A stretch of DNA of 64,000 bases, from the NCBI GenBank assembly GCA_021325235.1, contig JAJPHN010000008.1:1-64000 (forward strand), written 5' to 3'. Below are positions 1-64,000 of this stretch, piece after piece (the first letter of the stretch is position 1; the number at the start of each line of letters is the position of its first letter). The translations under genes and the position numbers were made by a program. Source of the DNA: Terriglobia bacterium. Its GTDB lineage: Bacteria; Acidobacteriota; Terriglobia; Bryobacterales; Bryobacteraceae. The notes under the pieces were generated by a model. It saw only the letters and a list, made by a program, of their open reading frames with translations, made no database searches and was not told where the DNA came from.

Positions 1-109
1 CTGCCTCCGCGCACAGAAGTAGCATGGCGAAAAGCGAACACCTGGCGAAAGCGGGAGTAAGTGGCTGAAAACGCTCGGTCGATTTTTATGCTGCGGCTGT
101 GAACGGCGA
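1..109. other. Window edge, no supportable gene
   Basis: This is the stretch downstream of the leftward glycosyltransferase gene. A leftward ATG is present near position 25, with only eight codons before the window edge (MLLLCAEA). It could be the start of the next leftward gene, but no good ribosome-binding site precedes it. Nothing else is recognisable. Confidence 0.4.
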
Positions 110-1528
110 TCAGCGTTCGGCGACAACGATGATTTCGTAGGCGAGGAGATTGGGAAGGAGACGAGTGGCGATGTGGAGCAACTCGTTGGCAAAGCGCAGC
201 AGGCGGCTGGAAGATTTGAGGGGGATGATGCGCTCGAGCGGCATGACGGAGTAATGAACGGAAGCGATGCGGAAGCCGGAGCGCTCAAGGAGGGCGCGGA
301 TGGTTTTGCGGGTGAAGAAGCGGAGGTGCGACCAATCGAGGATGCCGCGGTCGGCGTAGCGGAAGCTGCCGAAGAGGATCATCAGGCGGACGGTGATGTT
401 GACAGCGTTGGGGACGGAGACGATCAGGCGTCCGCGCGGGGCGAGCAGGCGGCGGCAATCTTCGAGCAGGGGTCCGGGTTCGCGGAGATGTTCAAGGCGG
501 TCGAGGAGAAGAATGCGATCGAACTGCTGGCCGCGGGGTAATGGGTCGGAACCGACGTCGAGAACGCGCTCGCCGGGGGCGATCAGGCGCGAGGCGTAAT
601 CGTGGGCCGAGTAGCGGCTGCGTTTGACGGCATAGGGTAAGAAGTATTCTTCATACTCGGGATGGGAGCGCACCGAGCGCGCGGTTTCGGTATAGCGGCG
701 AACGGCGCGCACGATGGCCCGGGCATACTTGAGACCGTTGACGCGGCAGATTTCGTCGCCGTAGAAGGTCGGGATCGGGACTTCCAGGATGCGGAAGCCC
801 TGATGGTGCAGCTTGATGATGATTTCGGTATCGAAGTGGAAATCGTCGGTGAGCTTGTCGAGGCGGATCTGCGAAAGCGCGTGTACGTCGTAGGCGCGAT
901 AGCCGCTGTGGAACTCGGTGAGATTGAGGCCGAGCGCGCGATTCTCAAACCAGCTCAAGATACGATTGCCGGCGTACTTGTAGAGCGGCATGCCGCCTTT
1001 GAGCGGGCCGCCGAAATCCTTCATCATGCGCGAGCCGAAGACGGCATCGGCCTCACCGCGCACGAGCGGCGCGTACATATGGGAGAGAAGCTCGGGGGCG
1101 TACTGGCCGTCGCCGTGGAGAAGCACCACGATATCGAAGCCCTGCTCGATGAAGTAGCGGTAACCGGCTTTCTGGTTGCCGCCGTAGCCCAGATTTTTGG
1201 CGTGCTTGATGACGCGCAGCTTGGGCAGGTTGGTCATGGCCTGGATGCCGACGGCGAGCTCGTAGGTTTCGTCGGGGCTGGCATCGTCGAAGACGACCAC
1301 CTGCTCGACATTGCGCCAGACCTCAGGCGTGATGCGCTTGAGAACCTTGCTCAGAGTGGTGAGCGCGTTGTAGGCGACGATGAAGATGCCGATGCGTTTG
1401 CCGCGATTATCGGCGCGCTCGGGGGTTTCTTCGAGGGCGTTCTGACGGAATTGCGGGAGAGGCTCGAAGGGCAGTTCGAGGCGCTGTGAGGCGGGCAGAA
1501 CGGGCGTGGAGATGAGAGGAGTGTCCAT
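110..1528 (-). CDS. Glycosyltransferase family 2 fused to a truncated SAM methyltransferase domain
   Basis: The 472-residue protein has two parts. Residues about 45-270 form a GT-A, family 2 glycosyltransferase of the dolichol-phosphate-mannose-synthase type: the IGIFIVAYN strand, the acidic DDASPD loop (81-86), HGDGQY (138-143) and FHSGYRAY (207-213). It would transfer a sugar from a nucleotide donor, probably to a lipid or cell-surface acceptor. Residues about 315-472 align by eye with class I methyltransferases: RVLDVG, then FDRILLLDRLEHL, LLAPRGRLIVSVPN, and GILDWSHLRFFTRK. Between RVLDVGS and FDRILL only about ten residues remain, where intact relatives have roughly fifty more, so the SAM-binding glycine loop and the acidic adenosine-binding strand are missing. 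The glycosyltransferase half looks intact; the methyltransferase half probably cannot bind SAM. No membrane segment is obvious. The gene lies downstream of the pirin gene on the same strand, 152 bases apart. Confidence 0.85.
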   Translation of the reverse strand: MDTPLISTPVLPASQRLELPFEPLPQFRQNALEETPERADNRGKRIGIFIVAYNALTTLSKVLKRITPEVWRNVEQVVVFDDASPDETYELAVGIQAMTNLPKLRVIKHAKNLGYGGNQKAGYRYFIEQGFDIVVLLHGDGQYAPELLSHMYAPLVRGEADAVFGSRMMKDFGGPLKGGMPLYKYAGNRILSWFENRALGLNLTEFHSGYRAYDVHALSQIRLDKLTDDFHFDTEIIIKLHHQGFRILEVPIPTFYGDEICRVNGLKYARAIVRAVRRYTETARSVRSHPEYEEYFLPYAVKRSRYSAHDYASRLIAPGERVLDVGSDPLPRGQQFDRILLLDRLEHLREPGPLLEDCRRLLAPRGRLIVSVPNAVNITVRLMILFGSFRYADRGILDWSHLRFFTRKTIRALLERSGFRIASVHYSVMPLERIIPLKSSSRLLRFANELLHIATRLLPNLLAYEIIVVAER

Positions 1529-1680
1529 CGAACGTTAAGCCACGGCCGGGCGGTTGAAAATCACTTCGGCGTGGGCCGCCTACGACCTGATCGTAACACC
1601 GGAATAGCGGTCGCAGGCGGGTTTCAGACGTTAAATAGGGTTCATTTCAAGGCTGATCGCAAGCGGTGCGCGCGGCCGGT

Positions 1681-2580
1681 TTACTTGATGAATGTACCGG
1701 ATTGCAGCTCGGCCATTGCTTCGCGCAGCTGCTGGTTGGTATTCATCACGATCGGCCCGTACCAGGCGACGGGCTCTTCGATTGGCTTGCCGGAAACCAG
1801 CAGGAAACGAATGCCCTCGGGACCGGCTTCGACGCTGATCTCATCGCCGCGGTCGAACAAGACGAGCGAGTGATTTTTTACGTCGTAAACGGGAGCTGCG
1901 TCCGGGTTTACAGCCGATTCTGTTAAGACAGCGTGCGGGTCGGAGGCATCGCGAAACGTGCCCGCTCCCGCGAAGACATACGCGAACGCATTACGGGTGG
2001 TTTCTACTTTGAGCCGTTTGCGCTTGTTGGGCGGAACCGAGATGTCCAGATAGTGTGGATCGGCGGCAACTCCTTCAACCGGGCCGTTTTTGCCCCAGAA
2101 CTCGCCGCAGATGATGCGGACGCGGGTGCCGTCGTCGTCGGTGACCTCGGGGATGGCGCTCGAGGGAATGTCCTGGTAGCGGGGCGCGGTCATCTTCAGA
2201 CTTGATGGCAGATTGGCCCAGAGCTGAAAGCCGTGCATGCGGCCCTGCGGATCGCCTTTGGGCATCTCCTGGTGCAGGATTCCGGTGCCGGCCGTCATCC
2301 ATTGCACATCGCCCGCGGTCATCACGCCGCGATTGCCGAGGCTATCGCCGTGCTCGACGCTGCCGGCGAGCACGTAGGTGATGGTCTCGATGCCGCGATG
2401 GGGATGCCAGGGGAATCCAGCGAGGTAGTCTTTGGGATTGTCGTTGCGGAAATCGTCGAACAGGAGGAACGGATCGAACTCTTTTGTCTTGCCGAAACCA
2501 AAGGCGCGTTCGAGCCGGACTCCGGCGCCTTCCAGGGTTGCTTTGGTCTGAATGATGTCTTTTACAGGACGCAGCGACAT
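1681..2580 (-). CDS. Pirin family protein (bicupin)
   Basis: The 299-residue protein has the two-cupin pirin layout. The N-terminal cupin carries the metal-binding set in HPHRGIETITYVLAG (about 58-72), followed by EHGDSLGNRG and the GILHQEM histidine. The C-terminal cupin starts near PHYLDISVPPNKR and ends with RFLLVSGKPIEEPVAWYGPIVMNT, the standard pirin tail. Bacterial pirins are non-haem iron proteins; some (such as E. coli YhhW) oxidise quercetin, and others act as redox-sensing cofactors. The length is normal for the family. The start is an ATG giving MSLRPVK, with a purine-rich stretch just upstream. It is transcribed leftward with no obvious partner, divergent from the PIG-L gene. The natural substrate cannot be told from sequence. 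Confidence 0.93.
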   Translation of the reverse strand: MSLRPVKDIIQTKATLEGAGVRLERAFGFGKTKEFDPFLLFDDFRNDNPKDYLAGFPWHPHRGIETITYVLAGSVEHGDSLGNRGVMTAGDVQWMTAGTGILHQEMPKGDPQGRMHGFQLWANLPSSLKMTAPRYQDIPSSAIPEVTDDDGTRVRIICGEFWGKNGPVEGVAADPHYLDISVPPNKRKRLKVETTRNAFAYVFAGAGTFRDASDPHAVLTESAVNPDAAPVYDVKNHSLVLFDRGDEISVEAGPEGIRFLLVSGKPIEEPVAWYGPIVMNTNQQLREAMAELQSGTFIK

Positions 2581-2702
2581 GCTGAGCTTCCTTTTTGCGA
2601 ATGGGCGGGGACACTAGTTTGATGCAGAAGCCGCCGTTTGGATGCAAGCGCCGATTTTGGCTGTCCCGAGCAGGGTGGCGCTCGGATAAACTGCGGGGGA
2701 TC

Positions 2703-3416
2703 ATGATCTCGCGACGGTTATTTCTTGGGGCGACAGCGAGCCTGCCGCTTGCGGCTCAGGGCGGCGGTTCGAAGATGCGGGTGGTGATTGCGGGCGGCCA
2801 TCCGGGCGATCCGGAGTACGGCTGCGGCGGAACGGCGGCGCGGCTGGCGGATCTCGGGCACGAGGTCACGCTGCTGTATCTGAATCGGGGGCAGAAGAGC
2901 TGCCCCGCCCAGCCGGATGATCCCGGCGCAACGACGCGCACGGCGGAAGCGGAGAAGGCCTGCGGCATTTTGAAAGCACGCGCGGTTTTCGCCGGTCAGT
3001 GCGATGGGCACGCGATCGTGGACAACGCGCATTATGACGATTTCGCGCGGCTGATCGAACAATTGGCGCCCGATATTCTTTTCACGCAATGGCCGGTGGA
3101 TCATCATCGCGATCATCGCGCCGTGTTCAATCTCAGCTACGATGCCTGGAATCGGAGTCAGCGCCGGTTCGCACTGTTTCTCTACGAAGTTTCGGACGGC
3201 GAGGACACGTTTCTGTTCGCGCCGGATCGATTTGTCGATATTACTGGCGTTGACGAGCGCAAGCGGGCGGCCTGTTACGCGCATGCCTCGCAGACGCCGG
3301 ATCGGTATTACGCGCTTCAGACCGAAGTGGCTCGCTTTCGCGGGCTCCAATGCTACGCCAAGCTGGCCGAGGCGTTTGTGGAACATCCGGGCGGGCCCAA
3401 AGTGCTGCTGCCCTGA
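2703..3416 (+). CDS. Secreted PIG-L/LmbE-type deacetylase, Tat signal
   Basis: I place the start at the ATG at 2703, because a GGGGG-rich ribosome-binding site lies just before it and the protein then opens with a twin-arginine signal (MISRRLFLGATASLPLAAQ). The open frame extends upstream but without such features. The mature domain is a PIG-L/LmbE fold: GGHPGDPEYGCGG near residue 28 supplies the first metal ligands (HPDDxE is usual, so the second acidic position is glycine here). TQWPVDHHRDH carries the downstream histidines. The family contains zinc-dependent N-deacetylases acting on N-acetylglucosamine-containing lipids, mycothiol precursors or bacillithiol precursors. A Tat-exported version suggests that the enzyme folds in the cytoplasm with its metal and works outside. 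The substrate is unknown. At about 237 residues the length is typical. Confidence 0.85.
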   Translation: MISRRLFLGATASLPLAAQGGGSKMRVVIAGGHPGDPEYGCGGTAARLADLGHEVTLLYLNRGQKSCPAQPDDPGATTRTAEAEKACGILKARAVFAGQCDGHAIVDNAHYDDFARLIEQLAPDILFTQWPVDHHRDHRAVFNLSYDAWNRSQRRFALFLYEVSDGEDTFLFAPDRFVDITGVDERKRAACYAHASQTPDRYYALQTEVARFRGLQCYAKLAEAFVEHPGGPKVLLP

Positions 3417-3479
3417 GCGCGGGCAAACGGTCCGGGAGGGCTCGCTTCGTTACAATGAAGGGTACGGAAACATAACGAA

Positions 3480-3511
3480 ATGCGTGCGAACGGGAGTTGG
3501 CGCGCACGCAT
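3480..3511. promoter_or_regulatory. 9-bp inverted repeat upstream of the 2-oxoglutarate enzyme
   Basis: ATGCGTGCG at 3480-3488 is matched by its exact reverse complement CGCACGCAT at 3503-3511, with a 14-base spacer. No T-run follows, so it reads better as an operator or leader hairpin than as a terminator. It sits 50 bases before the kgd start codon. The function is inferred from position only. Confidence 0.4.
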
Positions 3512-3525
3512 GATTGGCCACCACA

Positions 3526-3554
3526 AATCCGTAGCAAAACCAATCCGTAGCAAA
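3526..3554 (+). repeat. Tandem 13-base direct repeat in the kgd leader
   Basis: AATCCGTAGCAAA occurs at 3526-3538 and again at 3542-3554, a 16-base period, ending eight bases before the kgd ATG at 3563. The second copy occupies the place where a ribosome-binding site would be expected, and no clear Shine-Dalgarno sequence is present. It may be a regulator or leader element, or a chance slippage duplication. Confidence 0.5.
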
Positions 3555-3562
3555 CCATTGAC

Positions 3563-6500
3563 ATGCCGCAAGGAAATCAACCCGAACTGGGTATAAACAG
3601 CTGGTTGGAAGACGAGCTTTACCATCAATATCAATTCGACCGGCGGAGCGTTGACGCAAGCTGGACGGATCGCTTCGCAGAGCCCGCGCACAACGGAGGC
3701 GGAGCGCAGAATGGCGATGTGACGAGCAACGGAGATGCTGCGCATGAGCCCGCCGCGGCTGCTACAGCGACTGCGGTTGCCGAACCGCCGCAGCCTCCGC
3801 CGCCGGTGAAGGAGCCGGAGCCCGAGCAGCCGGAGCCGCCGAAGGAAGAACCGCCCGCTCCTGCTCCTCAACCTCAGGAAACCGCCCCGCCCGTTAGTCC
3901 TTCCGCAACTCCTTCCGCTGCTCTCGCAAAAGCTCCGACGGCTCCCGCAAAGACGGAAAGCAAGGCGGTGGGCGCGCAAGCGCAACTGGTTCCGCTACGC
4001 GGTGTGGCGGCTCGCATTGCCGAGAACATGTCGGCCAGCCTGTCGATTCCGGTGGCGACTTCGCAGCGGCAGATTCCGGTGCGGGTGATTGAAGAGAACC
4101 GGAACATCATCAACAAGCAGCGCGCTCTTTACGGCCGCAGCAAGCTGAGCTACACGCATCTGATCGCCTGGGCGATTGTGAAAGCGCTGAAATCGAATCC
4201 GGCGCTCAACCACGCCTTCGCCGAAAAGGAAGGCGAGGCATTTCGCGTCGTCAACAACCAGGTGAACATCGGGCTGGCGGTAGATGTAGCGGGCAAGGAT
4301 GGCTCGCGCTCGCTCAAAGTGCCGAATATCAAGAATGCCGATGGGATGAGCTTCGCGCAGTTCCTTGCGGCGTACGACGATATCGTGGCCCGCGCGCGCA
4401 CCAACAAGCTGCAGATCGCGGATTTCGAAGGGACAACCATTTCGCTGACCAACCCGGGCACGGTGGGCACGCTGGGTTCGATTCCGCGGCTGATGCCGGG
4501 CCAGGGCGCGATCATCGCGACGGGCGCGATCGATTACCCGGCTGAGTTCGCAGCGGCGAGCGAAGAAATGCGCGCGATGCTCGGGCTGAGCAAAGTGCTC
4601 ACCGTCACCTGCACCTATGATCACCGCATCATTCAGGGCGCGGAGTCGGGAGCTTTTCTCGCGAAGCTTCATCAGCTGCTGCTTGGGGAAGACGCATTCT
4701 ACGAAGCCGTTTTCCGCGACCTGAAGATTCCCTACATGCCGGTGCGCTGGCAGCCGGATCAGCAGATCACGCCGGGCCGCTTCAGCGCAGCGGCGATGAA
4801 CAACGACGTGGCGAAAGAAGCCGCGGTGATTCAGCTCATCAGCGCCTATCGCACGCGCGGCCATCTGCTGGCCAACACCAACCCGCTCGGCAATGATCCT
4901 GCCTATCACCCGGATCTCGATCCGGCGAGCTACGGTCTTTCGATCTGGGATCTGGATCGTGCGTTTCTGTCGGGCGCGGTGAAAGCTCCGAGCGGCGCGA
5001 TCGGCTCCTACATGCAGCCGTTTGAAACGTTGCGCGAGATTCTGGAGAGGCTGCGCACCACGTATTGCGGCTCGATCGGCGTGGAGTACATGCACATCCA
5101 GAATCCGCAGCAGAAGCAGTGGCTGCAGGACCGCATGGAAAGCACGATGAACAACTGGAAGCTCGAGGATGGCGTTCGCCGCCGCATCCTGCACCGGTTA
5201 ATTCAGGCTGAAGAGTTCGAGCATTTTCTGCAGACGCGTTTCGTGGGCCAGAAGCGCTACGGGCTGGAAGGTCTCGAGAGCACGATTGTGGCGCTGGATG
5301 AAGTGCTGGAGCGCGCGGCCAACGAGAGTGCGCACGAAGTTGTGATCGGCATGGCGCATCGCGGACGGCTGAACGTTCTGGCGAATATCGTTGGCAAGTC
5401 CATGGCGCAGGTCTTCTCCGAATTTGAAGGCGAGCCGGATCCGGAGAGCGTGCAGGGCTCGGGCGATGTGAAGTATCATCTGGGCGCGAGCGGCATTCAT
5501 CGCTCGACACTCGGCAAAGAAATTCTTGTTTCCGTGGCCTTCAATCCGAGCCATCTGGAAGCGGTGGATCCGGTGGTGGAAGGCCTGGTCCGGCCCAAGC
5601 AGGACCGCATCGGCGATGAAAAGCGCGAGCGCGTGATCCCGATACTCATCCACGGCGATGCGGCGCTCATTGGGCAGGGCGTAGTGGCCGAAACGCTGCA
5701 GATGTCGCTGCTCGAAGGCTTTACCACGGGCGGCACGATTCACGTCGTCACCAACAATCAGATCGGCTTCACTACGAATCCCATCGACGGCCGCAGCAGC
5801 ATCTACTGCACCGATATTGCGCTTGCTGTACAGGCGCCGATTTTCCACGTGAATGCGGACGATCCGGAGGCCTGTCTGCGGGCGGCGCAGCTTGCCTGGG
5901 ATTTCCGGCAGCGTTTTAAACGCGACGTGGTGATCGATCTGATCGGTTACCGGCGCCAGGGCCACAACGAAGCCGACGACCCGAGCTACACGCAGCCGGT
6001 GATGTATCGCAAGATCAAGAACACGCCGAGCGTGGCGACGCAATACACCGAGCGGCTGGTGCGCGAGAAGTTCATTGAGGCGGAACTGGCCGACAGTCTG
6101 CGCAATCAGTCGCGCACGCGGCTGAACGATACTTACGACGAAGCCAAAAAGAATCGCGAGCAGTTCACGATCGAAGAATTCGCCGAAGTGCCGGCAGAGC
6201 AGATCAGCAAACCGAGCCCTTCGACGGCGGCCGACTACAACACGCTCGCCACGGTGATTGAGAAGTGCACTTCCCTTCCCGGCGATTTCCATCTGCATCC
6301 CAAGCTCAAGACGCTGCTGGATCGCCGCCGCGAAGTACTGCGCGGCGCGCCGATCGACTGGGGATTTGCCGAGACGCTGGCATTCGGCAGTCTGGTGCTT
6401 GAGGGCACACCGGTGCGGCTGAGCGGCGAAGACGTTTCGCGCGGCACCTTCACGCAGCGCCACCTGGAATTCAGCGATTACGAAACCGGCGAAGGCTACT

Positions 6501-7450
6501 GCCCGCTGAAACATCTGGCACCGAATCAGGCTAAATTCGAAGCCGTCGATAGTCTGCTGAGCGAATACGCGGTGATGGGGTTCGAGTTCGGCTATAGTGT
6601 GGCCGATCCGCTTACGCTGGTGCTGTGGGAAGCGCAGTTCGGCGATTTTGTGAACGGCGCGCAGATCATTACCGATCAGTTTGTGGTGTCGGCGGAGGCG
6701 AAATGGAATCAGCCAAGCGGGCTGGTGCTGCTGCTTCCGCATGGCCTGGAAGGTCAGGGCCCCGAGCATTCAAGCGCGCGCATTGAGCGCTTCCTGCAGC
6801 TTTGCGCGGAGGATAACATCCAGATTGCCAACTGCACGACTCCGGCGCAGTATTTTCACTTGCTGCGACGCCAGATGTACACCGGGCCGGACCGGCGCGG
6901 CCGCCGCAAGCCGCTGATCATCTTCACGCCGAAGAGTCTGCTGCGCTATTCGAAAGCGGCTTCGCGGCTGGAAGAGCTCACTAGCGGAGCGTTCCAGGAA
7001 GTGATCGGCGATTCGCAATACGTGGGCAACGAAATCCGGCGCGTTCTGCTGTGCTCGGGCAAGGTTTACTACGATCTGGTCAACAAGCGGGAAGAACTCG
7101 GCCGGCGCGATGTCGCGATCATCCGAATCGAGCAGCTTTATCCATTCCCGCTGCAGCGGCTGACCGACATCTTGCAGCGCTATCCGGAGAGTGCCGAGCT
7201 TTTCTGGGTACAGGAAGAGCCGGAGAACATGGGGGCGTGGTACTTCGTCGAAGAGCAGATGCAGCCGGTAATCGAAGCGGGCGGACGCGGACGGCAATTG
7301 CGGTATGTGGGACGTCCGACGGCTGCCAGCCCGGCTCCGGGTTCGCATAAAGTGCACGCCGATCAGCAGGCCACGCTTATCAACGAAGCCTTCGCGATTG
7401 CGCCGGTGGTGGTCCGTAAAGCGCGGCGCCTGGTTCGCAAGAAGCGCTAG
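3563..7450 (+). CDS. kgd: Multifunctional 2-oxoglutarate decarboxylase/dehydrogenase (E2-E1 fusion, Kgd/SucA type)
   Basis: The 1295-residue protein combines parts of the 2-oxoglutarate dehydrogenase complex that are separate in most bacteria. Residues 1-40 (INSWLEDELYHQYQFD) resemble the E1o N-terminus. A Pro/Ala/Glu linker follows (about 45-130). An E2 succinyltransferase catalytic domain covers about 135-375, with the active-site histidine H354 in YDHRIIQGAESG. The thiamine-diphosphate E1 runs from about 430 to the end (HLLANTNPLG, GMAHRGRLNVL, HGDAALIGQG, NNQIGFTT, EFGYSVADP, FGDFVNGAQ, EEPENMGAW). No lipoyl domain or subunit-binding domain is present, as in mycobacterial Kgd, where a separate lipoylated E2 serves as partner. 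It works in the TCA cycle, converting 2-oxoglutarate to succinyl-CoA, or to succinic semialdehyde or 2-hydroxy-3-oxoadipate in side reactions. It is a single gene; the next gene begins two bases after its stop. Confidence 0.95.
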   Translation: MPQGNQPELGINSWLEDELYHQYQFDRRSVDASWTDRFAEPAHNGGGAQNGDVTSNGDAAHEPAAAATATAVAEPPQPPPPVKEPEPEQPEPPKEEPPAPAPQPQETAPPVSPSATPSAALAKAPTAPAKTESKAVGAQAQLVPLRGVAARIAENMSASLSIPVATSQRQIPVRVIEENRNIINKQRALYGRSKLSYTHLIAWAIVKALKSNPALNHAFAEKEGEAFRVVNNQVNIGLAVDVAGKDGSRSLKVPNIKNADGMSFAQFLAAYDDIVARARTNKLQIADFEGTTISLTNPGTVGTLGSIPRLMPGQGAIIATGAIDYPAEFAAASEEMRAMLGLSKVLTVTCTYDHRIIQGAESGAFLAKLHQLLLGEDAFYEAVFRDLKIPYMPVRWQPDQQITPGRFSAAAMNNDVAKEAAVIQLISAYRTRGHLLANTNPLGNDPAYHPDLDPASYGLSIWDLDRAFLSGAVKAPSGAIGSYMQPFETLREILERLRTTYCGSIGVEYMHIQNPQQKQWLQDRMESTMNNWKLEDGVRRRILHRLIQAEEFEHFLQTRFVGQKRYGLEGLESTIVALDEVLERAANESAHEVVIGMAHRGRLNVLANIVGKSMAQVFSEFEGEPDPESVQGSGDVKYHLGASGIHRSTLGKEILVSVAFNPSHLEAVDPVVEGLVRPKQDRIGDEKRERVIPILIHGDAALIGQGVVAETLQMSLLEGFTTGGTIHVVTNNQIGFTTNPIDGRSSIYCTDIALAVQAPIFHVNADDPEACLRAAQLAWDFRQRFKRDVVIDLIGYRRQGHNEADDPSYTQPVMYRKIKNTPSVATQYTERLVREKFIEAELADSLRNQSRTRLNDTYDEAKKNREQFTIEEFAEVPAEQISKPSPSTAADYNTLATVIEKCTSLPGDFHLHPKLKTLLDRRREVLRGAPIDWGFAETLAFGSLVLEGTPVRLSGEDVSRGTFTQRHLEFSDYETGEGYCPLKHLAPNQAKFEAVDSLLSEYAVMGFEFGYSVADPLTLVLWEAQFGDFVNGAQIITDQFVVSAEAKWNQPSGLVLLLPHGLEGQGPEHSSARIERFLQLCAEDNIQIANCTTPAQYFHLLRRQMYTGPDRRGRRKPLIIFTPKSLLRYSKAASRLEELTSGAFQEVIGDSQYVGNEIRRVLLCSGKVYYDLVNKREELGRRDVAIIRIEQLYPFPLQRLTDILQRYPESAELFWVQEEPENMGAWYFVEEQMQPVIEAGGRGRQLRYVGRPTAASPAPGSHKVHADQQATLINEAFAIAPVVVRKARRLVRKKR

Positions 7451-7452
7451 GG

Positions 7453-9303
7453 ATGCGCGGCAGGATGCGATCCTGCGTGCGGGTGGTGAACCGGCGCGTG
7501 GTCGCCCTGCTCTTTGTTCCGCTGCTGCACGCGGCAACGGTTCGGGTGGTTGATCCGCTTGGCGTTTCGGCTGAAAGACCGGCTGGATCGGCTGTCGTGA
7601 CACTCACGGTGCCGGCAGATCCGCCTCGGATTCGCTGCGACATTCTTATCATTGGCGGCAGCACCGGCGGGGTTGCAGCCGCGCTCGCCGCTGCTCGCGG
7701 CTCTCGGTCCGTCTGCCTGACAGAGGAAACTAACTGGGTTGGCGGCCAATTCACAGCGCAGGGAGTTTCGGCGCTCGATGAGAACCGGTATATCGAAACG
7801 ACCGGCGCGACTGCTTTGTACGCGGGATTCCGGCAGCGGGTGCGCGATTATTATCGAGCGCATTACCAGCTGAGTGCTCAGGCTCGGGCCGAGAAGCATC
7901 TGAACCCCGGCGCGTGCTGGGTGAGCGCGCTCTGCTTTGAAGCAAACGCCGGTCTGCAGGCGCTGGAACAGATGCTGGAGCCGTTGGAAAGAGCCGGCAC
8001 GCTTCACGTGTATCTGCGCACGAAGGCGGTTGCGGCAAAACGCACGGGACGGCACGTGGATTCCGTACTGACTTACAACTTTGAAACGCGGCAGTTCCGG
8101 CAATTCGAAGCGCGCTATGTTCTGGACGCGACCGATCTCGGCGAATTGTTGCCGCTGCTCGACCTCGATTTCACGCAGGGAGCCGAATCGCGCGCCCAGA
8201 CCGGGGAGCCGGACGCGCCTTTGGAAGCCAATAGGGCAGATATTCAGCGGATCACGTATCCGTTCGTGCTGAAGCGCGGGGGGAACGCAGCGCCGATCTC
8301 CAAACCCGCCGGCTACGAGCATTTCAAAGCCACTCAGCCTTACTCGCTCGTGATCGATTACGGGCACGGGAAGCGGCTTACTTATTCATTATTTGAAAAA
8401 GCACCGGGGACGCCCGGCTCTTTTTGGGAGTATCGCCGGTTGACGGCAAGCTTCAACTTCCAGCCAGGCGGAAGTCCGCCCGAGTTCTCTATGGTGAACT
8501 GGCCGGCCAATGACTATTGCGCTGCCGGACTGCTCTCGAGTGATCCGCTGGCGCAGGCGGAGGCGCTCCAGTCAGCCAAACGCGTATCGCTCGGATTTGC
8601 GTGGTGGCTGCAGCATGAGAGCGGCTACTCGGGGTTTGCGCTCGCTCGCGATGCACTCGGTTCGATGGACGGGCTGTCGCAATTTCCGTATATTCGCGAA
8701 TCGCGCCGCATTCACGCCCTCACCACGATTCGGGAACAACAGATCTCGGCTGCGGATCAGAAGGGTTCGCGCGCTGCCCGGTTTGCAGACTCGGTGGGGA
8801 TCGGGCTTTACCCGATCGACGTTCACACCTGCACGCGCACGAACATTGTGGCGGAAACGAAGCCGTTTCAGATTCCGCTGGGTGCGCTCATTCCGCGCGA
8901 TGTGGATAACCTGCTGGCGGCCTCGAAGAACATCGGCACTACGCATATCACGAACGGCGCGTACCGGCTTCATCCGGTGGAATGGGCGATCGGCGAAGCA
9001 GCCGGGACAGCCGCTCTCTTCGCAGTCGAGAGCGATGCTACTCCGGCCGAGATCGATCGCACGCCGTGTCTGCTGGAACAACTCCAGCGCAAACTGCTCG
9101 CCGGCGGCGCGCCGATCTACTGGTTCGACGATCTGTTGCGCTCGGATCGGGCGTTTGCCGCGGTTCAACTGGCTGCCACTCGTGGCGTGCTCAAAGCCGG
9201 GGGCATCGATCTGCATGCTCCGAACAGCTCGTCTGCGCGCGAGACCGCCAGAGCGTACTGGAATCGCGCAGGCGGCTGCGTTGCGCCGCATTTGCAAGAA
9301 TAA
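7453..9303 (+). CDS. Secreted FAD-dependent oxidoreductase
   Basis: The 616-residue protein starts two bases after the kgd stop. It has a positively charged start and a hydrophobic stretch (VVALLFVPLLHAATV, about 16-30), which looks like a signal peptide. The FAD-binding Rossmann motif follows as CDILIIGGSTGGVAAALAAAR (about 62-82), then a TNWVGGQFTAQG segment and conserved CFEANAGLQALEQML. The C-terminal part holds the second FAD-contact block (IPLGALIPRDVDNLLAASKNIGTTHITNGAYRLHPVEWAIGEAAG). This is the FAD_oxidored family often found secreted in Acidobacteriota, Planctomycetes and Bacteroidetes; substrates are unknown, and many members sit near sugar- or xanthan-degrading genes. An N-terminal 30-residue stretch (VRVVDPLGVSAERP) between signal and FAD domain is unassigned. 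The downstream SRPBCC gene begins four bases after the stop, so the two are probably co-transcribed. Confidence 0.85.
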   Translation: MRGRMRSCVRVVNRRVVALLFVPLLHAATVRVVDPLGVSAERPAGSAVVTLTVPADPPRIRCDILIIGGSTGGVAAALAAARGSRSVCLTEETNWVGGQFTAQGVSALDENRYIETTGATALYAGFRQRVRDYYRAHYQLSAQARAEKHLNPGACWVSALCFEANAGLQALEQMLEPLERAGTLHVYLRTKAVAAKRTGRHVDSVLTYNFETRQFRQFEARYVLDATDLGELLPLLDLDFTQGAESRAQTGEPDAPLEANRADIQRITYPFVLKRGGNAAPISKPAGYEHFKATQPYSLVIDYGHGKRLTYSLFEKAPGTPGSFWEYRRLTASFNFQPGGSPPEFSMVNWPANDYCAAGLLSSDPLAQAEALQSAKRVSLGFAWWLQHESGYSGFALARDALGSMDGLSQFPYIRESRRIHALTTIREQQISAADQKGSRAARFADSVGIGLYPIDVHTCTRTNIVAETKPFQIPLGALIPRDVDNLLAASKNIGTTHITNGAYRLHPVEWAIGEAAGTAALFAVESDATPAEIDRTPCLLEQLQRKLLAGGAPIYWFDDLLRSDRAFAAVQLAATRGVLKAGGIDLHAPNSSSARETARAYWNRAGGCVAPHLQE

Positions 9304-9307
9304 GCGC

Positions 9308-9763
9308 TTGCCCATTATCACTCTCGAGACTCGGATTGCAGCGCCGGTGGAGCGCTGCTTTGATCTGGCACGCGATATCGATCTGCACATGCAGTCGACC
9401 GCGCATACCGGCGAGGTTGCGGTGGGCGGTGTGACGACGGGTCTGATCGGGCCGGGAGAACAAGTGACCTGGGAAGCAAGGCACTTCGGCGTACGACAGA
9501 GACTGACGAGCCGCATCACCGCGTACCGGCGGCCCTTTCACTTCCGGGACTCGCAGGTTCACGGCGCCTTTCGGCGTTTCGATCATGATCACTTTTTCGA
9601 AGAGAGAGACGGAGCGACGCTCATGGGCGATGTTTTCGATTACGAAGCGCCGCTCGGATTTCTGGGCCGGATAGCGGACCGCGTCTTTCTGAAGCGGTAC
9701 ATGACCGCTCTGCTCGAGAGACGGAACCGGCTGATCAAGGAGGTAGCAGAGCGTGCCGGGTAG
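9308..9763 (+). CDS. SRPBCC-family (polyketide cyclase/dehydrase-like) protein
   Basis: This small protein of about 151 residues is read from a TTG at 9308, four bases after the FAD oxidoreductase stop. The TTG gives MPIITLETRIAAPVERCFDLARDID, a textbook start for the START/SRPBCC helix-grip fold, which makes this start convincing although no strong ribosome-binding site is seen. The middle (GPGEQVTWEARHFGVRQRLTSRITAYRRPFHFRDSQ) and the end (MGDVFDYEAPLGFLGRIADRVFLKRYMTALLERRN) match the common bacterial cell-division-inhibitor-like or ligand-binding SRPBCC subgroup. These proteins bind hydrophobic ligands in a central cavity; a specific function cannot be assigned. It is convergent with the RodZ-like gene. 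Confidence 0.85.
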   Translation: MPIITLETRIAAPVERCFDLARDIDLHMQSTAHTGEVAVGGVTTGLIGPGEQVTWEARHFGVRQRLTSRITAYRRPFHFRDSQVHGAFRRFDHDHFFEERDGATLMGDVFDYEAPLGFLGRIADRVFLKRYMTALLERRNRLIKEVAERAG

Positions 9764-9772
9764 GCTCGGCTC

Positions 9773-10660
9773 CTAAAAAGCCGCTCCGGTTTCGGGCTCC
9801 AGCGATATGTTGCGTTGAAACGAGACCGTCTGGTCGAAGCGCAGCAGCGAAATGCGCGGGGAACTGTCGAGCACTTCGTAATCGTCGCGCGTGAAGACCA
9901 CGGTGCGCACCTGGCCGCGCGAACCGAGCGTGCCGATCGGTTTGCCATTGAAGACCGCCTCGAGCGCACCGGCGTTACCGGTACGAATGCGAGCTGTCTG
10001 GTGTCCTTCGAGCACCTTGGTTTCGGCGCGCTCCAGGATGCCGCGGAACGATACTCTGCCATCCGTTACGATGGACAACCAGGCCGGCTCGGTGGCTGAG
10101 AGCTGGAGCGTAAAGCCCTCCGGATTGGCAGAGGGTTGCTGGGCTGGAGCGGGCGCGGTTCCGTTGACAGCGGCTGTCGGTGTCGAGGCAGGCGCCGGGG
10201 CGGGAGGCTGGGTGCGCACCGAGGGGGCTGAATCACCCAGGAGCGCGGGCAGATGGAGCTTCTGCTGTTGCCAGAGGGCATAGAGACCCGAGCACGCCAC
10301 CATCGCCACGGCGAACGAGGCCACCGGCTTCAGCCAGCGCGATCGCTTACGGTTGTGTCCAATACGGAGCGCCGGCACGCTGGCCGTGAAAGTCGCGCGC
10401 GGCTCTTCGCCCGGCATGCGCGGCTGCGGAATTTCGCTGGTATCGATCGATTCGCTCAGCTCGCGAAAATCGAGATTCAGATATTCGGCGACCTGGCGCA
10501 CGAAACTTCTATAGAGAAACGCCGAACTGATGCGGCTGACATCATCGGCTTCAATCGCCTCCAGAGTCTTTAGACTGATGCGCGTGCTCGAATGAACCTG
10601 TTCGAGCGTGCAACCCTGCGCGAGCCGCGCAGCACGGAGTTTCTGTCCGACGGACTGCAT
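9773..10660 (-). CDS. RodZ-like helix-turn-helix membrane protein
   Basis: The 295-residue protein shows the RodZ plan. A cytoplasmic Xre-type helix-turn-helix (1-70: MQSVGQKLRAARLAQGCTLEQ, SLKTLEAIEADD) comes first, then a basic segment NRKRSRWLKP. A single membrane span follows (about 111-130, SFAVAMVACSGLYALW), then a Pro/Ala linker (about 143-180). A periplasmic beta domain of the DUF4115 type closes it (PEGFTLQLSATEPAWLSIVTDGR to VFTRDDYEVL). RodZ links MreB to the cell-wall elongation machinery; many Acidobacteriota have several divergent paralogues, so a morphogenesis role is likely but not certain. The tail after about 265 (DSSPRISLLRFDQTVSFQRN) is an extra strand-rich segment. It is divergent from the M28 peptidase gene. 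Confidence 0.85.
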   Translation of the reverse strand: MQSVGQKLRAARLAQGCTLEQVHSSTRISLKTLEAIEADDVSRISSAFLYRSFVRQVAEYLNLDFRELSESIDTSEIPQPRMPGEEPRATFTASVPALRIGHNRKRSRWLKPVASFAVAMVACSGLYALWQQQKLHLPALLGDSAPSVRTQPPAPAPASTPTAAVNGTAPAPAQQPSANPEGFTLQLSATEPAWLSIVTDGRVSFRGILERAETKVLEGHQTARIRTGNAGALEAVFNGKPIGTLGSRGQVRTVVFTRDDYEVLDSSPRISLLRFDQTVSFQRNISLEPETGAAF

Positions 10661-10774
10661 ATGGTACCTGGGCAGCGGCTTTGCTGTGTACGGCTATAAT
10701 ACAACAGTCCCCCGCCCGTATCTTATAGGTGCGGAATAAGCTGTGTGATTCGCACCCGGGCCGCAAATTTCTTC

Positions 10775-11662
10775 ATGCATTACTTTCGGTTTGTCGGGAT
10801 CCTGACTGTGTGTGCCCTGCTTTTGGGCGCTGCACCTTCTAAAACCGGTTTTCAGGGTACGGCCGCACTCGCGTACACCCGCCGCGCGGTTTCGTTTGGC
10901 GAGCGACCGTCCGGTTCCGACGCTCTCAAACACACTCGCGACTGGATCGTTGGCGAGTTGAAACCGCTGGGCGGGCAGCTGCAGCTCGACTCGTTTACCG
11001 GACAGACACCGGCGGGTCCGGTGGCGATGGCTAACATCCTGCTGACGTTCCCCGGCTCATCCGGCAAGCGCATCGTCGTCAGCGGGCACTACGACACCAA
11101 GCGCATTCCACTGGTACATTTCATCGGTGCAAATGACGCGGGCTCCTCGACCGGGTTTCTGATCGAATTTGCCCGCGTGGCCGCGCAGATGAAGCACGCC
11201 GACGACATCGTGATCGTGTTCTTCGATGGGGAAGAAGCGGTCGGGCAATGGACCGATACCGACAGCCGCTACGGAAGCCGTCACCTGGCGGAAAAATGGC
11301 TGGCCGACGGTACGCTTTCCAAGATCAAGGCGCTGATCAATGTGGACATGATCGGCGACAAAGCGCTCGATCTTTCCAATGACGCAAATTCTTCGGAAAG
11401 CCTGCGGGCCGAGGTTGCGAAGATTGCCGCGCGTCTTGGCGATTCGAAGTATTTTCGCAGCGACGAGGGCGCGATCGACGACGATCACAAGCCGTTTGCG
11501 GATGCGGGTGTAAATGTCATCGATATCATCGACCTGGATTACGGCCCGAACGGCTCCTACTGGCACACTGCCGAGGACACCATGGACAAACTGAGCGCGC
11601 ACAGTTTGCAGGTGGTTGGCGATATTGTGGTGGCGCTCGTCGAAGAGTTATCGGCGCGCTAA
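10775..11662 (+). CDS. Secreted M28-family zinc peptidase / glutaminyl cyclase-like
   Basis: The start is the ATG at 10775; a GTG ten codons upstream (10745) is possible, but the ATG puts the signal peptide (YFRFVGILTVCALLLGAA) directly at the N-terminus. The domain is a co-catalytic zinc aminopeptidase fold: SGHYDTK supplies His/Asp, GANDAGSSTG the bridging Asp, FFDGEEA the Glu pair, NVDMIGD the next acid, and YWHTAEDTMDKLS the last His. The KRIPLVHFIGANDAG spacing and overall length of about 295 residues resemble the glutaminyl-peptide cyclotransferase-like branch of M28 more than broad aminopeptidases. Either N-terminal pyroglutamate formation or aminopeptidase activity outside the cytoplasm is plausible. 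It overlaps the convergent thioredoxin-fusion gene by 15 bases. Confidence 0.88.
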   Translation: MHYFRFVGILTVCALLLGAAPSKTGFQGTAALAYTRRAVSFGERPSGSDALKHTRDWIVGELKPLGGQLQLDSFTGQTPAGPVAMANILLTFPGSSGKRIVVSGHYDTKRIPLVHFIGANDAGSSTGFLIEFARVAAQMKHADDIVIVFFDGEEAVGQWTDTDSRYGSRHLAEKWLADGTLSKIKALINVDMIGDKALDLSNDANSSESLRAEVAKIAARLGDSKYFRSDEGAIDDDHKPFADAGVNVIDIIDLDYGPNGSYWHTAEDTMDKLSAHSLQVVGDIVVALVEELSAR

Positions 11663-12523
11663 CTTTGCGCCCGGCTTCAGCTCGGCATCGAAAACCGGCT
11701 TCAGCGAACTCAGCAGGATGGGGCCGTTATAGCGCTGGCCATTGATGAACAGCGTGGGCGTTCCTTCCACGCCCGCTTTATCGCCGTCCTGCACATCGCG
11801 CATGATTTCCTCGCGGACGTCGGTCGAGCCCAGATCCGTTTCGAAGCGCTTCATATCGAGGCCGTTCTGACGAGCGAGCTCGAAGATCTTGTCGCGCGAC
11901 AACTGGTCGTGCGCAGCGAACAGCGCGTCGTGCATCTGCCAGAACTTGCCCTGTTTCTGAGCAGCCAGTGCAGCCGCGGCAGCCAGCGCGGCCTGGGGAT
12001 GAAACTCGAGCGGATACTGCTTGAAGATTAGCTTGACCTGCGCCGGATAGGCCTTCAAGAGCGCGTGGATTTCGGGAATCGCCGCCGCGCAATAGGGACA
12101 CTGGAAATCGGAAAACTCGACGACGGTGATGGGCGCGTTCGCCGGACCGAGCGAAGGCGATCCGCCTACCGGAATATCGATCGGGTCATCGAGCAGCTTG
12201 CGTTCGGTACCCCAGCGCGAGGTGATCGCGGCCTGCTGTGCTTCGTCGGCGTTCTTGCCCTGTGAGACTGCATCGACTACGGCTTTGGCCATGCCGGTGC
12301 TGTAGGAGCATTGCGGATCCTCCACGCGGCATTGGGCCAGCTTCCTGCCGCAGCCACAGGAGCAGTTCTGGGCTCGCAAGACTTTGAGAGCCGTGGCGCG
12401 CTGCGCGGCTGTCAGGTGGCTGAAGTCGACGCCGGGAAGGGATGTGGCGGTTTTCCAGTCCTGCGCGCACACTAAACCCGCGCTCAAGAGCATCATCAGC
12501 GCAAGGCCGTGCCGGAACTTCAT
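11648..12523 (-). CDS. Secreted CcmH-like / DsbA-type thioredoxin fusion
   Basis: The start is set at 12523 (MKFRHGLALMMLLSAGLVCAQ), because this gives a clean signal peptide; the frame runs further upstream without one. The mature protein has two parts. Residues about 30-110 form a Cys-rich helical segment (LRAQNCSCGCGRKLAQCRV, PQCSY, VVDAVSQGKNADE, ITSRWG) with the layout of CcmH-type redox domains (C-x-C, then a GKxxDE helix and R-W/Y-G). Residues about 120-290 form a DsbA/Thioredoxin_4 domain with the redox motif FQCPYC, the KQYPLEFHPQA segment and the cis-proline loop GVEGTPTLFING. It probably transfers or isomerises disulphides in the periplasm; the fused Cys-rich part could be its redox partner or a haem/apocytochrome-handling module. 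It is divergent from the dehydrogenase gene, with only 18 bases between start codons. Confidence 0.85.
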   Translation of the reverse strand: MKFRHGLALMMLLSAGLVCAQDWKTATSLPGVDFSHLTAAQRATALKVLRAQNCSCGCGRKLAQCRVEDPQCSYSTGMAKAVVDAVSQGKNADEAQQAAITSRWGTERKLLDDPIDIPVGGSPSLGPANAPITVVEFSDFQCPYCAAAIPEIHALLKAYPAQVKLIFKQYPLEFHPQAALAAAAALAAQKQGKFWQMHDALFAAHDQLSRDKIFELARQNGLDMKRFETDLGSTDVREEIMRDVQDGDKAGVEGTPTLFINGQRYNGPILLSSLKPVFDAELKPGAKLARR

Positions 12524-12526
12524 ATA

Positions 12527-12537
12527 CCTATGATAGG
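12527..12537. promoter_or_regulatory. Palindrome giving both divergent genes a ribosome-binding site
   Basis: CCTATGATAGG is an 11-base perfect palindrome around a central G, in the 18-base gap between two divergent start codons (12523 leftward, 12542 rightward). Read on either strand it supplies ATAGG a few bases before ATG. It may double as an operator. The promoters of both genes must lie inside the neighbouring coding sequences. Confidence 0.45.
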
Positions 12538-12541
12538 GGTT

Positions 12542-13432
12542 ATGAAGATCGGCTTTATCGGCCTGGGCCGCATGGGAACGGGCATGGCAAAGAACCTGCT
12601 GGCCGCGGGCCACACGCTCTTTCTGTACAACCGCACGCGCGAGAAAGCCGAAGCCCTTGCCTCACCTGCCGCGCGCGTGGTGAGCTCTCCGGCCGAGGCT
12701 GCCCGCGAAGCCGACGCCGTTTTTACCATGCTCGCCGATGACCACGCAGTGGCTGAAGTCACGTTCGCGGACGGTCTGATTGAGGCACTGCCCAGAAACG
12801 CGATTCACCTATCTTCGAGCACGATCAGCACCGCGCTTTCCCGACGGCTCGCCGAGGAACACGGCGCGCGTGGACGGACTTTTGTCGCGGCTCCGGTCTT
12901 TGGCCGGCCCGAAGCGGCTGCAGCGAAGAAATTGCTGGTGGTGCTCGCGGGCGATCCTTCTGCGATTGAGCGTTGCCGGCCGCTGGCCGATGCGATCGGG
13001 CGGCAGACCTTCGTTGCCGGATTCGAGCCATGGCAGGCGAATGCGCTCAAACTTGGCGGCAATTTCATGATCGCGAGCATGCTCGAGGCTTTCAGTGAGG
13101 CTTTCGCGTTGATGCGCCGCTCGAATATTGCCGAGCAGCAGTTTCTGGATGTGATGAGCGAGCTCTTCGGCTCGCCGGTGTATAAGAATTACGGTTCCAC
13201 GATTGTGGAGCGCCGCTTTGATCCCGCCGGATTCGCGCTGAAGCTTGGATACAAGGATGTGCGTCTGGCGCTCGAAGCTGCGGCGGAGACGAGCACACCG
13301 ATGCCCTTTGCCGGAGTGCTGCGCGATCAGCTTCTGAACGCGCTGGCACACGGACAGCAGGATCTGGACTGGTCGAGCATCGCCCTGGCCGCGGCTCGCA
13401 ATGCGGGGCTCTCCGATGCGAAACAGACTTAG
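12542..13432 (+). CDS. 3-hydroxyisobutyrate dehydrogenase-family NAD(P)-dependent oxidoreductase
   Basis: The start is the ATG at 12542, preceded by ATAGGGG; this places the dinucleotide motif GFIGLGRMG at residues 4-12, as usual in the family. The N-terminal Rossmann domain (1-160) has LYNRTREKAEAL, where Asn-Arg-Thr after the second strand suggests NADP preference. The substrate loop reads LSSSTIS, in place of the usual D-x-S-T-I/S-P. The C-terminal helical domain has the catalytic lysine in KLGGNFM and the GYKDVRLALEAA helix. Members reduce or oxidise short beta-hydroxy acids or succinic semialdehyde/glyoxylate (GarR, GLYR, MmsB); the exact substrate is not predictable here. Its stop codon overlaps that of the convergent lipoprotein gene by four bases. 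Confidence 0.9.
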   Translation: MKIGFIGLGRMGTGMAKNLLAAGHTLFLYNRTREKAEALASPAARVVSSPAEAAREADAVFTMLADDHAVAEVTFADGLIEALPRNAIHLSSSTISTALSRRLAEEHGARGRTFVAAPVFGRPEAAAAKKLLVVLAGDPSAIERCRPLADAIGRQTFVAGFEPWQANALKLGGNFMIASMLEAFSEAFALMRRSNIAEQQFLDVMSELFGSPVYKNYGSTIVERRFDPAGFALKLGYKDVRLALEAAAETSTPMPFAGVLRDQLLNALAHGQQDLDWSSIALAAARNAGLSDAKQT

Positions 13433-13767
13433 CTCGTGAAACGCGAAATGACCCAGTGACCCTGGCCGGGATCCCATTCAAACGATACGCTGGCATCGAA
13501 TTCTCTGGGCGCGGGCTGTCCGCCGCACTGGATGATATGCGTCAGATCGATCGAGGTCGGGTGGGCGCTCTGGTCGGGTAGCTGGAGCTGGTAATCGCAG
13601 GCCGGGTTCTGCTTTCTTACGACTTTGAGCCAGTTCTGCGCCCGCGTGCTGAACTGCAACAGCTGGCCCGCCTGCTGCGGATCGAGTGGAGGCACCGTGT
13701 TCTTCGGCGCGGGCGTTCCGCAAGAGATTGCCAGCAGCAGGGATCCGATTACCGATAGTTTCTTCAT
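13429..13767 (-). CDS. Small putative lipoprotein, unknown function
   Basis: The 112-residue protein has a short signal sequence ending in a lipobox (SLLLAISC, Cys at about 16), so it is probably lipid-anchored. The mature part contains two further cysteines (PACDY and IIQCGG) that could form a disulphide, and a WDPGQGHWVISRF end reminiscent of small beta-sheet domains. I recognise no family. It lies 26 bases downstream of the radical SAM gene on the same strand and may be its operon partner. The DNA just upstream of it is short and holds no obvious promoter. Confidence 0.7.
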   Translation of the reverse strand: MKKLSVIGSLLLAISCGTPAPKNTVPPLDPQQAGQLLQFSTRAQNWLKVVRKQNPACDYQLQLPDQSAHPTSIDLTHIIQCGGQPAPREFDASVSFEWDPGQGHWVISRFTS

Positions 13768-13793
13768 CTTGAGATATCGTAATATCCCGCCCG

Positions 13794-14918
13794 CTAGCGT
13801 TTCGCCCCTTGCCGGATGCCGAACAGCCGCAGCGCAATTGCTCCAAAGAAATCACGCATCCGCGAATCACGTAAGAACATGGCCTCGAGCAGCTTTATCG
13901 ACGAAGGCGTCTGCCATTCCGGATCTCGCTGCTTGCGCCGCGCAACGATCCCGCTCAGTGTTTCGCGCGGGCGCGTCCGGAATTCATCGAGCATCGCTGT
14001 CTGGTGCACGCAGGAAATCGTGCAGAACGGCGCGCAGCCTTTTGTTTTTGCACCCTCACGGCGCAGATCGTCGGGCGTGTATTGTGCGAGCGGGATTCCC
14101 GGTGTTCCGCGCTGCTGGGAGCAGTAATGCACCAGCCCCTCTTCGCAGATGTAGAGAAATCTTCCGCCGGCGGGACAGTGCCAGGGATTCGGCAAGCCGC
14201 GAATCGTGTTCTGCTGGAAGGCGTCCAGGTGCGCGAAGGAAAACAGTCCGGTACCGAGGCCCAGAATCCGGTCGTAGGCGCTGCGCTGCCGTCGATTCAG
14301 GGCCGCGAGCTGTCCTTCGCCGTCGTGCAGAATGCCGACCGTGCTGTTGAAGCCGAGTTCGCGCGCGCGGGCGGCAATGGTGTACGCGTCTTCCGGTTGT
14401 GCAATCGCGCTGCCCAGCACCGAGTTGATGGTCACATCGAATTCGGCGTATTGAGCGAGCCACTCAAGCTTGCGGTCGAGCACCTTCAGGCTCTTTTTCG
14501 AGACGTCGTCAGGCTGAACGTTATCGATGCTGATCTGCAGGTAATCGAGCCCGGCTCTATTCAGCCGCTTGATGCGCTCCGGCACGAGAAAATAGCCGTT
14601 GGTGATCAAGGTAGCGATGGCACCGCGTTCGCGCACGCGCTGTATCAACAAATCCAAATCGGGATGCAGTGTCGGTTCGCCGCCGCTGAAGGTGATGATG
14701 CTGGTGCCCAGCGCGCCGAGCTTATCGATGCGGCGAAGCATCTCTTCAGCCGGAACCGGAGCCGAGTGCCGGTCGTACTCGTTGCAGTAAGTACAGGAAA
14801 GATTGCAGCGCCGGATGGGGATGATCTGCGCCAGGATCGGATGATGCGGAGAGGCCATCGCGCGCGCAAACATGCGTGCCTCGCGCCAGCGCCGGTGCAT
14901 CTTCCGAATACCGCGCAT
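13794..14918 (-). CDS. Radical SAM protein with C-terminal cysteine cluster
   Basis: I choose the ATG at 14918 (MRGIRKMHRRW); an upstream start at 15011 would overlap the SDR gene. The [4Fe-4S]-SAM motif is RRCNLSCTYCNEYD (C-x3-C-x2-C), followed by the FSGGEPTLHPDL glycine motif and the usual TIM-barrel strands (TNGYFLV, LQISIDN). The C-terminal part has further cysteines (WHCPAGGRFLYICEEG, VHYCSQQRG, GCAPFCTISCVHQ), arranged like a SPASM/Twitch extension that binds auxiliary clusters. The protein is about 374 residues. Members of this group modify peptides, lipids or small molecules; related single genes in Acidobacteriota resemble HpnH-like and Fe-S oxidoreductase families, but no specific substrate is evident. 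The gene lies between the SDR and the lipoprotein on the same strand. Confidence 0.85.
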   Translation of the reverse strand: MRGIRKMHRRWREARMFARAMASPHHPILAQIIPIRRCNLSCTYCNEYDRHSAPVPAEEMLRRIDKLGALGTSIITFSGGEPTLHPDLDLLIQRVRERGAIATLITNGYFLVPERIKRLNRAGLDYLQISIDNVQPDDVSKKSLKVLDRKLEWLAQYAEFDVTINSVLGSAIAQPEDAYTIAARARELGFNSTVGILHDGEGQLAALNRRQRSAYDRILGLGTGLFSFAHLDAFQQNTIRGLPNPWHCPAGGRFLYICEEGLVHYCSQQRGTPGIPLAQYTPDDLRREGAKTKGCAPFCTISCVHQTAMLDEFRTRPRETLSGIVARRKQRDPEWQTPSSIKLLEAMFLRDSRMRDFFGAIALRLFGIRQGAKR

Positions 14919-14961
14919 TCGCCTACTTGGACGATAGCAAGTCCGACGACCAGCGAGGCGC

Positions 14962-15717
14962 TCAGTGCTCGCCGGCCATGCGGTCGTTAAACTGCGCGGT
15001 GAACTCGGCATCCCTGGGACCTGCGCCGTTGCGCAGAAAGGCGACCGGCTGGGTCAGCACTTCATCGGCATCGGTTCCAAGCACACGCATCGTTTCCTCG
15101 ATGAAATCCTTCAGCGGCATTGCGCGCGGGTCTTTGGCCTGCTCGGGTCCCATCAGTTCCGTCTGCACATAGGGCGGCGCGATCTCGAGCACGCGCACGC
15201 GGGTATCGCGCAACAAATACCGCAGTGAGAGTGTGTACGAGTGCAGCGCCGCTTTGGTTGCGCAATAGGTTGCGGTAATTGCCAGGGGCACGAATGCGAG
15301 CCCCGAGGTCACGTTGATGACGCTTGCATCCGGCTGCTGCTTCAGATGTTCGATGAGCGCCGATGTCATCCGAATCGGACCCAGTAGATTCGTGGTGACA
15401 ATGGACGAGACCTGTGCGTCGTCGACGGTTTTCTGCACGTGGTCCGGGCTCATGATTCCGGCGTTGTTTATGAGCACATTCAGCGCCGGAAACTCGGCTA
15501 TGAGTTTCTTCGCCGCCTGCTCGATGCTCTTTGGATCCGTGATGTCGAGTTCCAGTGCTTTCATGCCCGGATTGGCCGCGGTCACAGCCGCCAGTGCAGC
15601 CTGCCGCCTGCCGGAGATGATGACCTGATTACCCGAACGATGCAGCGCTTCCGCCAGTCCGCGGCCGATGCCGGAACCGCCGCCGGTGATGAAAATCGTG
15701 TTCCCTTTGAGTTTCAT
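14962..15717 (-). CDS. SDR-family oxidoreductase (DltE-like)
   Basis: The 251-residue protein is a classical short-chain dehydrogenase. It has TGGGSGIG (11-18) for the dinucleotide, ISGRRQAAL after the second strand (Arg-Arg suggests NADPH), LDITDP, NNAGIM, a serine in NVTSG and Y-x3-K in YCATK. The pattern, including PPYVQTELMGPEQAKDPRAMPLKDFIEETM, matches the DltE/YqjQ-like subgroup of uncharacterised bacterial SDRs, many of which are controlled by a neighbouring HxlR- or TetR-type regulator. The divergent HxlR gene 162 bases away fits that. It is probably the first gene of a leftward unit with the radical SAM gene. Confidence 0.9.
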   Translation of the reverse strand: MKLKGNTIFITGGGSGIGRGLAEALHRSGNQVIISGRRQAALAAVTAANPGMKALELDITDPKSIEQAAKKLIAEFPALNVLINNAGIMSPDHVQKTVDDAQVSSIVTTNLLGPIRMTSALIEHLKQQPDASVINVTSGLAFVPLAITATYCATKAALHSYTLSLRYLLRDTRVRVLEIAPPYVQTELMGPEQAKDPRAMPLKDFIEETMRVLGTDADEVLTQPVAFLRNGAGPRDAEFTAQFNDRMAGEH

Positions 15718-15850
15718 GATTCTGTCTCTTTCCGCCAGCGCGGGATGCTCTCAGGCTCCGTCCTCAGCCGGCCACAATACGAATTGTAGCCAGGTTACTC
15801 TCTTTTGGATAGTAGGCACCTGAAAGTGCTATAGTTACCTCGCAGAGAGT

Positions 15851-15860
15851 GTTTGCAAAC
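15851..15860. promoter_or_regulatory. Palindrome in the SDR/HxlR intergenic region, candidate operator
   Basis: GTTTGCAAAC is a perfect 10-base palindrome, 20 bases before the HxlR start codon. A TATAGT at 15830-15835 could be a -10 element for the rightward gene, which would place the palindrome just after the transcription start. HxlR-family proteins bind short palindromes near their own promoters; the match to this regulator is inferred from position. Confidence 0.45.
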
Positions 15861-15879
15861 AACGGTGAAGTTTTCCTAA

Positions 15880-16290
15880 ATGCCTGCCGCACCACAGAAG
15901 CGCTCGTCTCCTTCGTATGAAGAGCTCGATCCGCAGATAGAGGCTCTGGTCAATGAGGTCATCGAACGGGTGGCAGATAAATGGACCATGCTCGTTCTCG
16001 AAGTCCTTGATGTACAGGGCAAATTGCGCTTCACTCGCATCAGCGAAGCCATTCCCGGCATTAGTCAGAAGATGCTGACCCAGACGCTGCGCCAGATGGA
16101 GCGCGACGGGCTGGTCAAACGCACCGTCTATCCTGTTGTTCCGCCACACGTGGAATACGAACTCACCGAAATCGGCCGTTCGCTGGGCGAAGCGTTCTGC
16201 GGCGTCTGGCTGTGGGCCGAAAAGAACCTCAAGAAGATCGAGAAATCCCGCGCGAAGTTCGATCAGCGCGCCGCCGTTCGTTTCGGGTGA
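15880..16290 (+). CDS. HxlR-family winged-helix regulator
   Basis: The 136-residue protein has the HxlR/MarR-like winged helix: VADKWTMLVLEVLDVQGKLRFTRISEAIPGISQKMLTQTLRQMERDGLVKRTVYPVVPPHVEYELTEIG is the full recognition and wing region, here given only as landmarks (VADKWT, GKLRF, ISQKML, LRQMERDGL, PPHVEYELT). The family often responds to aldehydes, quinones or oxidants and controls an adjacent reductase. Unlike many HxlR members, it has no cysteine in the first 25 residues (only one, CGVW, near the end), so a thiol switch at the usual place is absent. It is divergent from the SDR gene, its probable target. Confidence 0.92.
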   Translation: MPAAPQKRSSPSYEELDPQIEALVNEVIERVADKWTMLVLEVLDVQGKLRFTRISEAIPGISQKMLTQTLRQMERDGLVKRTVYPVVPPHVEYELTEIGRSLGEAFCGVWLWAEKNLKKIEKSRAKFDQRAAVRFG

Positions 16291-16357
16291 CATCCGAGAG
16301 CTCACGCGCAGCGCGCCGGTGGCGCAGACAATAGAATCAGCTCAGGATTACGCACTC

Positions 16358-16627
16358 ATGCGCCGCGACCCCGATTTCTTCAAATCCGACGAGCTCGACC
16401 TGCTCTACATGGCGCGGACGCTGCGCTCCGCCCTGAAACTGGAAGATCTGCTCACCGCGGCCGGCATCGATTATCTGGTCGAGACCGGAACCTACAACTC
16501 CGGCTGGCTCATCCGGCGCGAGCTGACCGGCGCTTTCTTCTATGTAAATCCCGGGGACCTCAGCCGCGCCCGTCAGGTGCTGCTCGAAAATCGATACAAA
16601 CCGTACGAAATTGCTAACGCGAAGTGA
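16358..16627 (+). CDS. Small DUF2007-like protein
   Basis: This protein of about 89 residues is read from the ATG at 16358 (MRRDPDFFKSDELDLLYMARTL). The open frame extends further upstream, but only as an overlap of the HxlR gene. The pattern LLTAAGIDYLVETG, then FFYVNPGDLSRARQVLLEN, resembles DUF2007-type 'putative signal transducing' domains, in which a beta-alpha-beta fold ends with an 'Ala-Arg-x-Leu-Leu' helix. Its function is unknown. It is convergent with the propeller gene and overlaps its end by 14 bases. Confidence 0.6.
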   Translation: MRRDPDFFKSDELDLLYMARTLRSALKLEDLLTAAGIDYLVETGTYNSGWLIRRELTGAFFYVNPGDLSRARQVLLENRYKPYEIANAK

Positions 16628-18050
16628 CCGGGAAGGTCACCGTGTTGCTTATGAGCCCGTTCTGAGCGATCGCGAGGCGCGGTTCGTTTCTCGATCGCAT
16701 GCCGGCGGGCAAAATGATGCGCACTTCATACACGCCCGCGGCGTGTTCTGCCTGCCTAGCTGACAAGACCGAGACATTCTCGCCATCGATCTGGGCGGTC
16801 AGAGGAGCGGCAACCAGCCCGCCCTCGAGCACCGCACCGAGGCCGGTGGCCCAAACGGTGAGCACCTCGCCCGGATGTGCCGGATACTCGCTCGTGACCG
16901 GCGCGCTTTGGGCGCCGTGCAGCAGCAGGCCCGGACGCGGCTCGCTTCCGCCCGAGGCAAACACGGCCGGATTGGCCGGAACCATCTTCAAGGCAAGCGC
17001 CGCAGTGGTTCGTACTGTGCCATCCTGCTCGATACGGAGATACAGGCTGGCTGCTGACCGGGCGGTCAGTTCCGGAGGCACCAGCGCTTCGATCTCTTCG
17101 GGAGAAACAGAAACCACCGGCAGGGCGACGCCGTCCAGAATGACTTCCACGCCCTTGAGCTCGCGCGGTAACGCTTCATCCGATTCGCCGTCGACCGCTG
17201 CCGATTCGTTGCTCAATCCTTTGGCGCTGATCGAAAGCAGTGTTCCGGGCGCAAGCGGTCCAGGCCGCAGGCTCGCAGCATTTGCAACCTGCTCGCGCGC
17301 AAGCGGTGCGTCGCCGGGGGAAAACACCAGCACCCGGTTAGCCGCCGCATCCGCCACGAAAAGATCGGTTCCGTTGGAAGCCATAGCAGCCGGAATGCCG
17401 ACAGTATCGGCGGCTGGAGTTTCGGCTGCTGCAGCTGAAACAAAATCCTGCTGCCCGAGCACTTCATCGGCGGGCTGATCGTCGCTTGCCGGCAGCGTGT
17501 TCCAGACGAGTATGCGGTGGAGGGCGGAATCGCCGACGAACAAGTGCCGGCCGTCGAGCGCAACCGAGACCGGATCGAGCAGCGTATTCGCCCCCGTGGT
17601 GGCTTCAGCGTTGCTTCCGAGAATCACGTCCGGCCCACGATCGAGCCGGGGCGCCGTTGCATCCCGCCAAATCAGCACGCGATGGTGTTGCGCATCGGCG
17701 ACGGCAACCGTTTTACCCCACGTGCTCACGGCCGCCACACCGGGCATCACCGCGTGCGCACTTTGTGCAATGGGTGTGGCGATGCACGCTGCGCAGCCAT
17801 TACCCTGTTCGCTGGCGCGATCGTCGCTCGCTGCGCCCAAAGCCGAAAGATCGAAGGTGAAGGTGTGTTGCGCGGTATCGGCCGCATAGAGCCGGTCGCC
17901 CGCCACGACCAGCGCGATCGCGCTCACGCCCGCTTCGTGCGCATTGAATGAGGCCTGTCCCAGCACGGCGCGCGCCGCCTGCCCCGTGCGAAACTCCGCC
18001 GCCAGCAGCGAGCTGCCGAACAGGAGCGCTAAGGCGGCTGTGCGAATCAT
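16614..18050 (-). CDS. Secreted NHL-like beta-propeller protein with Solibacter-type C-terminal domain
   Basis: The 478-residue protein starts with a signal peptide (MIRTAALALLFGSSLLAAEF). Residues about 25-240 contain repeated propeller-like blades with VLGQASFNAHE, VILGSNAEATT, VLGQQDFVSAA and LFVADAAANRVLVFSP, of the NHL/SMP-30 sort. From about 240 there is the C-terminal domain found in large numbers in Solibacter and relatives, recognised by VANAASLRPGPLAPGTLLSI followed by Ig-like strands ending in VYEVRIILPAG. It is probably exported and binds something on the surface or outside; no enzymatic motif is visible. Its function is unknown. It lies last in the leftward run with queF, 24 bases downstream of it. 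Confidence 0.85.
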   Translation of the reverse strand: MIRTAALALLFGSSLLAAEFRTGQAARAVLGQASFNAHEAGVSAIALVVAGDRLYAADTAQHTFTFDLSALGAASDDRASEQGNGCAACIATPIAQSAHAVMPGVAAVSTWGKTVAVADAQHHRVLIWRDATAPRLDRGPDVILGSNAEATTGANTLLDPVSVALDGRHLFVGDSALHRILVWNTLPASDDQPADEVLGQQDFVSAAAAETPAADTVGIPAAMASNGTDLFVADAAANRVLVFSPGDAPLAREQVANAASLRPGPLAPGTLLSISAKGLSNESAAVDGESDEALPRELKGVEVILDGVALPVVSVSPEEIEALVPPELTARSAASLYLRIEQDGTVRTTAALALKMVPANPAVFASGGSEPRPGLLLHGAQSAPVTSEYPAHPGEVLTVWATGLGAVLEGGLVAAPLTAQIDGENVSVLSARQAEHAAGVYEVRIILPAGMRSRNEPRLAIAQNGLISNTVTFPVTSR

Positions 18051-18074
18051 CTGGTCAGCTCCGGGCGCGCGAAC

Positions 18075-18473
18075 TCATCGTTTCTTTCTGCGGTAGCTTG
18101 CCGTTACGCGCGTGGTTATCCCGCCACGCGCGGCAAAATCGCCCGTCACCGTAGCTTCTACCGGATTCGCCGCTTTCACCACATCCGCCAGCACGCGGTT
18201 GACCACATTCTCCTGAAAGATACCGAGGTTCCTATAAGCCAAAGTGTACATCTTCAGCGACTTCAATTCCAGGCAGCGCTCGGCCGGCGTATAGACCAGC
18301 CGCAGCGTACCGTGATCGGGCAGCCCGGTCTTCGGACAAACCGACGTAAACTCCGGCATTTCGATTTCAATTTCGTAGCCCTGATACTGATTTGGCCAGG
18401 TCTCGATTTCCGGTAGTTCGGCATGCACGCCGGCTTCGGCATGCTCATCTGTATAAGCGCTTTTTTTCTTCAT
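18075..18473 (-). CDS. queF: NADPH-dependent 7-cyano-7-deazaguanine (preQ0) reductase QueF
   Basis: The 132-residue protein is the short, unimodular QueF type. The catalytic cysteine sits in PEFTSVCPKTGLPDHG, which also holds the conserved Asp, and the substrate-binding block reads CLELKSLKMYTLAYRNLG. It reduces preQ0 to preQ1 in queuosine synthesis, in the cytoplasm. The length and motif order are standard. It is 16 bases downstream of the LOR/SDH gene and 24 bases upstream of the propeller gene on the same strand, so it is probably co-transcribed. No other queuosine gene is in the window. Confidence 0.97.
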   Translation of the reverse strand: MKKKSAYTDEHAEAGVHAELPEIETWPNQYQGYEIEIEMPEFTSVCPKTGLPDHGTLRLVYTPAERCLELKSLKMYTLAYRNLGIFQENVVNRVLADVVKAANPVEATVTGDFAARGGITTRVTASYRRKKR

Positions 18474-18489
18474 TTCACTTCATGTCTCG

Positions 18490-19719
18490 TTACTGCAGGG
18501 CGGGTGCCAGTTTTCGCGACAGCAGATCCAGAAAGAGACCGACGTCGGTGACGACTCCGAGTGCGTGGCCTGTGCCGCGATCGGCCACCTTCGTCGGCAC
18601 GGCCGGGTTGATATCGACGCACACGACTTTCACCCACGCGGGAAGCATGTTGCCCGCGGCGATCGAATGCAGCATGGAACTCAGACACAAGACGACGCCC
18701 GCTCCGCGCAGTTGCTCGGCGTAGGCGTCCTGCGCCGCATTCATGTCGGTGATGACTTCCGGCAGCGGCCCATCATCGCGCAGACTTCCGGCCAGCACAA
18801 ACGGGATACCGGCTTTCACGCACTCGTACATGACGCCGCGCGTGAGCCGACCCGACTTCACTGCCTCGGCAATTCCGCCGGCGTTGTTGATGGCATTAAT
18901 GGCGCGCATGTGGTTGCGATGCCCGTGCTCTTCCTGCCGACCATCCGTGGTCCGCACACCGAGCGACGTGCCAAACAGCGCGGCTTCGATATCGTGGACA
19001 GCCAGCGCGTTGCCGGCCAGCACGGCATCGATCCAGCCGTCGCGGATCAATTTTCCAAACGCGGCGGCGCCGCCGGTATGCACGACTACCGGACCGGCCA
19101 CCGCCACGATCTTTTTCCCTTCGGTGCGCGCGTGCCGGATCAGCGCCGCTGTCTGCGCAACGGCGGTCTCCACCTGCCGCTCGGAAGAGATCTCGTTGCT
19201 CATGAACGCGAAGCCCTGCCGGTCGCGCTCCTTCGGCTCCGGTATGACGCGGATGCCTTTCATGCCCACGACGATCGGATCGCCCGCTTTGATGTCGCGC
19301 AGGCGTTTGCAGACCGCTGCGCCGTCTCGCACGACAACCATCGCATCCATGCGCTGATTACCGACTTCGATCCAGTGGCCGCCATGGCGTACCTGCGTGC
19401 GCTGGTTGGTCGTGGAATAGAAATCTTCCGGCGCGCACTGATCGCGCTCGGCCGTCTTCAGCTCCGCTTCACCGGATTCCGCCAGCGAGCAGCCGAGGCC
19501 CAGCAACTGCGAGAGCATCTTTTCGAGCTGCTCGTCGGAGGACGCCTCTACGCGCAGCCGCAGCCGGGACGGATCGCTATTGGTTCGCCCGATCGCGAAT
19601 TCTTCTACTTCGAAACGGCCGCCAAACTCGACGACCGTGTCGAAGATCTGCTCCATGATGTGCGAATCGACGAGATGGCCCTGCGCCTCGACGACTTCGC
19701 AGAACGGTGTCGCCGCCAT
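18490..19719 (-). CDS. LOR/SDH-domain protein, probable archaeal-type ornithine cyclodeaminase
   Basis: The 409-residue protein belongs to the TIGR00300-like 'LOR/SDH bifunctional enzyme conserved domain' family. The N-terminal half is an alpha/beta domain (EVVEAQGHLVDSHIMEQIFDTV, FEVEEFAIGRTNSDPSRLRLRV) followed by a beta-rich segment. The C-terminal half is a Rossmann-like NAD(P)-binding domain (KIVAVAGPVVVHTGG, DAVLAGNALAVHDIE, EHGHRNHMRAINAIN). The methanococcal homologue has been reported as an ornithine cyclodeaminase, making proline from ornithine, and the same module forms the C-terminal part of the cyanobacterial AgrE/ArgZ arginine dihydrolase protein. Here the arginine-dihydrolase part is missing. 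The neighbours (phosphofructokinase, QueF) give no direct support for proline synthesis, so the reaction is a family inference. Confidence 0.8.
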   Translation of the reverse strand: MAATPFCEVVEAQGHLVDSHIMEQIFDTVVEFGGRFEVEEFAIGRTNSDPSRLRLRVEASSDEQLEKMLSQLLGLGCSLAESGEAELKTAERDQCAPEDFYSTTNQRTQVRHGGHWIEVGNQRMDAMVVVRDGAAVCKRLRDIKAGDPIVVGMKGIRVIPEPKERDRQGFAFMSNEISSERQVETAVAQTAALIRHARTEGKKIVAVAGPVVVHTGGAAAFGKLIRDGWIDAVLAGNALAVHDIEAALFGTSLGVRTTDGRQEEHGHRNHMRAINAINNAGGIAEAVKSGRLTRGVMYECVKAGIPFVLAGSLRDDGPLPEVITDMNAAQDAYAEQLRGAGVVLCLSSMLHSIAAGNMLPAWVKVVCVDINPAVPTKVADRGTGHALGVVTDVGLFLDLLSRKLAPALQ

Positions 19720-19725
19720 GCGAGC

Positions 19726-20901
19726 TTAGGGATGAGAGAGCAGCATGGGCCAGCCCTCTTTGCTCGTGTACGACGGCCGGTACCGCTCTTTGTTATACAT
19801 GTGCTCGACGTCGAGCTTGCGCGGCCCCAGCTTCGGATCGGGAATTCCGACCATCGCGAATTTGCCTTCCGAAATCGAGGCCATCAGCCCGTGCTTGTGC
19901 TGCGTGATCGCATCGTAGGCCATCGTTCCAAACGTGGTCGCCACCATCGTGTCGAGAAAATCCGGCGCGCCGCTGCGCAGATCGTAGGTCAGATCGCTGA
20001 CGACGGTTTCGGCACCGGTGGATTTGATCAGCTCGTCGCTGAACGCCTCCGCCACGCTGAATTTCTTGCGATGCCCGAATGCATCCGGCTCGCCGTACTC
20101 TTTGATCTGGTAGCCTTCCCACTGCGCGCCTTCGGAAAGAATCACGAGCGCATAGTTGCTCGGGTTGTTCTTCTTATCGGTCATCAGCAGATCGATCATG
20201 TGCTCGACATTGAACTTGTATTCCGGAATGCCGCAGCGAATGGAAGTGACGTAGGCCGTATAGAGCGCTGTGTAGCCGGCATCGCGGCCAAAGACGCGAA
20301 AGATACCGACACGCTCGTGCGAGCCCACTGTCGTACGCTGCCGCTGAATCGCATCCATCGCGCGCGAGACTGCCGTCGAGAACCCTATGCAGTATTCGGT
20401 ATTGCGGACGTCGTTGTCCATCGTCTTCGGAATGCCGATCACGTTGAAGCCGGCCTTATCGAGCACCGCGGCGTAGCTCAGCGTGTCGTCGCCGCCGATT
20501 GCGACGAGATTGTCAATTTCGAGCCGTTCCAGGTTCGACAGCACGCGCTTGGTGATGTCGTAGGTCGTCGCGCCGTCCTTTCCAGGCGCCGAAGGATAAT
20601 CGCTCGGATTCAGGAAATCGGGCAGCCTCTTCATTTTCGACGGATTGGTGCGGCTGGTATGCAGAAACGTGCCGCCAGTCCGATCGATGCGCCGCGTGTT
20701 TTCGCGTGTCAACGGCAGAATAAAGCGCTGCACGCTGGCCGGATCGTCGAAATTCAGATCCGTGAGCCCTTTCCAGCCGAGCCGGATGCCGGTCACTTCA
20801 TGGCCATCCGTGGTCGCGCGGTAGACAACATTTTTGATGACAGCGTTGAGTCCGGGCACATCGCCGCCGCCGGTAAGGATACCGATTTTTTTGCCTGCCA
20901 T
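19726..20901 (-). CDS. pfp: 6-phosphofructokinase, probably pyrophosphate-dependent
   Basis: The 391-residue protein has the PFK fold: GILTGGGDVPGLNA (8-21), IGGDDTLSYA (135-144), PKTMDND (158-164), GRDAGYTAL, and an ILSEGAQWEG strand. Two positions separate ATP- and PPi-using enzymes. Here Asp139 takes the place of the glycine in GGDGS, and Lys159 takes the place of glycine in PGTIDND. The Asp plus Lys pair is the signature of pyrophosphate users, as in the Amycolatopsis and Entamoeba enzymes. This predicts a reversible reaction between fructose 6-phosphate and fructose 1,6-bisphosphate. A good AGGAGA lies just before the ATG. It is the first gene of the leftward unit; the LOR/SDH gene starts six bases after its stop. 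Confidence 0.93.
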   Translation of the reverse strand: MAGKKIGILTGGGDVPGLNAVIKNVVYRATTDGHEVTGIRLGWKGLTDLNFDDPASVQRFILPLTRENTRRIDRTGGTFLHTSRTNPSKMKRLPDFLNPSDYPSAPGKDGATTYDITKRVLSNLERLEIDNLVAIGGDDTLSYAAVLDKAGFNVIGIPKTMDNDVRNTEYCIGFSTAVSRAMDAIQRQRTTVGSHERVGIFRVFGRDAGYTALYTAYVTSIRCGIPEYKFNVEHMIDLLMTDKKNNPSNYALVILSEGAQWEGYQIKEYGEPDAFGHRKKFSVAEAFSDELIKSTGAETVVSDLTYDLRSGAPDFLDTMVATTFGTMAYDAITQHKHGLMASISEGKFAMVGIPDPKLGPRKLDVEHMYNKERYRPSYTSKEGWPMLLSHP

Positions 20902-21033
20902 AGCTCTCCTGGTGAATTTTCATTGTAGACGGAGCAGGTGCTACGCTCGGCCCTTCAGCGGCTCTTGCGCATCGTCGCGATGCCTTCCCACGGCATGAGG
21001 AAACATATCTCAATCGGCCATGTAGGCTGAAAC

Positions 21034-23130
21034 TTGGATCTCGACACGCCGCTTCAGTTCGTCAAAGGCATCGGACCGGCACGCGCCGAGATGCTGGCGG
21101 CCAAGGGTCTTGAAACCGTAACGGACCTTCTCTACTACGCACCGTTTCGCTACGAAGATCGCAGCAACTCCAAGAGCATTGCCCAGCTTGCACCCGGCGA
21201 GAAGGCCGCGATTACGGGCTGGGTCGCAAGCGTCCATAACACGGCTTTCCGCCGGCGCTCGCTTGGTCTGTTCGAAGCCGAATTTGAAGACGCCAGCGGC
21301 GCTGCCCTGCTCGCGCGCTGGTTTCACGGAGAGCGCTATCGCGACAGCCTCACGCCCGGCACGCGCGCGGCTCTTTTCGGCAAAGTGGAACTCGATCGCG
21401 CCCGGGGCCGGCGACTGATGGTCCAGCCCGAAATCGAAATTCTGACCAGCGAAGACAGTCACGAAGAAACACTCCACAGCGGCCGCATCGTGGCAGTTTA
21501 CGAAGCAGCGGGCAAGATTTCCACACGCGTGTTCCGCACGCTTCTCGATCGCATTCTGAAATCTGTCTCGCTTCCCGAAGACCCACTGCCCGAAAGTGTT
21601 CGAGAGCGGCTCGAATTACCGTCACTCGCCCATGCTCTGCGCGATGTCCACGCGCCGCCACCCGATTCGAATCTCGATCTGCTCAACGCTTTTCGCACGC
21701 CTGCGCAGACGCGCCTTATTTTCGACGAATTCTTCTGGCTAGAATGCGGACTTACCTTGAAGAAGTGCCGGTCGCGCCAGGTCACTGGTATCAGCTTCGC
21801 GATCAACGATCGGATCCGCGAGCAGATCAAGAAACTTCTGCCGTTCAAGCCTACCCACGCTCAACGCCGGGTGATGCAGGAGATTGCCGAGGACATGAAA
21901 AGCCCGCAGCCTATGAACCGTCTGCTGCAGGGGGACGTGGGCAGCGGTAAGACTATCGTGGCGGCACAGGCGGCGGTGATCGCGATCGAGAACGGCTATC
22001 AGGTTGCTGTTCTCGCGCCTACGGAAATTCTCGCGAAACAGCACTTCGGCTATCTCAGCCGCCTCATGCAGAAGCTCGGTTACACGGTTGCCTCTCTCAC
22101 CGGTTCGCAAACGGCGCGAGAGAAGCAGCAGATCAAGCGACTGATTGCTGAAAACTACATACACGTGGTTGTCGGCACGCACGCACTTATTCAGGAAGAC
22201 GTCTCGTTTGCCAAACTTGGGCTCGCCATCATCGACGAGCAGCATCGGTTCGGTGTGCGCCAGCGTCTGGAACTGCTTCGCAAAGGCACCAGCCCCGATG
22301 TGCTCGTGATGACCGCCACTCCCATCCCGCGCACGCTCGCGCTCACGCTTTACGGCGATCTCGACTCGTCCTCGATCGATGAGCTTCCGCCGGGCCGCAA
22401 ACCGGTCACTACGCGCCACGTCTCGAGTAATGCCGTCGAGGGCGTTTACAGTTTTCTTGCGCAGCAGGTCGCCGCCGGGCGCCAGGCTTACATCATTTAT
22501 CCACTGGTGGAAGAGACCGAAACCGCCGACGACCGCAAGGCTGCCGAAAAGATGTACGACCATCTCGCCCGCACGGTTTTTCCCAAGCTGCGCGTCGGCC
22601 TGCTACACGGCAAGATGAGCTCGGATGAGAAAGACGCCGCGATGCACAAATTCCAGTCCGGCGAAACGAACATTCTGGTTGCGACAACGGTGGTGGAAGT
22701 CGGCGTCGATGTGCCGAACGCTACCGTAATGGTGATTGAAGATGCCGAGCGGTTCGGTCTGGCTCAGCTGCATCAGCTGCGCGGGCGCGTGGGCCGCGGC
22801 GCGCATCAAAGCTACTGCATCCTGGTCACGGGCAAGCTCAACGATGTTGCTCGCGAGCGTATCCGCACGCTGGTGGAATCCAATGACGGATTCTACATAG
22901 CGGAAATGGACATGAAGTTACGCGGTCCGGGCGAGTTCTTCGGCACGCGCCAGTCCGGCATTCCCGGTTTGCGGATGGCCGATCTGCGCCGCGACTCGGA
23001 GATCCTCGAACTTGCCCGGAGCGAAGCCGAGCGCCTCGTCTCGAGCGGCGATCCCGAGAAAATCCGGGCCGTAAACCGCTATATCCAGGAGCACTGGCAG
23101 CGCCGTTATGGGCTCGTTCTTGTCGGATAG
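21034..23130 (+). CDS. recG: ATP-dependent DNA helicase RecG
   Basis: The 698-residue protein starts at a TTG (21034) giving MDLDTPLQFVKGIGPARAEML. It has the wedge OB-fold (about 50-160), then superfamily 2 helicase motifs: LLQGDVGSGKT (Walker A), APTEILAKQH (Ia), a GTHALIQED block, IIDEQHRFG (DEQH box), TATPIPRTL (III), LLHGKM, TTVVEVGVDVPNA (V) and LHQLRGRVGRG (VI). It ends with the TRG segment (NDGFYIAEMDMKLRGPGEFFGTRQSG). RecG remodels stalled forks and Holliday junctions. At 698 residues it is complete. The rsmD gene starts six bases after the stop. Confidence 0.97.
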   Translation: MDLDTPLQFVKGIGPARAEMLAAKGLETVTDLLYYAPFRYEDRSNSKSIAQLAPGEKAAITGWVASVHNTAFRRRSLGLFEAEFEDASGAALLARWFHGERYRDSLTPGTRAALFGKVELDRARGRRLMVQPEIEILTSEDSHEETLHSGRIVAVYEAAGKISTRVFRTLLDRILKSVSLPEDPLPESVRERLELPSLAHALRDVHAPPPDSNLDLLNAFRTPAQTRLIFDEFFWLECGLTLKKCRSRQVTGISFAINDRIREQIKKLLPFKPTHAQRRVMQEIAEDMKSPQPMNRLLQGDVGSGKTIVAAQAAVIAIENGYQVAVLAPTEILAKQHFGYLSRLMQKLGYTVASLTGSQTAREKQQIKRLIAENYIHVVVGTHALIQEDVSFAKLGLAIIDEQHRFGVRQRLELLRKGTSPDVLVMTATPIPRTLALTLYGDLDSSSIDELPPGRKPVTTRHVSSNAVEGVYSFLAQQVAAGRQAYIIYPLVEETETADDRKAAEKMYDHLARTVFPKLRVGLLHGKMSSDEKDAAMHKFQSGETNILVATTVVEVGVDVPNATVMVIEDAERFGLAQLHQLRGRVGRGAHQSYCILVTGKLNDVARERIRTLVESNDGFYIAEMDMKLRGPGEFFGTRQSGIPGLRMADLRRDSEILELARSEAERLVSSGDPEKIRAVNRYIQEHWQRRYGLVLVG

Positions 23131-23136
23131 GCAAGC

Positions 23137-23664
23137 ATGCGCGTAATTGCCGGCCGTTTTCGCAGCCGCAGGATAAAAAGCCTTCCGGGGCTCGCGGTTC
23201 GCCCCACTCCGGACCGATTGCGCGAATCGCTTTTCAGCATCCTTGCTCCGCGACTAGAGGGTGCGACTTTCCTCGATGCGTATGCCGGCAGCGGCTCAGT
23301 CGGGATTGAGGCGCTGAGCCGGGGTGCCGCTCACGTGACCTTCATTGAGCAGAACAGCGCGGCGCTCGCGATACTTCGCGAGAACCTCGCCTCGCTCGGG
23401 ATTAGGGACGAAGCCCGCGTGCTCCGCGGGCGAGCGGGCACGTTTTTGGCGAAGGAGGATGCCGAGATCGTTTTTTTAGATCCGCCTTACGACGCTGCCG
23501 ACGAATACGCGGCATCGCTCGAGGCGCTGGCTCAATCCAACTGCTCTCTGGTGGTTGCGCAACACGCTTCGCGGCTCAGTCTGGCCGAGTCGTACGGAGC
23601 ATTGAAGAGGACCAGGGTACTGAAGCAGGGTGATAACTCGTTGAGCTTTTTCGAGCGTGCCTGA
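23137..23664 (+). CDS. rsmD: 16S rRNA (guanine(966)-N(2))-methyltransferase RsmD
   Basis: The 175-residue protein has the RsmD layout. MRVIAGRFRSRRI at the start and RPTPDRLRESLFSIL are followed by the SAM-binding motif FLDAYAGSGSVGIEALSRGA (about 46-65), FIEQN and the catalytic VFLDPPYDA. It methylates G966 of 16S rRNA in the cytoplasm. It is probably co-transcribed with recG. It is convergent with the glycerate kinase gene, with only seven bases between stop codons. Confidence 0.96.
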   Translation: MRVIAGRFRSRRIKSLPGLAVRPTPDRLRESLFSILAPRLEGATFLDAYAGSGSVGIEALSRGAAHVTFIEQNSAALAILRENLASLGIRDEARVLRGRAGTFLAKEDAEIVFLDPPYDAADEYAASLEALAQSNCSLVVAQHASRLSLAESYGALKRTRVLKQGDNSLSFFERA

Positions 23665-23671
23665 GTCTTTT

Positions 23672-24958
23672 TTATCTAGCGAGCAGGATGTGGATATCCA
23701 TCACATTCGTGCCAGTGGGGCCCGTGCGAATCAGATCGTTGAGCGCATCGAAAAAACAGTATGAGTCGTTGTGCGCGAGATACTCTTCCGCGCTCAACCC
23801 AATGCGGCGTGCACGCGCGAGCGTTTCGCCTGTCGCAATCGCGCCGGCAGCATCGGTCGGTCCGTCGGTGCCGTCCGTTCCGGCGCTGAGCACCGCTACA
23901 TTCTCGGCGTCCTCGATGGCGATAGCAGCCGCGAGCGCAAATTCCTGGTTTCGTCCGCCTTTGCCAGCGCCGCGCACCGTAACCGTGGTTTCCCCTCCCG
24001 CCAGCAGACAAACCGGGCGACTTTCCTCACGGAGCACCCCGACGAGCTCTTTCGCGACCGCCCGTGCTTCACCCTGGATCTCGCTCGATACGATGCGCAC
24101 GCGGTAACCGAGCTCCTGCGCTTTGGCAGCGGCGGCCTGGAGCGCTAAGCCATTGCTGCCGACCACGACGTTGCACACGTGCGCAAAAATCGGATCGCCA
24201 AGCTTCGGTGTCTCGTCGTCAGCTCGTTCGAGACGCTCACGCACGGCGCGTGGCACTGCATCTCTCAACCCGTATCGATCCAGCACGTTGAGGGCATGCT
24301 GATACGTTGTCGGATCGGGCGCCGTCAGACCGCTACCGATGACATCGAGCTTGTCGCCCACGACATCCGACAAGAGCAGGCTGATCACCGTAGCCGGAGA
24401 GGCAAGCGCGGCCAGGCGGCCGCCTTTCAAGAACGACAGGTGTTTCCGTACCGCATTCAGTTCGTTGATATCCGCGCCCGCTTCGAGCAGCAGCGAGGTA
24501 GTCTTCTGTTTATCAGCGAGCGTGACCGGCGGCGCCGGAGCAGGCAGCAAGGCCGAGGCGCCGCCAGAAATCGCCGTGATCAGTAGATCCCGCTCGCCGC
24601 ATTCGGATACAAAATCCCGGACGGCCAGAGCAGCATGCAGGCCTTCCCGATCCGGTACCGGATGCCCTGCCTCAATACAGCTGAAATCGGAGTTCCCGGC
24701 GGTATGCCCATGCTTGGTGACCGCCAGCGCCTGCGCGAGTCGCTCGCCGAGCACATCGCACACGGCGCGCGCCATGGGCAGAGCTGCCTTACCAACGGCA
24801 AGCAGACGGACTCGCTCGAAATTTCCAAGCTCCGCTTCGCATTCGCCGGCGCGCAGCCGCGAGCCGGAGACGGCAAGATGGCGCCGCACCGCATTCCCGG
24901 CATCAACAGCCTCAAGCGCGGCAGCGAAAATTTGCGATGCGTCACCGCGCAGAGACAT
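23672..24958 (-). CDS. Glycerate 2-kinase (MOFRL family)
   Basis: The 428-residue protein has the two-domain architecture of the GckA/TtuD glycerate kinase family. The N-terminal half shows LLAVGKAALPMA, CIEAGHPVPDREG, ITAISGGASALLPAP and ELNAVRKHLSFLKGGRLA. The C-terminal MOFRL domain shows LLAGGETTVTVRGAGKGGRNQEFALAAA and SAGTDGTDGPTDAAGA. It converts glycerate to 2-phosphoglycerate with ATP, in glyoxylate or serine-type routes. Its ATG follows directly on the TGA of aroK (TGAATG), so translational coupling is likely. Confidence 0.92.
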   Translation of the reverse strand: MSLRGDASQIFAAALEAVDAGNAVRRHLAVSGSRLRAGECEAELGNFERVRLLAVGKAALPMARAVCDVLGERLAQALAVTKHGHTAGNSDFSCIEAGHPVPDREGLHAALAVRDFVSECGERDLLITAISGGASALLPAPAPPVTLADKQKTTSLLLEAGADINELNAVRKHLSFLKGGRLAALASPATVISLLLSDVVGDKLDVIGSGLTAPDPTTYQHALNVLDRYGLRDAVPRAVRERLERADDETPKLGDPIFAHVCNVVVGSNGLALQAAAAKAQELGYRVRIVSSEIQGEARAVAKELVGVLREESRPVCLLAGGETTVTVRGAGKGGRNQEFALAAAIAIEDAENVAVLSAGTDGTDGPTDAAGAIATGETLARARRIGLSAEEYLAHNDSYCFFDALNDLIRTGPTGTNVMDIHILLAR

Positions 24959-25486
24959 TCAAAAAATCGGAAGCTTCAGAATTCTTTGCACAATGGCCGA
25001 TACCTGGTCGGTATCGACTTCGACTCGAAAGTCGGCCCGGCTGTAGAGCGGCCGTCGATCGCCATACAATTGCGCCAGTCCGTTTCGATCCTCTGCGAGC
25101 GGCCGGGTGGCATCGTCTCCCAGACGCGCGAGTACGGTGTCGAGAGTGCAATCGAGCCACACGGTAACTCCGTTATTCTCGATGATCTCCCAATTCTGCG
25201 GCTGCACGAACGTTCCGCCGCCGAGAGCCAGGACGCACGGCTGCCCCGCCTCAATCCGGTTGACGTGTTTGCGCAGCGTGTTGGTCTCGATCTCGCGAAA
25301 AGCCGCCTCTCCGCGCCGCCGGAAAATCTCGCGCACCGGCTCGCCTTCGCCCGCCTCAATTTCCGCATCGAGGTCAATGAAGCACCAGCCCAGCTCTTCA
25401 GCCAGCTCACGCCCCACCGAAGTCTTGCCGCTGCACATGAAGCCCACCAAATATAAGGCCGGTGTACGTTTCAGCTTAAGCGTCAT
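24959..25486 (-). CDS. aroK: Shikimate kinase
   Basis: The 175-residue protein has the shikimate kinase motifs: Walker A GFMCSGKTSVG (15-25), DLDAEIE for the DxD magnesium/shikimate site, FREIE with the binding arginine, LALGGGTF (GGG substrate loop) and RPLAEDRNG in the lid, with YxxR as YSRADF. It phosphorylates shikimate at the 3-hydroxyl. It is the first gene of a two-gene leftward unit with glycerate kinase, and divergent from the Lon-N-domain gene. The start (MTLKLKRTPALYLVGFM) gives a normal length. Confidence 0.95.
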   Translation of the reverse strand: MTLKLKRTPALYLVGFMCSGKTSVGRELAEELGWCFIDLDAEIEAGEGEPVREIFRRRGEAAFREIETNTLRKHVNRIEAGQPCVLALGGGTFVQPQNWEIIENNGVTVWLDCTLDTVLARLGDDATRPLAEDRNGLAQLYGDRRPLYSRADFRVEVDTDQVSAIVQRILKLPIF

Positions 25487-25560
25487 TGTTCGCGCGAAAA
25501 CAAGGATTTAGTATACCGCCGCCTACATGTCTTCGAGTTCCCAAATCATAATAGGAGTAC

Positions 25561-26172
25561 ATGGCTGCGCAGCTTCTGCCGCTTTTCCCGTTTTCTGTCG
25601 TTCTGCTGCCCGCCATGCCGCTTCCGCTCCATATTTTTGAGCCCCGTTATAAAGAGATGTTTGGCGATCTACGCGAGCCGTCCGACGAGTTCGGCGTGGT
25701 GCTTGCGAAGGACGAAGGAATCGTGAACATCGGTTGCTCCGCGCGCGTGGAGCATGTCGTGAATCGATATGAGGACGGCCGTCTCGATCTGATCGCCATT
25801 GGCGCCCGGCGCTTTCAGATCGACTCACTCGACCAGAGCAAATCGTACCTACAGGCGGCGGTCGAATTCTTTGATGACGAAAACGTCGCCGACCCGGCTT
25901 CCGACTTGGCGGCGCGCGCCCAGGCCGCTTACCGCGAGCTTCTGCAGCTGGAGGAAGTCGAGCCGCCCGAGACACGCAGCGCCCGCCTGAGTTTTCAGAT
26001 CGGGCAGCTCATTCGCGACCTCGACAAGCGTCAGGCACTGCTTGCTCTTCGCTCGGAAAGCGAGCGGCTCGATTTTATCCTCAAAACTCTGCCCGAATAT
26101 ATCGCGCGCCAGCAGCGCACGTTGCTCGCCAAGCGCGTCGCCCCGCAGAATGGACACGCTAAAGGGCTGTGA
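25561..26172 (+). CDS. Lon N-terminal (LAN) domain protein
   Basis: The 203-residue protein is a stand-alone Lon substrate-binding-domain protein: LLPLFPFSVVLLPAMPLPLHIFEPRYKEM is the family opening, landmarks being LPLFPF and HIFEPRY, followed by GVVLAKDEGIVNIGCSARVEHV and a helical C-terminal half. Such proteins lack the ATPase and protease domains; their function is not established. It starts close after AGGAG and overlaps the HAD hydrolase by four bases (GTGA), so the two are likely translated together. It is divergent from aroK. Confidence 0.93.
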   Translation: MAAQLLPLFPFSVVLLPAMPLPLHIFEPRYKEMFGDLREPSDEFGVVLAKDEGIVNIGCSARVEHVVNRYEDGRLDLIAIGARRFQIDSLDQSKSYLQAAVEFFDDENVADPASDLAARAQAAYRELLQLEEVEPPETRSARLSFQIGQLIRDLDKRQALLALRSESERLDFILKTLPEYIARQQRTLLAKRVAPQNGHAKGL

Positions 26173-26861
26173 GACGCGACCGGCAATTCCTCATCTTCGA
26201 CGCCGACGACACGCTCTGGGAAAACAATATCTATTTCGAAGCGGCATTTGAGCAGTTCTGCGATTATCTGGCACATTCCTCGATGAGCCCGCCTGAGATT
26301 CGCGCCGTGCTGGATGAAATTGAGCTCACCAACACGAAGCTGCACGGCTATGGCTCCCGGAACTTTGCGCACAACCTCGCCGAATGCTATCGCCGGCTCG
26401 CCGAGCGCCACATTTCGGAGCGGGATCTCGCTACCGTGATGGATTTCGCTCATGCGATTCTGGAACGCCCCATGGAATTGATCGACGGCGTTGCGGAGAC
26501 AGTTGCCGATCTGGCAGGGCGTCATTCGCTGACACTCTTCACCAAGGGCGATCCCGAGGAGCAGCGCCTCAAAATCGATCGCTCCGGACTAGCGCGCTAT
26601 TTCCAGCATTGCGCGATTGTCAGGGAGAAAAGCGAAGCGGCGTATCGTGCGCTTGCGGTCGAGCGCGACTTCCGGCTTGAGACCACCTGGATGATCGGCA
26701 ATTCCCCCAAGTCCGACATTCTGCCCGCGCTTTCGGCCGGTTTGGGCGCAGTGTTCGTTCCACATGAGCGGACCTGGTCTCTGGAGAAAACCGAGTTACC
26801 CGATAATCACCCGAGGCTCACCACGGTCGAAACAATCCGCGACCTGCACGGACTTTTCTAG
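26169..26861 (+). CDS. HAD-superfamily hydrolase
   Basis: The 230-residue protein starts at a GTG overlapping the previous stop. Motif I is FLIFDADDTLWENN with the nucleophile Asp; motif II is the Thr in LFTKGDPEE; the Lys follows in VREKSEAAY; motif III/IV is WMIGNSPKSDILPALSAGLGAVFVPH. It is a phosphatase-like HAD with a helical cap between motifs I and II (FEQFCDYLAHSS to ELIDGVAETV). The substrate is unknown. It is convergent with nuoN, with 11 bases between stop codons. Confidence 0.92.
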   Translation: MRRDRQFLIFDADDTLWENNIYFEAAFEQFCDYLAHSSMSPPEIRAVLDEIELTNTKLHGYGSRNFAHNLAECYRRLAERHISERDLATVMDFAHAILERPMELIDGVAETVADLAGRHSLTLFTKGDPEEQRLKIDRSGLARYFQHCAIVREKSEAAYRALAVERDFRLETTWMIGNSPKSDILPALSAGLGAVFVPHERTWSLEKTELPDNHPRLTTVETIRDLHGLF

Positions 26862-26872
26862 CGTGCACGAAC

Positions 26873-28336
26873 CTAGCGGAACAGTGCCGCGGACGATGTA
26901 GCCATCGAAAGCAGCGTGCCTGGGAAGATGCCCAGAATGAGTACCCCTAGAGCGCTAGCCCAGATGGCTATGCGAAGGCTCAGGGCGGGCGGCGCCAAGT
27001 GCTCCATCGATTCTCCGGGCTCCTTCATGTAGATCGCCACAATGATCTTCAGATAATAATAGGCCGCAATGGCGCTGTTAATCAGCCCGATCACGGTGAG
27101 CCAGACCAGATGGGAATTGAGGGCAGCCTGAAAAACGTAGAACTTGCCGAAGAATCCGCCGGTTAGGGGAACGCCAATCAGCGAGAAAACAAAGATAGCA
27201 AGCAGCGCGGCGGTTACAGGTTCTCGCCGCCCCAGACCGGCCAGATCGTCAATCTTGACAAAACGCTCGTTGCGAGCTGCGATGTAGCTGATCACCGCGA
27301 AAGCGCCGATGTTCATCAGTGCATACGAAGCGAGATAAAACATGGCAGCCGCGATGCCGATCTGGGAGCTGGCCGCCAGTGCAACCAGCACATAACCGGC
27401 ATGAGCAATCGAACTATAGCCAAGCATGCGCTTGACATTTGTCTGCAGCAGCGCGGCGAAATTTCCAACAATCATGGTGAGCAGCGCGCAGCCCCAGACC
27501 AGCCAGATCCAGCGCGCATTGAGGGGCCGGAACGAAACCATGAACACCCGGAACAGAATCGCGAAAGCCGCTGCTTTGGGACCCGCCGACAAAAACGCGC
27601 TCACCGGCGAAGCAGCGCCCTGGTAGACGTCGGGGGCCCAGATCTGGAACGGCACGACGGAGACTTTGAACGCAAATCCGACAAACAGCAGCGCTGCAGC
27701 AAGGCCCGCGACGAGCGTGGAACTCGCGCCCTGGTCGAGCACGGTGCGGATCTGTGCCAGGTTGGTCGATCCCGTCAGACCGTAGATCCAGGCGATGCCG
27801 TACAGCAGGAATGCCGTGGCGAAGGATCCGAGCAGGAAGTACTTAAGGGCCGACTCATTGTTGCGGCGATCGTCGCGGAGATAGCCGGCCAGAATGTAGC
27901 TGGCAATCGAGGAAATTTCGAGGCCGATGAAAACCATGATCAGATCGGCCGCTGTAGCCAGCACGCATTGCCCGACCACAGAAAAGAGCAGCAAGGCATA
28001 GAACTCGCCGGTCTGCGACTTTTCGCGATCGAGATAGCTGAGGGAATTGAGCACGCACAACGCGCCAACCACGAGGACCAGCCCGCGGAAGAATGTCCCG
28101 TAGCCGTCGACAACGATCATGCCGCTGAAGGCCGCGCCCGGATTGCTCGCGGCCCAGAGATTTGCCAGAAACGCGACCGCCAGCCCGAAGAGCGCAACGC
28201 CTCCGAGCGAAGCGCGCCTGGCGCTGGCTCGCATCAGCGCCTCGAGCAGCATGATCACAATGCCGAATACCGACAGGACGATCTCCGGCAGAAAACGCAG
28301 ATAGTCGATCGCCTGCGGCAGGTAGTTACCGGACAT
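26873..28336 (-). CDS. nuoN: NADH-quinone oxidoreductase subunit N
   Basis: I choose the ATG at 28336 (MSGNYLPQAIDYL) over an upstream start, because it overlaps the nuoM stop by 11 bases as in a tight operon. The 487-residue protein has about 14 predicted membrane segments and the antiporter-type core: FIGLEISSIASYILAG, a KYFLLGSFATAFLLYG helix, GFAFKVSVVPFQIWAPDVYQGAASPVSAFLSAGPK with the lysine in a broken helix, and LQTNVKRMLGYSSIAHAGY. It is one of three proton-pumping subunits of the complex I membrane arm. It is the last gene of the nuo operon. Confidence 0.97.
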   Translation of the reverse strand: MSGNYLPQAIDYLRFLPEIVLSVFGIVIMLLEALMRASARRASLGGVALFGLAVAFLANLWAASNPGAAFSGMIVVDGYGTFFRGLVLVVGALCVLNSLSYLDREKSQTGEFYALLLFSVVGQCVLATAADLIMVFIGLEISSIASYILAGYLRDDRRNNESALKYFLLGSFATAFLLYGIAWIYGLTGSTNLAQIRTVLDQGASSTLVAGLAAALLFVGFAFKVSVVPFQIWAPDVYQGAASPVSAFLSAGPKAAAFAILFRVFMVSFRPLNARWIWLVWGCALLTMIVGNFAALLQTNVKRMLGYSSIAHAGYVLVALAASSQIGIAAAMFYLASYALMNIGAFAVISYIAARNERFVKIDDLAGLGRREPVTAALLAIFVFSLIGVPLTGGFFGKFYVFQAALNSHLVWLTVIGLINSAIAAYYYLKIIVAIYMKEPGESMEHLAPPALSLRIAIWASALGVLILGIFPGTLLSMATSSAALFR

Positions 28337-29858
28337 CGGCCACCTCCGGGCGCACCGGGTTCGCAAGTACCTGGTATTGGTTGTTCATGTTGGTCTGTTC
28401 GAGCAGGTGCGACGTCGCGCTCGAAATAGCGGGCAGGAACGATTGCGTGTAGATTCCGAGCCACACCATGAGGGCGATCAGCGGCAGGAGCGGCGCCCAG
28501 TCGCGCGCGCGAAGATCGGCGAACTCACCGATCTGTGTGTTCAGCTTTCCTAAGAACGTACGCTGATACATCCAGAGCATGTAAGCAGCCGACAGGATCA
28601 CGCCAATCGCCGCCCAGGCAGCCCAGGAAAACTTTGCGAGTGCCGCGCCCTGCAGCAACAGAAACTCGCCGACGAAATTGCAGAGCGCCGGCAAGCCGAC
28701 GCTCGCCAGCAGCGCGATCATGAAGGCGGTGGAAAGACCGGGGGCCACGTTCGCCACGCCGCCAAAATCGGAGATCTCGAGCGAGCCGCGGCGCTGCTCC
28801 AGGTATCCGGCCAGGACGAAGAGAGCGCCTGTCGAGATTCCGTGCGCAAGCATTTGATAGACGGCCCCGTCCGCGCCTTGCTGGCGGAAACTGAAGATAC
28901 CGAGCACGATAAAGCCGAGATGGCTGATGGAAGAGTACGCGATCAACCGTTTGATGTTGGTTTGCACCAGCGCTAGCAGAGCGCCGTAGATGATGCCGAT
29001 GATGGCCAGGACGCTCACCCAACGCGCGGCACTGTGAGCACCCGCGGCGGTGAGTGTTAAGGAAAAGCGCAGCAGGCCGTAAACGCCCATCTTCGACATC
29101 ACGGCGGCTAGCAGGAAAGTAGCGGGAGCCGGAGCTTGCGTATACGTGTTTGGCAGCCAGGTGTGAAGCGGGAAAATCGGCACCTTCACCGCGAACGCCG
29201 CAAAGAATCCGAGGAACAGAACCATTTGTTGCGCTGGGCGCAGAGTGAAGGAGCCGCTGTTCAGCCCACTCATGATGTCGACGTAATCAAACGTGCCCGT
29301 AATGCTGTGCAGGTACAGAATGGAGCCGAGCATCAGCACCGAGCCCAGCATTGTATAGACGAAGAACTTGACGGCAACCGGCCCGCGCATGCCGCGTCCC
29401 CAGCTTCCGACCATGATGTACATCGGCACCAGCGCGATTTCCCAGAAGACGTAAAAGACGAAGAGATCGAGTGCGGTAAAGACGCCGAGGAGGCCGAATT
29501 CAAACAGCAGCAGCAGCGCGAAGAACGTCTTGTGGCGCTCGCGGATCATGCTGTCGGAAATCCAGACGCCGATCGGGAGCAGCAACGTGGTGAGAAGGAC
29601 GAGCCAGACGCTGATGCCGTCGACGCCGAGATGCAAATGAATCTGCAGGCCCGGAACATCGGTCCAGAGCGCGTTGATCACGGAACTGAATTGCGCGCCA
29701 TTGGCGGTGGCTGGAGCGAGCAGGCCGAGTGAGAGGAGGAAAGTGGCAACGGTTGCGAGCAGCGCGGTATAAAAGGGTGCTTTCGATTGACGCGGCGTAA
29801 ACAGAACAACGAAGAAGCCGATCAATGGCAGGAAGAGCACGATTGACAGCAGGTTCAT
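28326..29858 (-). CDS. nuoM: NADH-quinone oxidoreductase subunit M
   Basis: The 510-residue protein, with about 14 membrane segments, carries the Mrp-type core. Landmarks are GVDGISVWLVLLTTLLLPIGVW, FYVFWEIALVPMYIMVG with the key glutamate, FYTMLGSVLMLGS-like helix, FAVKVPIFPLHTWLPNTYTQAP with the pump lysine, and LVQTNIKRLIAYSSISHLGF. It pumps protons in the membrane arm. It overlaps nuoL by four bases upstream and nuoN by 11 bases downstream. Length is normal. Confidence 0.97.
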   Translation of the reverse strand: MNLLSIVLFLPLIGFFVVLFTPRQSKAPFYTALLATVATFLLSLGLLAPATANGAQFSSVINALWTDVPGLQIHLHLGVDGISVWLVLLTTLLLPIGVWISDSMIRERHKTFFALLLLFEFGLLGVFTALDLFVFYVFWEIALVPMYIMVGSWGRGMRGPVAVKFFVYTMLGSVLMLGSILYLHSITGTFDYVDIMSGLNSGSFTLRPAQQMVLFLGFFAAFAVKVPIFPLHTWLPNTYTQAPAPATFLLAAVMSKMGVYGLLRFSLTLTAAGAHSAARWVSVLAIIGIIYGALLALVQTNIKRLIAYSSISHLGFIVLGIFSFRQQGADGAVYQMLAHGISTGALFVLAGYLEQRRGSLEISDFGGVANVAPGLSTAFMIALLASVGLPALCNFVGEFLLLQGAALAKFSWAAWAAIGVILSAAYMLWMYQRTFLGKLNTQIGEFADLRARDWAPLLPLIALMVWLGIYTQSFLPAISSATSHLLEQTNMNNQYQVLANPVRPEVADVR

Positions 29859-31702
29859 CGCCCGCCTCCAAACAGCCCGATCACGAATATGACAATGAGC
29901 GAGCCGGCCAGTACCCAGGTTGCGTAATTGCGAATGCTGCCGGATTGCAGACGCCGGAAGAGCACGCCCCAGCCGCGCACGATGCGGGCGAGCCCGTTCA
30001 CGATACCGGTGTCGATGATGCCTTCGTCGACGCCGCGCCAGAGCAGGATTCGCGATGTTCCGACCAGCGGCTTCACGACCGCGGTTTGATACATCTCATC
30101 GACGTAATACTTGTTGGAAACGAGCGTGTAGAGCGGTCCGGCCGCACGTCTTGCGCTTTCAGCGAGCGAGGGACGAATCCAGTACATCAAGGCCGCGATG
30201 ACAATGCCGAGAATGCCGAAGGATGCCGAGATAATCATTGCGGTCGAGTTCTCATGCTCGGCCAGCGGATAGGCTTGCGACAGAAATCCCGGAATATTGA
30301 TGAAGCCGCCTCCGGCTGACAGAATCGCCAGCACGATCAGAGGGATCGTCATCGAAGCCGGCGATTCATGCGGATGATGATGGCCGCGATAATCACCCAT
30401 GAAGGTCAGAAAGAAAGCACGGAAGACGTAAAAGGCCGTAATACCAGCCGTGATCGCACCGACCCAGAACATCCAGGGCGAATGCGCATAGGCGGCCGAG
30501 AGGATCGCATCCTTACTGAAGAATCCGGAAAAGCCGGGCACGCCGGAAATCGCAAGGCTGGCGACGAGCAGGGTAACGCACGTGATCGGCATGTATTTGC
30601 GTAGGCCGCCCATATGCCGCAGATCCTGTTCGCCGCTCAAACCGTGGATTACACTGCCAGCGCCAAGAAACAGAAGCGCTTTGAAGAACGCATGTGTCAT
30701 TACATGAAAGATGCTGGCTGAATAAGCGCCCACTCCCGCGCCCAGAAACATGTAGCCGAGCTGCGAAACCGTGGAGTAGGCGTAGACCCGCTTGATATCG
30801 GTTTGCGTGATGCCGATTGTCGCAGCTACGACCGCGGTTGCCAGACCAATAACAGCCACGACGGTCATCGCGCTCGGCGCATGATTGTAGAAGAAGGCGA
30901 CACGCGCGGTCATGTAGACGCCCGCCGTCACCATCGTCGCGGCGTGGATCAGCGCTGATACCGGAGTCGGGCCAGCCATGGCATCCGGCAACCAGACATA
31001 TAACGGAATCTGTGCCGACTTGCCGGTTGCGCCGACAAAGAGCAGCAGCGCAATCGCGGTGATCACGCCGGTGGTGGCCTGCGCGGGGAGATTCGTCATC
31101 TGCGCAGCGAGTTTGCCGAAATCGAGCGTATGGAATGTCGCAACGGTGAGCAGGATGCCGAGCATAAAGCCGAAATCGCCGATTCGGTTCACAATGAACG
31201 CCTTATTGCCGGCGTTGCTCGCCCAGGTCTCCTTGAAGTAAAACGCGATGAGCAGATAGCTACAGAGGCCGACACCTTCCCAACCCACAAACGCGACCAG
31301 CAGGTTCGAGCCCAGCACCAGCACCAGCATGAAAAACATGAACAGGTTCAGATAGCTGAAGAAGCGCCAGTAGCCTTCTTCGTGCGCCATGTAGCCGGTC
31401 GAGTAAATGTGGATGATGAGACCCACGCCGGTCACGATCAGGAGCATGACGGCAGTAAGCCGGTCGACGACCAGATCGAAGCCGACATTCAGAAAGCCGC
31501 TCTGAATCCAGGTGAAGCAGTGCTCGCCAACCGCCGTGTCGATGGGCCACAGCCGCGAGAGCACAAACAGCACATACAAAAACGACAGCGCGACGGAGCC
31601 GATCGCGACGGTATTAATGAGCGGGCGCGCAAGCCGGCGGCCCCAGATCCCGTTAATCAGGAAGCCGGCGAGCGGAAAGAGAAAAATAAGCCAGAGATTC
31701 AT
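29855..31702 (-). CDS. nuoL: NADH-quinone oxidoreductase subunit L
   Basis: The 615-residue protein, the distal pump of complex I, has FVGWEGVGLCSYLLIAFYF with the key glutamate, ATGKSAQIPLYVWLPDAMAGPTPVSALIHAATMVTAGVYM with the pump lysine, and ITQTDIKRVYAYSTVSQLGYM. After the core there is a histidine-rich loop (GDYRGHHHPHESP) before the last spans. The C-terminal part (YYVDEMYQTAVVKPLVGTSR onward) is the lateral helix and its anchor, seen in full-length NuoL. It begins six bases after nuoK. Confidence 0.97.
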   Translation of the reverse strand: MNLWLIFLFPLAGFLINGIWGRRLARPLINTVAIGSVALSFLYVLFVLSRLWPIDTAVGEHCFTWIQSGFLNVGFDLVVDRLTAVMLLIVTGVGLIIHIYSTGYMAHEEGYWRFFSYLNLFMFFMLVLVLGSNLLVAFVGWEGVGLCSYLLIAFYFKETWASNAGNKAFIVNRIGDFGFMLGILLTVATFHTLDFGKLAAQMTNLPAQATTGVITAIALLLFVGATGKSAQIPLYVWLPDAMAGPTPVSALIHAATMVTAGVYMTARVAFFYNHAPSAMTVVAVIGLATAVVAATIGITQTDIKRVYAYSTVSQLGYMFLGAGVGAYSASIFHVMTHAFFKALLFLGAGSVIHGLSGEQDLRHMGGLRKYMPITCVTLLVASLAISGVPGFSGFFSKDAILSAAYAHSPWMFWVGAITAGITAFYVFRAFFLTFMGDYRGHHHPHESPASMTIPLIVLAILSAGGGFINIPGFLSQAYPLAEHENSTAMIISASFGILGIVIAALMYWIRPSLAESARRAAGPLYTLVSNKYYVDEMYQTAVVKPLVGTSRILLWRGVDEGIIDTGIVNGLARIVRGWGVLFRRLQSGSIRNYATWVLAGSLIVIFVIGLFGGGR

Positions 31703-31708
31703 TCGCGT

Positions 31709-32017
31709 TTAGAGTTTCATCGAATCGACTTCGTCGATCTGCAGCGTGCCGCGATTTTTAAAGATGGTGAGAATGATGGCCAAACCTACGGCCGCTTCAG
31801 CCGCCGCCACCACCATCACGAAAAACGAATAGATATGTCCGTCGATGCGGTGCAGCTGGTAGGAGAACGCCACAAAGCTCAGATTGACGGCGTTCAACAT
31901 CAGCTCGATGGACATGAAGACGGTAATGACGCTCTTGCGGTAGACGAAGCCGGCCGCGCCAAGAGCAAACAGAATGGCGCTCAGAATGAGATACCAGGAG
32001 AGCGGAACGTGCGGCAT
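31709..32017 (-). CDS. nuoK: NADH-quinone oxidoreductase subunit K
   Basis: The 102-residue, three-span protein has the two membrane glutamates of the proton path: MSIELMLNAVNLSFVAFS in the second helix, and AAAEAAVGLAIILTIF in the third. The length is standard. It follows nuoJ by four bases and precedes nuoL by six. Confidence 0.96.
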   Translation of the reverse strand: MPHVPLSWYLILSAILFALGAAGFVYRKSVITVFMSIELMLNAVNLSFVAFSYQLHRIDGHIYSFFVMVVAAAEAAVGLAIILTIFKNRGTLQIDEVDSMKL

Positions 32018-32021
32018 AAAA

Positions 32022-32522
32022 TCAGTCGATCTCCTTTCGCGCCAGAACCACGGCGCCCAGAATGGCGATCAGGATCAGGATGGAAACAACCTCGAAAGGC
32101 AGCAGATAGCGCGTGAACAGGAGCTGCCCGATATGCTCGGCGGTGCCGCCTACCCAGGAGCCGAATTCGACGACACGCAGGTCGGTGAATCCTCGTTTGA
32201 TCACGAAGCCCATGACGACCGCGAAAACGATCAGCAACGGCAGGCCGGCAATCTGCGCAAACCAGGATTTGCCACTCGACTTTTCGCTGCCGGCGTTGAG
32301 CAGCATGATGACGAAGATAAAGAGCACCATGACGGCGCCAGCGTAGACGAACATCTGCGCCATGGCGATGAATTCCGCGCCGAGCAGCAGATACAACACG
32401 GCGAGCGAACCCATGACGCCGATCAGCGACAGGGCGCTCGCGATCGGATGCTTCTGCAGAACGAGACTTACCGCGCTCACGACAGCGATGGTGGCGAAGA
32501 TGATGAAAAGAACAGTATCCAT
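32022..32522 (-). CDS. nuoJ: NADH-quinone oxidoreductase subunit J
   Basis: The start at 32522 gives MDTVLFIIFATIAVVSAVS; the open frame continues upstream into nuoH but without family similarity. The 166-residue protein has five predicted spans and the conserved pi-bulge helix (LLLGAEFIAMAQMFVYAGAVMVLFIFVIML). It begins 14 bases after the nuoH stop. In the common gene order nuoI would lie between H and J; here there is no space for it. Confidence 0.96.
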   Translation of the reverse strand: MDTVLFIIFATIAVVSAVSLVLQKHPIASALSLIGVMGSLAVLYLLLGAEFIAMAQMFVYAGAVMVLFIFVIMLLNAGSEKSSGKSWFAQIAGLPLLIVFAVVMGFVIKRGFTDLRVVEFGSWVGGTAEHIGQLLFTRYLLPFEVVSILILIAILGAVVLARKEID

Positions 32523-32536
32523 CGACTTGGCTCCGG

Positions 32537-33721
32537 CTAAAAGATCGCGACCAGCAGGGCCGTGACGAGCAGGTTTAACAAGGCCAGCGGGAACAGGAAT
32601 GTCCAGGCGAAATGCATCAGCTGGTCGTAACGGAAGCGCGGCAGAGTGCCGCGCACCCAGATGTAGGCAAACAGGATGAAGCCGGCTTTGGCGCAAAACC
32701 AGAAGATCGGAACCAGCACCGGTTGCAGAATTGGAATCGCGAATATGATTGCGAGCACCAGCGCTCCCACGGCAAACAGCGGCATCGTGTACCGGTCGAC
32801 TCGACGCGCGGGCTGGAGAGACTGGAAGAGGAATGTGAAGGCAGCAAGCAGAAAAACGATAGTCGGAACCCAGTTGGAGTAGGGCGCCGGAAACAGCGGA
32901 TGCCAGCCGCCGAGGAAGAGTACGGTGGCCACGCAGGCAATCGTGACCATGTTGGCGTACTCCGACATGAAGAAGCAGGCGAACTTCATGCTGCTGTACT
33001 CGGTATGAAAACCGGCGACGAGCTCGTTCTCAGCTTCGGGCAGATCGAAGGGGACGCGGTTGGTTTCCGCAAAGCCCGCGATCATGAAGACGATGAAGCC
33101 GATGATCTGCGGGAACGGCATCTGAAAAATATTCCAGCGCGGAATGAAGCCGAGATAGTAGCCGGCCTGGCCTTCTGAAATCGCGCGAAAGTTCAGATGA
33201 TTCGCGAGCAGGAGCGGAGCCGCAATCGCGAGCGTGAGCGGCAGTTCGTAGCTGATCATCTGCGCACTGCTGCGAAGCCCGCCGAGCAGCGCGTACTTAT
33301 TGTTCGACGACCAACCGGCCAGCGCAATGCCGTAGACACTCACCGAGCTGATGGCGAGGATGAAGAGAATGCCGACATTGAGGTTGCTGATCTCGAGATT
33401 GGTATGCGTTCCGGCGATATTCACTTCCGGGCCGAAGGGAATGATCGCGATCGAAATCAGCGCCAGCGACACCGCGATAAAAGGCGCGAGGAGATAGAAG
33501 AAGCGGTTCACATAGGGCGGCAGCAGATCTTCTTTGGTGAGCAGTTTGAACACGTCGGCGAGCGGCTGCAGCAGACCGTGTGGTCCGACTCGCAGCGGCC
33601 CGGTGCGCGATTGAATGTGCCCGAGAACTTTGCGCTCGATCCATTGCAGGTAGGCGAGCGTCGTCATGAAAACCGCGAAGACGATGACGATTTTGATCAG
33701 GCTGACGAGATAGAAGTTCAT
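32537..33721 (-). CDS. nuoH: NADH-quinone oxidoreductase subunit H
   Basis: The 394-residue protein, with eight or more spans, has the quinone-site subunit motifs: WIERKVLGHIQSRTGPLRVGPHG, GLLQPLADVFKLLTKED, the FAETNRVPFDLPEAENELVAGFHTEYSSMKFA loop and FAYIWVRGTLPRFRYDQLM. It is longer than the E. coli protein (325). Part of the difference is extra sequence in the first periplasmic region (PEVNIAGTHTNLEISNLN) and in the loop GQAGYYLGFIPRWNIFQMP. Its ATG overlaps the nuoG stop by one base. Confidence 0.97.
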   Translation of the reverse strand: MNFYLVSLIKIVIVFAVFMTTLAYLQWIERKVLGHIQSRTGPLRVGPHGLLQPLADVFKLLTKEDLLPPYVNRFFYLLAPFIAVSLALISIAIIPFGPEVNIAGTHTNLEISNLNVGILFILAISSVSVYGIALAGWSSNNKYALLGGLRSSAQMISYELPLTLAIAAPLLLANHLNFRAISEGQAGYYLGFIPRWNIFQMPFPQIIGFIVFMIAGFAETNRVPFDLPEAENELVAGFHTEYSSMKFACFFMSEYANMVTIACVATVLFLGGWHPLFPAPYSNWVPTIVFLLAAFTFLFQSLQPARRVDRYTMPLFAVGALVLAIIFAIPILQPVLVPIFWFCAKAGFILFAYIWVRGTLPRFRYDQLMHFAWTFLFPLALLNLLVTALLVAIF

Positions 33722-35874
33722 CAGTCGTGGCTCACGATGGTTTCAACTTGTACGCTGCCAGGTTTAACCAGCGGCTCGATGCCGGGATCGCGATAGAGCG
33801 CGCCCGGCGCTTCGAGAACAGAGTTGAGCATTTGTGAATAGCGGCCGAGCGTGCCCGAAGTGTAAAGCGTGTTTTGCGCCGAACGAATCAGCTCGGGATG
33901 CGACTGGAACGAGACGCGGCCATTGACCGGTGCCGTGGGGGCCGCGCCGCCGGTTTCGACAACCAGCAAGGGAACGTTGTAGCCATGCACGTTCTGGCGA
34001 ATTTCATTGAAGACAGCTTCTGGTGTAAGTCTGCCGAGATCGGCGTGCATTTCGCGAGCGAGCAGTGCGATGATTTCAAAATCGGATTTGGCGCCCATGG
34101 TTTTCGGGCCGCGCTGCAGCTTCTGCACTTCGCCGCAGACGTTGGTAACCGTGCCGATTTTTTCATAAGCGGAGGCGGCGGGTAGAACAACGTCGGCGTG
34201 GCGCGCGGTTTCGGTAAGGAACAGATCCTGCACGACGAGAAACGCGCTGCGGCCGGCCAGATTGCCGCGCAGAAACGGATTGGAGCCGACCACCCAGAGG
34301 GCTTCGAGATTCGGATCGGCCAGCATCTGGTCGACATTGAGACCGGGCTCGAGTCCGGCGTTTGAGACCGGTTGGTAGCCAGGCAGCAGGTCGGGCAGCA
34401 GACCCATGTCGGAAGCGCCACGTGAGTTCGAGTAATCAACCAGGCAGACGTACTTCACGGGGATGCCGAGCGAGTCGCCGAATGCGACCAGCTGGCGGAT
34501 CGCGTTGTCCTTGATGGCCGCGCCGAACAGTATGACGAGCTCGGGTTCCTTAGCGAGCTGCTCGCGCCATTTCTCGAGAGCTTCAAATTCCTGGCCGAGT
34601 GCGGCGCGAGTCGTGGTGGCGTAGTTGTCTTCACGTACCGGACCCGGGCTGATGGCGTAGATATGACCTTTGTTCAGACGCGCATTCGAGCGCAGCTGGA
34701 AGGCGATGAGCGGCTGCTCCTGAGCAAGATCGCTGTCGATCACGAGCGCGGCCTTTGCAGTGAGCAGATCGCCGATGGTGGCGAGCGCGTTGGAGCGGCC
34801 CTGCAGCGCGTCCATGAGGGTTGCGACGTCGCCCGTGCGGTGATGATCGATGTTCGATGTGCCGAGCACCTGACGCGCGAATTCCTGCAGCAGGTAATTC
34901 TCTTCGTTGGTGGTGTGGTTCGAGCCGATCACGCCAAATTTCGCATGGCGGGCGCGGAGCTCATTGAATTTTTTGGCAACCGTGGCCAGCGCGATGGCCC
35001 AGGAGACCGGCTTCAGTTCACCATTAGTACGCACGAGCGGCGCAGTCAGGCGATCGGGATGCTCATTGAAATCGAAGGCGTAGCGGCCTTTGATGCACAG
35101 GAACTCGCCGTTTACGCCTGAGCGGTCGCGATTGTTGGCACGAATGATCTCGCCGTTGCGCACGCCGAGCGTCGTCTTGCAGCCGTTTGAGCAATGCGTG
35201 CAGATGGTGCCGACGTGCTCCATCTCCCAGGGACGCGTTTTGTAACGGTAGGTGCCCGAGGTGAGCGCACCAACCGGACAGATGTCGATGCAGGCCCCGC
35301 ACTCGTCGCACTCGAGATGATCGCCGCCGTTGGGCACGATTTCAGCCGCGGCGCCGCGATTGCCGATACCGAGCGCGCTTACGCCGAGTCCCTCGCCGCA
35401 AATGCGGACACAGCGATAGCAAAGAATACAGCGCGGCGCATCGTAAAACACGACCGGCGACCATTGTTTTTCGTCGACGTGAATCTTGGTTTCGCGGTAA
35501 CGGCTCTCGCCCGCTCCGTAGCGGAAAACCATGTCCTGCAATTCGCACTCGCCGCCCTTGTCGCAGACCGGACAATCGAGCGGATGGTTGGTCAACAAAA
35601 ATTCGAGCGTGCCTTTGCGTGCCTGTCGCACCTGCGGCGAATCGGTATGCACGACCATGCCTTCGGCCACCGGGAGCGTGCAGGCTACCTGCAATTTCGG
35701 CGTCTTCTCAACTTCGACCAGACACATGCGGCAGGCGGCCTGCAGCGACAGATTGTCGTAGTAGCAGAACGCCGGGATCGAAATGCCCGCTTCTTTGGCG
35801 GCATTGATCAGCAGCGTGCCGGGCGCGGCGGTCAGCTCCTGTCCGTCGATCGTAAATTTAACTGGGTCAGCCAT
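33721..35874 (-). CDS. nuoG: NADH-quinone oxidoreductase subunit G (molybdopterin-like, multi Fe-S)
   Basis: The 717-residue protein contains the N-terminal electron-relay domains. A [2Fe-2S] plant-type site (N1b) lies in CYYDNLSLQAACRMCLVEVE plus VACTLPV. The His-ligated N5 cluster is in NHPLDCPVCDKGGECELQD. Next come two complete four-cysteine motifs, RCILCYRCVRICGEG and CDECGACIDICPVGALT. An N7-type set, CTHCSNGC with a later Cys in EFLCIKGRYA, precedes a degenerate molybdopterin-type domain with no sign of the cofactor. The second full ferredoxin-type motif goes beyond the single N4 site of the E. coli protein and suggests an extra [4Fe-4S] cluster. It follows nuoF by six bases. Confidence 0.96.
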   Translation of the reverse strand: MADPVKFTIDGQELTAAPGTLLINAAKEAGISIPAFCYYDNLSLQAACRMCLVEVEKTPKLQVACTLPVAEGMVVHTDSPQVRQARKGTLEFLLTNHPLDCPVCDKGGECELQDMVFRYGAGESRYRETKIHVDEKQWSPVVFYDAPRCILCYRCVRICGEGLGVSALGIGNRGAAAEIVPNGGDHLECDECGACIDICPVGALTSGTYRYKTRPWEMEHVGTICTHCSNGCKTTLGVRNGEIIRANNRDRSGVNGEFLCIKGRYAFDFNEHPDRLTAPLVRTNGELKPVSWAIALATVAKKFNELRARHAKFGVIGSNHTTNEENYLLQEFARQVLGTSNIDHHRTGDVATLMDALQGRSNALATIGDLLTAKAALVIDSDLAQEQPLIAFQLRSNARLNKGHIYAISPGPVREDNYATTTRAALGQEFEALEKWREQLAKEPELVILFGAAIKDNAIRQLVAFGDSLGIPVKYVCLVDYSNSRGASDMGLLPDLLPGYQPVSNAGLEPGLNVDQMLADPNLEALWVVGSNPFLRGNLAGRSAFLVVQDLFLTETARHADVVLPAASAYEKIGTVTNVCGEVQKLQRGPKTMGAKSDFEIIALLAREMHADLGRLTPEAVFNEIRQNVHGYNVPLLVVETGGAAPTAPVNGRVSFQSHPELIRSAQNTLYTSGTLGRYSQMLNSVLEAPGALYRDPGIEPLVKPGSVQVETIVSHD

Positions 35875-35880
35875 TATTCG

Positions 35881-37194
35881 TTATGCGATGGAGACCAGCT
35901 CAGGCGCCTCGGGCGCCTGAGCGGAATGCTTCTTCAGATACTCTTCAAACTCGTCGCGAAACTTGGCGATGAAGCCTCCGGTCGGCATTGCAGCCGCATC
36001 GCCGAGCGCGCAGAAAGTGCGGCCGAGCATGTTGGATGCAAGCTCGCCAATGAGATCGATATCCGACGGAATGCCACCGCCTTCGTGGAAGCGCGTCAGA
36101 ATCTTTTTCAGCCAGGTCGTGCCCTCACGGCACGGAATGCACCAGCCGCAGCTCTCGTGCGCATAGAACTTGATGGTGCGCAGCGCGACCGCGACGATGT
36201 CGGTGTCTTCATCGAGCACGACGATGCCGCCCGAACCCGCCATGGTCTTGGCTTTGGCCAGAGAGTCGAAATCGTAGGGGATGTCGCACTCATCCGCGCG
36301 CAGACACGGAGAGGAGGAACCGCCCGGAATGATCGCCTTCAGCTTTTTGCCATTACGCACGCCACCGCAGACTTCATTGATGATGCGCATGATGGGAAAG
36401 CCCATCGGCAATTCGTAGACGCCGGGCTTTTCGACATGACCAGAGACGCAGACCAGACGTGTGCCGCCGTTTTTGGGTGTACCGAGCTCGGCGTACCAGG
36501 CGCCGCCGTTGCGGAAGATCACCGGAACGGACGAAAATGTCTCGCAGTTGTTGAGAATGGTGGGCGACTGAAACGCGCCAACGACAGCCGGGAAGGGCGG
36601 TTTCAATCGAGGCACACCGCGCTTGCCTTCGAGCGATTCGAGCAGCGCGGATTCTTCGCCGCATTCGTAGGCGCCCGCACCGGTGTGCGTGTAAAGATCG
36701 AAATCCCAGCCCGAGCCGAGGATGTTCTTGCCGAGATAGCCGCGCTCGTAGGCTTCGGCGATGGCGCGATCGACGATATCGATCAGATACCGATATTCGC
36801 CGCGGATGAAAATGTAGCCTTTGTTGGACTTGATGGTCCAGCCGGCAATCATCATACCTTCAATCAGCTGATGCGGATCGTTCTCCATCAGCAGCCGATC
36901 CTTGCAGGTGCCGGGCTCGCTCTCGTCCGAGTTACAGATGATGTAGGTCGGCTTGCCGGTGTTGCGCGGGACGAAGCTCCATTTCATCCCGGTGGGAAAG
37001 CCGGCTCCGCCGCGCCCGCGCAGCGACGAGGCCTTCAGCTCATCAATGATCTGCTCGGGAGTTAGTCCGAGCACTTTTTTGATAGCGACGTAGCCGTCAT
37101 TTGCCAGATACGTGTCAATCGATGCAGAGTTCGGCAGATCGAAGCGCTGCGAGATCACGCGAACTTCAAGCGGACTGGGATCGTTGTAGCGCAT
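35881..37194 (-). CDS. nuoF: NADH-quinone oxidoreductase subunit F (FMN, NADH-binding)
   Basis: The 437-residue protein binds NADH and FMN and holds the N3 cluster. Landmarks are LRGRGGAGFPTGMKWSF (NADH/FMN glycine loop), YIICNSDESEPGTCKDR, GAYECGEESALLESLEGKRGVPRLKPPFPA, an SLBB domain (CVSGHVEKPGVYELPMG) and the N3 ligands ESCGWCIPCREGT with the later Cys in RTFCALGDAAAMP. It forms the electron-input module with NuoE. The gap to nuoE upstream is three bases. Confidence 0.97.
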   Translation of the reverse strand: MRYNDPSPLEVRVISQRFDLPNSASIDTYLANDGYVAIKKVLGLTPEQIIDELKASSLRGRGGAGFPTGMKWSFVPRNTGKPTYIICNSDESEPGTCKDRLLMENDPHQLIEGMMIAGWTIKSNKGYIFIRGEYRYLIDIVDRAIAEAYERGYLGKNILGSGWDFDLYTHTGAGAYECGEESALLESLEGKRGVPRLKPPFPAVVGAFQSPTILNNCETFSSVPVIFRNGGAWYAELGTPKNGGTRLVCVSGHVEKPGVYELPMGFPIMRIINEVCGGVRNGKKLKAIIPGGSSSPCLRADECDIPYDFDSLAKAKTMAGSGGIVVLDEDTDIVAVALRTIKFYAHESCGWCIPCREGTTWLKKILTRFHEGGGIPSDIDLIGELASNMLGRTFCALGDAAAMPTGGFIAKFRDEFEEYLKKHSAQAPEAPELVSIA

Positions 37195-37197
37195 TTG

Positions 37198-37695
37198 TCA
37201 GGAAGCCTTCCTGTAGGTACCGTCGCGGAGGGCAGCGATCAGTTGATCGAAGCGCTCGGGCGTCACGAAATGATGGAAATCGTAATTGATCTGGATGGCA
37301 GGCGCCCAGGAACAGGCTCCCATGCACTCCACTTCCTCGAGCGAAATCAGGCCGTCGGTGGAAACCTCTTTATTGCCGAGTTTCAGCGTGCGCGCCGCAT
37401 GGTCCATCAACTCCTCGCCTCCGCGCGCCTGGCAGGCGATGTTGGTACAGACCTGCACATGGTACTTACCAAGCGGCTTGCGGTGCAGCATCGAGTAATA
37501 GCCGATGACTTCATCGACCTGCAGCGGAGTAACGCCGCAGCGCCGTGCTACTTCTTCGACTAACTCCTGTGTCACGGCGCCCACTTCGTCCTGCCCATAC
37601 AGGAGCATTGGCACGACAGCCGAACGCTGGCGGCCGGGAGGATAACTGGCGAGTAATTTCGCGAAACGCGCCTCTAATTCCGGGGAGAAAGTCAT
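37198..37695 (-). CDS. nuoE: NADH-quinone oxidoreductase subunit E
   Basis: The 165-residue protein has the thioredoxin-like [2Fe-2S] (N1a) domain: VQVCTNIACQARGG (C-x4-C) and VECMGACSWAPAIQIN (C-x3-C). The N-terminal helices (YPPGRQRSAVVPMLLYGQDEVGAVTQELVEEVA) match the family. It docks with NuoF. It is spaced three bases from both nuoD and nuoF. Confidence 0.97.
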   Translation of the reverse strand: MTFSPELEARFAKLLASYPPGRQRSAVVPMLLYGQDEVGAVTQELVEEVARRCGVTPLQVDEVIGYYSMLHRKPLGKYHVQVCTNIACQARGGEELMDHAARTLKLGNKEVSTDGLISLEEVECMGACSWAPAIQINYDFHHFVTPERFDQLIAALRDGTYRKAS

Positions 37696-37698
37696 CGC

Positions 37699-38967
37699 TT
37701 AACGGTCCACATCTCCCAACACAAAATCCATACTGCCCATGGCGGCGATCGAATCGGCGATGAGGACGCCTTCGAGCATGGCCCCGAGCGCCTGCAGATT
37801 GCCGAAGCTTGGGGTGCGCATGTAGACGCGATGCGGCTTCGCGGTGCCGTCGCTCACGATGTAATAGCCGAGCTCGCCGCGAGGCGATTCTACCGTTTGA
37901 TAGACGGTTCCAGCCGGAACGCGGAAGCCTTCCGTCACGATTTTGAAGTGATAGATGAGCGACTCCATTTGGGTCTTCATCTTTTCGCGATCCGGCAGCA
38001 CGACGTGCGGTGCGTCCGCCTTCCATGCGCCCTCCGGCATCCCGTCCGCCGCCTGCCGCACGATTTTTACGCTCTGGCGCATCTCTTCCATGCGCACTTC
38101 AAAGCGCGAGTACACATCGTTGCCGGTGCGCGTGGGAATTTCGAAGTCAAAGTGGTGATAACTCGAGAATGGATTGTCCTTGCGAGCGTCGCGTTTGATG
38201 CCGGCAGCGCGCAGAAACGGCCCGGTTACGCCGAGATCAAACATCAGATCGAGCGGCAATCCACCGACGCCTTTGGTGCGATTGCACCAAATCGGGTTAT
38301 TGGCCAGCAAGTTGTAATATTCGTCGATGCCGGCGGCGAGACGCTCGATCACCGCGCGCACACGCCGCTCCCAGCCGCGCGGCGGTTCAAGGGCCAGACC
38401 GCCAATGCGGATGTAACTGGTCATCATGCGCTGGCCCGAAAACATTTCGAAGATCTTCAGAATCTCTTCGCGCTCACGCATGCAGTAGAAATACACGCTC
38501 ATGGCGCCGATATCGAGCGCGTGCGTGCCGAGCCAGACCAGATGGCTCGAGACGCGCTGCAATTCGCAGAGCATGACGCGCATGTACTGCGCCTTCGGCG
38601 GAACTTCGAGCGTTAGCAGCCTTTCAACGGCGAGAGCGTAGCAGAGATTGTTGTTGAGATTCGAAAGATAGTCAACGCGGTCAGTGAGCGTGGTGCCCTG
38701 CGCGTACTTTTTCACTTCGAATTCTTTTTCGATCCCGGTATGCAGGAAGCCGATTTCCGGGCGCGCGCTGATGATGGTTTCGCCGTCGAGCTCGAGTACA
38801 ACCCGCAACACGCCGTGAGTAGACGGGTGCTGCGGGCCCATGTTGAGCGTCATGCGGCGCGCGGTCGAGCTGGGAGCAGCGCCGATGTATTCGCTGCGGG
38901 ACGGATCTTCTACCGCCAGCTCATGTTCCGGATCGAGCGAGGCAACCCGCGCTTCGTCTTCCCTCAT
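37699..38967 (-). CDS. nuoD: NADH-quinone oxidoreductase subunit D
   Basis: The 422-residue protein is the 49-kDa subunit that forms the quinone pocket together with NuoB. Landmarks are LNMGPQHPSTHGVLRVVLELDGE (with the quinone-site His), IGFLHTGIEKEFEVKKYAQ, TDRVDYLSNLNNNLCYALAVERLL, RGELGYYIVSDGTAKPHRVYMRTPSF and the closing VLGDVDR. An N-terminal extension of about 37 residues (MREDEARVASLDPEHEL) is acidic and low in homology; an internal start is possible. The gene lies three bases from nuoC and nuoE. Confidence 0.97.
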   Translation of the reverse strand: MREDEARVASLDPEHELAVEDPSRSEYIGAAPSSTARRMTLNMGPQHPSTHGVLRVVLELDGETIISARPEIGFLHTGIEKEFEVKKYAQGTTLTDRVDYLSNLNNNLCYALAVERLLTLEVPPKAQYMRVMLCELQRVSSHLVWLGTHALDIGAMSVYFYCMREREEILKIFEMFSGQRMMTSYIRIGGLALEPPRGWERRVRAVIERLAAGIDEYYNLLANNPIWCNRTKGVGGLPLDLMFDLGVTGPFLRAAGIKRDARKDNPFSSYHHFDFEIPTRTGNDVYSRFEVRMEEMRQSVKIVRQAADGMPEGAWKADAPHVVLPDREKMKTQMESLIYHFKIVTEGFRVPAGTVYQTVESPRGELGYYIVSDGTAKPHRVYMRTPSFGNLQALGAMLEGVLIADSIAAMGSMDFVLGDVDR

Positions 38968-38970
38968 TGC

Positions 38971-39456
38971 TTATTCATCCTGATAGGAATATTTGTGCCC
39001 ATGCACCGGATAATCTTTGCGTAACGGATGCCCTTCCCAGTCGGCCGGCATCATGATTCGCTCTAAGTTTGGATGATTTCGGAACGGAATACCGAACAGA
39101 TCGAAGACTTCGCGCTCGTACCAGTTTGCCCCGCGCCACACGCCGCAAAGCGAATCAACTTCTTCGCCTTCTGCAACGCGAAGCATGAGTCTGGCGCGCC
39201 GGTTGTCGCTATACGAATGGAGCAGGTAGACGACCTCAAAGCGCGGTACCGCGGGCCACCAGTCAACAGCCGTAACACCGGCGAGCTGCTCGAAATTCAG
39301 CTCTTCCTTGAGATAGATGCAAACTGAAACCAGCTGCGCGGGATCGATGTAGAACACTGGCCCATCGACTTCCTGCTTCACTTCGACAATCGCGCCGGGA
39401 AAGGCGTGAGTGAGCGCCGTGCCGACAGCATCGTTCTCGAGTGTTTCAGGCAGCAC
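38971..39456 (-). CDS. nuoC: NADH-quinone oxidoreductase subunit C
   Basis: I read this from a GTG at 39456 (MLPETLENDAVGTALTH), which overlaps the nuoA end by 11 bases. The longer open frame upstream is antisense-like to nuoA and unlike the family. The 161-residue protein has TAVDWWPAVPRFEVVYLLHS, NWYEREVFDLFGIPFRNHPNLERIMMPADWEGHPLRKDYP, the family signature. NuoC stands alone here, not fused to NuoD as in E. coli. In the usual order nuoB would come between A and C; it is not present. Confidence 0.93.
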   Translation of the reverse strand: MLPETLENDAVGTALTHAFPGAIVEVKQEVDGPVFYIDPAQLVSVCIYLKEELNFEQLAGVTAVDWWPAVPRFEVVYLLHSYSDNRRARLMLRVAEGEEVDSLCGVWRGANWYEREVFDLFGIPFRNHPNLERIMMPADWEGHPLRKDYPVHGHKYSYQDE

Positions 39457-39859
39457 GCTTCTTCTCCAGACCTTCGCGGCGCTGTTCGTCGGCGGACCAG
39501 TCGAGCACACCCTTCTTGACGATGTAGAAAAATCCGCAGAGCACGAGCACGATAAAGAGCAGCATTTCAAAAAAGGCGAACAATTTGAACTGGCGGTAAA
39601 CAACCGCCCAGGGATACAGGAAAACGGCCTCGATATCGAAGAGGATGAAAACCATCCCGACGAGATAGAACTTGACCGAAAACCGCTCGCGTGCGTTGCC
39701 GACCGGCTTCATTCCCGATTCATACGGGGAGGCTTTGATCGGATCGCGAACGCGACGGCCGATCAATGCCGACAAGCCGACCATTGCTGCAGCCACGGCA
39801 ATCGCGATGACGATCTGAACCAGGACAGGAAACCACGTCTGCGCGTAACTCTCTGGCAT
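39446..39859 (-). CDS. nuoA: NADH-quinone oxidoreductase subunit A
   Basis: The 137-residue protein has three membrane spans with the loop SPYESGMKPVGNARERFSVKFYLVGMVFILFDIEAVFLYPWAVVY, whose landmarks YESG and FILFDIEAVF identify the family. It is the first gene of the nuo operon. Upstream lies a 90-base gap to the divergent thiS; I see no convincing promoter boxes in it on the leftward strand. Confidence 0.96.
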   Translation of the reverse strand: MPESYAQTWFPVLVQIVIAIAVAAAMVGLSALIGRRVRDPIKASPYESGMKPVGNARERFSVKFYLVGMVFILFDIEAVFLYPWAVVYRQFKLFAFFEMLLFIVLVLCGFFYIVKKGVLDWSADEQRREGLEKKRAA

Positions 39860-39949
39860 AGCGTGCTTATATATCAGACTACCAACAGCCGAGTGCTATA
39901 AATCAACCAATTCCCACCAGTTATACTGACGGTAACTACCTGCTTCGCC

Positions 39950-40165
39950 ATGTCCTCGGGCACAATCGAGATCTGGATCAACGGCGAAAGCCGCACCATT
40001 GCCGCGAACCGGTCCGTGGCAGAGTTGCTTGCCTCACTGGAACTGCCAGCAGACCGTATCGCGCTCGAACTCAACAAGAACATTGTTCGCAAACGCGACT
40101 GGGCCAGTGTAACGGTTCCGGCAGGCGCGCGCCTGGAGATTGTCGAGTTCGTAGGCGGCGGCTGA
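39950..40165 (+). CDS. thiS: Sulphur carrier protein ThiS
   Basis: The 71-residue ubiquitin-like protein has IEIWINGESRTI at the start, the SVAELLASLELPADRIALELNKNIV core and the essential C-terminal di-glycine (EFVGGG). The C-terminal glycine is adenylated and thiocarboxylated to donate sulphur for the thiazole ring of thiamine. An extra C-terminal glycine is present, giving GGG. No thiG, thiF or thiE is near. It is divergent from nuoA. Confidence 0.93.
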   Translation: MSSGTIEIWINGESRTIAANRSVAELLASLELPADRIALELNKNIVRKRDWASVTVPAGARLEIVEFVGGG

Positions 40166-40195
40166 TCACGCGTTTTTCACCCATTTGCGCGCAGC

Positions 40196-40224
40196 TTGAA
40201 GACGTCACCCAAGCGGCGTATACT
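40196..40224 (+). promoter_or_regulatory. Sigma-70-type promoter of the CBS-domain gene
   Basis: TTGAAG at 40196-40201 and TATACT at 40219-40224 are separated by 17 bases, an almost ideal vegetative promoter. Transcription would start near 40231. The ribosome-binding site GGAGG (about 40236-40240) and the ATG at 40244 follow closely, giving a very short leader. Confidence 0.7.
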
Positions 40225-40243
40225 TGCCTGCATTGGAGGATGC

Positions 40244-40696
40244 ATGAAAGTTACCGATCGCGTCTCCATGCTGCTCGACCACAAGGGCCGGGACATTTAC
40301 TCGGTTCCGTCCGACGCTTCCGTGTATACCGCCATCGCGCTGATGGCGGAGAAACGAGTCGGTGCGCTGCTCGTTATCGATAACGGACGCCTGTCCGGTA
40401 TTATTTCGGAACGCGATTACGCACGAAAGATCATTTTGCAGGGGCGCTCATCGAAGGACACGCCGGTTCGCGCGATCATGACACCATCGCCCATCACCAT
40501 ACAGGGCGAAACGACGGTGGATGAAGCCATGCGGCTGATGACCGAGAATCGCATCCGGCACCTGCCGGTGGTAGATTACGAAGGCAGAGTGCAAGGGGTG
40601 CTCTCGATCGGCGACGTTGTGAACTGGATTGTCATTTCCCAGCACGAAGCCATTCAGCATCTCGAACACTACATAGCCGGCGATCTCGCCCATTGA
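40244..40696 (+). CDS. CBS-domain pair protein
   Basis: The start at 40244 (MKVTDRVSMLL) has GGAGG just upstream; the frame is open further but without signal. The 150-residue protein consists of two CBS domains: YSVPSDASVYTAIALMAEKRVGALLV plus GIISERDYARKI, and SPITIQGETTVDEAMRLMTENRIRHLPVV plus GVLSIGDVVNWI. Such tandem CBS (Bateman) modules bind adenine nucleotides and act as sensors or regulators in the cytoplasm. The TGA stop is overlapped by the TTG start of the following response regulator, suggesting coupled translation. Confidence 0.93.
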   Translation: MKVTDRVSMLLDHKGRDIYSVPSDASVYTAIALMAEKRVGALLVIDNGRLSGIISERDYARKIILQGRSSKDTPVRAIMTPSPITIQGETTVDEAMRLMTENRIRHLPVVDYEGRVQGVLSIGDVVNWIVISQHEAIQHLEHYIAGDLAH

Positions 40697-41211
40697 AAAC
40701 GACTTTGCCCGATAATCGCTCCCGTTTCCCCATACTGCTCATTGAGGACAGCGAACCCGATGCGCAGATCTTTGAGACCGCACTGAAGCAGGCCTCCGCA
40801 CGCGCCCAGATTTATTGGGTGGCAACCGCGGCTGAAGGTCTGGAATTCCTGCGCCGGAACGGACGCTTCCGCGATGTGGGTCCGGCGCAACTGGTCGTGC
40901 TCGATTTGCATCTAGGCGGAGAAAACGGTTTCGATGCTCTGCGGCAGATCAAATCGGATCCGGAACTTTGCCGGACGCCGGTGGTCATGCTGACCAGCTC
41001 GACCCATCAGAACGACGTCGACCTGGCGTATTCTCTCGGCGCGAATGCGTATTTTAAAAAGCCGATGACGCTCGAGTCGTATATCGAGCAGGTGCGCGTG
41101 CTTGTGCATCACTGGCTGGACCTGGCCCTCTTGCCATCGCCCGTCCGCTCGGAACGTGGTTCGCTCGGGATTCACCGGAGGAGCCGCATTCCCGAGGAGA
41201 CAGGCATATAA
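40693..41211 (+). CDS. Response regulator, single receiver domain
   Basis: The frame begins at a TTG (40693) overlapping the CBS stop. The 172-residue protein is a receiver domain of the Rcp/CheY type: ILLIEDSEPDAQIFETAL (acidic pocket), VVLDLHLGGENG (phospho-acceptor Asp), VVMLTSSTHQNDVDLAYSLGANAYFKKPM with the Thr/Ser and Lys positions. There is no DNA-binding output domain; the C-terminal 35 residues (HHWLDLALLPSPVRSERG) are unassigned and basic. Rcp-type regulators normally partner with phytochrome-like or hybrid kinases; none is nearby. Confidence 0.88.
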   Translation: MKTTLPDNRSRFPILLIEDSEPDAQIFETALKQASARAQIYWVATAAEGLEFLRRNGRFRDVGPAQLVVLDLHLGGENGFDALRQIKSDPELCRTPVVMLTSSTHQNDVDLAYSLGANAYFKKPMTLESYIEQVRVLVHHWLDLALLPSPVRSERGSLGIHRRSRIPEETGI

Positions 41212-41248
41212 TCGAGCAGGCATTTTCTTCTCGGAAAGGATCTCTCGA

Positions 41249-41956
41249 ATGCGGAATGTCTCGATCTGCTTCGCGGCGGCGGCACTGATCGCCGTTCAGC
41301 TCGCGGCCCCTCAGGCACAGGCTCAGGAAGAAACAACGCACGCTGTTACCGGAGGCGGAATTTCGGTTCCGGGCTGGAAAGGCACCCTCGATCCGCGCGA
41401 CACGCAGAGCGGCAAATCGGTGAACGATGCCAAGTTGAGCGAAGAGGGCGGCGCGCTGCACGTCGTCACCGGACCGGCCATCGCGTATTGGAATCCGGCA
41501 AACCAGGCGACGGGCGATTACACGGTTTCGGCCACTTTCACCGAGCCGAAGTATATGGATCGCAACACGCATCCGCATCCTTACGGGATCGTGATCGCGG
41601 GTAACGACATGGGCACGCCGCAGCAGAGCTACTTGTATTGCGCGGCGTATGGCAACGGAAATTTTATTGTGCGCGGCTTTGGACCTGAGCCGTTTCAGAT
41701 GAATGGCCGGCGCGGCGAAGAGAACGCGGCGGTGCATAAAGCGAGCGCGCCGGGCCAGCCTGTGACCCAGGAGATTGCGATGTCGGTGAAGGGCGGGAAG
41801 GTGAGCTGCTCGATCAACGGCACGGAAGTGGCGAGTTACGACAAGTCAGCGCTCGTTACGTCCGGCAAGTTGAAGAGCACGGACGGCGTCTATGGCATTC
41901 GCTCGGCGCATAACACGGACGTGACGGTCTCGAATCTGAAGCTCACAAAAGATTAG
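41249..41956 (+). CDS. Secreted protein with a possible concanavalin-like fold
   Basis: The start is the ATG at 41249, with GGAAAGGA upstream and a signal peptide (VSICFAAAALIAVQLAAPQAQAQ). The mature domain of about 210 residues has a strand-rich sequence: ISVPGWKGTLDPRDTQSG, YTVSATFTEPKYMDRNTHPHPYGIVIAGN, SYLYCAAYGNGNFIVRGFG, VSCSINGTEVASYDKSAL, DGVYGIRSAHNTDVTVSNLKLTKD. This resembles DUF1080/laminin-G-like folds, which are often glycan-binding or 3-keto-glycoside-hydrolase-like. I cannot identify an active site. It stands alone between the receiver gene and the carbohydrate locus. Confidence 0.65.
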   Translation: MRNVSICFAAAALIAVQLAAPQAQAQEETTHAVTGGGISVPGWKGTLDPRDTQSGKSVNDAKLSEEGGALHVVTGPAIAYWNPANQATGDYTVSATFTEPKYMDRNTHPHPYGIVIAGNDMGTPQQSYLYCAAYGNGNFIVRGFGPEPFQMNGRRGEENAAVHKASAPGQPVTQEIAMSVKGGKVSCSINGTEVASYDKSALVTSGKLKSTDGVYGIRSAHNTDVTVSNLKLTKD

Positions 41957-42061
41957 CGGCTCGGACGTGCGACATATTTCGCTGCTGGCTGGCGGCCTCC
42001 ATTTCGAATGGGCAACGGCGAAACTTGTTGCGCGTGAACCTGCGGCTTGCCTGGCATGGCG

Positions 42062-42076
42062 CGCCTGCTGCAGGCG
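42062..42076. repeat. Perfect GC-rich palindrome in the convergent gap
   Basis: CGCCTGC and GCAGGCG flank a single central T. It lies in the 184-base gap 41957-42140, between the stops of the secreted-protein gene and the leftward SDR. As a one-base-loop palindrome it is more plausible as a protein-binding site than as a terminator. The rest of the gap shows no convincing open frame. Confidence 0.35.
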
Positions 42077-42140
42077 GAACCGCCATTACGATCGGGACTA
42101 CAGCTTTTGAGAATTTCACAAACCCTGTTCTCGCATGTAA

Positions 42141-42920
42141 TCATTTGACGGCAATTCCTGCTTTAAGACCGCCATCGATCAGGTAATCGCCGCCTGTGCA
42201 GAATCCCGCTCGTGAGGATAGAAGGAAAGCGGCGAGTTCGGCTACTTCCTCTGGCGTGCCGACGCGACCGAGCGGATGCGCCTGGCCGAATCTCTCGAAG
42301 ACACGCTCAACCGGAATATCAGGCGAAAAGATGCGCGCGGCGCGCTCGAGCATCGGGGTGGCGATCGAACCGGGGCTGATGGAATTGACGCGAATGTTAT
42401 CGGCCGCGTGGTCGAGCGCGAGCGCACGTGTAAGGCTCAGGATTGCTCCTTTCGACGTCGCATAGGCAGCCACGCCGCGCTGGCAGGCATGTCCCTGGAC
42501 GGAGGCGAGATTCACGATGGCTCCGCCGCCGCGCTTTTTCATTTCAGGAATCGAGAACTTTGCAAACAGAAAGATGCCGGTGACGTTCACGCTGAGGCAG
42601 CGGTTCCAGGTCTCCAGATCGGTTTCCAAAACATCGCCGAAGGGATGAATGGCTGCCGCGTTTGCCAGGATGTCGACACCACCGAAGGAAGAGACGGCCC
42701 ACCCTACGGCCTGGCGCACATCGCTGGGGTTGGAAACGTCGCACTCCTGAACGTGAATCGCAATCCCTGCCTCCCGTGCCTCTGCTTCGCACTGGTGATT
42801 GGCCGCCTCGTCTACACCGCAGGCCAGCACTTTGCCTCCACCACGTGCGAGGCGCATTGCGATCGCTTTGCCGATTCCGCTCGTACCGGTTACGATGGCT
42901 GCTTTACCTTCGAATTCCAT
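42141..42920 (-). CDS. SDR-family oxidoreductase of the mannoside locus
   Basis: The ATG at 42920 overlaps the uxuA stop by one base, so I prefer it to the upstream frame start. The 259-residue protein is a classical SDR with Ser (NLASVQG), Y-x3-K (YATSK) and the SPGSIATPM and GGDYLIDGGL ends. Two features are off-pattern: the cofactor loop reads TGTSGIG, one residue shorter than the usual TGxxxGxG, and the NNAG motif is replaced by LANAAA. An Asp after the second strand (GVDEAA) suggests NAD. It sits with mannonate dehydratase and a sugar transporter, so it may be a D-mannose (aldose) dehydrogenase or an SDR-type fructuronate reductase; both are inference. Confidence 0.85.
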   Translation of the reverse strand: MEFEGKAAIVTGTSGIGKAIAMRLARGGGKVLACGVDEAANHQCEAEAREAGIAIHVQECDVSNPSDVRQAVGWAVSSFGGVDILANAAAIHPFGDVLETDLETWNRCLSVNVTGIFLFAKFSIPEMKKRGGGAIVNLASVQGHACQRGVAAYATSKGAILSLTRALALDHAADNIRVNSISPGSIATPMLERAARIFSPDIPVERVFERFGQAHPLGRVGTPEEVAELAAFLLSSRAGFCTGGDYLIDGGLKAGIAVK

Positions 42921-43999
42921 CAGGCGCGGCTCCCCTCCACCGCTCGTGCGCAAGCGCGCAAATAGCCCATGGCAAACGCCATACCGGCATGCCACGGCGC
43001 ATCGCAGGTGAGCTGCGGAGCATGATCCGGAATAATCATGCCCTGGAAATCGTTTCGCTTCAGAATTTCGAAGATGCGAAGAACATCCACGTCTCCCTCG
43101 TCGATGTGCGACTCCTTGTACTCAGGCACTTTTCCTTTCACATTGCGCAGATGGATATAGGCGATCCGACCCTGCGCGCTGTATCGATCGACTGCTTCGT
43201 AAACGTCGCCGTCGCGCATTTCGGCAATGGTACCTACACAGCACTCGAGCTGGTTCGACGGGCTGCGATTGATGTCGATCAGTTTCTGATACAGATCGGG
43301 ACGATAAACGAGTCTTGGCTGTCCGCGCAAGAACGGCAAAGGCGGATCATCCGGATGCGCCGCCAGCCGTACACCGGCGCGCTCTGCAACCGGCAGGCAC
43401 TCATTGAGAAAATCCGCCACACGCTGCCAAAGCTGCTCATGCGTGGCGGACGGTACGAAACCTGCAGGCGCTTGTGAATCGTAGATCATGTTCCAGACCA
43501 TCCCGTTCGGAATCGGCTCGTCAAGCGGACCATTCATGCCCACACTGATGGCGCCGCCTCGTGCGAATGGCCCCGACACACGCCCCGCCACGCCGGCAAT
43601 GCTGAAGTTGTATCCAATGACGGGAATGCCGATGTCTCCGACGCGGCGTATGGTGTCTTTCAAGCCTTCGAGTTGCTGCTTCTTGCGCGGGCCATCGAGC
43701 AGCACGTCGGACCAGTGAGCCGGATCAAAGTTTTCGATCGCTTCCCAGATGAGTCCGGCGTCTTCGATCTGCTTCTTGATCTCACGCATTTCTTCCGCGG
43801 ACCACAACCGATCCGGATCGCCCGCATAGCCCCAGCCGGCGAGTTCACCGACGGGCTGGTCGTGGCGAGGATTGGCGGAGCCACCTTTGTTGAAGTAGTC
43901 GACGAGATGTACGACCACATGCGTGGCGCCCACCTGGCGTGCGAAGGCAAGGTGCGATGGATTCAGCATGTGCCGGTAAAGCCCAAAACCGAGTTTCAT
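42920..43999 (-). CDS. uxuA: Mannonate dehydratase-family protein
   Basis: The ATG at 43999 overlaps the transporter stop by four bases. The 359-residue protein follows the UxuA TIM-barrel: WEAIENFD, IPVIGYNFS, RLAAHPDDPPLPFLRGQPRLV, LECCVGTIAEM, IAYIHLRNVKG, ESHIDEGDVDVL and GMIIPDHAPQLT carry the expected metal ligands (His of HPDDPP, Cys of CCVG, His of HLR, Asp of DH). It dehydrates D-mannonate to 2-keto-3-deoxy-D-gluconate. The E. coli protein has HGH where this has HAP after the last Asp. At 359 residues it is of the shorter subgroup. It is the middle gene of the leftward unit. Confidence 0.9.
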   Translation of the reverse strand: MKLGFGLYRHMLNPSHLAFARQVGATHVVVHLVDYFNKGGSANPRHDQPVGELAGWGYAGDPDRLWSAEEMREIKKQIEDAGLIWEAIENFDPAHWSDVLLDGPRKKQQLEGLKDTIRRVGDIGIPVIGYNFSIAGVAGRVSGPFARGGAISVGMNGPLDEPIPNGMVWNMIYDSQAPAGFVPSATHEQLWQRVADFLNECLPVAERAGVRLAAHPDDPPLPFLRGQPRLVYRPDLYQKLIDINRSPSNQLECCVGTIAEMRDGDVYEAVDRYSAQGRIAYIHLRNVKGKVPEYKESHIDEGDVDVLRIFEILKRNDFQGMIIPDHAPQLTCDAPWHAGMAFAMGYLRACARAVEGSRA

Positions 44000-45381
44000 A
44001 ATGTCTTGTCCAGCGTCGGGCGAGGCAGCCAGATGCGGCTGATCTGCTCGAGCGAGTAGCCTTTCGTCTCCGGAACGAAGAGAAGTACAAAGAGAAAATC
44101 GATGGCGGCCATAAACGCGAAAACGAAGAATGCGCCGTGGGTGCCAAGATGGCTTTGCATCAAAGGGAAGAACTGAGCGGCCAAATAGGCGAAGATCCAG
44201 ATGGCCGTGGTGGCAATCGACATCGCGATGCCGCGCACTTTTGTCGGGAAAATCTCGGAGATGATCACCCAGCAGACTGCGCCGTTTCCTACTGCGTGCC
44301 CGGCGACAAAGGCCATCACACCTGCGAGTATTCCGTTGCTGGCGGCTCGCGAGAGATACAGGCAACCGACAATCACCAGAGCGGCGGTCTGCGCGGCAAT
44401 GCCCCACAAAAGCAGTGTTCTGCGCCCGGCTCTGTCCACCAGCCAGATCGCCAGCATGGTGAAAACGAGATTCACAATACCGACCAGCACGGATTGAAAA
44501 AATGCGTTCGATGCGCTTTGTCCGGCGCTCTGGAAGACGACCGGAAGGAACGCGAGCAATGCTGTGATTCCGCTGGTTTGGGAAAGCGCTGCGAGCGCGA
44601 ACCCAATCAGCAGCGCGCGCCGGTACGGGCCATCGAGCAGTTCCCGGGACCCGCCATGCTCTTGGGCGAGAGAACGGCTGATCGAAGCGGCCTCGTCCGC
44701 GGCGATCGACTCGCCATTTATGGCCGCCAGAACCGAGTGCGCCTGGGCCAACCGACCGGTCTTCATGAGCCAGCGCGGACTCTCTTTCGAAAAGGCGATG
44801 ATGGCGGCAAAGACAATAGCCGGTAGCGCCGCCACAGCGAACATCCAGCGCCAGCCTCGCGCAATCTGCCAGGCTTCTGTGCCTGAAATCTCGATGCGCA
44901 TGTTGACATAAACGGCACACAATATCCCGATGACGATGCCGAGTTGGTATAGAACCACAAGCCGCCCCCGCATCTTCGCCGGTGCGATTTCGGCAATGTA
45001 CATGGGCGCCACGATGGACGCGGCGCCGGTGCCGATGCCGCCGATCATTCGCCAGCCGACGTATTGGGGGAAGCTGGCAGCCGCCCATACTCCTGCCGAG
45101 GAAAGTGCAAAGCAGGCCGCGCAGCCGTACAGTGCTCGTTTCAATCCGAATCGATCCGCAATCGCTCCGGCCAGAGCCGAGCCGATCAGCGAGCCGACTA
45201 GTGCGCAGCCAGCGGCCCAGCCGACCGCGGCGGGATCGAGCCTAAAGTATCTCGCCAGATGCGCGATGGCTCCGCTGATCACGATGTTGTCGTAGCCGAA
45301 CAAGAATCCGGCCAGGAACGCTACTGCGCTGGCAAGGAACAGAACTGCGCTGCTCCCGCCCGCCCGCGCTGTTTCGGTCAT
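43996..45381 (-). CDS. MFS sugar transporter, sugar porter family
   Basis: I place the start at 45381 (MTETARAGGSSAVLF); upstream codons in the frame look non-coding. The 461-residue protein has 12 predicted spans with sugar-porter landmarks: FLFGYDNIVISGAI, GAIADRFGLKRALYG, RMIGGIGTGAASIVAPMYIAEIAPAKMRGRLV, SKESPRWLM at the central loop (usual PESPRWL), LSQTSGITALLAF, VDRAGRRTLLL and FVPETKGYSLEQI. It probably moves a hexose or pentose with protons across the inner membrane. The mannosidase gene is divergent, 93 bases away, and uxuA follows with a four-base overlap. Confidence 0.92.
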   Translation of the reverse strand: MTETARAGGSSAVLFLASAVAFLAGFLFGYDNIVISGAIAHLARYFRLDPAAVGWAAGCALVGSLIGSALAGAIADRFGLKRALYGCAACFALSSAGVWAAASFPQYVGWRMIGGIGTGAASIVAPMYIAEIAPAKMRGRLVVLYQLGIVIGILCAVYVNMRIEISGTEAWQIARGWRWMFAVAALPAIVFAAIIAFSKESPRWLMKTGRLAQAHSVLAAINGESIAADEAASISRSLAQEHGGSRELLDGPYRRALLIGFALAALSQTSGITALLAFLPVVFQSAGQSASNAFFQSVLVGIVNLVFTMLAIWLVDRAGRRTLLLWGIAAQTAALVIVGCLYLSRAASNGILAGVMAFVAGHAVGNGAVCWVIISEIFPTKVRGIAMSIATTAIWIFAYLAAQFFPLMQSHLGTHGAFFVFAFMAAIDFLFVLLFVPETKGYSLEQISRIWLPRPTLDKTL

Positions 45382-45474
45382 GTTTGCCAATCGCGCCTTA
45401 GACACTGACTTTTTCTTCGCCCAAGAGAAAGAAACAATGGTATCGTAATCGAGGTTGACTCTGAGAAACAAGTT

Positions 45475-48400
45475 ATGAAGATACCGCAGGTATGGTTTTT
45501 CTCGGCTGTGCTGGCTGTTGCGGCGTGTGCGAATGCACGAACAATTTGGGAAATCGGCAAGTTCGACCAATCACCGGTTGAGTTTTCGCAAGGTCAGAGG
45601 GATACGGCCAGCTTCGTGGTGGGCAGTAGCGAAGCAGCGCGGGATTGGCCCTCCGGCCAGGCGAGCGGAAAGACGTATCGCATCTCCTTTCAGCTCGAAT
45701 CAGTCCAGGGGTCGTACGAGCTGAAAATCGGAGCGCTGATCGATCACCCGCGCGTGCCGGCGTTGAAGATCGATGTCAACGGACACGCAGGAATGTTCTA
45801 TCTGCACCCGGAGTTGAGTTACTCGCGTAGTGATTTCGACTATGCATTCGATCCGCACGAATCGCAGAGCATCATTACGATAAACGTGCCCGCAGCCTTT
45901 CTGAAGCGGGGCGCTAACTCGATTGCGATTACCTGTCTGGACGATCCGGTCACGCCCGGTGGCGAAGAAGAGATTGGCGGGATCAGCTACGACGCTTTGA
46001 GTTTTGCTCAGGAACCTGCAGCCGCGCACTCGGCCGGCGAACCATCCATAACCGCGAGCCCGACGATCTTCTATCACAACGCAGCTGGCGGACTGGTCGA
46101 GCTGGTAGACGTCTTCGTCCGGTTCCCGCGCGCCTGGAGTGCCGATTCAGCTGCTCTCGTCGTGAATGGCCACCGAGCGGAGGCTCAGTATGCTGCCGGA
46201 GAGTTCGGGGAGGTTCGCCTGAGCTTTGAAGTGCCTGAGTGGACGGGAACCGCAACCGGCGCTTTCTCGCTTTCGGCGCGCTCCCGGCATAACACACAGA
46301 TACCGCTAACCGCGCAACGTAAGTGGACCATGTATATAGTTCCCCACACCCACTTAGATGTCGGCTACACCGACTACCAGGGGAAAGTGGCCGAAACACA
46401 GGCGCGAGTACTAAGTCAGGCCGCGTCCCTGATTGCCGAACATCCCGATTTCCGGTTCTCCATGGATGGATCGTGGAATCTGCAGCAGTTACTCGCTACT
46501 CGCCCCAAGGGAAAGCAGGACGAGATACTCGGTCTGATTCGGAGCGGCAAGATGGCTATGCCGGCGCAGAATTGCAACTTACTAACGGGCTATGCTTCGC
46601 TGGAGACGCTTTATCGGTCGCTGTATGCCTCGAAAGAACTGTCGACCCGCTATCACTTGCCTTTTGAATACGCCAACATAACTGATGTTCCAACCTATTC
46701 CGGCAGTTATCCTTCCGTTCTTGCAAGCAGCGGAGTGAAGTATTGGGTGGCCGCCTCGAACAACGATCGCGCGCCCATCTTTTTTTACGATCATTGGAAC
46801 GAGAAATCGCCGTTTTGGTGGATCGGGCCGGATGGGCAGAAGGTGCTGTTCTGGTACTCGCGACACTACATGCAGGTTCAGACGCTCTTCGGTCTTCCGC
46901 CGCAGTTAAATGCTGTGCGCGAATCGCTGCCCATCTACTTACAGGCGTATTCCCAACCGAGTTACAAGCTGGATGTGGCGTTGATCTACGGAACGCAGGT
47001 CGAGAACACCGACCTGTTTCCGGCGACGGCGACTTTCGCAAACGACTGGAACAGGCAGTATGCGTACCCGAAGCTTGTGTACGCCACTTTCCCCGACTTC
47101 TTTCATTATCTGGAGCAGCATTACGGGAACCAGCTCGACAGTTTCAAAGGCGACGGAGGCGGCTACTGGGAGGATGGCATCGGCAGCGATGCGTTTTACG
47201 CGCAAGAGGATCGAGAAAACCAGAATCGAGCGCTATCCGGCGAAATTCTTTCGACGGCTATGCATTCGTTCGATCCCACCCTGAACCCTCCGAGCGGGCT
47301 CCTGGAGGATATCTGGCAGAACATTATCTTGTTTGCGGAACATACGTGGGCTTCGTACAACTCCGTGTCGCAGCCGAACCATGATGAGACGATTCGGCAA
47401 CTGCGAGTAAAAGATGATCGCGCCGATCGAGCACATCTCGAGATTGAAGACTTGATGAATCGTTCGCTTAGTCAACTGGCCAACGACATTCATATTCCCA
47501 AGAACACGCTGGTCGTTTTCAATTCCTTGAACTGGGCACGCAACCTGGTCGTGGAAACGGACCTGTTCGAACATCCGACGTTAACCGATTTGACAACGCA
47601 TGAGGTAGTTCCGCTCGAGGTTTTGTCTCGCAAGGAGGGCTTCCTGCATGTGCGCTTCCTCGCGAAGGATGTGCCAGGAGTCGGCTATAAGTGCTTCGCG
47701 ATCGAGTACGCCAAACAGGGCGGACCGCCAGAACCCGCTTTTACGAAGCAGGAAACAATAGAGAACCAATTCTATCGTGTGACGGTTGATGAAGCGTCAG
47801 GCTCGCTGAGCAGTATCTTTGACAAACAATTACAGCGGGAGTTAGTAGATTCGAAGAGCCCTTACAGGTTTGGCCAGTACCTATACGTAACTGGAGGCGA
47901 CGGCGACACGCAGATGGTGAATCCGTTTCCGGCGCTTCCGCCCGGGAAACTGCAGCTTGATCCCGCTTCCCATGGAAGGTATCTCGGCGTCGAGAAACTT
48001 CCCTGGGGTGAATCGATCCGGCTTACCAGCTCCAGTACAAACACGCCGCTCATCGAAACGGAGATCTTGCTTTTCAATGACCAAAAGAAGATCGAATTCC
48101 GATATCACCTGAAAAAGACAGAGACGACGAAGAAGGAGGGCGTCTACTTTGCCTTTCCGATAGCTGCTGCGAAGCCGGACTTCCTATACGCAACGCAGCA
48201 ACAGTGGATCGATCCAGCGCGCGACCTGATGAAGGGCGGGAGCCTCGAGTGGTTTAACGTTCAGGGCTGGATGGCGGTTCACGACTCCAGCGCCGCTGTT
48301 GGAATCGTCCCGCTCGACGCCTCTTTGGCAAGTTTCGGCGATATCAATCGTGGTCTGTGGCCCGGAAGCTTCGCGCCCAGGAGCAGCACAATCTTCTCCT

Positions 48401-48879
48401 ACGTTATGAACAACTACTGGCATACGAATTACCGAGCCGGGCAAGGCGGCGATTTCACCTTCCGGTACGCTCTCACCAGTGCTCCGCAATTCGACGGCGG
48501 AGCGCTGAGCAAGCTTGGCTTAGAAGAGATGCGCCCGGCGGAACTGAACTATGTCGTTAGCCAGGACAAGCCCGGAGACCCAGACCGGCCTTTGCCTGCC
48601 GAAGGAGCGGATTTCTTGCGCACCACCGGCGAAGGGGTGGCGCTTGTTACGTGGAAAAAGGCTGAAGACGGGAACGGTACGATCGTGCGCCTGCAGGAGA
48701 TCGCAGGCAAACCGGCTAAAGCCGCAATTGAACTCACAAAGTCCAGGATTACGTCCGCGCAACTCTGCACAGGGGTGGAAGACAACTTACGGACGCTGGC
48801 TGTTTCCGGTGATCAGGTGCGACTTACTTTGCGGCCGTTCGAAGTTCTGACCGTGCGCTTACTTGCAGAAGGCAAGTAG
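45475..48879 (+). CDS. Secreted GH38 alpha-mannosidase with N-terminal beta-sandwich
   Basis: The 1134-residue protein has a signal peptide (PQVWFFSAVLAVAACANA). Residues about 25-180 form a beta-sandwich like domain III of rhamnogalacturonan lyases (WEIGKFDQSPVEF, SYELKIGALIDHP, GANSIAITCLDD), probably carbohydrate-binding. The GH38 catalytic domain starts near 285 with VPHTHLDVGYTDY, giving Zn ligands around H291-D295. The probable nucleophile Asp lies in ANITDVPTYSGSY, and a later ligand His in FAEHTWASYN. The C-terminal beta-rich half (about 700-1134, from NSLNWARNLVVETDL) is the standard GH38 beta-domain set. It would release mannose from alpha-mannosides outside the cytoplasm. It is followed by the TonB-dependent receptor after 124 bases, which has its own promoter. 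Confidence 0.93.
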   Translation: MKIPQVWFFSAVLAVAACANARTIWEIGKFDQSPVEFSQGQRDTASFVVGSSEAARDWPSGQASGKTYRISFQLESVQGSYELKIGALIDHPRVPALKIDVNGHAGMFYLHPELSYSRSDFDYAFDPHESQSIITINVPAAFLKRGANSIAITCLDDPVTPGGEEEIGGISYDALSFAQEPAAAHSAGEPSITASPTIFYHNAAGGLVELVDVFVRFPRAWSADSAALVVNGHRAEAQYAAGEFGEVRLSFEVPEWTGTATGAFSLSARSRHNTQIPLTAQRKWTMYIVPHTHLDVGYTDYQGKVAETQARVLSQAASLIAEHPDFRFSMDGSWNLQQLLATRPKGKQDEILGLIRSGKMAMPAQNCNLLTGYASLETLYRSLYASKELSTRYHLPFEYANITDVPTYSGSYPSVLASSGVKYWVAASNNDRAPIFFYDHWNEKSPFWWIGPDGQKVLFWYSRHYMQVQTLFGLPPQLNAVRESLPIYLQAYSQPSYKLDVALIYGTQVENTDLFPATATFANDWNRQYAYPKLVYATFPDFFHYLEQHYGNQLDSFKGDGGGYWEDGIGSDAFYAQEDRENQNRALSGEILSTAMHSFDPTLNPPSGLLEDIWQNIILFAEHTWASYNSVSQPNHDETIRQLRVKDDRADRAHLEIEDLMNRSLSQLANDIHIPKNTLVVFNSLNWARNLVVETDLFEHPTLTDLTTHEVVPLEVLSRKEGFLHVRFLAKDVPGVGYKCFAIEYAKQGGPPEPAFTKQETIENQFYRVTVDEASGSLSSIFDKQLQRELVDSKSPYRFGQYLYVTGGDGDTQMVNPFPALPPGKLQLDPASHGRYLGVEKLPWGESIRLTSSSTNTPLIETEILLFNDQKKIEFRYHLKKTETTKKEGVYFAFPIAAAKPDFLYATQQQWIDPARDLMKGGSLEWFNVQGWMAVHDSSAAVGIVPLDASLASFGDINRGLWPGSFAPRSSTIFSYVMNNYWHTNYRAGQGGDFTFRYALTSAPQFDGGALSKLGLEEMRPAELNYVVSQDKPGDPDRPLPAEGADFLRTTGEGVALVTWKKAEDGNGTIVRLQEIAGKPAKAAIELTKSRITSAQLCTGVEDNLRTLAVSGDQVRLTLRPFEVLTVRLLAEGK

Positions 48880-48915
48880 TAGTCCGACGACTTTCGCTAT
48901 GGCGTTAAAAAAGTC

Positions 48916-48945
48916 TTGACCTAGTAGGCTCCGGTGCTTTATAGA
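48916..48945 (+). promoter_or_regulatory. Promoter upstream of the TonB-dependent receptor
   Basis: TTGACC (48916-48921) and TATAGA (48940-48945) are spaced by 18 bases, a good vegetative-type promoter. It lies between the mannosidase stop and the receptor ATG at 49004; AAGGAG near 48990 serves as ribosome-binding site. The receptor can thus be expressed separately from the mannosidase. Confidence 0.65.
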
Positions 48946-49003
48946 TAACTGTACGTAGCTCTGTCTCAGATCAGGGCTTTGGTGGGAGTGGAAGGAGTCC
49001 AGG

Positions 49004-52000
49004 ATGACACTCATACGCAAACTCGGCAGCTTCGGCTTGTTTGTTTGGTTAGGCATCGCTGTAATCGCAAACGGCCAGACGACGAACGGCTCCATCACGG
49101 GGACGATCACGGACCCTTCGGGATCGGCGGTCGCCGGTGTGCAGATCCAGGTCAAAAACCAGGACACGGGCGAGCAGCGTAGCGCGACCACGATCGAGAA
49201 TGGCACGTACAGCATTCCACAATTGCCGCCAGGCCGCTACAACATCACCGTCGAAAAACAGGGCTTTGCGAAGGAGGCGCGAACCGGAGTGCCGTTGCTG
49301 GTAAATCAAAGCGCAACGCTCGATTTCACTCTCACTGTTGCGGCTGTTTCCGAAACTGTCGAAGTGACGGGCGCGCCGCCTGCGCTCAATACCACGACAG
49401 CCACATTAGGCGATGTGATTGAGCACCAGCAGATCGTGGATCTCCCGCTGAACGGGCGCAATTTCACACAGTTAACGCTGCTAACCCCCGGTGCAGCACC
49501 GCAGGAATCCGGCCAGCAAGGCGCTTTCACCGTCAAGCTGGGCGCGGGCGCGATCAGCCCTTCGGTAAACGGGCAACGAGGGCAGCAGAACAACTTCACG
49601 ATGGACGGCCTGCTGAATAACAACATCTACACCGATACCTGGGCGATCAGCCCGCCGCCCGATGCACTGCAGGAATTCAACGTCCAATCCCACATCACCG
49701 ATTCGCAATTCTCTATCTCCTCGGGAGCGAACATCAACATTGTCAGCCGCTCCGGCACGAATCAGTTTCATGGTGATCTCTGGGAGTTTTTTCGCAACGA
49801 CGTGCTGGATGCGCGTAACTTCTTCGACCAGACCAAGCCTCCCTACCGGCAGAACCAATACGGGGTTGCGTTCGGCGGTCCGGTTATCAAGAACAACACC
49901 TGGTTTGAAGCGTACTGGGAAGGTTTCCGCTCTGTTCAGAGCCTAAGCTATTTTGCGAGCGTCCCAACACAGGCCATGCGCAACGGCGATTTCTCCGGGA
50001 TTCTCGGGGCGCAGGTCGGCGTCGATAGTCTGGGGCGCCCGATGTATGCCAACGAAATCTACGATCCGCTCACGAGCCGGCCCGATCCGACGCATCCCGG
50101 CACGATTTTGCGAGATCCGTTCCCGAACAATGTCATTCCGACCGCCCGGCTCAACGCAACTACTTTATTGGTTCTGCAGAAATACTACCCCCAACCGAAC
50201 CTGAATGTCGGGCCCAGTGTTCTCCCGAATTACGAGTTCACCGGAAGTAACAACACACAAAGCGATCAGACCGGCATACGCGTCGATCACCGGTTTGGTG
50301 ACAACGATACGATCTTCGGCCGGTACAATCGCTCGAATGCGACGTTGCTACGGCCCGAGTCGCTTCCGAGTTATCAGCAGTCTCTGGTCAATTACGCCCA
50401 GACCTTTGCGCTCGGCTACACACACTTGTTCGGACCGACCGTGGTGCTCAACATTCGCTATGGTTACACGAACACTAATTTTGGCCAGTTCGATGCGCCA
50501 TCCGGTCAGGCATTCATAACACAGACAAACTTTGCGCAACTCGCACCGGCCAAAAACGGCCTCGCACTTGGCCCGAATATGGGCATTTCGAACGGCTACA
50601 CGGGTATTTCCCAGTTTGCGATCCCGCTTGGACCGCAATATAACCACGACGGCCATGCCGACGTGTCGATCGTGCGCGGCAAGCATACTTTAGGCGCCGG
50701 TGCCATGATCTATCACATCCACAGCTTTGACGATGGCTGGGGCATGGGACCCAGCTTTACGCAGAATGCAACGTCGCAGGGTGGCGTTGTCAACGGCACG
50801 GGATCCGGTCCCGCCAGTTTTATGCTTGGATTGCCCGATAGCATCTTCGGATTTCTAGGTAACACGTCAGCCGACGAGCGTGGCTGGTGGTACGGCGGTT
50901 ATGTGCAGGATCAGTGGCAAGTATCGTCCAAGCTGACCGTCACCTATGGATTGCGGTATGACTTCGTGGAGCCGCCCAGCTACGGAAGCAAAATTGTATC
51001 CGGCCTGAACGTGCTCACCGGTAATTTCCTTGTGTCCGGCGCTGCACCGCCGCTTTATCCATCCCCTAACGTGCGCAAGACCTATTACGATCCCTACTAT
51101 AAAGGATTCCAGCCGCGTTTTGGTGCCGCTTATCGAGCGGGATCCAAGACGGTATTACGAGCGGCTTACGCCATGTTTGACGACCATAATAACGTGCTGG
51201 TCCAGGAAACGCAGGATCCGCGTATCTCATGGCCGCAGGGCGTGGGCGTGTCGGTCGTCGATCTGAACCGCGGCTTTCCCACGACCTATTTCAACAACCT
51301 GCCTACTTATGCGTCGTTCTTCAATCCGCTACAGCCATATGTCGCTTTCGGAGCGGATCCGCGCAACAAAGTACCGTACGCGATGGAGTACAACGCCGGA
51401 GTGGAGCAACAACTTCCGGCAGCGATGGTACTGGCTGTAAACTATGTAGGCTCGCTCGGACGACACCTCTTCATTCAGCCCACAGCAAACACGGCGCTGT
51501 ATCCCGGTCCCGGCGCAGTATCGGCACGCCAGCCCTTCCCGCAATACGGAGGCTCCTTTTCTTTCGACGAAAATGTGGGTAATTCCAGTTACAACGCCCT
51601 TCAGGTAAAGTTACAGAAAAGCCTGTCGTTTGGCTTGAACTTCCTCGCTTCGTATACCTGGTCCAAATCGCTCGACATTCAATCGGAGGGGCAGTCGGGC
51701 AGTATCGAAACGATCTATGACTTGCGCCGGGATTGGGGACCCTCCGATTTCAACCGTTCCCATCTCTTTGTTTTTAGCGGAATTTACCAGCTACCGTTTG
51801 GGAAAGGAAAAGCGCACTTAGCAAACGCGAATGCGTTTACGACAACACTGTTAGGCAACTGGAATGTGGGAACCATTGTCACGCTTAACAGTGGTCAACC
51901 ATTCAGTATTTCGGCCGGCGGCGACATTGCTAATGTGGGCGGCGGCTCTCAGCGCGCGGAGGTCGTCGGCGACCCACAATCCGGCTTTCAACAGAGCAGA

Positions 52001-52294
52001 CTGGAATGGTTCAACACTGCGGCATTTGCGCTTCCCGCACCTTACACGTTCGGCAACGAGGGACGCAACAATCTGACGGGTCCGCCATTGAGGAACGTCG
52101 ATTTCATCACGTATAAGGACTTCCTGTTTACCGAACGAATGCGACTGCAGTTTCGCGCTGAGTTCTTCAACATTTTGAACCACGTAAACTTTGGTTTGCC
52201 GGATACAAACGTGCAGGACACGTCTTTCGGTCAAATCAACTCCACAGCTACTGCTCCGCGCGAAATACAATTCGCCTTGAAGCTGATGTTTTAA
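49004..52294 (+). CDS. Oar-like TonB-dependent receptor with carboxypeptidase regulatory domain
   Basis: The 1096-residue outer-membrane protein begins with a signal peptide (FGLFVWLGIAVIANG). Residues about 25-110 form a carboxypeptidase-regulatory-like (transthyretin-like) domain, GSITGTITDPSGSAVAGVQIQV to YNITVEKQGF. The plug follows with LPLNGRNFTQLTLLTPG and a YGVAFGGPVIKNN segment. The large beta-barrel ends in phenylalanine (FALKLMF), as expected for BAM-assembled proteins. No TonB box is evident by eye. This receptor type is abundant in Acidobacteriota and not paired with SusD. It probably imports oligosaccharides from mannoside breakdown, as judged by context. It is followed by TPR genes. 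Confidence 0.92.
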   Translation: MTLIRKLGSFGLFVWLGIAVIANGQTTNGSITGTITDPSGSAVAGVQIQVKNQDTGEQRSATTIENGTYSIPQLPPGRYNITVEKQGFAKEARTGVPLLVNQSATLDFTLTVAAVSETVEVTGAPPALNTTTATLGDVIEHQQIVDLPLNGRNFTQLTLLTPGAAPQESGQQGAFTVKLGAGAISPSVNGQRGQQNNFTMDGLLNNNIYTDTWAISPPPDALQEFNVQSHITDSQFSISSGANINIVSRSGTNQFHGDLWEFFRNDVLDARNFFDQTKPPYRQNQYGVAFGGPVIKNNTWFEAYWEGFRSVQSLSYFASVPTQAMRNGDFSGILGAQVGVDSLGRPMYANEIYDPLTSRPDPTHPGTILRDPFPNNVIPTARLNATTLLVLQKYYPQPNLNVGPSVLPNYEFTGSNNTQSDQTGIRVDHRFGDNDTIFGRYNRSNATLLRPESLPSYQQSLVNYAQTFALGYTHLFGPTVVLNIRYGYTNTNFGQFDAPSGQAFITQTNFAQLAPAKNGLALGPNMGISNGYTGISQFAIPLGPQYNHDGHADVSIVRGKHTLGAGAMIYHIHSFDDGWGMGPSFTQNATSQGGVVNGTGSGPASFMLGLPDSIFGFLGNTSADERGWWYGGYVQDQWQVSSKLTVTYGLRYDFVEPPSYGSKIVSGLNVLTGNFLVSGAAPPLYPSPNVRKTYYDPYYKGFQPRFGAAYRAGSKTVLRAAYAMFDDHNNVLVQETQDPRISWPQGVGVSVVDLNRGFPTTYFNNLPTYASFFNPLQPYVAFGADPRNKVPYAMEYNAGVEQQLPAAMVLAVNYVGSLGRHLFIQPTANTALYPGPGAVSARQPFPQYGGSFSFDENVGNSSYNALQVKLQKSLSFGLNFLASYTWSKSLDIQSEGQSGSIETIYDLRRDWGPSDFNRSHLFVFSGIYQLPFGKGKAHLANANAFTTTLLGNWNVGTIVTLNSGQPFSISAGGDIANVGGGSQRAEVVGDPQSGFQQSRLEWFNTAAFALPAPYTFGNEGRNNLTGPPLRNVDFITYKDFLFTERMRLQFRAEFFNILNHVNFGLPDTNVQDTSFGQINSTATAPREIQFALKLMF

Positions 52295-52305
52295 TGCTGG
52301 GTAGG

Positions 52306-52327
52306 GGCCCGTCTCCCTCGGCGGGCC
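52306..52327 (+). other. All-GC hairpin between receptor and first TPR gene
   Basis: GGCCCG (52306-52311) pairs with CGGGCC (52322-52327) around a 10-base loop. It is right after the receptor stop (52294) and just before the TPR start. No T-run follows. It may protect the receptor mRNA or lower expression of the downstream genes. It is a short stem, so the role is tentative. Confidence 0.4.
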
Positions 52328-53857
52328 GTGCTCATCATGCTCCTGTTACCGATTCTGCTGTTTGCCGCTGCGGGATCGTGCGAGCAAAACCTCGGACCCG
52401 CTATCACAGCGCTGCAGCAACGCGAGGCAGCTCACGCGCTCGAATACTTACAGCCGCTTCGAGCCAGCTGTGCACAGTCAAGCTCCTACTATGAATTACT
52501 CGGCCTTGCGAGCGAACTGGCGGGACAGAAATCAGAAGCTGAACGGGCACTGGAATCAGCCGTCAAACTAGATTCGCGTTCGCCTCGACTCCTGACCGAG
52601 CTTGGCGCAACACTGTTCCAAAACGGCAAGCCGGCGGTTGCGGCAAGATACCTTGATCAATCGCTCAAGATTGATCCGGCTAACTCGACGACAATTAAGT
52701 ACGCAATCGGGGCGGCGGTCGCAACGAAAGACTGGAGGCGAGCCGCCGACCTGTTCGGCCCGTTGCAGCTGGAAACCAATAGTTCCCTTCTCCAGAGCGA
52801 GCCGGTGCTGCTCGTGTGGTTCGCTCAGGCCATGGTAGAGACGGGGCGCCTCGAGCAGTTAGACTCACTCCTCTCGTCACAGCGCGGGTCGCTCTCTCCA
52901 GGTCTGCTCTTCTCGCTTGGAACTATTTTTGGGCAGCATGGGCTGTATCAACGCGCAGTCGACACTCTCGCGCAGATACCGGTCGCATCTGCGGATTCTC
53001 CCGTCTTCTTCAATCTCGGACTCGCGTATTCGCATCTACGCCGCTTCGAGCAGGCGCGTGCAGCGTATTTTCAAACAATCGACAAGCATCCGAACGATGT
53101 GGATGCCTACTTCCACGTCGGCGTTGATTACGCAGCATCGGCCCAACCTCGCTTTGCCATTCCGTGGCTTTACCGCGCGCACAGCCTTGCCCCTCAGCGC
53201 GCCGATATCACGTACGCGTTAGCAGAGCAGTTGATTGGGCTGCAATATCTCAACAGCGCGAAACAACTTCTGTCGGACGCACGGACCCGTACAGCAGCTG
53301 AGCCCGTCCTGTTGGTAGCGGAAGGGGATCTGAAACTGGCAGAGTCGGACCCTACTGCGGCGGCTTCCCTTTTTGAACTCGCTTTGCGACGTAAACCCGG
53401 ACTGCCAGCTGCTTCCGCTGGCCTGGCTCGAGCTTACACAGAGTCCGGGAAGCCTGGGCTCGCACGAGGCGTTCTGGAAACCGCGCTTGTCCATGACCCG
53501 CAGGATCCGAGCATTAACTCCGAACTTGGCCTGTTAGAAGAGAAGCAGGGGAACTGGTCCGCAGCATTAAACCATCTCACCTGCGCATGGAAACAGGATC
53601 AAGCCAATCCCAGAACGGCTCTGGCGCTCGCGCATGTTTACGAGAGAATGAATCGGCCCAGCGAAGGGTTGACTGTGCTTGATGCGATCGCTCCGATGGC
53701 GGAGAATTCTCTTGCGTACCATCTCGAACTCGCGCGCATTTACAGCGCGCTCGATCGCCGTTCGGAAGCAAAGGCCGAGCAGGATAAAGTTTCGGCTCTG
53801 CAAAATCAAAGTCAGGATGCGCTTCACTTTGACAATCCGGGCACGTACATTCGCTAA
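52328..53857 (+). CDS. Exported TPR-repeat protein A
   Basis: The 509-residue protein may start at GTG 52328 or at the ATG at 52337 (MLLLPILLFAAAGSCEQ); the latter gives a tidy signal peptide. It consists almost wholly of tetratricopeptide repeats: units such as SSYYELLGLASELAGQKSEAERALESA, LTELGATLFQNGKPAVAARYLDQSLKIDP, FFNLGLAYSHLRRFEQARAAYFQTIDKHP, and INSELGLLEEKQGNWSAALNHLTCAW show the 34-residue period. A Cys (GSCEQ) follows the hydrophobic stretch, but the residues before it fit a lipobox only loosely. It may scaffold proteins or bind a ligand near the receptor. It overlaps the next gene by 41 bases. Confidence 0.85.
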   Translation: MLIMLLLPILLFAAAGSCEQNLGPAITALQQREAAHALEYLQPLRASCAQSSSYYELLGLASELAGQKSEAERALESAVKLDSRSPRLLTELGATLFQNGKPAVAARYLDQSLKIDPANSTTIKYAIGAAVATKDWRRAADLFGPLQLETNSSLLQSEPVLLVWFAQAMVETGRLEQLDSLLSSQRGSLSPGLLFSLGTIFGQHGLYQRAVDTLAQIPVASADSPVFFNLGLAYSHLRRFEQARAAYFQTIDKHPNDVDAYFHVGVDYAASAQPRFAIPWLYRAHSLAPQRADITYALAEQLIGLQYLNSAKQLLSDARTRTAAEPVLLVAEGDLKLAESDPTAAASLFELALRRKPGLPAASAGLARAYTESGKPGLARGVLETALVHDPQDPSINSELGLLEEKQGNWSAALNHLTCAWKQDQANPRTALALAHVYERMNRPSEGLTVLDAIAPMAENSLAYHLELARIYSALDRRSEAKAEQDKVSALQNQSQDALHFDNPGTYIR

Positions 53858-55004
53858 GCCGGCGCGTCTGCTCTTTCTGCTCGGAGCATGCACCGGCGCT
53901 CTGCTTGCTGCGTGCGATCTGAACTCCACTTTCGATGAGGTTAGTCACTTGCTGCAGCAGCGGCAATACGAAGCCGCAGCAAAGCTGCTGGATGAAGTGC
54001 GTGCCTGTCCAGGGCACTCCCCGCTTGAGAAATTTCAGCTCGGATGGCTTTACGGCCGTGCACGACAATATGAAAAGGCATTGAGCATTTTTGACGGTTT
54101 GCCGCGCGATGTGCCGGATCCTTTAACCCACGACTATGCGGCTGCGCTGAGCCGGTTTGAATTAGGTCAGTATCAAAAGGCGATTGCTTTGCTGAAGCCG
54201 GATCGGGCTTCGGGACTTGTGGATTCCAAGAGTATCAACTTACTGGCCGTTTCATACTCCAAGCTGGGTTTGTATACCGAAGCCTATGCTGTCCTTTCTC
54301 AGCAGCTTCAGCGTAATAACAGGGATCTACCTACTTACCTCAACCTGATCACAGTGTGTGCCGAAGGCGGTGACCTCGCCAAAGCCGGGGCGGTTGCGGC
54401 GGATGCTCGCAAGCAATTCCCTCAATCCGCTGACGTCCCCATTCTGCAAGGTGCGATCAATGAACAGCTTGGCCGTTCGGACCAGGCACTTGCCGATTTT
54501 TCCAGTGCTGCTGCGCTCGCGCCGTCCAGAGGCGATGCGAGATTCTTCATGGCGCTCGTGGAATACAAGCGAGGAAGGTTCGACGCAGCCCTGTCAGTCC
54601 TGCATAACGCAGAACGCGACGGAATCGCCGACTCCGATCTCTATTATTTGGCCGCGGAATGCCTGTTGAAACTGCAGCCGGAGAATCGCGACGCTGCTTT
54701 GGCGGAGCTCAATCGCGCGATCAACCTTAACAGCGAATCTGTTTCTGCACGCACGTTGCGCGGCAAACTGCTTCTAGACGCCGGGCGCGCGAGCGAGGCA
54801 TCAGGCGATCTGGAAACGGCGCACAAACTCGATCCCGCGTCGCGAACGGCTCTTTATAATCTGGCCAGAGCGTATCGCGCGGTAGGCCGTGCCTCCGAGG
54901 CTCAGGCATTATTCAGCCAGTTGCGAAGGACGGCGCCCGATACCGTGAACGAATTCGCCGACTCTCGTCTGAACGGCGTTTTGAGCGGAACGGACTCGCA
55001 ATGA
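53817..55004 (+). CDS. TPR-repeat lipoprotein B
   Basis: The ATG at 53817 lies inside the end of the previous gene; it puts a lipoprotein signal at the front (RLLFLLGACTGALLAAC, LAAC lipobox, Cys near residue 33). The 395-residue protein has TPR-type helix pairs: DEVSHLLQQRQYEAAAKLLDEV, FQLGWLYGRARQYEKALSIFDGL, YAAALSRFELGQYQKAIALLKP, INLLAVSYSKLGLYTEAYAVLSQQL, LQGAINEQLGRSDQALADFSSAAAL, ALYNLARAYRAVGRASEAQALFSQL. It would be anchored to the membrane and face the periplasm or outside. SusD-family proteins are also alpha-helical TPR-type lipoproteins, so a receptor-partner role is possible. It overlaps the next gene by four bases. Confidence 0.85.
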   Translation: MRFTLTIRARTFAKPARLLFLLGACTGALLAACDLNSTFDEVSHLLQQRQYEAAAKLLDEVRACPGHSPLEKFQLGWLYGRARQYEKALSIFDGLPRDVPDPLTHDYAAALSRFELGQYQKAIALLKPDRASGLVDSKSINLLAVSYSKLGLYTEAYAVLSQQLQRNNRDLPTYLNLITVCAEGGDLAKAGAVAADARKQFPQSADVPILQGAINEQLGRSDQALADFSSAAALAPSRGDARFFMALVEYKRGRFDAALSVLHNAERDGIADSDLYYLAAECLLKLQPENRDAALAELNRAINLNSESVSARTLRGKLLLDAGRASEASGDLETAHKLDPASRTALYNLARAYRAVGRASEAQALFSQLRRTAPDTVNEFADSRLNGVLSGTDSQ

Positions 55005-55501
55005 GATTGCTCCTGCTCGCCATGGCTGTGATTCCGCTACTGGCGCAAACTCCGCATATTCGTGCTGCACAGGAATACTTCGCGGAAGGCACTTCTGCTC
55101 TCTCCAAAGATCAGCCCGATGCTGCAATCAAGTCCTTCGAGAAGGCCATCGAGATTGAGCCGACGTTCTTCGAAGCACGCGAATTGCTTATCAGAACTTA
55201 CCGCGCTCTTGGCAAGAGCTTGCAGGAAGGAGCGGCAATCACGGAATACCTCGAGATTAAACCCGAATCGACGGAATATCGCATACGGCTCGGACAGATA
55301 TTACTCGCAGAGAAGCAACCACAGAAAGCACTCGCACAATATTCTCTGGTGCTGAGACGCGAACCTGACAATCCAGACGGACTGTTGGGCTTCGCCTCAG
55401 CTGCTTCAGCTGCTGGCATGCAGGATCGCGCTGCTCAGGCCTTGGCGCGGGGAAGACAAAAGTATCCCTCCGATGCGCGTTTTCGGAGTGCGCAACCATG
55501 A
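55001..55501 (+). CDS. Small exported TPR protein C
   Basis: The 166-residue protein starts at an ATG overlapping the previous stop (ATGA). It has a short signal sequence (MRLLLLAMAVIPLLAQ) and about three TPR units: AQEYFAEGTSALSKDQPDAAIKSFEKAIEIEP, ARELLIRTYRALGKSLQEGAAITEYLEIKP, YRIRLGQILLAEKQPQKALAQYSLVLRREP. It is co-translated with the two larger TPR genes. It overlaps the ROK gene by four bases. Its role is unknown. Confidence 0.85.
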   Translation: MRLLLLAMAVIPLLAQTPHIRAAQEYFAEGTSALSKDQPDAAIKSFEKAIEIEPTFFEARELLIRTYRALGKSLQEGAAITEYLEIKPESTEYRIRLGQILLAEKQPQKALAQYSLVLRREPDNPDGLLGFASAASAAGMQDRAAQALARGRQKYPSDARFRSAQP

Positions 55502-56718
55502 CACGCGACCAGACCGCCGGCAAGTCAGCGATTCCACATGGCGTGCGGATGCTCGGAGTCGAGGACGTTCGCCAGGCAAACGAGCTGAAACTGCTGCACA
55601 TTATCCGCGATCGCCAGCCGATCTCGCGGGTCGATCTTGTCAAAGCCACCGGTCTTCGAGCCGGCACGGTTTCGGTTATCGTGAATCGCTTGCTGCGCGC
55701 CTCGATTGTGCACGAAGGCGAAAGCGCGCGATCCAGCGGCGGACGTCCTGCGACATACCTTCAGATCAATGCCGAAAAGGCGCACGCGGTTGGCATCAGC
55801 ATCGGCGTTCATCAAACCGTTTACGGCATCAGCGATTTCAACGGCAGGATACTGAACCAGAGAACGGTTCGAACCGAGAGCGATGCCGGCCGTTTCCTGA
55901 ACGATCTGAGCGGAGATATTACGCAGATGGTGGCGAGCCATCGACGGAAGCGTGTGGCGGCAGTGGGGGTGAGCGTTCCGGGCCTCGTTGACCGCGCCGC
56001 GGGCTCGCTCGTGCGTTCTCCTAACCTTGGCTGGCGCGACGTGCCGATCGCAAGCGTGCTTGAAGCAAAGCTCGGCCTTCCCGTTCAAGTCGAAAATGAT
56101 GCCAACGCAGCCGCACTGTCGGAGCTTTGGTACGGGCCGATGGAGGTCTGGAGCGCGCACTGCCTGCTTTTCGTTCTGATCGTTCAAGGGATCGGCACAG
56201 GTCTCATCTTAAACGGAGAAGTGTATGTCGGATCCCGGATCGGCATGGGTGGCTTTGGCCACATACCGCTCGATCCGAACGGGCCACCGTGCTCCTGCGG
56301 AAGTATCGGGTGCTGGGAGGCGCTTGCTTCCGACGAGGCTACGCTCGCGCGATTCGCGAATTCGAACGGCTCCGTTCGTCCCGCTTCTCTCGATCATTTG
56401 ATTGACCTTGCAGAAGCGGGCGATGCCCGCGCTCGGGATGAGCTGATTACAAGCGCAACATTCAGCGGGCGCGCGATCAAAGGTCTGTCGCACGGTCTGG
56501 CTCCCGACATTGTTGTGATCGGCGGACAGATTACGCGCGCCTGGTCGATTGTGGAACCTGTTCTTCTCAACGAGCTTCAAGGCGAATACTTGCTACCTGG
56601 CACCTCACGCCCACAGCTTCGCCCCGCTAGTGTGTACAATCCGGCGTTTTTCGGAGCCTTTCCCGTGGCACTGCGCAGTGTGCTTCCGCGCACCAGACGC
56701 GTGTCGTCACTGCTTTAA
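55498..56718 (+). CDS. ROK-family transcriptional regulator
   Basis: The 406-residue protein combines an N-terminal winged helix (residues about 20-85: VRQANELKLLHIIRDRQPISRVDLVKATGLRAGTVSVIVNRLL, landmark HTH TGLRAGTVS) with a ROK sugar-kinase-like domain (VAAVGVSVPGLVD, VENDANAAALSELWYG, IGTGLILNGEVYVGSRIGMGGFGHIPLD). The zinc site GHIPLDPNGPPCSCGSIGCWE is intact. NagC/XylR-type members release DNA on binding a sugar or sugar phosphate. It is the last gene of the rightward unit and translationally coupled to the TPR genes, so it probably controls the mannoside locus, perhaps sensing a mannose-derived ligand. Confidence 0.93.
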   Translation: MTRDQTAGKSAIPHGVRMLGVEDVRQANELKLLHIIRDRQPISRVDLVKATGLRAGTVSVIVNRLLRASIVHEGESARSSGGRPATYLQINAEKAHAVGISIGVHQTVYGISDFNGRILNQRTVRTESDAGRFLNDLSGDITQMVASHRRKRVAAVGVSVPGLVDRAAGSLVRSPNLGWRDVPIASVLEAKLGLPVQVENDANAAALSELWYGPMEVWSAHCLLFVLIVQGIGTGLILNGEVYVGSRIGMGGFGHIPLDPNGPPCSCGSIGCWEALASDEATLARFANSNGSVRPASLDHLIDLAEAGDARARDELITSATFSGRAIKGLSHGLAPDIVVIGGQITRAWSIVEPVLLNELQGEYLLPGTSRPQLRPASVYNPAFFGAFPVALRSVLPRTRRVSSLL

Positions 56719-56792
56719 GTGCAGATGCGCACGATTATCCGCCTTGTTAGCTGAGAATTATCTTTTTTCGAGCGGCTGTTTCTCGTACTCCG

Positions 56793-56824
56793 CGCTAAAC
56801 ACATTCTTCCAACAAGGTTTAGCG
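56793..56824. repeat. 8-bp inverted repeat upstream of the sedolisin gene
   Basis: CGCTAAAC (56793-56800) and GTTTAGCG (56817-56824) are exact reverse complements with a 16-base spacer, in the 234-base gap 56719-56952. It is either a weak hairpin after the ROK gene or a regulator site for the protease gene; the sequence alone does not decide. Confidence 0.35.
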
Positions 56825-56838
56825 GGATAACCGGTTTC

Positions 56839-56857
56839 CATTGTACTGGCATTGTAC
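56839..56857 (+). repeat. Two CATTGTAC copies one helical turn apart
   Basis: CATTGTAC occurs at 56839-56846 and 56850-56857, an 11-base period, about 100 bases before the sedolisin ATG at 56953. Repeats spaced by one DNA turn are often recognised by one dimeric regulator. The rest of the gap contains no open frame with family similarity. Confidence 0.35.
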
Positions 56858-56952
56858 CTGCTCTTCCACGTGCAGTTTGCAGGTTTGAAATGCGATGACT
56901 CGCAAAGAAGTTATCGCCGAACAGCTCTGCACTTTCGGAGGCAACAAGCACA

Positions 56953-59900
56953 ATGAAACTCACTCACTGGACACCCTGCCTACTCAGTCCGCTCGTGTTA
57001 GCCGCTGCGCTGCACGGACAAGTAAGCCAACCGGTAAACCCGCCACAACAATTTGTCAGCGTTGCACACCTCACACCGCGCGAAGTGCGCGAGGGATCCG
57101 CTAAAGTCATTGCCGCCTACGATCCCGCGCAGCACTTACGAGTATCTTTCGGTTTAAAACCATCGCATCCGGACGAGTTGAAACAGCTGATCGAGGAGCT
57201 ACACGACCCGAACTCGCCTAACTTCATGAAGTTTCTCACCCCAGCCGAAACGATTGCCCGATTTTCTCCCACGGCGGCTGACGAGCAGGCAGTTGTCGAT
57301 TGGGCTCAAAGCCAGGGACTCACGGTTACACATCGCTTCCCCAATCGGCTTCTGGTCGATGTGGACGCGCCCGTAGCAGCTATCCAGCGGGCCTTTCATT
57401 TGTCGGTAAATCGCTACCAGATTGGTAACGCGACCTATTTCTCCAACGACCGTGATCCGGTCATTCCTGCGGCTCTGAGCAATATCGTCGAGTCCGTGGC
57501 GGGCTTGAACAACATCCAGGTGTTCCGTCCGATGAACCCTCACATGCAGGAGCCTACATTCCCGGAGTATTCGGCAGGACCACCCGTAACCAATGCTGCA
57601 AAAGGTGGATCTTCGGCCGACGCGGCGAGCGCCAAAGCGTACCTCAACAAGCTTCACTCCGGGGGACTTACACCGAACATCACCTCGGGCGCCTACGATC
57701 CTACCGACATGTTCAGTTCGCAAGCATACGATACGCAGGCGCTGTATAACCAGGGCCATTGTTGTAATGTAACGGGCCATCCAGGTGGATCGCCGCCTGA
57801 ATCATCAATTGCGATCGCCACGGCCGGCACCCAAGATCCTAACGATTTCGCCGGCTTTCACAACCAGTACCCGTATCTGGCGTATCACTACTTCCTGATT
57901 TATATTGATGGAACGCCATCCTGCTGCGACGGCGAAGGGACAATGGACTTCGAATGGTCCACCGCGATGTCTAACAGCTTTGGCAGCCTTTACAACACCT
58001 CGTCAGTTTTCATGTATGACGGCGTCGACAACGGCTGGTATACGTTCAACGACATCTACAATCAGATGCTCACGGACGGCAATGCGCGGGTTATGAGCAC
58101 CAGCTGGGGCTGGGTCGAAAACGACGTCACTTCGCTCATGAACACAACGGACAACATCTTCGGCCAGATGATTGTTCAAGGCTGGACTTTGCTCGCCGCC
58201 TCCGGGGATGGCGGAGCTACTTACGGCTGCAGGAGTTACGACGCTATTTCGTATCCTTCCTCGGATCCGAACGTTGTTGCAGCGGGCGGCGTCACTCTCT
58301 ATCTCAATTCCAATTCGGCCTTCAATAGCATGGTCGCCTGGAGCGGCGGTCCCTACGGCTGCAGCACCAATGATGGCGGCAGCACCGGAGGCGTCAGTGT
58401 CTTCTGGCCCGCACCCTCTTACCAGGGTTTACCAAACGGCTGGAACCGGGAGGTACCGGATATCGCGCTTAATGCCGACTGGGCGAACACACCGCAGAAT
58501 TACTATTTCGGTGGTTCGCTCTCCGGTAATGGTGGAACAAGCATCGTTGCTCCCGAAATGGCGGGGTTCTTTGCGAATGCAAATGCTTATCTCGACTACA
58601 TCGGCACCTTGACCGGCGGTTGTTATGGAGGCCACAGCTGTGCGCCGATTGGGAACGGCAACTGGTACCTTTACTACTTCGGCGAGCATCCCGGCTATGC
58701 TCCTCATTATCCGTTTTATGATGTTACTCTCGGCTGTAACAACAACGACATCACTGCGGAATTCGGGCTCCCCTACTTCTGCGCCGGATCCGGCTACGAC
58801 ATGGTTACCGGCTGGGGCGTGCCAAACATGTTGCAATTGTCGTGGGCCATCAACACTTATCGCGCCGGCGATTTCGGTGCCCCGGTGGCCAGCTTCTCAG
58901 GCCCTGCCACAAATACGTGGTACAAGGCCGATCAAGTGATCAGCTGGACCCTCACGGATACGAGCGAGAATGGAAATCCTGCGACCGGTGTGGCTGGATT
59001 CAGTTCGGCGTGGGACAGCGATCCCGGAAACGTCACATCCGAGGCCCATCCGGGCGCTGGCAACTCGTTCTACAGCGGACCACAATTTCCTAATGCAACC
59101 AGCGGCGCGCTTCACTTGTCGGGAACCTGGCAGGGTTGCCACACAGTGAATGTCCGAGCTTGGGATAACACAGGGGTCGCGTCGAACGATTTGACTTATG
59201 GTCCCGTCTGCTACGACACGGTTCCCCCGATAACATCGCTCGCGGTTTCACCTGGCCCCAATTCCGCCGGTTGGGAGAAGAGCTCAGTCACGGTTACTCT
59301 CGGGGCGAGCGACCCTGGTGGAGCGGGACACAGCTCGGGAGTAGCTGCAACCTATTTCTCCGTCGACAATGCCTCCTGCTCCCCGAGCACGCTGGCAGCT
59401 TGCGCGGTCTACACCAAGCCGTTCAGCATTACGACTCAGGCCAAACACTCTGTGCGTTTCTTCAGCCGCGATCGCGCAGGCAACTTCGGCGCGGTACAAC
59501 TGGCCGGAATCAACATAGATGAAACGGCACCACACACTGTAGCCACACTGACTGGGACGAAGCTTGGCTCTACCTATTTGCCAGGCATGAAAGTTACTCT
59601 TTCAGCGACCGACAATCTAAGCGGTGTCTCGAGTACGACGTATCAGCTCGACAACGGAGCAGTTACCGCCTACAAGACCCCGATAACTGTCTCGAATGTT
59701 GGGGCGCATAAGATAACGTTCCATAGCGTTGACAATGCCGGTAATACAGAGACTTCCGAGACTGCTACGTTTGTGGTTGCTAAAGCAAACTCCAGCATCA
59801 CGGTCGCCTCGTCGCTCAATCCTTCAACTAAAGGGAAAGCAGTCACCTTCACCGCAACCGTTTCAGCCACTGGCGCGACTCTGACTGGCTGGGTGCAGTT

Positions 59901-60075
59901 CAAAGACGGAAACACCATACTGAACATAGGCGGAGTGAACTCGACTACCCACAAGGCCTCGTATACCACTTCGGCACTTGCGACAGGCACGCACTCCATA
60001 ACTGCCGTGTACACGGGCAGCTTATACTTCAACCCGAGCACATCAGCGGTGCTTAAACAAGTTGTAAACCCGTAA
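56953..60075 (+). CDS. Secreted S53 (sedolisin/kumamolisin) peptidase with Ig-like tail
   Basis: The 1040-residue protein has a signal peptide (PCLLSPLVLAAALHG), then a pro-kumamolisin activation domain (about 35-200, with HPDELKQLIEELHDPNSPNFMKFLTPAE as its landmark region HDPNSPNFMKFLTP). The catalytic domain includes the Glu-x3-Asp pair in GEGTMDFEW and the Ser in GNGGTSIVAPEMAG, where the usual SGTS is GGTS. A calcium-site stretch reads GYDMVTGWGVPNM. The C-terminal part (about 660-1040) holds OmpL47-like and Ig-like repeats (SATDNLSGVSSTTYQLDNG, Big_3-type TVASSLNPSTKGKAVTFTATV). Many cysteines suggest disulphides outside the cell. It is probably an acid-active extracellular protease. 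GGAGG precedes the start closely. Confidence 0.93.
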   Translation: MKLTHWTPCLLSPLVLAAALHGQVSQPVNPPQQFVSVAHLTPREVREGSAKVIAAYDPAQHLRVSFGLKPSHPDELKQLIEELHDPNSPNFMKFLTPAETIARFSPTAADEQAVVDWAQSQGLTVTHRFPNRLLVDVDAPVAAIQRAFHLSVNRYQIGNATYFSNDRDPVIPAALSNIVESVAGLNNIQVFRPMNPHMQEPTFPEYSAGPPVTNAAKGGSSADAASAKAYLNKLHSGGLTPNITSGAYDPTDMFSSQAYDTQALYNQGHCCNVTGHPGGSPPESSIAIATAGTQDPNDFAGFHNQYPYLAYHYFLIYIDGTPSCCDGEGTMDFEWSTAMSNSFGSLYNTSSVFMYDGVDNGWYTFNDIYNQMLTDGNARVMSTSWGWVENDVTSLMNTTDNIFGQMIVQGWTLLAASGDGGATYGCRSYDAISYPSSDPNVVAAGGVTLYLNSNSAFNSMVAWSGGPYGCSTNDGGSTGGVSVFWPAPSYQGLPNGWNREVPDIALNADWANTPQNYYFGGSLSGNGGTSIVAPEMAGFFANANAYLDYIGTLTGGCYGGHSCAPIGNGNWYLYYFGEHPGYAPHYPFYDVTLGCNNNDITAEFGLPYFCAGSGYDMVTGWGVPNMLQLSWAINTYRAGDFGAPVASFSGPATNTWYKADQVISWTLTDTSENGNPATGVAGFSSAWDSDPGNVTSEAHPGAGNSFYSGPQFPNATSGALHLSGTWQGCHTVNVRAWDNTGVASNDLTYGPVCYDTVPPITSLAVSPGPNSAGWEKSSVTVTLGASDPGGAGHSSGVAATYFSVDNASCSPSTLAACAVYTKPFSITTQAKHSVRFFSRDRAGNFGAVQLAGINIDETAPHTVATLTGTKLGSTYLPGMKVTLSATDNLSGVSSTTYQLDNGAVTAYKTPITVSNVGAHKITFHSVDNAGNTETSETATFVVAKANSSITVASSLNPSTKGKAVTFTATVSATGATLTGWVQFKDGNTILNIGGVNSTTHKASYTTSALATGTHSITAVYTGSLYFNPSTSAVLKQVVNP

Positions 60076-60087
60076 AGTAGCGTGCGA

Positions 60088-60121
60088 CGCAGGAAGCCGG
60101 CCGCTAAACCGGTTTCCTGCG
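60088..60121 (+). terminator. Strong hairpin after the sedolisin gene
   Basis: A 13-base stem, CGCAGGAAGCCGG (60088-60100) with CCGGTTTCCTGCG (60109-60121), pairs fully if one G-U pair is allowed, around the 8-base loop CCGCTAAA. It lies 12 bases after the TAA of the sedolisin gene and just past the end of the leftward small gene. No T-run follows on either strand, so it may act as a bidirectional stabiliser or a weak terminator. Confidence 0.65.
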
Positions 60122-60134
60122 CCGGCCTCGGATA

Positions 60135-60341
60135 CTAGAGCAGATGCCGCATTCGGCTCACCCAGCGCAGATACTGCCAGAGTGAGCTCCGCTCGCTCCA
60201 GACAAAACGGAAAAACGATTCGCGAGTGATGCTTTCCGCCGGGATTCCCGAATAGGTTTCGATTCGCCAGCGCAGGTAAGGCGAATCCCAGGGCCGCATC
60301 CGGTACCCTCGTGTAGCGATCCAAAGGAAGCGCAGCATCAT
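60135..60341 (-). CDS. Small basic, Trp/Arg-rich protein, unknown function
   Basis: The 68-residue protein (MMLRFLWIATRGYRMRPW, SPYLRWRIETYSG, FFRFVWSERSSLWQYLRWV) is rich in Arg, Trp and Tyr. It resembles small conserved proteins I have seen after other VWFA or membrane genes, but I cannot name a family. Its ATG overlaps the upstream VWFA stop by four bases (ATGA), which supports real translation. It may be a peripheral membrane protein. It is the last gene of the leftward VWFA operon. Confidence 0.7.
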   Translation of the reverse strand: MMLRFLWIATRGYRMRPWDSPYLRWRIETYSGIPAESITRESFFRFVWSERSSLWQYLRWVSRMRHLL

Positions 60342-61300
60342 CGCGCGGAGGCGGTCTGCGTCAGCCCTGCTTCGCTCGATTGCTTCGAATTTTCAATATC
60401 CGGAGTGGCGTAGTAACCGGAGCGCGTTCGAACCACCGGTTTTCCTGGCCCATCCACCGTCACCTTAATCTGCCGGTAACTGCCGTCGAGCGCCGGGATG
60501 GAAGGTGTATAGGCAATCGTGTACTGGTTCCGGATGTCGTGAGCGATCTCGACCGCCAGCGCCTGCACTTCGGCGACTTCTTTGGGATAGAACGCGAGTC
60601 CGCCGGTATTGACGGTCAGCTCCTTGAGTGCCCGCCGCGCCTTGGTCGCCTCGTGTTTTTCTTCTTCTGTGAAAAGGCCGATGGCGTAGATCAGGGTCTC
60701 CTGTTGATTCGATCGCGCCACCAGTTTCTCGAGCGAGATGTTGCTGGCGTTGTCGTTGCCATCCGTGATCACCAGCAGTACCTTCTTGTCGCGCTTCGCC
60801 GATTTCTGTTCGTACTCCAGTGCGGACCAGATGGCATCGCGCATCGCTGTTCCGCCCCGCGAATCAATCCGCGCCAGGCCCTGTTCCATTTTGTGAGTAT
60901 CGTTCGTGAAAGGCACGTCGAGGTAGGCCGTATCGTTGAAATTCACGATGCAAACTTCGTCCTGTGGGTTCGAGTTGCGCACCAGCTCCATAGCGGCGGC
61001 TTCCACCCGCGCGCGCTTCGTGCTCATGCTGCCGGAATCGTCGATGATGATGCAAAGCGAGACCGGAACGTCCTCTCGCAGGAATTTCTTGATGTGCTGC
61101 GGTTCGCCATTCTCGTAGACCTTGAAAGCATTCTCTTTCAGGTTCGTCAGCAGCTTGCCTTTCTTGTCAGTGACGCTCGCATGAAGAACTACCAGGCGGG
61201 TATCCGAACGGAATTGGGCAAAAACGAGAGCCGCCGGAGCGAGCAACAGCGCGAGGAAAACGGACTGAACTGATCTACTGCGCAGGAGCATAGTATCCAA
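60338..61300 (-). CDS. Secreted VWFA-domain protein of acidobacterial type (second of pair)
   Basis: The 320-residue protein has a signal peptide (SVFLALLLAPAALVFAQ), a short beta domain (VVLHASVTDKKGKLLTNLKENAFKVYENGE) and a von Willebrand A domain with the metal site DDSGSM (87-92), MRDAIW and VITDGND. The family (VWFA-related acidobacterial domain) is abundant in Solibacter and relatives; its ligand is unknown. The end (YTIAYTPSIPALDGSYRQIKVTVDGPGKPVVRTRSGYYA) has the family C-terminal beta strand set. It overlaps the other VWFA gene by 26 bases if the first ATG is used; an ATG three codons later gives a smaller overlap. Confidence 0.92.
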   Translation of the reverse strand: MDTMLLRSRSVQSVFLALLLAPAALVFAQFRSDTRLVVLHASVTDKKGKLLTNLKENAFKVYENGEPQHIKKFLREDVPVSLCIIIDDSGSMSTKRARVEAAAMELVRNSNPQDEVCIVNFNDTAYLDVPFTNDTHKMEQGLARIDSRGGTAMRDAIWSALEYEQKSAKRDKKVLLVITDGNDNASNISLEKLVARSNQQETLIYAIGLFTEEEKHEATKARRALKELTVNTGGLAFYPKEVAEVQALAVEIAHDIRNQYTIAYTPSIPALDGSYRQIKVTVDGPGKPVVRTRSGYYATPDIENSKQSSEAGLTQTASAR

Positions 61301-62306
61301 GCCGGAAATAAGCCTTGAGCGGGGGAAGCCCGCGCGGCTGGTTCAGCTTCACCTGCACCCGCCGGTACTTTCCATCCCGCTCGCGATTCTTAGGCGTATA
61401 ACCCAGTATGTACTCGTTGCGCAATTCAACTCCGATCTTGGCCGCGATATCGGGCAGCTCCGAGACATTCTCGACCGGGTACTCGCGTCCGCCCGTCTGC
61501 TCCGCGAGTTCGTTCAGCAACCCCGGACCGGCCGCTTCTTCCGGAGTCCGGCCACGCGTGCTCAGACCTTCGAAGATTCCGATCGCGAATATCTGCACAT
61601 CCGCTTCCCGCACCGCGTTCTTGATTTCCGTCTCCGTGTAGCGGCTCGAGTTATCGCCGCCATCGGAGATGATCAGGAGCGCCTTTCGCGGATTGTGCGC
61701 TTTTTTCATCTCGTGCATCGCGAGATACACGCTGTCGAGCAAGGCCGTGCGTCCCTTCGATTGCGTAAAAGTCAGAGTATTTTGGATTTTGCCCGTGTCG
61801 GTTGTAAACGGAACGCTCAGTTCCGGCCGGTCGTTGAACTGGACCAGAAAAAATTCGTCGGACGGATTGGCCGTCTTAAAAAACTCCGACGCCGCTTCGC
61901 GCGATTTCTGCAGCTTCTGCCCCATACTGCCGCTGGTATCGAACACGAGGCCGATGGAAATCGGCGCATCTTCGGCCGAGAAATCCGTGATCTCCTGCTC
62001 GACTTTATCCTCAAAGAGGCGGAAGTGTTCCTTTTCCAGCCCGGTGACGAAGCGGTTCAGCGGGTCAGTCACGGTCACGTTGATCAGAACGAGGGTGCGG
62101 TTGACCCGGATGTCGACCGATTTCGAGCTTGCAGCGGGCAGCGGCGCCGCGGCCTTGCCGGCCGCCATTGCGACCGTCTCGTTTGGATCAGCCTGTCCGC
62201 TTTGCCCAGCTGCCGCTGAGGCGAGCAGAATCGTCGATATAGTGAGGAGGGTGCATCCTGATCGGACGCCGGGGAAGAAGAGGCGGAACCGAATGTGCGT
62301 CCGCAT
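61275..62306 (-). CDS. Secreted VWFA-domain protein of acidobacterial type (first of pair)
   Basis: The 343-residue protein has a signal-like start (RSGCTLLTISTILLASAAAG), an Ala-rich linker (about 40-62), the family beta domain (RTLVLINVTVTDPLNRFVTGLEKEHFRLFEDKVEQEI) and the VWA domain with the metal site DTSGSM (123-128), TALLDSVYLAMHEM and LIISDGGDNSS. It ends LGYTPKNRERDGKYRRVQVKLNQPRGLPPLKAYFRLGYYAP, the same C-terminal unit as its neighbour. The two genes are probably an ancient duplication. It is divergent from the histidine kinase, with 220 bases between starts that show no clear promoter boxes. Confidence 0.92.
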   Translation of the reverse strand: MRTHIRFRLFFPGVRSGCTLLTISTILLASAAAGQSGQADPNETVAMAAGKAAAPLPAASSKSVDIRVNRTLVLINVTVTDPLNRFVTGLEKEHFRLFEDKVEQEITDFSAEDAPISIGLVFDTSGSMGQKLQKSREAASEFFKTANPSDEFFLVQFNDRPELSVPFTTDTGKIQNTLTFTQSKGRTALLDSVYLAMHEMKKAHNPRKALLIISDGGDNSSRYTETEIKNAVREADVQIFAIGIFEGLSTRGRTPEEAAGPGLLNELAEQTGGREYPVENVSELPDIAAKIGVELRNEYILGYTPKNRERDGKYRRVQVKLNQPRGLPPLKAYFRLGYYAPAQ

Positions 62307-62526
62307 GGCAGGTAACGCTTTCTGCCTAAATCATAGCAACAGTTTTTGATCGCGAAGAAACGGCTGCACGATATTTGGTGTGGCCGCGTACCGTAGAGAA
62401 ATCCTAGTGGCCGGACCGGTGTAGTCCCGATCAAGGCCCGCCGCAAGCCGGGGCCGCTCAACAGGCAGTGGCGCCGCTCGTCACAAAGAATCACTTCTGC
62501 AACGCGAAATCTCCGAAGATAGCCGT

Positions 62527-63564
62527 ATGGAACGCAAATACACGCAATACTGGGCCTGCCAGATCGCCGGCTGGAGCGCGTACAGCTTCGGAGCCGGGCT
62601 ATCCACAGGAGTAATGGCAAATGGCTGGAGGCCGAGCGTTGTGATCGGCTATTTGCTTTTTTTTCTGTACAGCATTGGACTCACTCACCTGCTTCGGCGC
62701 GAATTTCACCGGCGCGGCTGGAGCAGACTACCGCTGCCCGCCGCATTCGCTCGCATGATCCCGGCGGGGCTGCTGGTATCAGCAGTGCAGACGGTGCTTG
62801 TGGTTGGCGTGTACACAAGTATCGAAAGAAGGCTCGGCGAGTGGCACGATCCATCTTCTATCGTGTATATGTTCATTGGGCTCTCAGTATTCGACACGAT
62901 CTGGGTCATACTTTACCTGGCGATCAGGACGTCTCGCGAGGCACGCGAGGTCCGTCAGAAAGAAGCACAGATGAGGCGCGCGCTCGAGCATGCCGAGCTA
63001 CGCGCATTGGAGGCTCAACTTAACCCGCATTTTCTTTTCAACTGCCTCAATTCCATCCGGGGAATGATCAGCGAAGATGCGGCCCAAGCGCAGGATATGA
63101 TTACGCGTCTGGCAAACATACTGCGCTATAACCTGCAACGAGACCGCGAACATACGGTTCCGCTAGGCCGCGAGATCGACGCCGTTTCCGATTACCTCAT
63201 GCTTGAATCCATTCGCTTTGAAGACCGGCTCCGGGTCCATATGGCGGTCGACGAGGCGGCCCGCGGCCTGCCGGTTCCACCGATGATTCTGCAAACCCTG
63301 GTTGAAAATGCGATCAAGCACGGACTGGAGGAAATCGCCGGAGTCGATCTGGGTGTGCGCGCCAGCATAGCCGGAGAGCATCTGCGAATAGAAGTTGAGA
63401 ACACAGGAACTCTGACAAGTCCGCACCCGGCATCTACGCAAATCGGTCTGTCAAACGCTCGCGAGCGGCTGCGCCTGCTCTACGGGGAGCGCGCCAGCAT
63501 TCAACTTGGAACCTGCAGTGAGGATCGCGTACGAGCGACCGTTCTCCTGCCCGCGACCGCATGA
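62527..63564 (+). CDS. LytS/YehU-type sensor histidine kinase
   Basis: The 345-residue protein has an N-terminal membrane part (about residues 1-135, roughly four hydrophobic segments: VIGYLLFFLYSIGLTHLL, GLLVSAVQTVLVVGVYTSI, IVYMFIGLSVFDTIWVILYLAI). A His_kinase domain follows with the phospho-histidine in LNPHFLFNCLNSIRG (H168), and a HATPase domain (MILQTLVENAIKHGLEE, LRIEVENTGT, IGLSNARERLRLLYG). There is no separate extracellular sensor domain. It forms a pair with the LytTR regulator, whose ATG overlaps its stop by four bases. Confidence 0.94.
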   Translation: MERKYTQYWACQIAGWSAYSFGAGLSTGVMANGWRPSVVIGYLLFFLYSIGLTHLLRREFHRRGWSRLPLPAAFARMIPAGLLVSAVQTVLVVGVYTSIERRLGEWHDPSSIVYMFIGLSVFDTIWVILYLAIRTSREAREVRQKEAQMRRALEHAELRALEAQLNPHFLFNCLNSIRGMISEDAAQAQDMITRLANILRYNLQRDREHTVPLGREIDAVSDYLMLESIRFEDRLRVHMAVDEAARGLPVPPMILQTLVENAIKHGLEEIAGVDLGVRASIAGEHLRIEVENTGTLTSPHPASTQIGLSNARERLRLLYGERASIQLGTCSEDRVRATVLLPATA

Positions 63565-64000
63565 GGGCCCTGATCGTTGATGATGAACGAATCGCCCGCC
63601 AGGAGCTCCGGCGGCTGTTGAATGCCCATCCCAATATAGAGATTGCGGGCGAAGCTCGCACGGGCGAAGAGGCTCTCCAACTGATCCCGCGTATCGCGCC
63701 GGACGTTCTGTTCCTCGACATACGCATGCCGGGAATGAGCGGTTTTGAGGTATTGGAGCGCCTCGACGAAGTACCGCAGGTGATCTTCACAACCGCCTAC
63801 GACGAATACGCGCTGAAAGCATTCGAAGTGAGCGCGCTCGATTACCTTGTAAAGCCGGTGGCCCCGGAGCGTCTCGCAGCCGCGGTGTCCAAACTGAAGC
63901 CTCGCTTGCAGCACCGGCTGGAGCGCGTCTTTGTTCGAGACGGCGAGCGCTGCTGGCTGGTACGCGTGCGCGAAATCGTCCTTCTCGAGTCCGAAGGAAA
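63561..64000 (+). CDS. LytTR-family response regulator, cut by the window end
   Basis: The gene begins at the ATG at 63561, overlapping the kinase stop, and runs past the end of the window (about 146 codons seen). The receiver domain is complete: ALIVDDERIARQELRRLL, VLFLDIRMPGMSGFEVLE with the phospho-acceptor Asp, VIFTTAYDEYALKAFEVSALDYLVKPV. After a linker the LytTR DNA-binding domain begins (RVFVRDGERCWLVRVREIVLLESEG), where the window stops. With the kinase it makes a LytSR-like pair. The neighbouring VWFA genes are possible targets. Confidence 0.93.
   Translation, partial: MRALIVDDERIARQELRRLLNAHPNIEIAGEARTGEEALQLIPRIAPDVLFLDIRMPGMSGFEVLERLDEVPQVIFTTAYDEYALKAFEVSALDYLVKPVAPERLAAAVSKLKPRLQHRLERVFVRDGERCWLVRVREIVLLESEG

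Follow-up and report, generated by a model that had tools for sequence, protein, structure and literature searches.

Organization of the locus

How mannose released from alpha-mannosides enters metabolism is the question raised by a locus in which a gene for a predicted exported GH38 alpha-mannosidase stands back to back with genes for a sugar porter, a UxuA-like protein and an SDR. The locus lies in the window, the whole 64,000-nucleotide stretch of DNA analysed here, which comes from an acidobacterial MAG (G000) of 5.03 Mb and 95.7% completeness. The alpha-mannosidase (1134 aa) is encoded on the plus strand at 45475-48879. The minus strand carries an MFS sugar porter, the presumed mannose importer (43996-45393; TIGR00879 over its cut-off), a UxuA-like protein of 359 aa, presumably a mannonate dehydratase (42920-43999), and an SDR of 261 aa, presumably an NAD-dependent mannose 1-dehydrogenase (42141-42926). 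Neighbouring genes of this trio overlap by 4-7 bases, a layout by which they are predicted to form one operon. The starts of the MFS and GH38 genes are 81 bp apart, and the divergent intergenic region between them (45394-45474, from the gene coordinates) is the presumed promoter site. All four genes are full length. Neither a uronate isomerase nor UxuB is encoded in the operon, and tblastn gave no credible match to a lactonase or RraA in the window, so that the idea of a decayed copy of either gene there was rejected.

With a probability of about 0.7, the genes of this locus supply the first half of an oxidative, non-phosphorylating mannose pathway. Outside the cytoplasm, GH38 would free mannose from alpha-mannosides, and the MFS porter would take it up; the SDR would then oxidize mannose to mannonolactone, which would open spontaneously or by the action of a lactonase, and the UxuA-like enzyme would form 2-keto-3-deoxygluconate (KDG) from mannonate by dehydration. 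The KDG would in relatives be split to pyruvate and glyceraldehyde by the RraA-type aldolase of the operon, while in the window genome an enzyme other than cluster-type RraA would act on KDG. What the data show directly is the gene content, the layout of the operon, its conservation and the UxuA fold; the substrates and directions given to these steps are presumed from sequence and genome context. The initial annotation had proposed the same passage from mannose through mannonolactone to KDG, and the comparison of related loci given below speaks in its favour; the unit of transporter, dehydratase and SDR that it had described is confirmed by Pfam and NCBIfam matches, with refined coordinates.

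Two flanking regions were also noticed. Just past the SDR, at 41102-41956, lies an ORF with a signal-peptide-like N-terminus when read from an in-frame ATG, and without a Pfam match. At 49004-55004, 3' of GH38, an Oar-type outer-membrane protein and two TPR proteins are encoded; as such genes are absent beside GH38 in the related locus L052, they were left out of the unit.

The GH38 alpha-mannosidase

The protein matches Pfam PF01074, PF07748 and PF17677 over their cut-offs, and consists of N, C and C2 domains preceded by an N-terminal CBM-like PL4-domain-III (Pfam/NCBIfam). Alignment with the GH38 proteins of related clusters, which fall into several distant types, shows that the catalytic Asp and Zn-site residues are kept, i.e. 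the HxD motif (H293/D295), the nucleophile-position D404 and H623. Its N-terminus is an export-signal-like stretch, so that the earlier description as a secreted alpha-mannosidase holds at the level of prediction. No solved relative was found by sequence (phmmer against the PDB).

The UxuA-like protein

The UxuA-like protein matches PF03786 with 175 bits (cut-off 23.7) and stays below the two NCBIfam mannonate dehydratase cut-offs (145.5 of 191 and 122.6 of 199.55 bits), which places it in a divergent subfamily and not with canonical UxuA. The solved sequences closest to it are mannonate dehydratases. Its AlphaFold model (pLDDT 79.7) gives Z-scores of 32.0, 30.5 and 30.2 with the solved mannonate dehydratases of S. 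suis, E. coli and E. faecalis, respectively, followed by sugar isomerases/epimerases with Z of at most 23.7. The metal-ligand positions H215, C254, H283 and D325, together with H326, are invariant wherever aligned among 90 relatives. The roles of the metal ligands of the family (His, Cys, His, Asp) and of Tyr325 are assumed here to be those in the S. suis enzyme; the position of this tyrosine is occupied by His in the window protein and in 76 of the 90 relatives, and by Tyr in 7. Taken with the genome context, sequence and model make it very probable that the window protein acts as a mannonate dehydratase.

Across 200 genomes of the order, orthologs of the window protein share at least 54% identity with it, whereas the other matches listed share at most 38%, apart from one short fragment at 41%. 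One scan of named genomes returned 467 UxuA-like relatives, and among the best 80 of these 467 loci, which were read, 65 are without GH38 or GH76, so most relatives do not stand near GH38. In the UxuA-like tree the GH38-context proteins lie nearly together (17 rows, three changes against a shuffled mean of 16), with moderate support for the deeper branches (SH-aLRT 83-87). A UxuA paralog on contig C22 of the window genome was rejected as the relevant copy, being related to the window protein at about 100 bits and having no such cluster around it.

Glucuronate-type loci

In Verrucomicrobiota and Planctomycetota, many UxuA-like genes are accompanied by a GH115 alpha-glucuronidase, GH8, TRAP or MFS_2 transporters, or an SDR bearing the motif NAGIHLKK; by their gene content such loci are of a glucuronate type. 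UxaC is present in 15 of 15 sampled genomes with a UxuA-like gene in such a locus, and canonical UxuA was found in 0/15 of them, only the UxuA-like type occurring, at roughly 114-144 bits. This combination makes the UxuA-like protein very probably their mannonate dehydratase, barring an enolase-superfamily ManD. Mannonate would then be the intermediate that glucuronate-type and mannan-type contexts share. All five sampled Bacteroidota of the GH38/GH76 kind possess canonical UxuA as well (375-443 bits), and the UxuA-like copy there accordingly looks dedicated to the mannan locus. UxaC was dropped as a test in Bacteroidota, where it is uninformative because most carry it elsewhere in the genome.

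These loci lead to the strongest alternative, in which the SDR would be a fructuronate reductase replacing UxuB, UxaC encoded elsewhere would supply fructuronate, and GH38 would trim a mixed mannose/glucuronate polymer. Apart from the service of the family in Verrucomicrobiota, the window genome itself lends this some weight, as it has a divergent UxaC (C25:13454-14743, locus L150; 265 bits) adjoining its own MFS gene, and its SDR reads IH where the glucuronate-context SDRs read IHLKK. The genome of L053 also has a divergent UxaC (257 bits), other sampled genomes mostly scoring 520-715 bits. UxuB-type PF01232 was found neither in the window genome nor in its seven congeners (8 genomes). On the other hand, UxaC was found in none of the seven congeners, among them three that carry the operon (G152, G193 and G116); the SDR is just 28-33% identical to the two glucuronate-context SDRs tested and is without their KK; and the route has no place for the lactonases of related clusters. 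We therefore regard the glucuronate route as unlikely. The initial annotation had rightly noted that the unit lacks a uronate isomerase and a classical fructuronate reductase, and had named the mixed polymer as its alternative; the latter has lost ground, the divergent UxaC of the window genome being what still speaks for it.

The SDR

For the mannose pathway, the SDR would carry out the first oxidation. It is a classical SDR by Pfam, and NCBIfam names it 'glucose 1-dehydrogenase' just over the cut-off. Its best PDB matches are to 3VTZ, a 'glucose 1-dehydrogenase' of Thermoplasma volcanium, which leads by a wide margin (2e-57; 46% identity), and in third place the aldohexose dehydrogenase AldT of T. 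acidophilum (4.5e-45; 38% identity), close behind an unrelated Rhizobium SDR. The catalytic Ser, Tyr and Lys are present in the SVQ and YxxSK segments, and the SVQ and HP segments are common to the window SDR and AldT. One residue is missing from the glycine motif (TGxxGxG, here TGTSGIG), and NNAG reads NAAA, both features being found also in L041 and L052. At the selectivity position of AldT, which we take to be Glu84, the window SDR and those of L052 and L053 have His, while the SDR_L104 type among the cluster SDRs of Bacteroidota has Glu there. In AldT, a pocket Glu discriminates mannose from glucose (PMC3891874). A tree with Thermoplasma references leaves the relations among the SDR groups unsettled, and a fold comparison does not discriminate, since all 999 chains give Z of at least 8; no Thermoplasma entry appears in the best 50 of the 999.

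The substituted selectivity position and the NCBIfam name suit a second alternative, that of an oxidative pathway for other or many aldoses, in which GH38 would be a neighbour contributing one among several sugars, with an SDR that would prefer, for example, glucose; sequence does not reveal SDR specificity. It is less probable than the glucuronate route. The dehydratase family points to mannonate, and GH38/GH76 recur with the UxuA-like gene in two phyla, both of which speak against it.

A partial ortholog of the SDR (75% identical) adjoins an SMP-30 lactonase in a genome of another genus (G182, locus L179), an association that fits C1 oxidation. No intact SDR was found in two relatives: none was detected in L054, and the L055 copy (11074-11514) has lost residues 82-195 in frame, and with them the catalytic Tyr, with lactonase and RraA intact alongside; the deletion is possibly an assembly error. 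Another enzyme may thus perform the oxidation in some relatives. That the window cluster is a decaying remnant whose pathway no longer works, as the odd cofactor motifs, these SDR losses and the missing RraA and lactonase might suggest, is very improbable, because the four genes are full length with overlapping ends and the SDR shares 74-75% identity with those of L052 and L053, the former with the same short glycine motif and NAAA.

Related clusters in other genomes

The divergent arrangement of GH38 and the MFS-UxuA-SDR operon is kept in three close relatives and recurs in Bacteroidota with other SDRs and lactonases, which argues against chance. Where relatives with this cluster are named, they are MAGs assigned to Acidobacteriaceae and to Bryobacterales/Bryobacteraceae. 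Some congeners extend the arrangement with a gene for an RraA-type aldolase, and two genomes have a gene for an SMP-30 lactonase as well. In Bacteroidota (Maribacter, Arenibacter, Sunxiuqinia) the clusters combine GH38, and in some cases GH76, with MFS, the UxuA-like protein, RraA, an SDR of another kind and a lactonase of family PF10282. The SDRs of these clusters that were tested share at most 36% identity with the window SDR, so two SDR kinds are distinguished, and the lactonase differs likewise, SMP-30 in Acidobacteriota and PF10282 in Bacteroidota. Dehydrogenase, lactonase, dehydratase and aldolase are all encoded together in several Bacteroidota loci; of these four parts, the window has only the dehydrogenase and the dehydratase. 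Judged by gene content, the window holds a reduced version of a cluster in which, elsewhere, genes for a lactonase and a putative aldolase are present too.

The association was quantified over the 80 loci read. Of the 15 GH38/GH76 loci, 13 have RraA within 9 kb, against 5 of the 65 others (Fisher 2e-9), and 9 have a lactonase nearby, against 3 of the 65 (4e-6), P values that are too small because the counts ignore kinship. Relatives of the window MFS occur in 14/15 GH38/GH76 loci and 1/65 others. By family, the RraA of the clusters is an RraA-like aldolase, and it retains an Arg-Asp pair that aligns with the HMG/CHA aldolase 3NOJ; we infer that it cleaves KDG, an activity for which no report concerning the RraA family was found in the literature searched.

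Some loci have further neighbours. In L116 (292-11047) RraA and the UxuA-like gene have as neighbours a PQQ-type dehydrogenase, enolase, phosphoglycerate mutase and a glycosidase of GH63/MGH1-like type, a set that would suit entry of glyceraldehyde or glycerate into lower glycolysis, as though one cluster covered the route all the way to PEP. L039 (about 7000-16100) has RraA and the UxuA-like gene in a layout similar to that of L116, where the scan covered the glycosidase, which is GH63/MGH1-like. The mannan clusters of L070, L110 and L124 (Maribacter, Arenibacter and an uncultured Bacteroidetes) also encode an extracellular solute-binding protein, an enoyl-CoA hydratase and a CoA-transferase III.

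Considered together, these clusters might represent a complete bacterial oxidative mannose pathway across Acidobacteriota and Bacteroidota, in which an RraA-family KDG aldolase would act last. Its dehydrogenase, of either SDR kind or possibly a PQQ enzyme, would have been replaced repeatedly, as would its lactonase, which is of the SMP-30 or the PF10282 type; we give this wider proposal an even chance. The loci suggest how alpha-mannan may reach central metabolism without a kinase, and offer probable functions for a widespread UxuA-like subfamily, with its several hundred relatives, and for the RraA-type aldolase. Among the named isolates with these loci are Maribacter luteus, Arenibacter palladensis and Sunxiuqinia elliptica, in which the question is testable.

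Comparison with known pathways

According to PMC6901390, a mannose-specific oxidative pathway had gone undiscovered, and one was rebuilt in vitro with AldT, ManD and KDG aldolase of T. acidophilum. The genes of AldT and ManD are adjacent in T. acidophilum (PMC6901390, citing Kopp et al. 2019), so that this route resembles the window in having an SDR mannose dehydrogenase and a mannonate dehydratase encoded side by side and in being phosphate-free to KDG; it differs in being archaeal and in vitro only, and the text consulted describes no GH38 or transporter (PMC6901390). Oxidative mannose use has been predicted for natronoarchaea, where mannonate dehydratase genes likewise lie in mannan-degradation clusters with mannanases, and an RraA-family gene in one of them (PMC10963439). 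Those clusters, however, are archaeal and directed at beta-mannan (GH26/GH5/GH2), a KDG kinase and a KDPG aldolase are predicted, and the dehydrogenase is only distantly homologous to AldT (PMC10963439).

The Ashwell glucuronate pathway (UxaC, UxuB, UxuA) likewise converts mannonate to KDG by a UxuA-family enzyme, but the window operon has an SDR in place of UxaC and UxuB, and its relatives a lactonase in addition. Non-phosphorylative fucose and rhamnose pathways such as those of SAR202 are similar in proceeding from a sugar dehydrogenase to a sugar-acid dehydratase with no kinase, and use enolase-superfamily (COG4948) dehydratases (PMC10444878), unlike the xylose-isomerase-fold UxuA-like protein of the window. 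No bacterial oxidative mannose pathway was found in the non-subscription literature searched, in agreement with the initial annotation, which had taken a bacterial locus joining such an SDR to GH38 and UxuA to be new. The window locus is probably a bacterial variant of a route that we found proposed only for archaea.

Other genes of the window genome

The initial annotation had suggested looking elsewhere for a lactonase and a KDG aldolase; the related loci encode a lactonase and a putative aldolase, and in the window genome neither a PF01081 aldolase nor cluster-type RraA was found. Four PF00701 proteins are encoded in the window genome and could include a KDG aldolase. Its own SMP-30 genes were rejected as the missing lactonase, the best one being situated in a GH42 galactose-type locus. 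This locus (contig C22, about 146-160 kb; L149) brings together GH42, an enolase-superfamily dehydratase, an SDR, the SMP-30 lactonase and Oar-type proteins. The dehydratase is nearest to galactonate dehydratase, under the curated cut-off, and the locus is probably an oxidative galactose counterpart.
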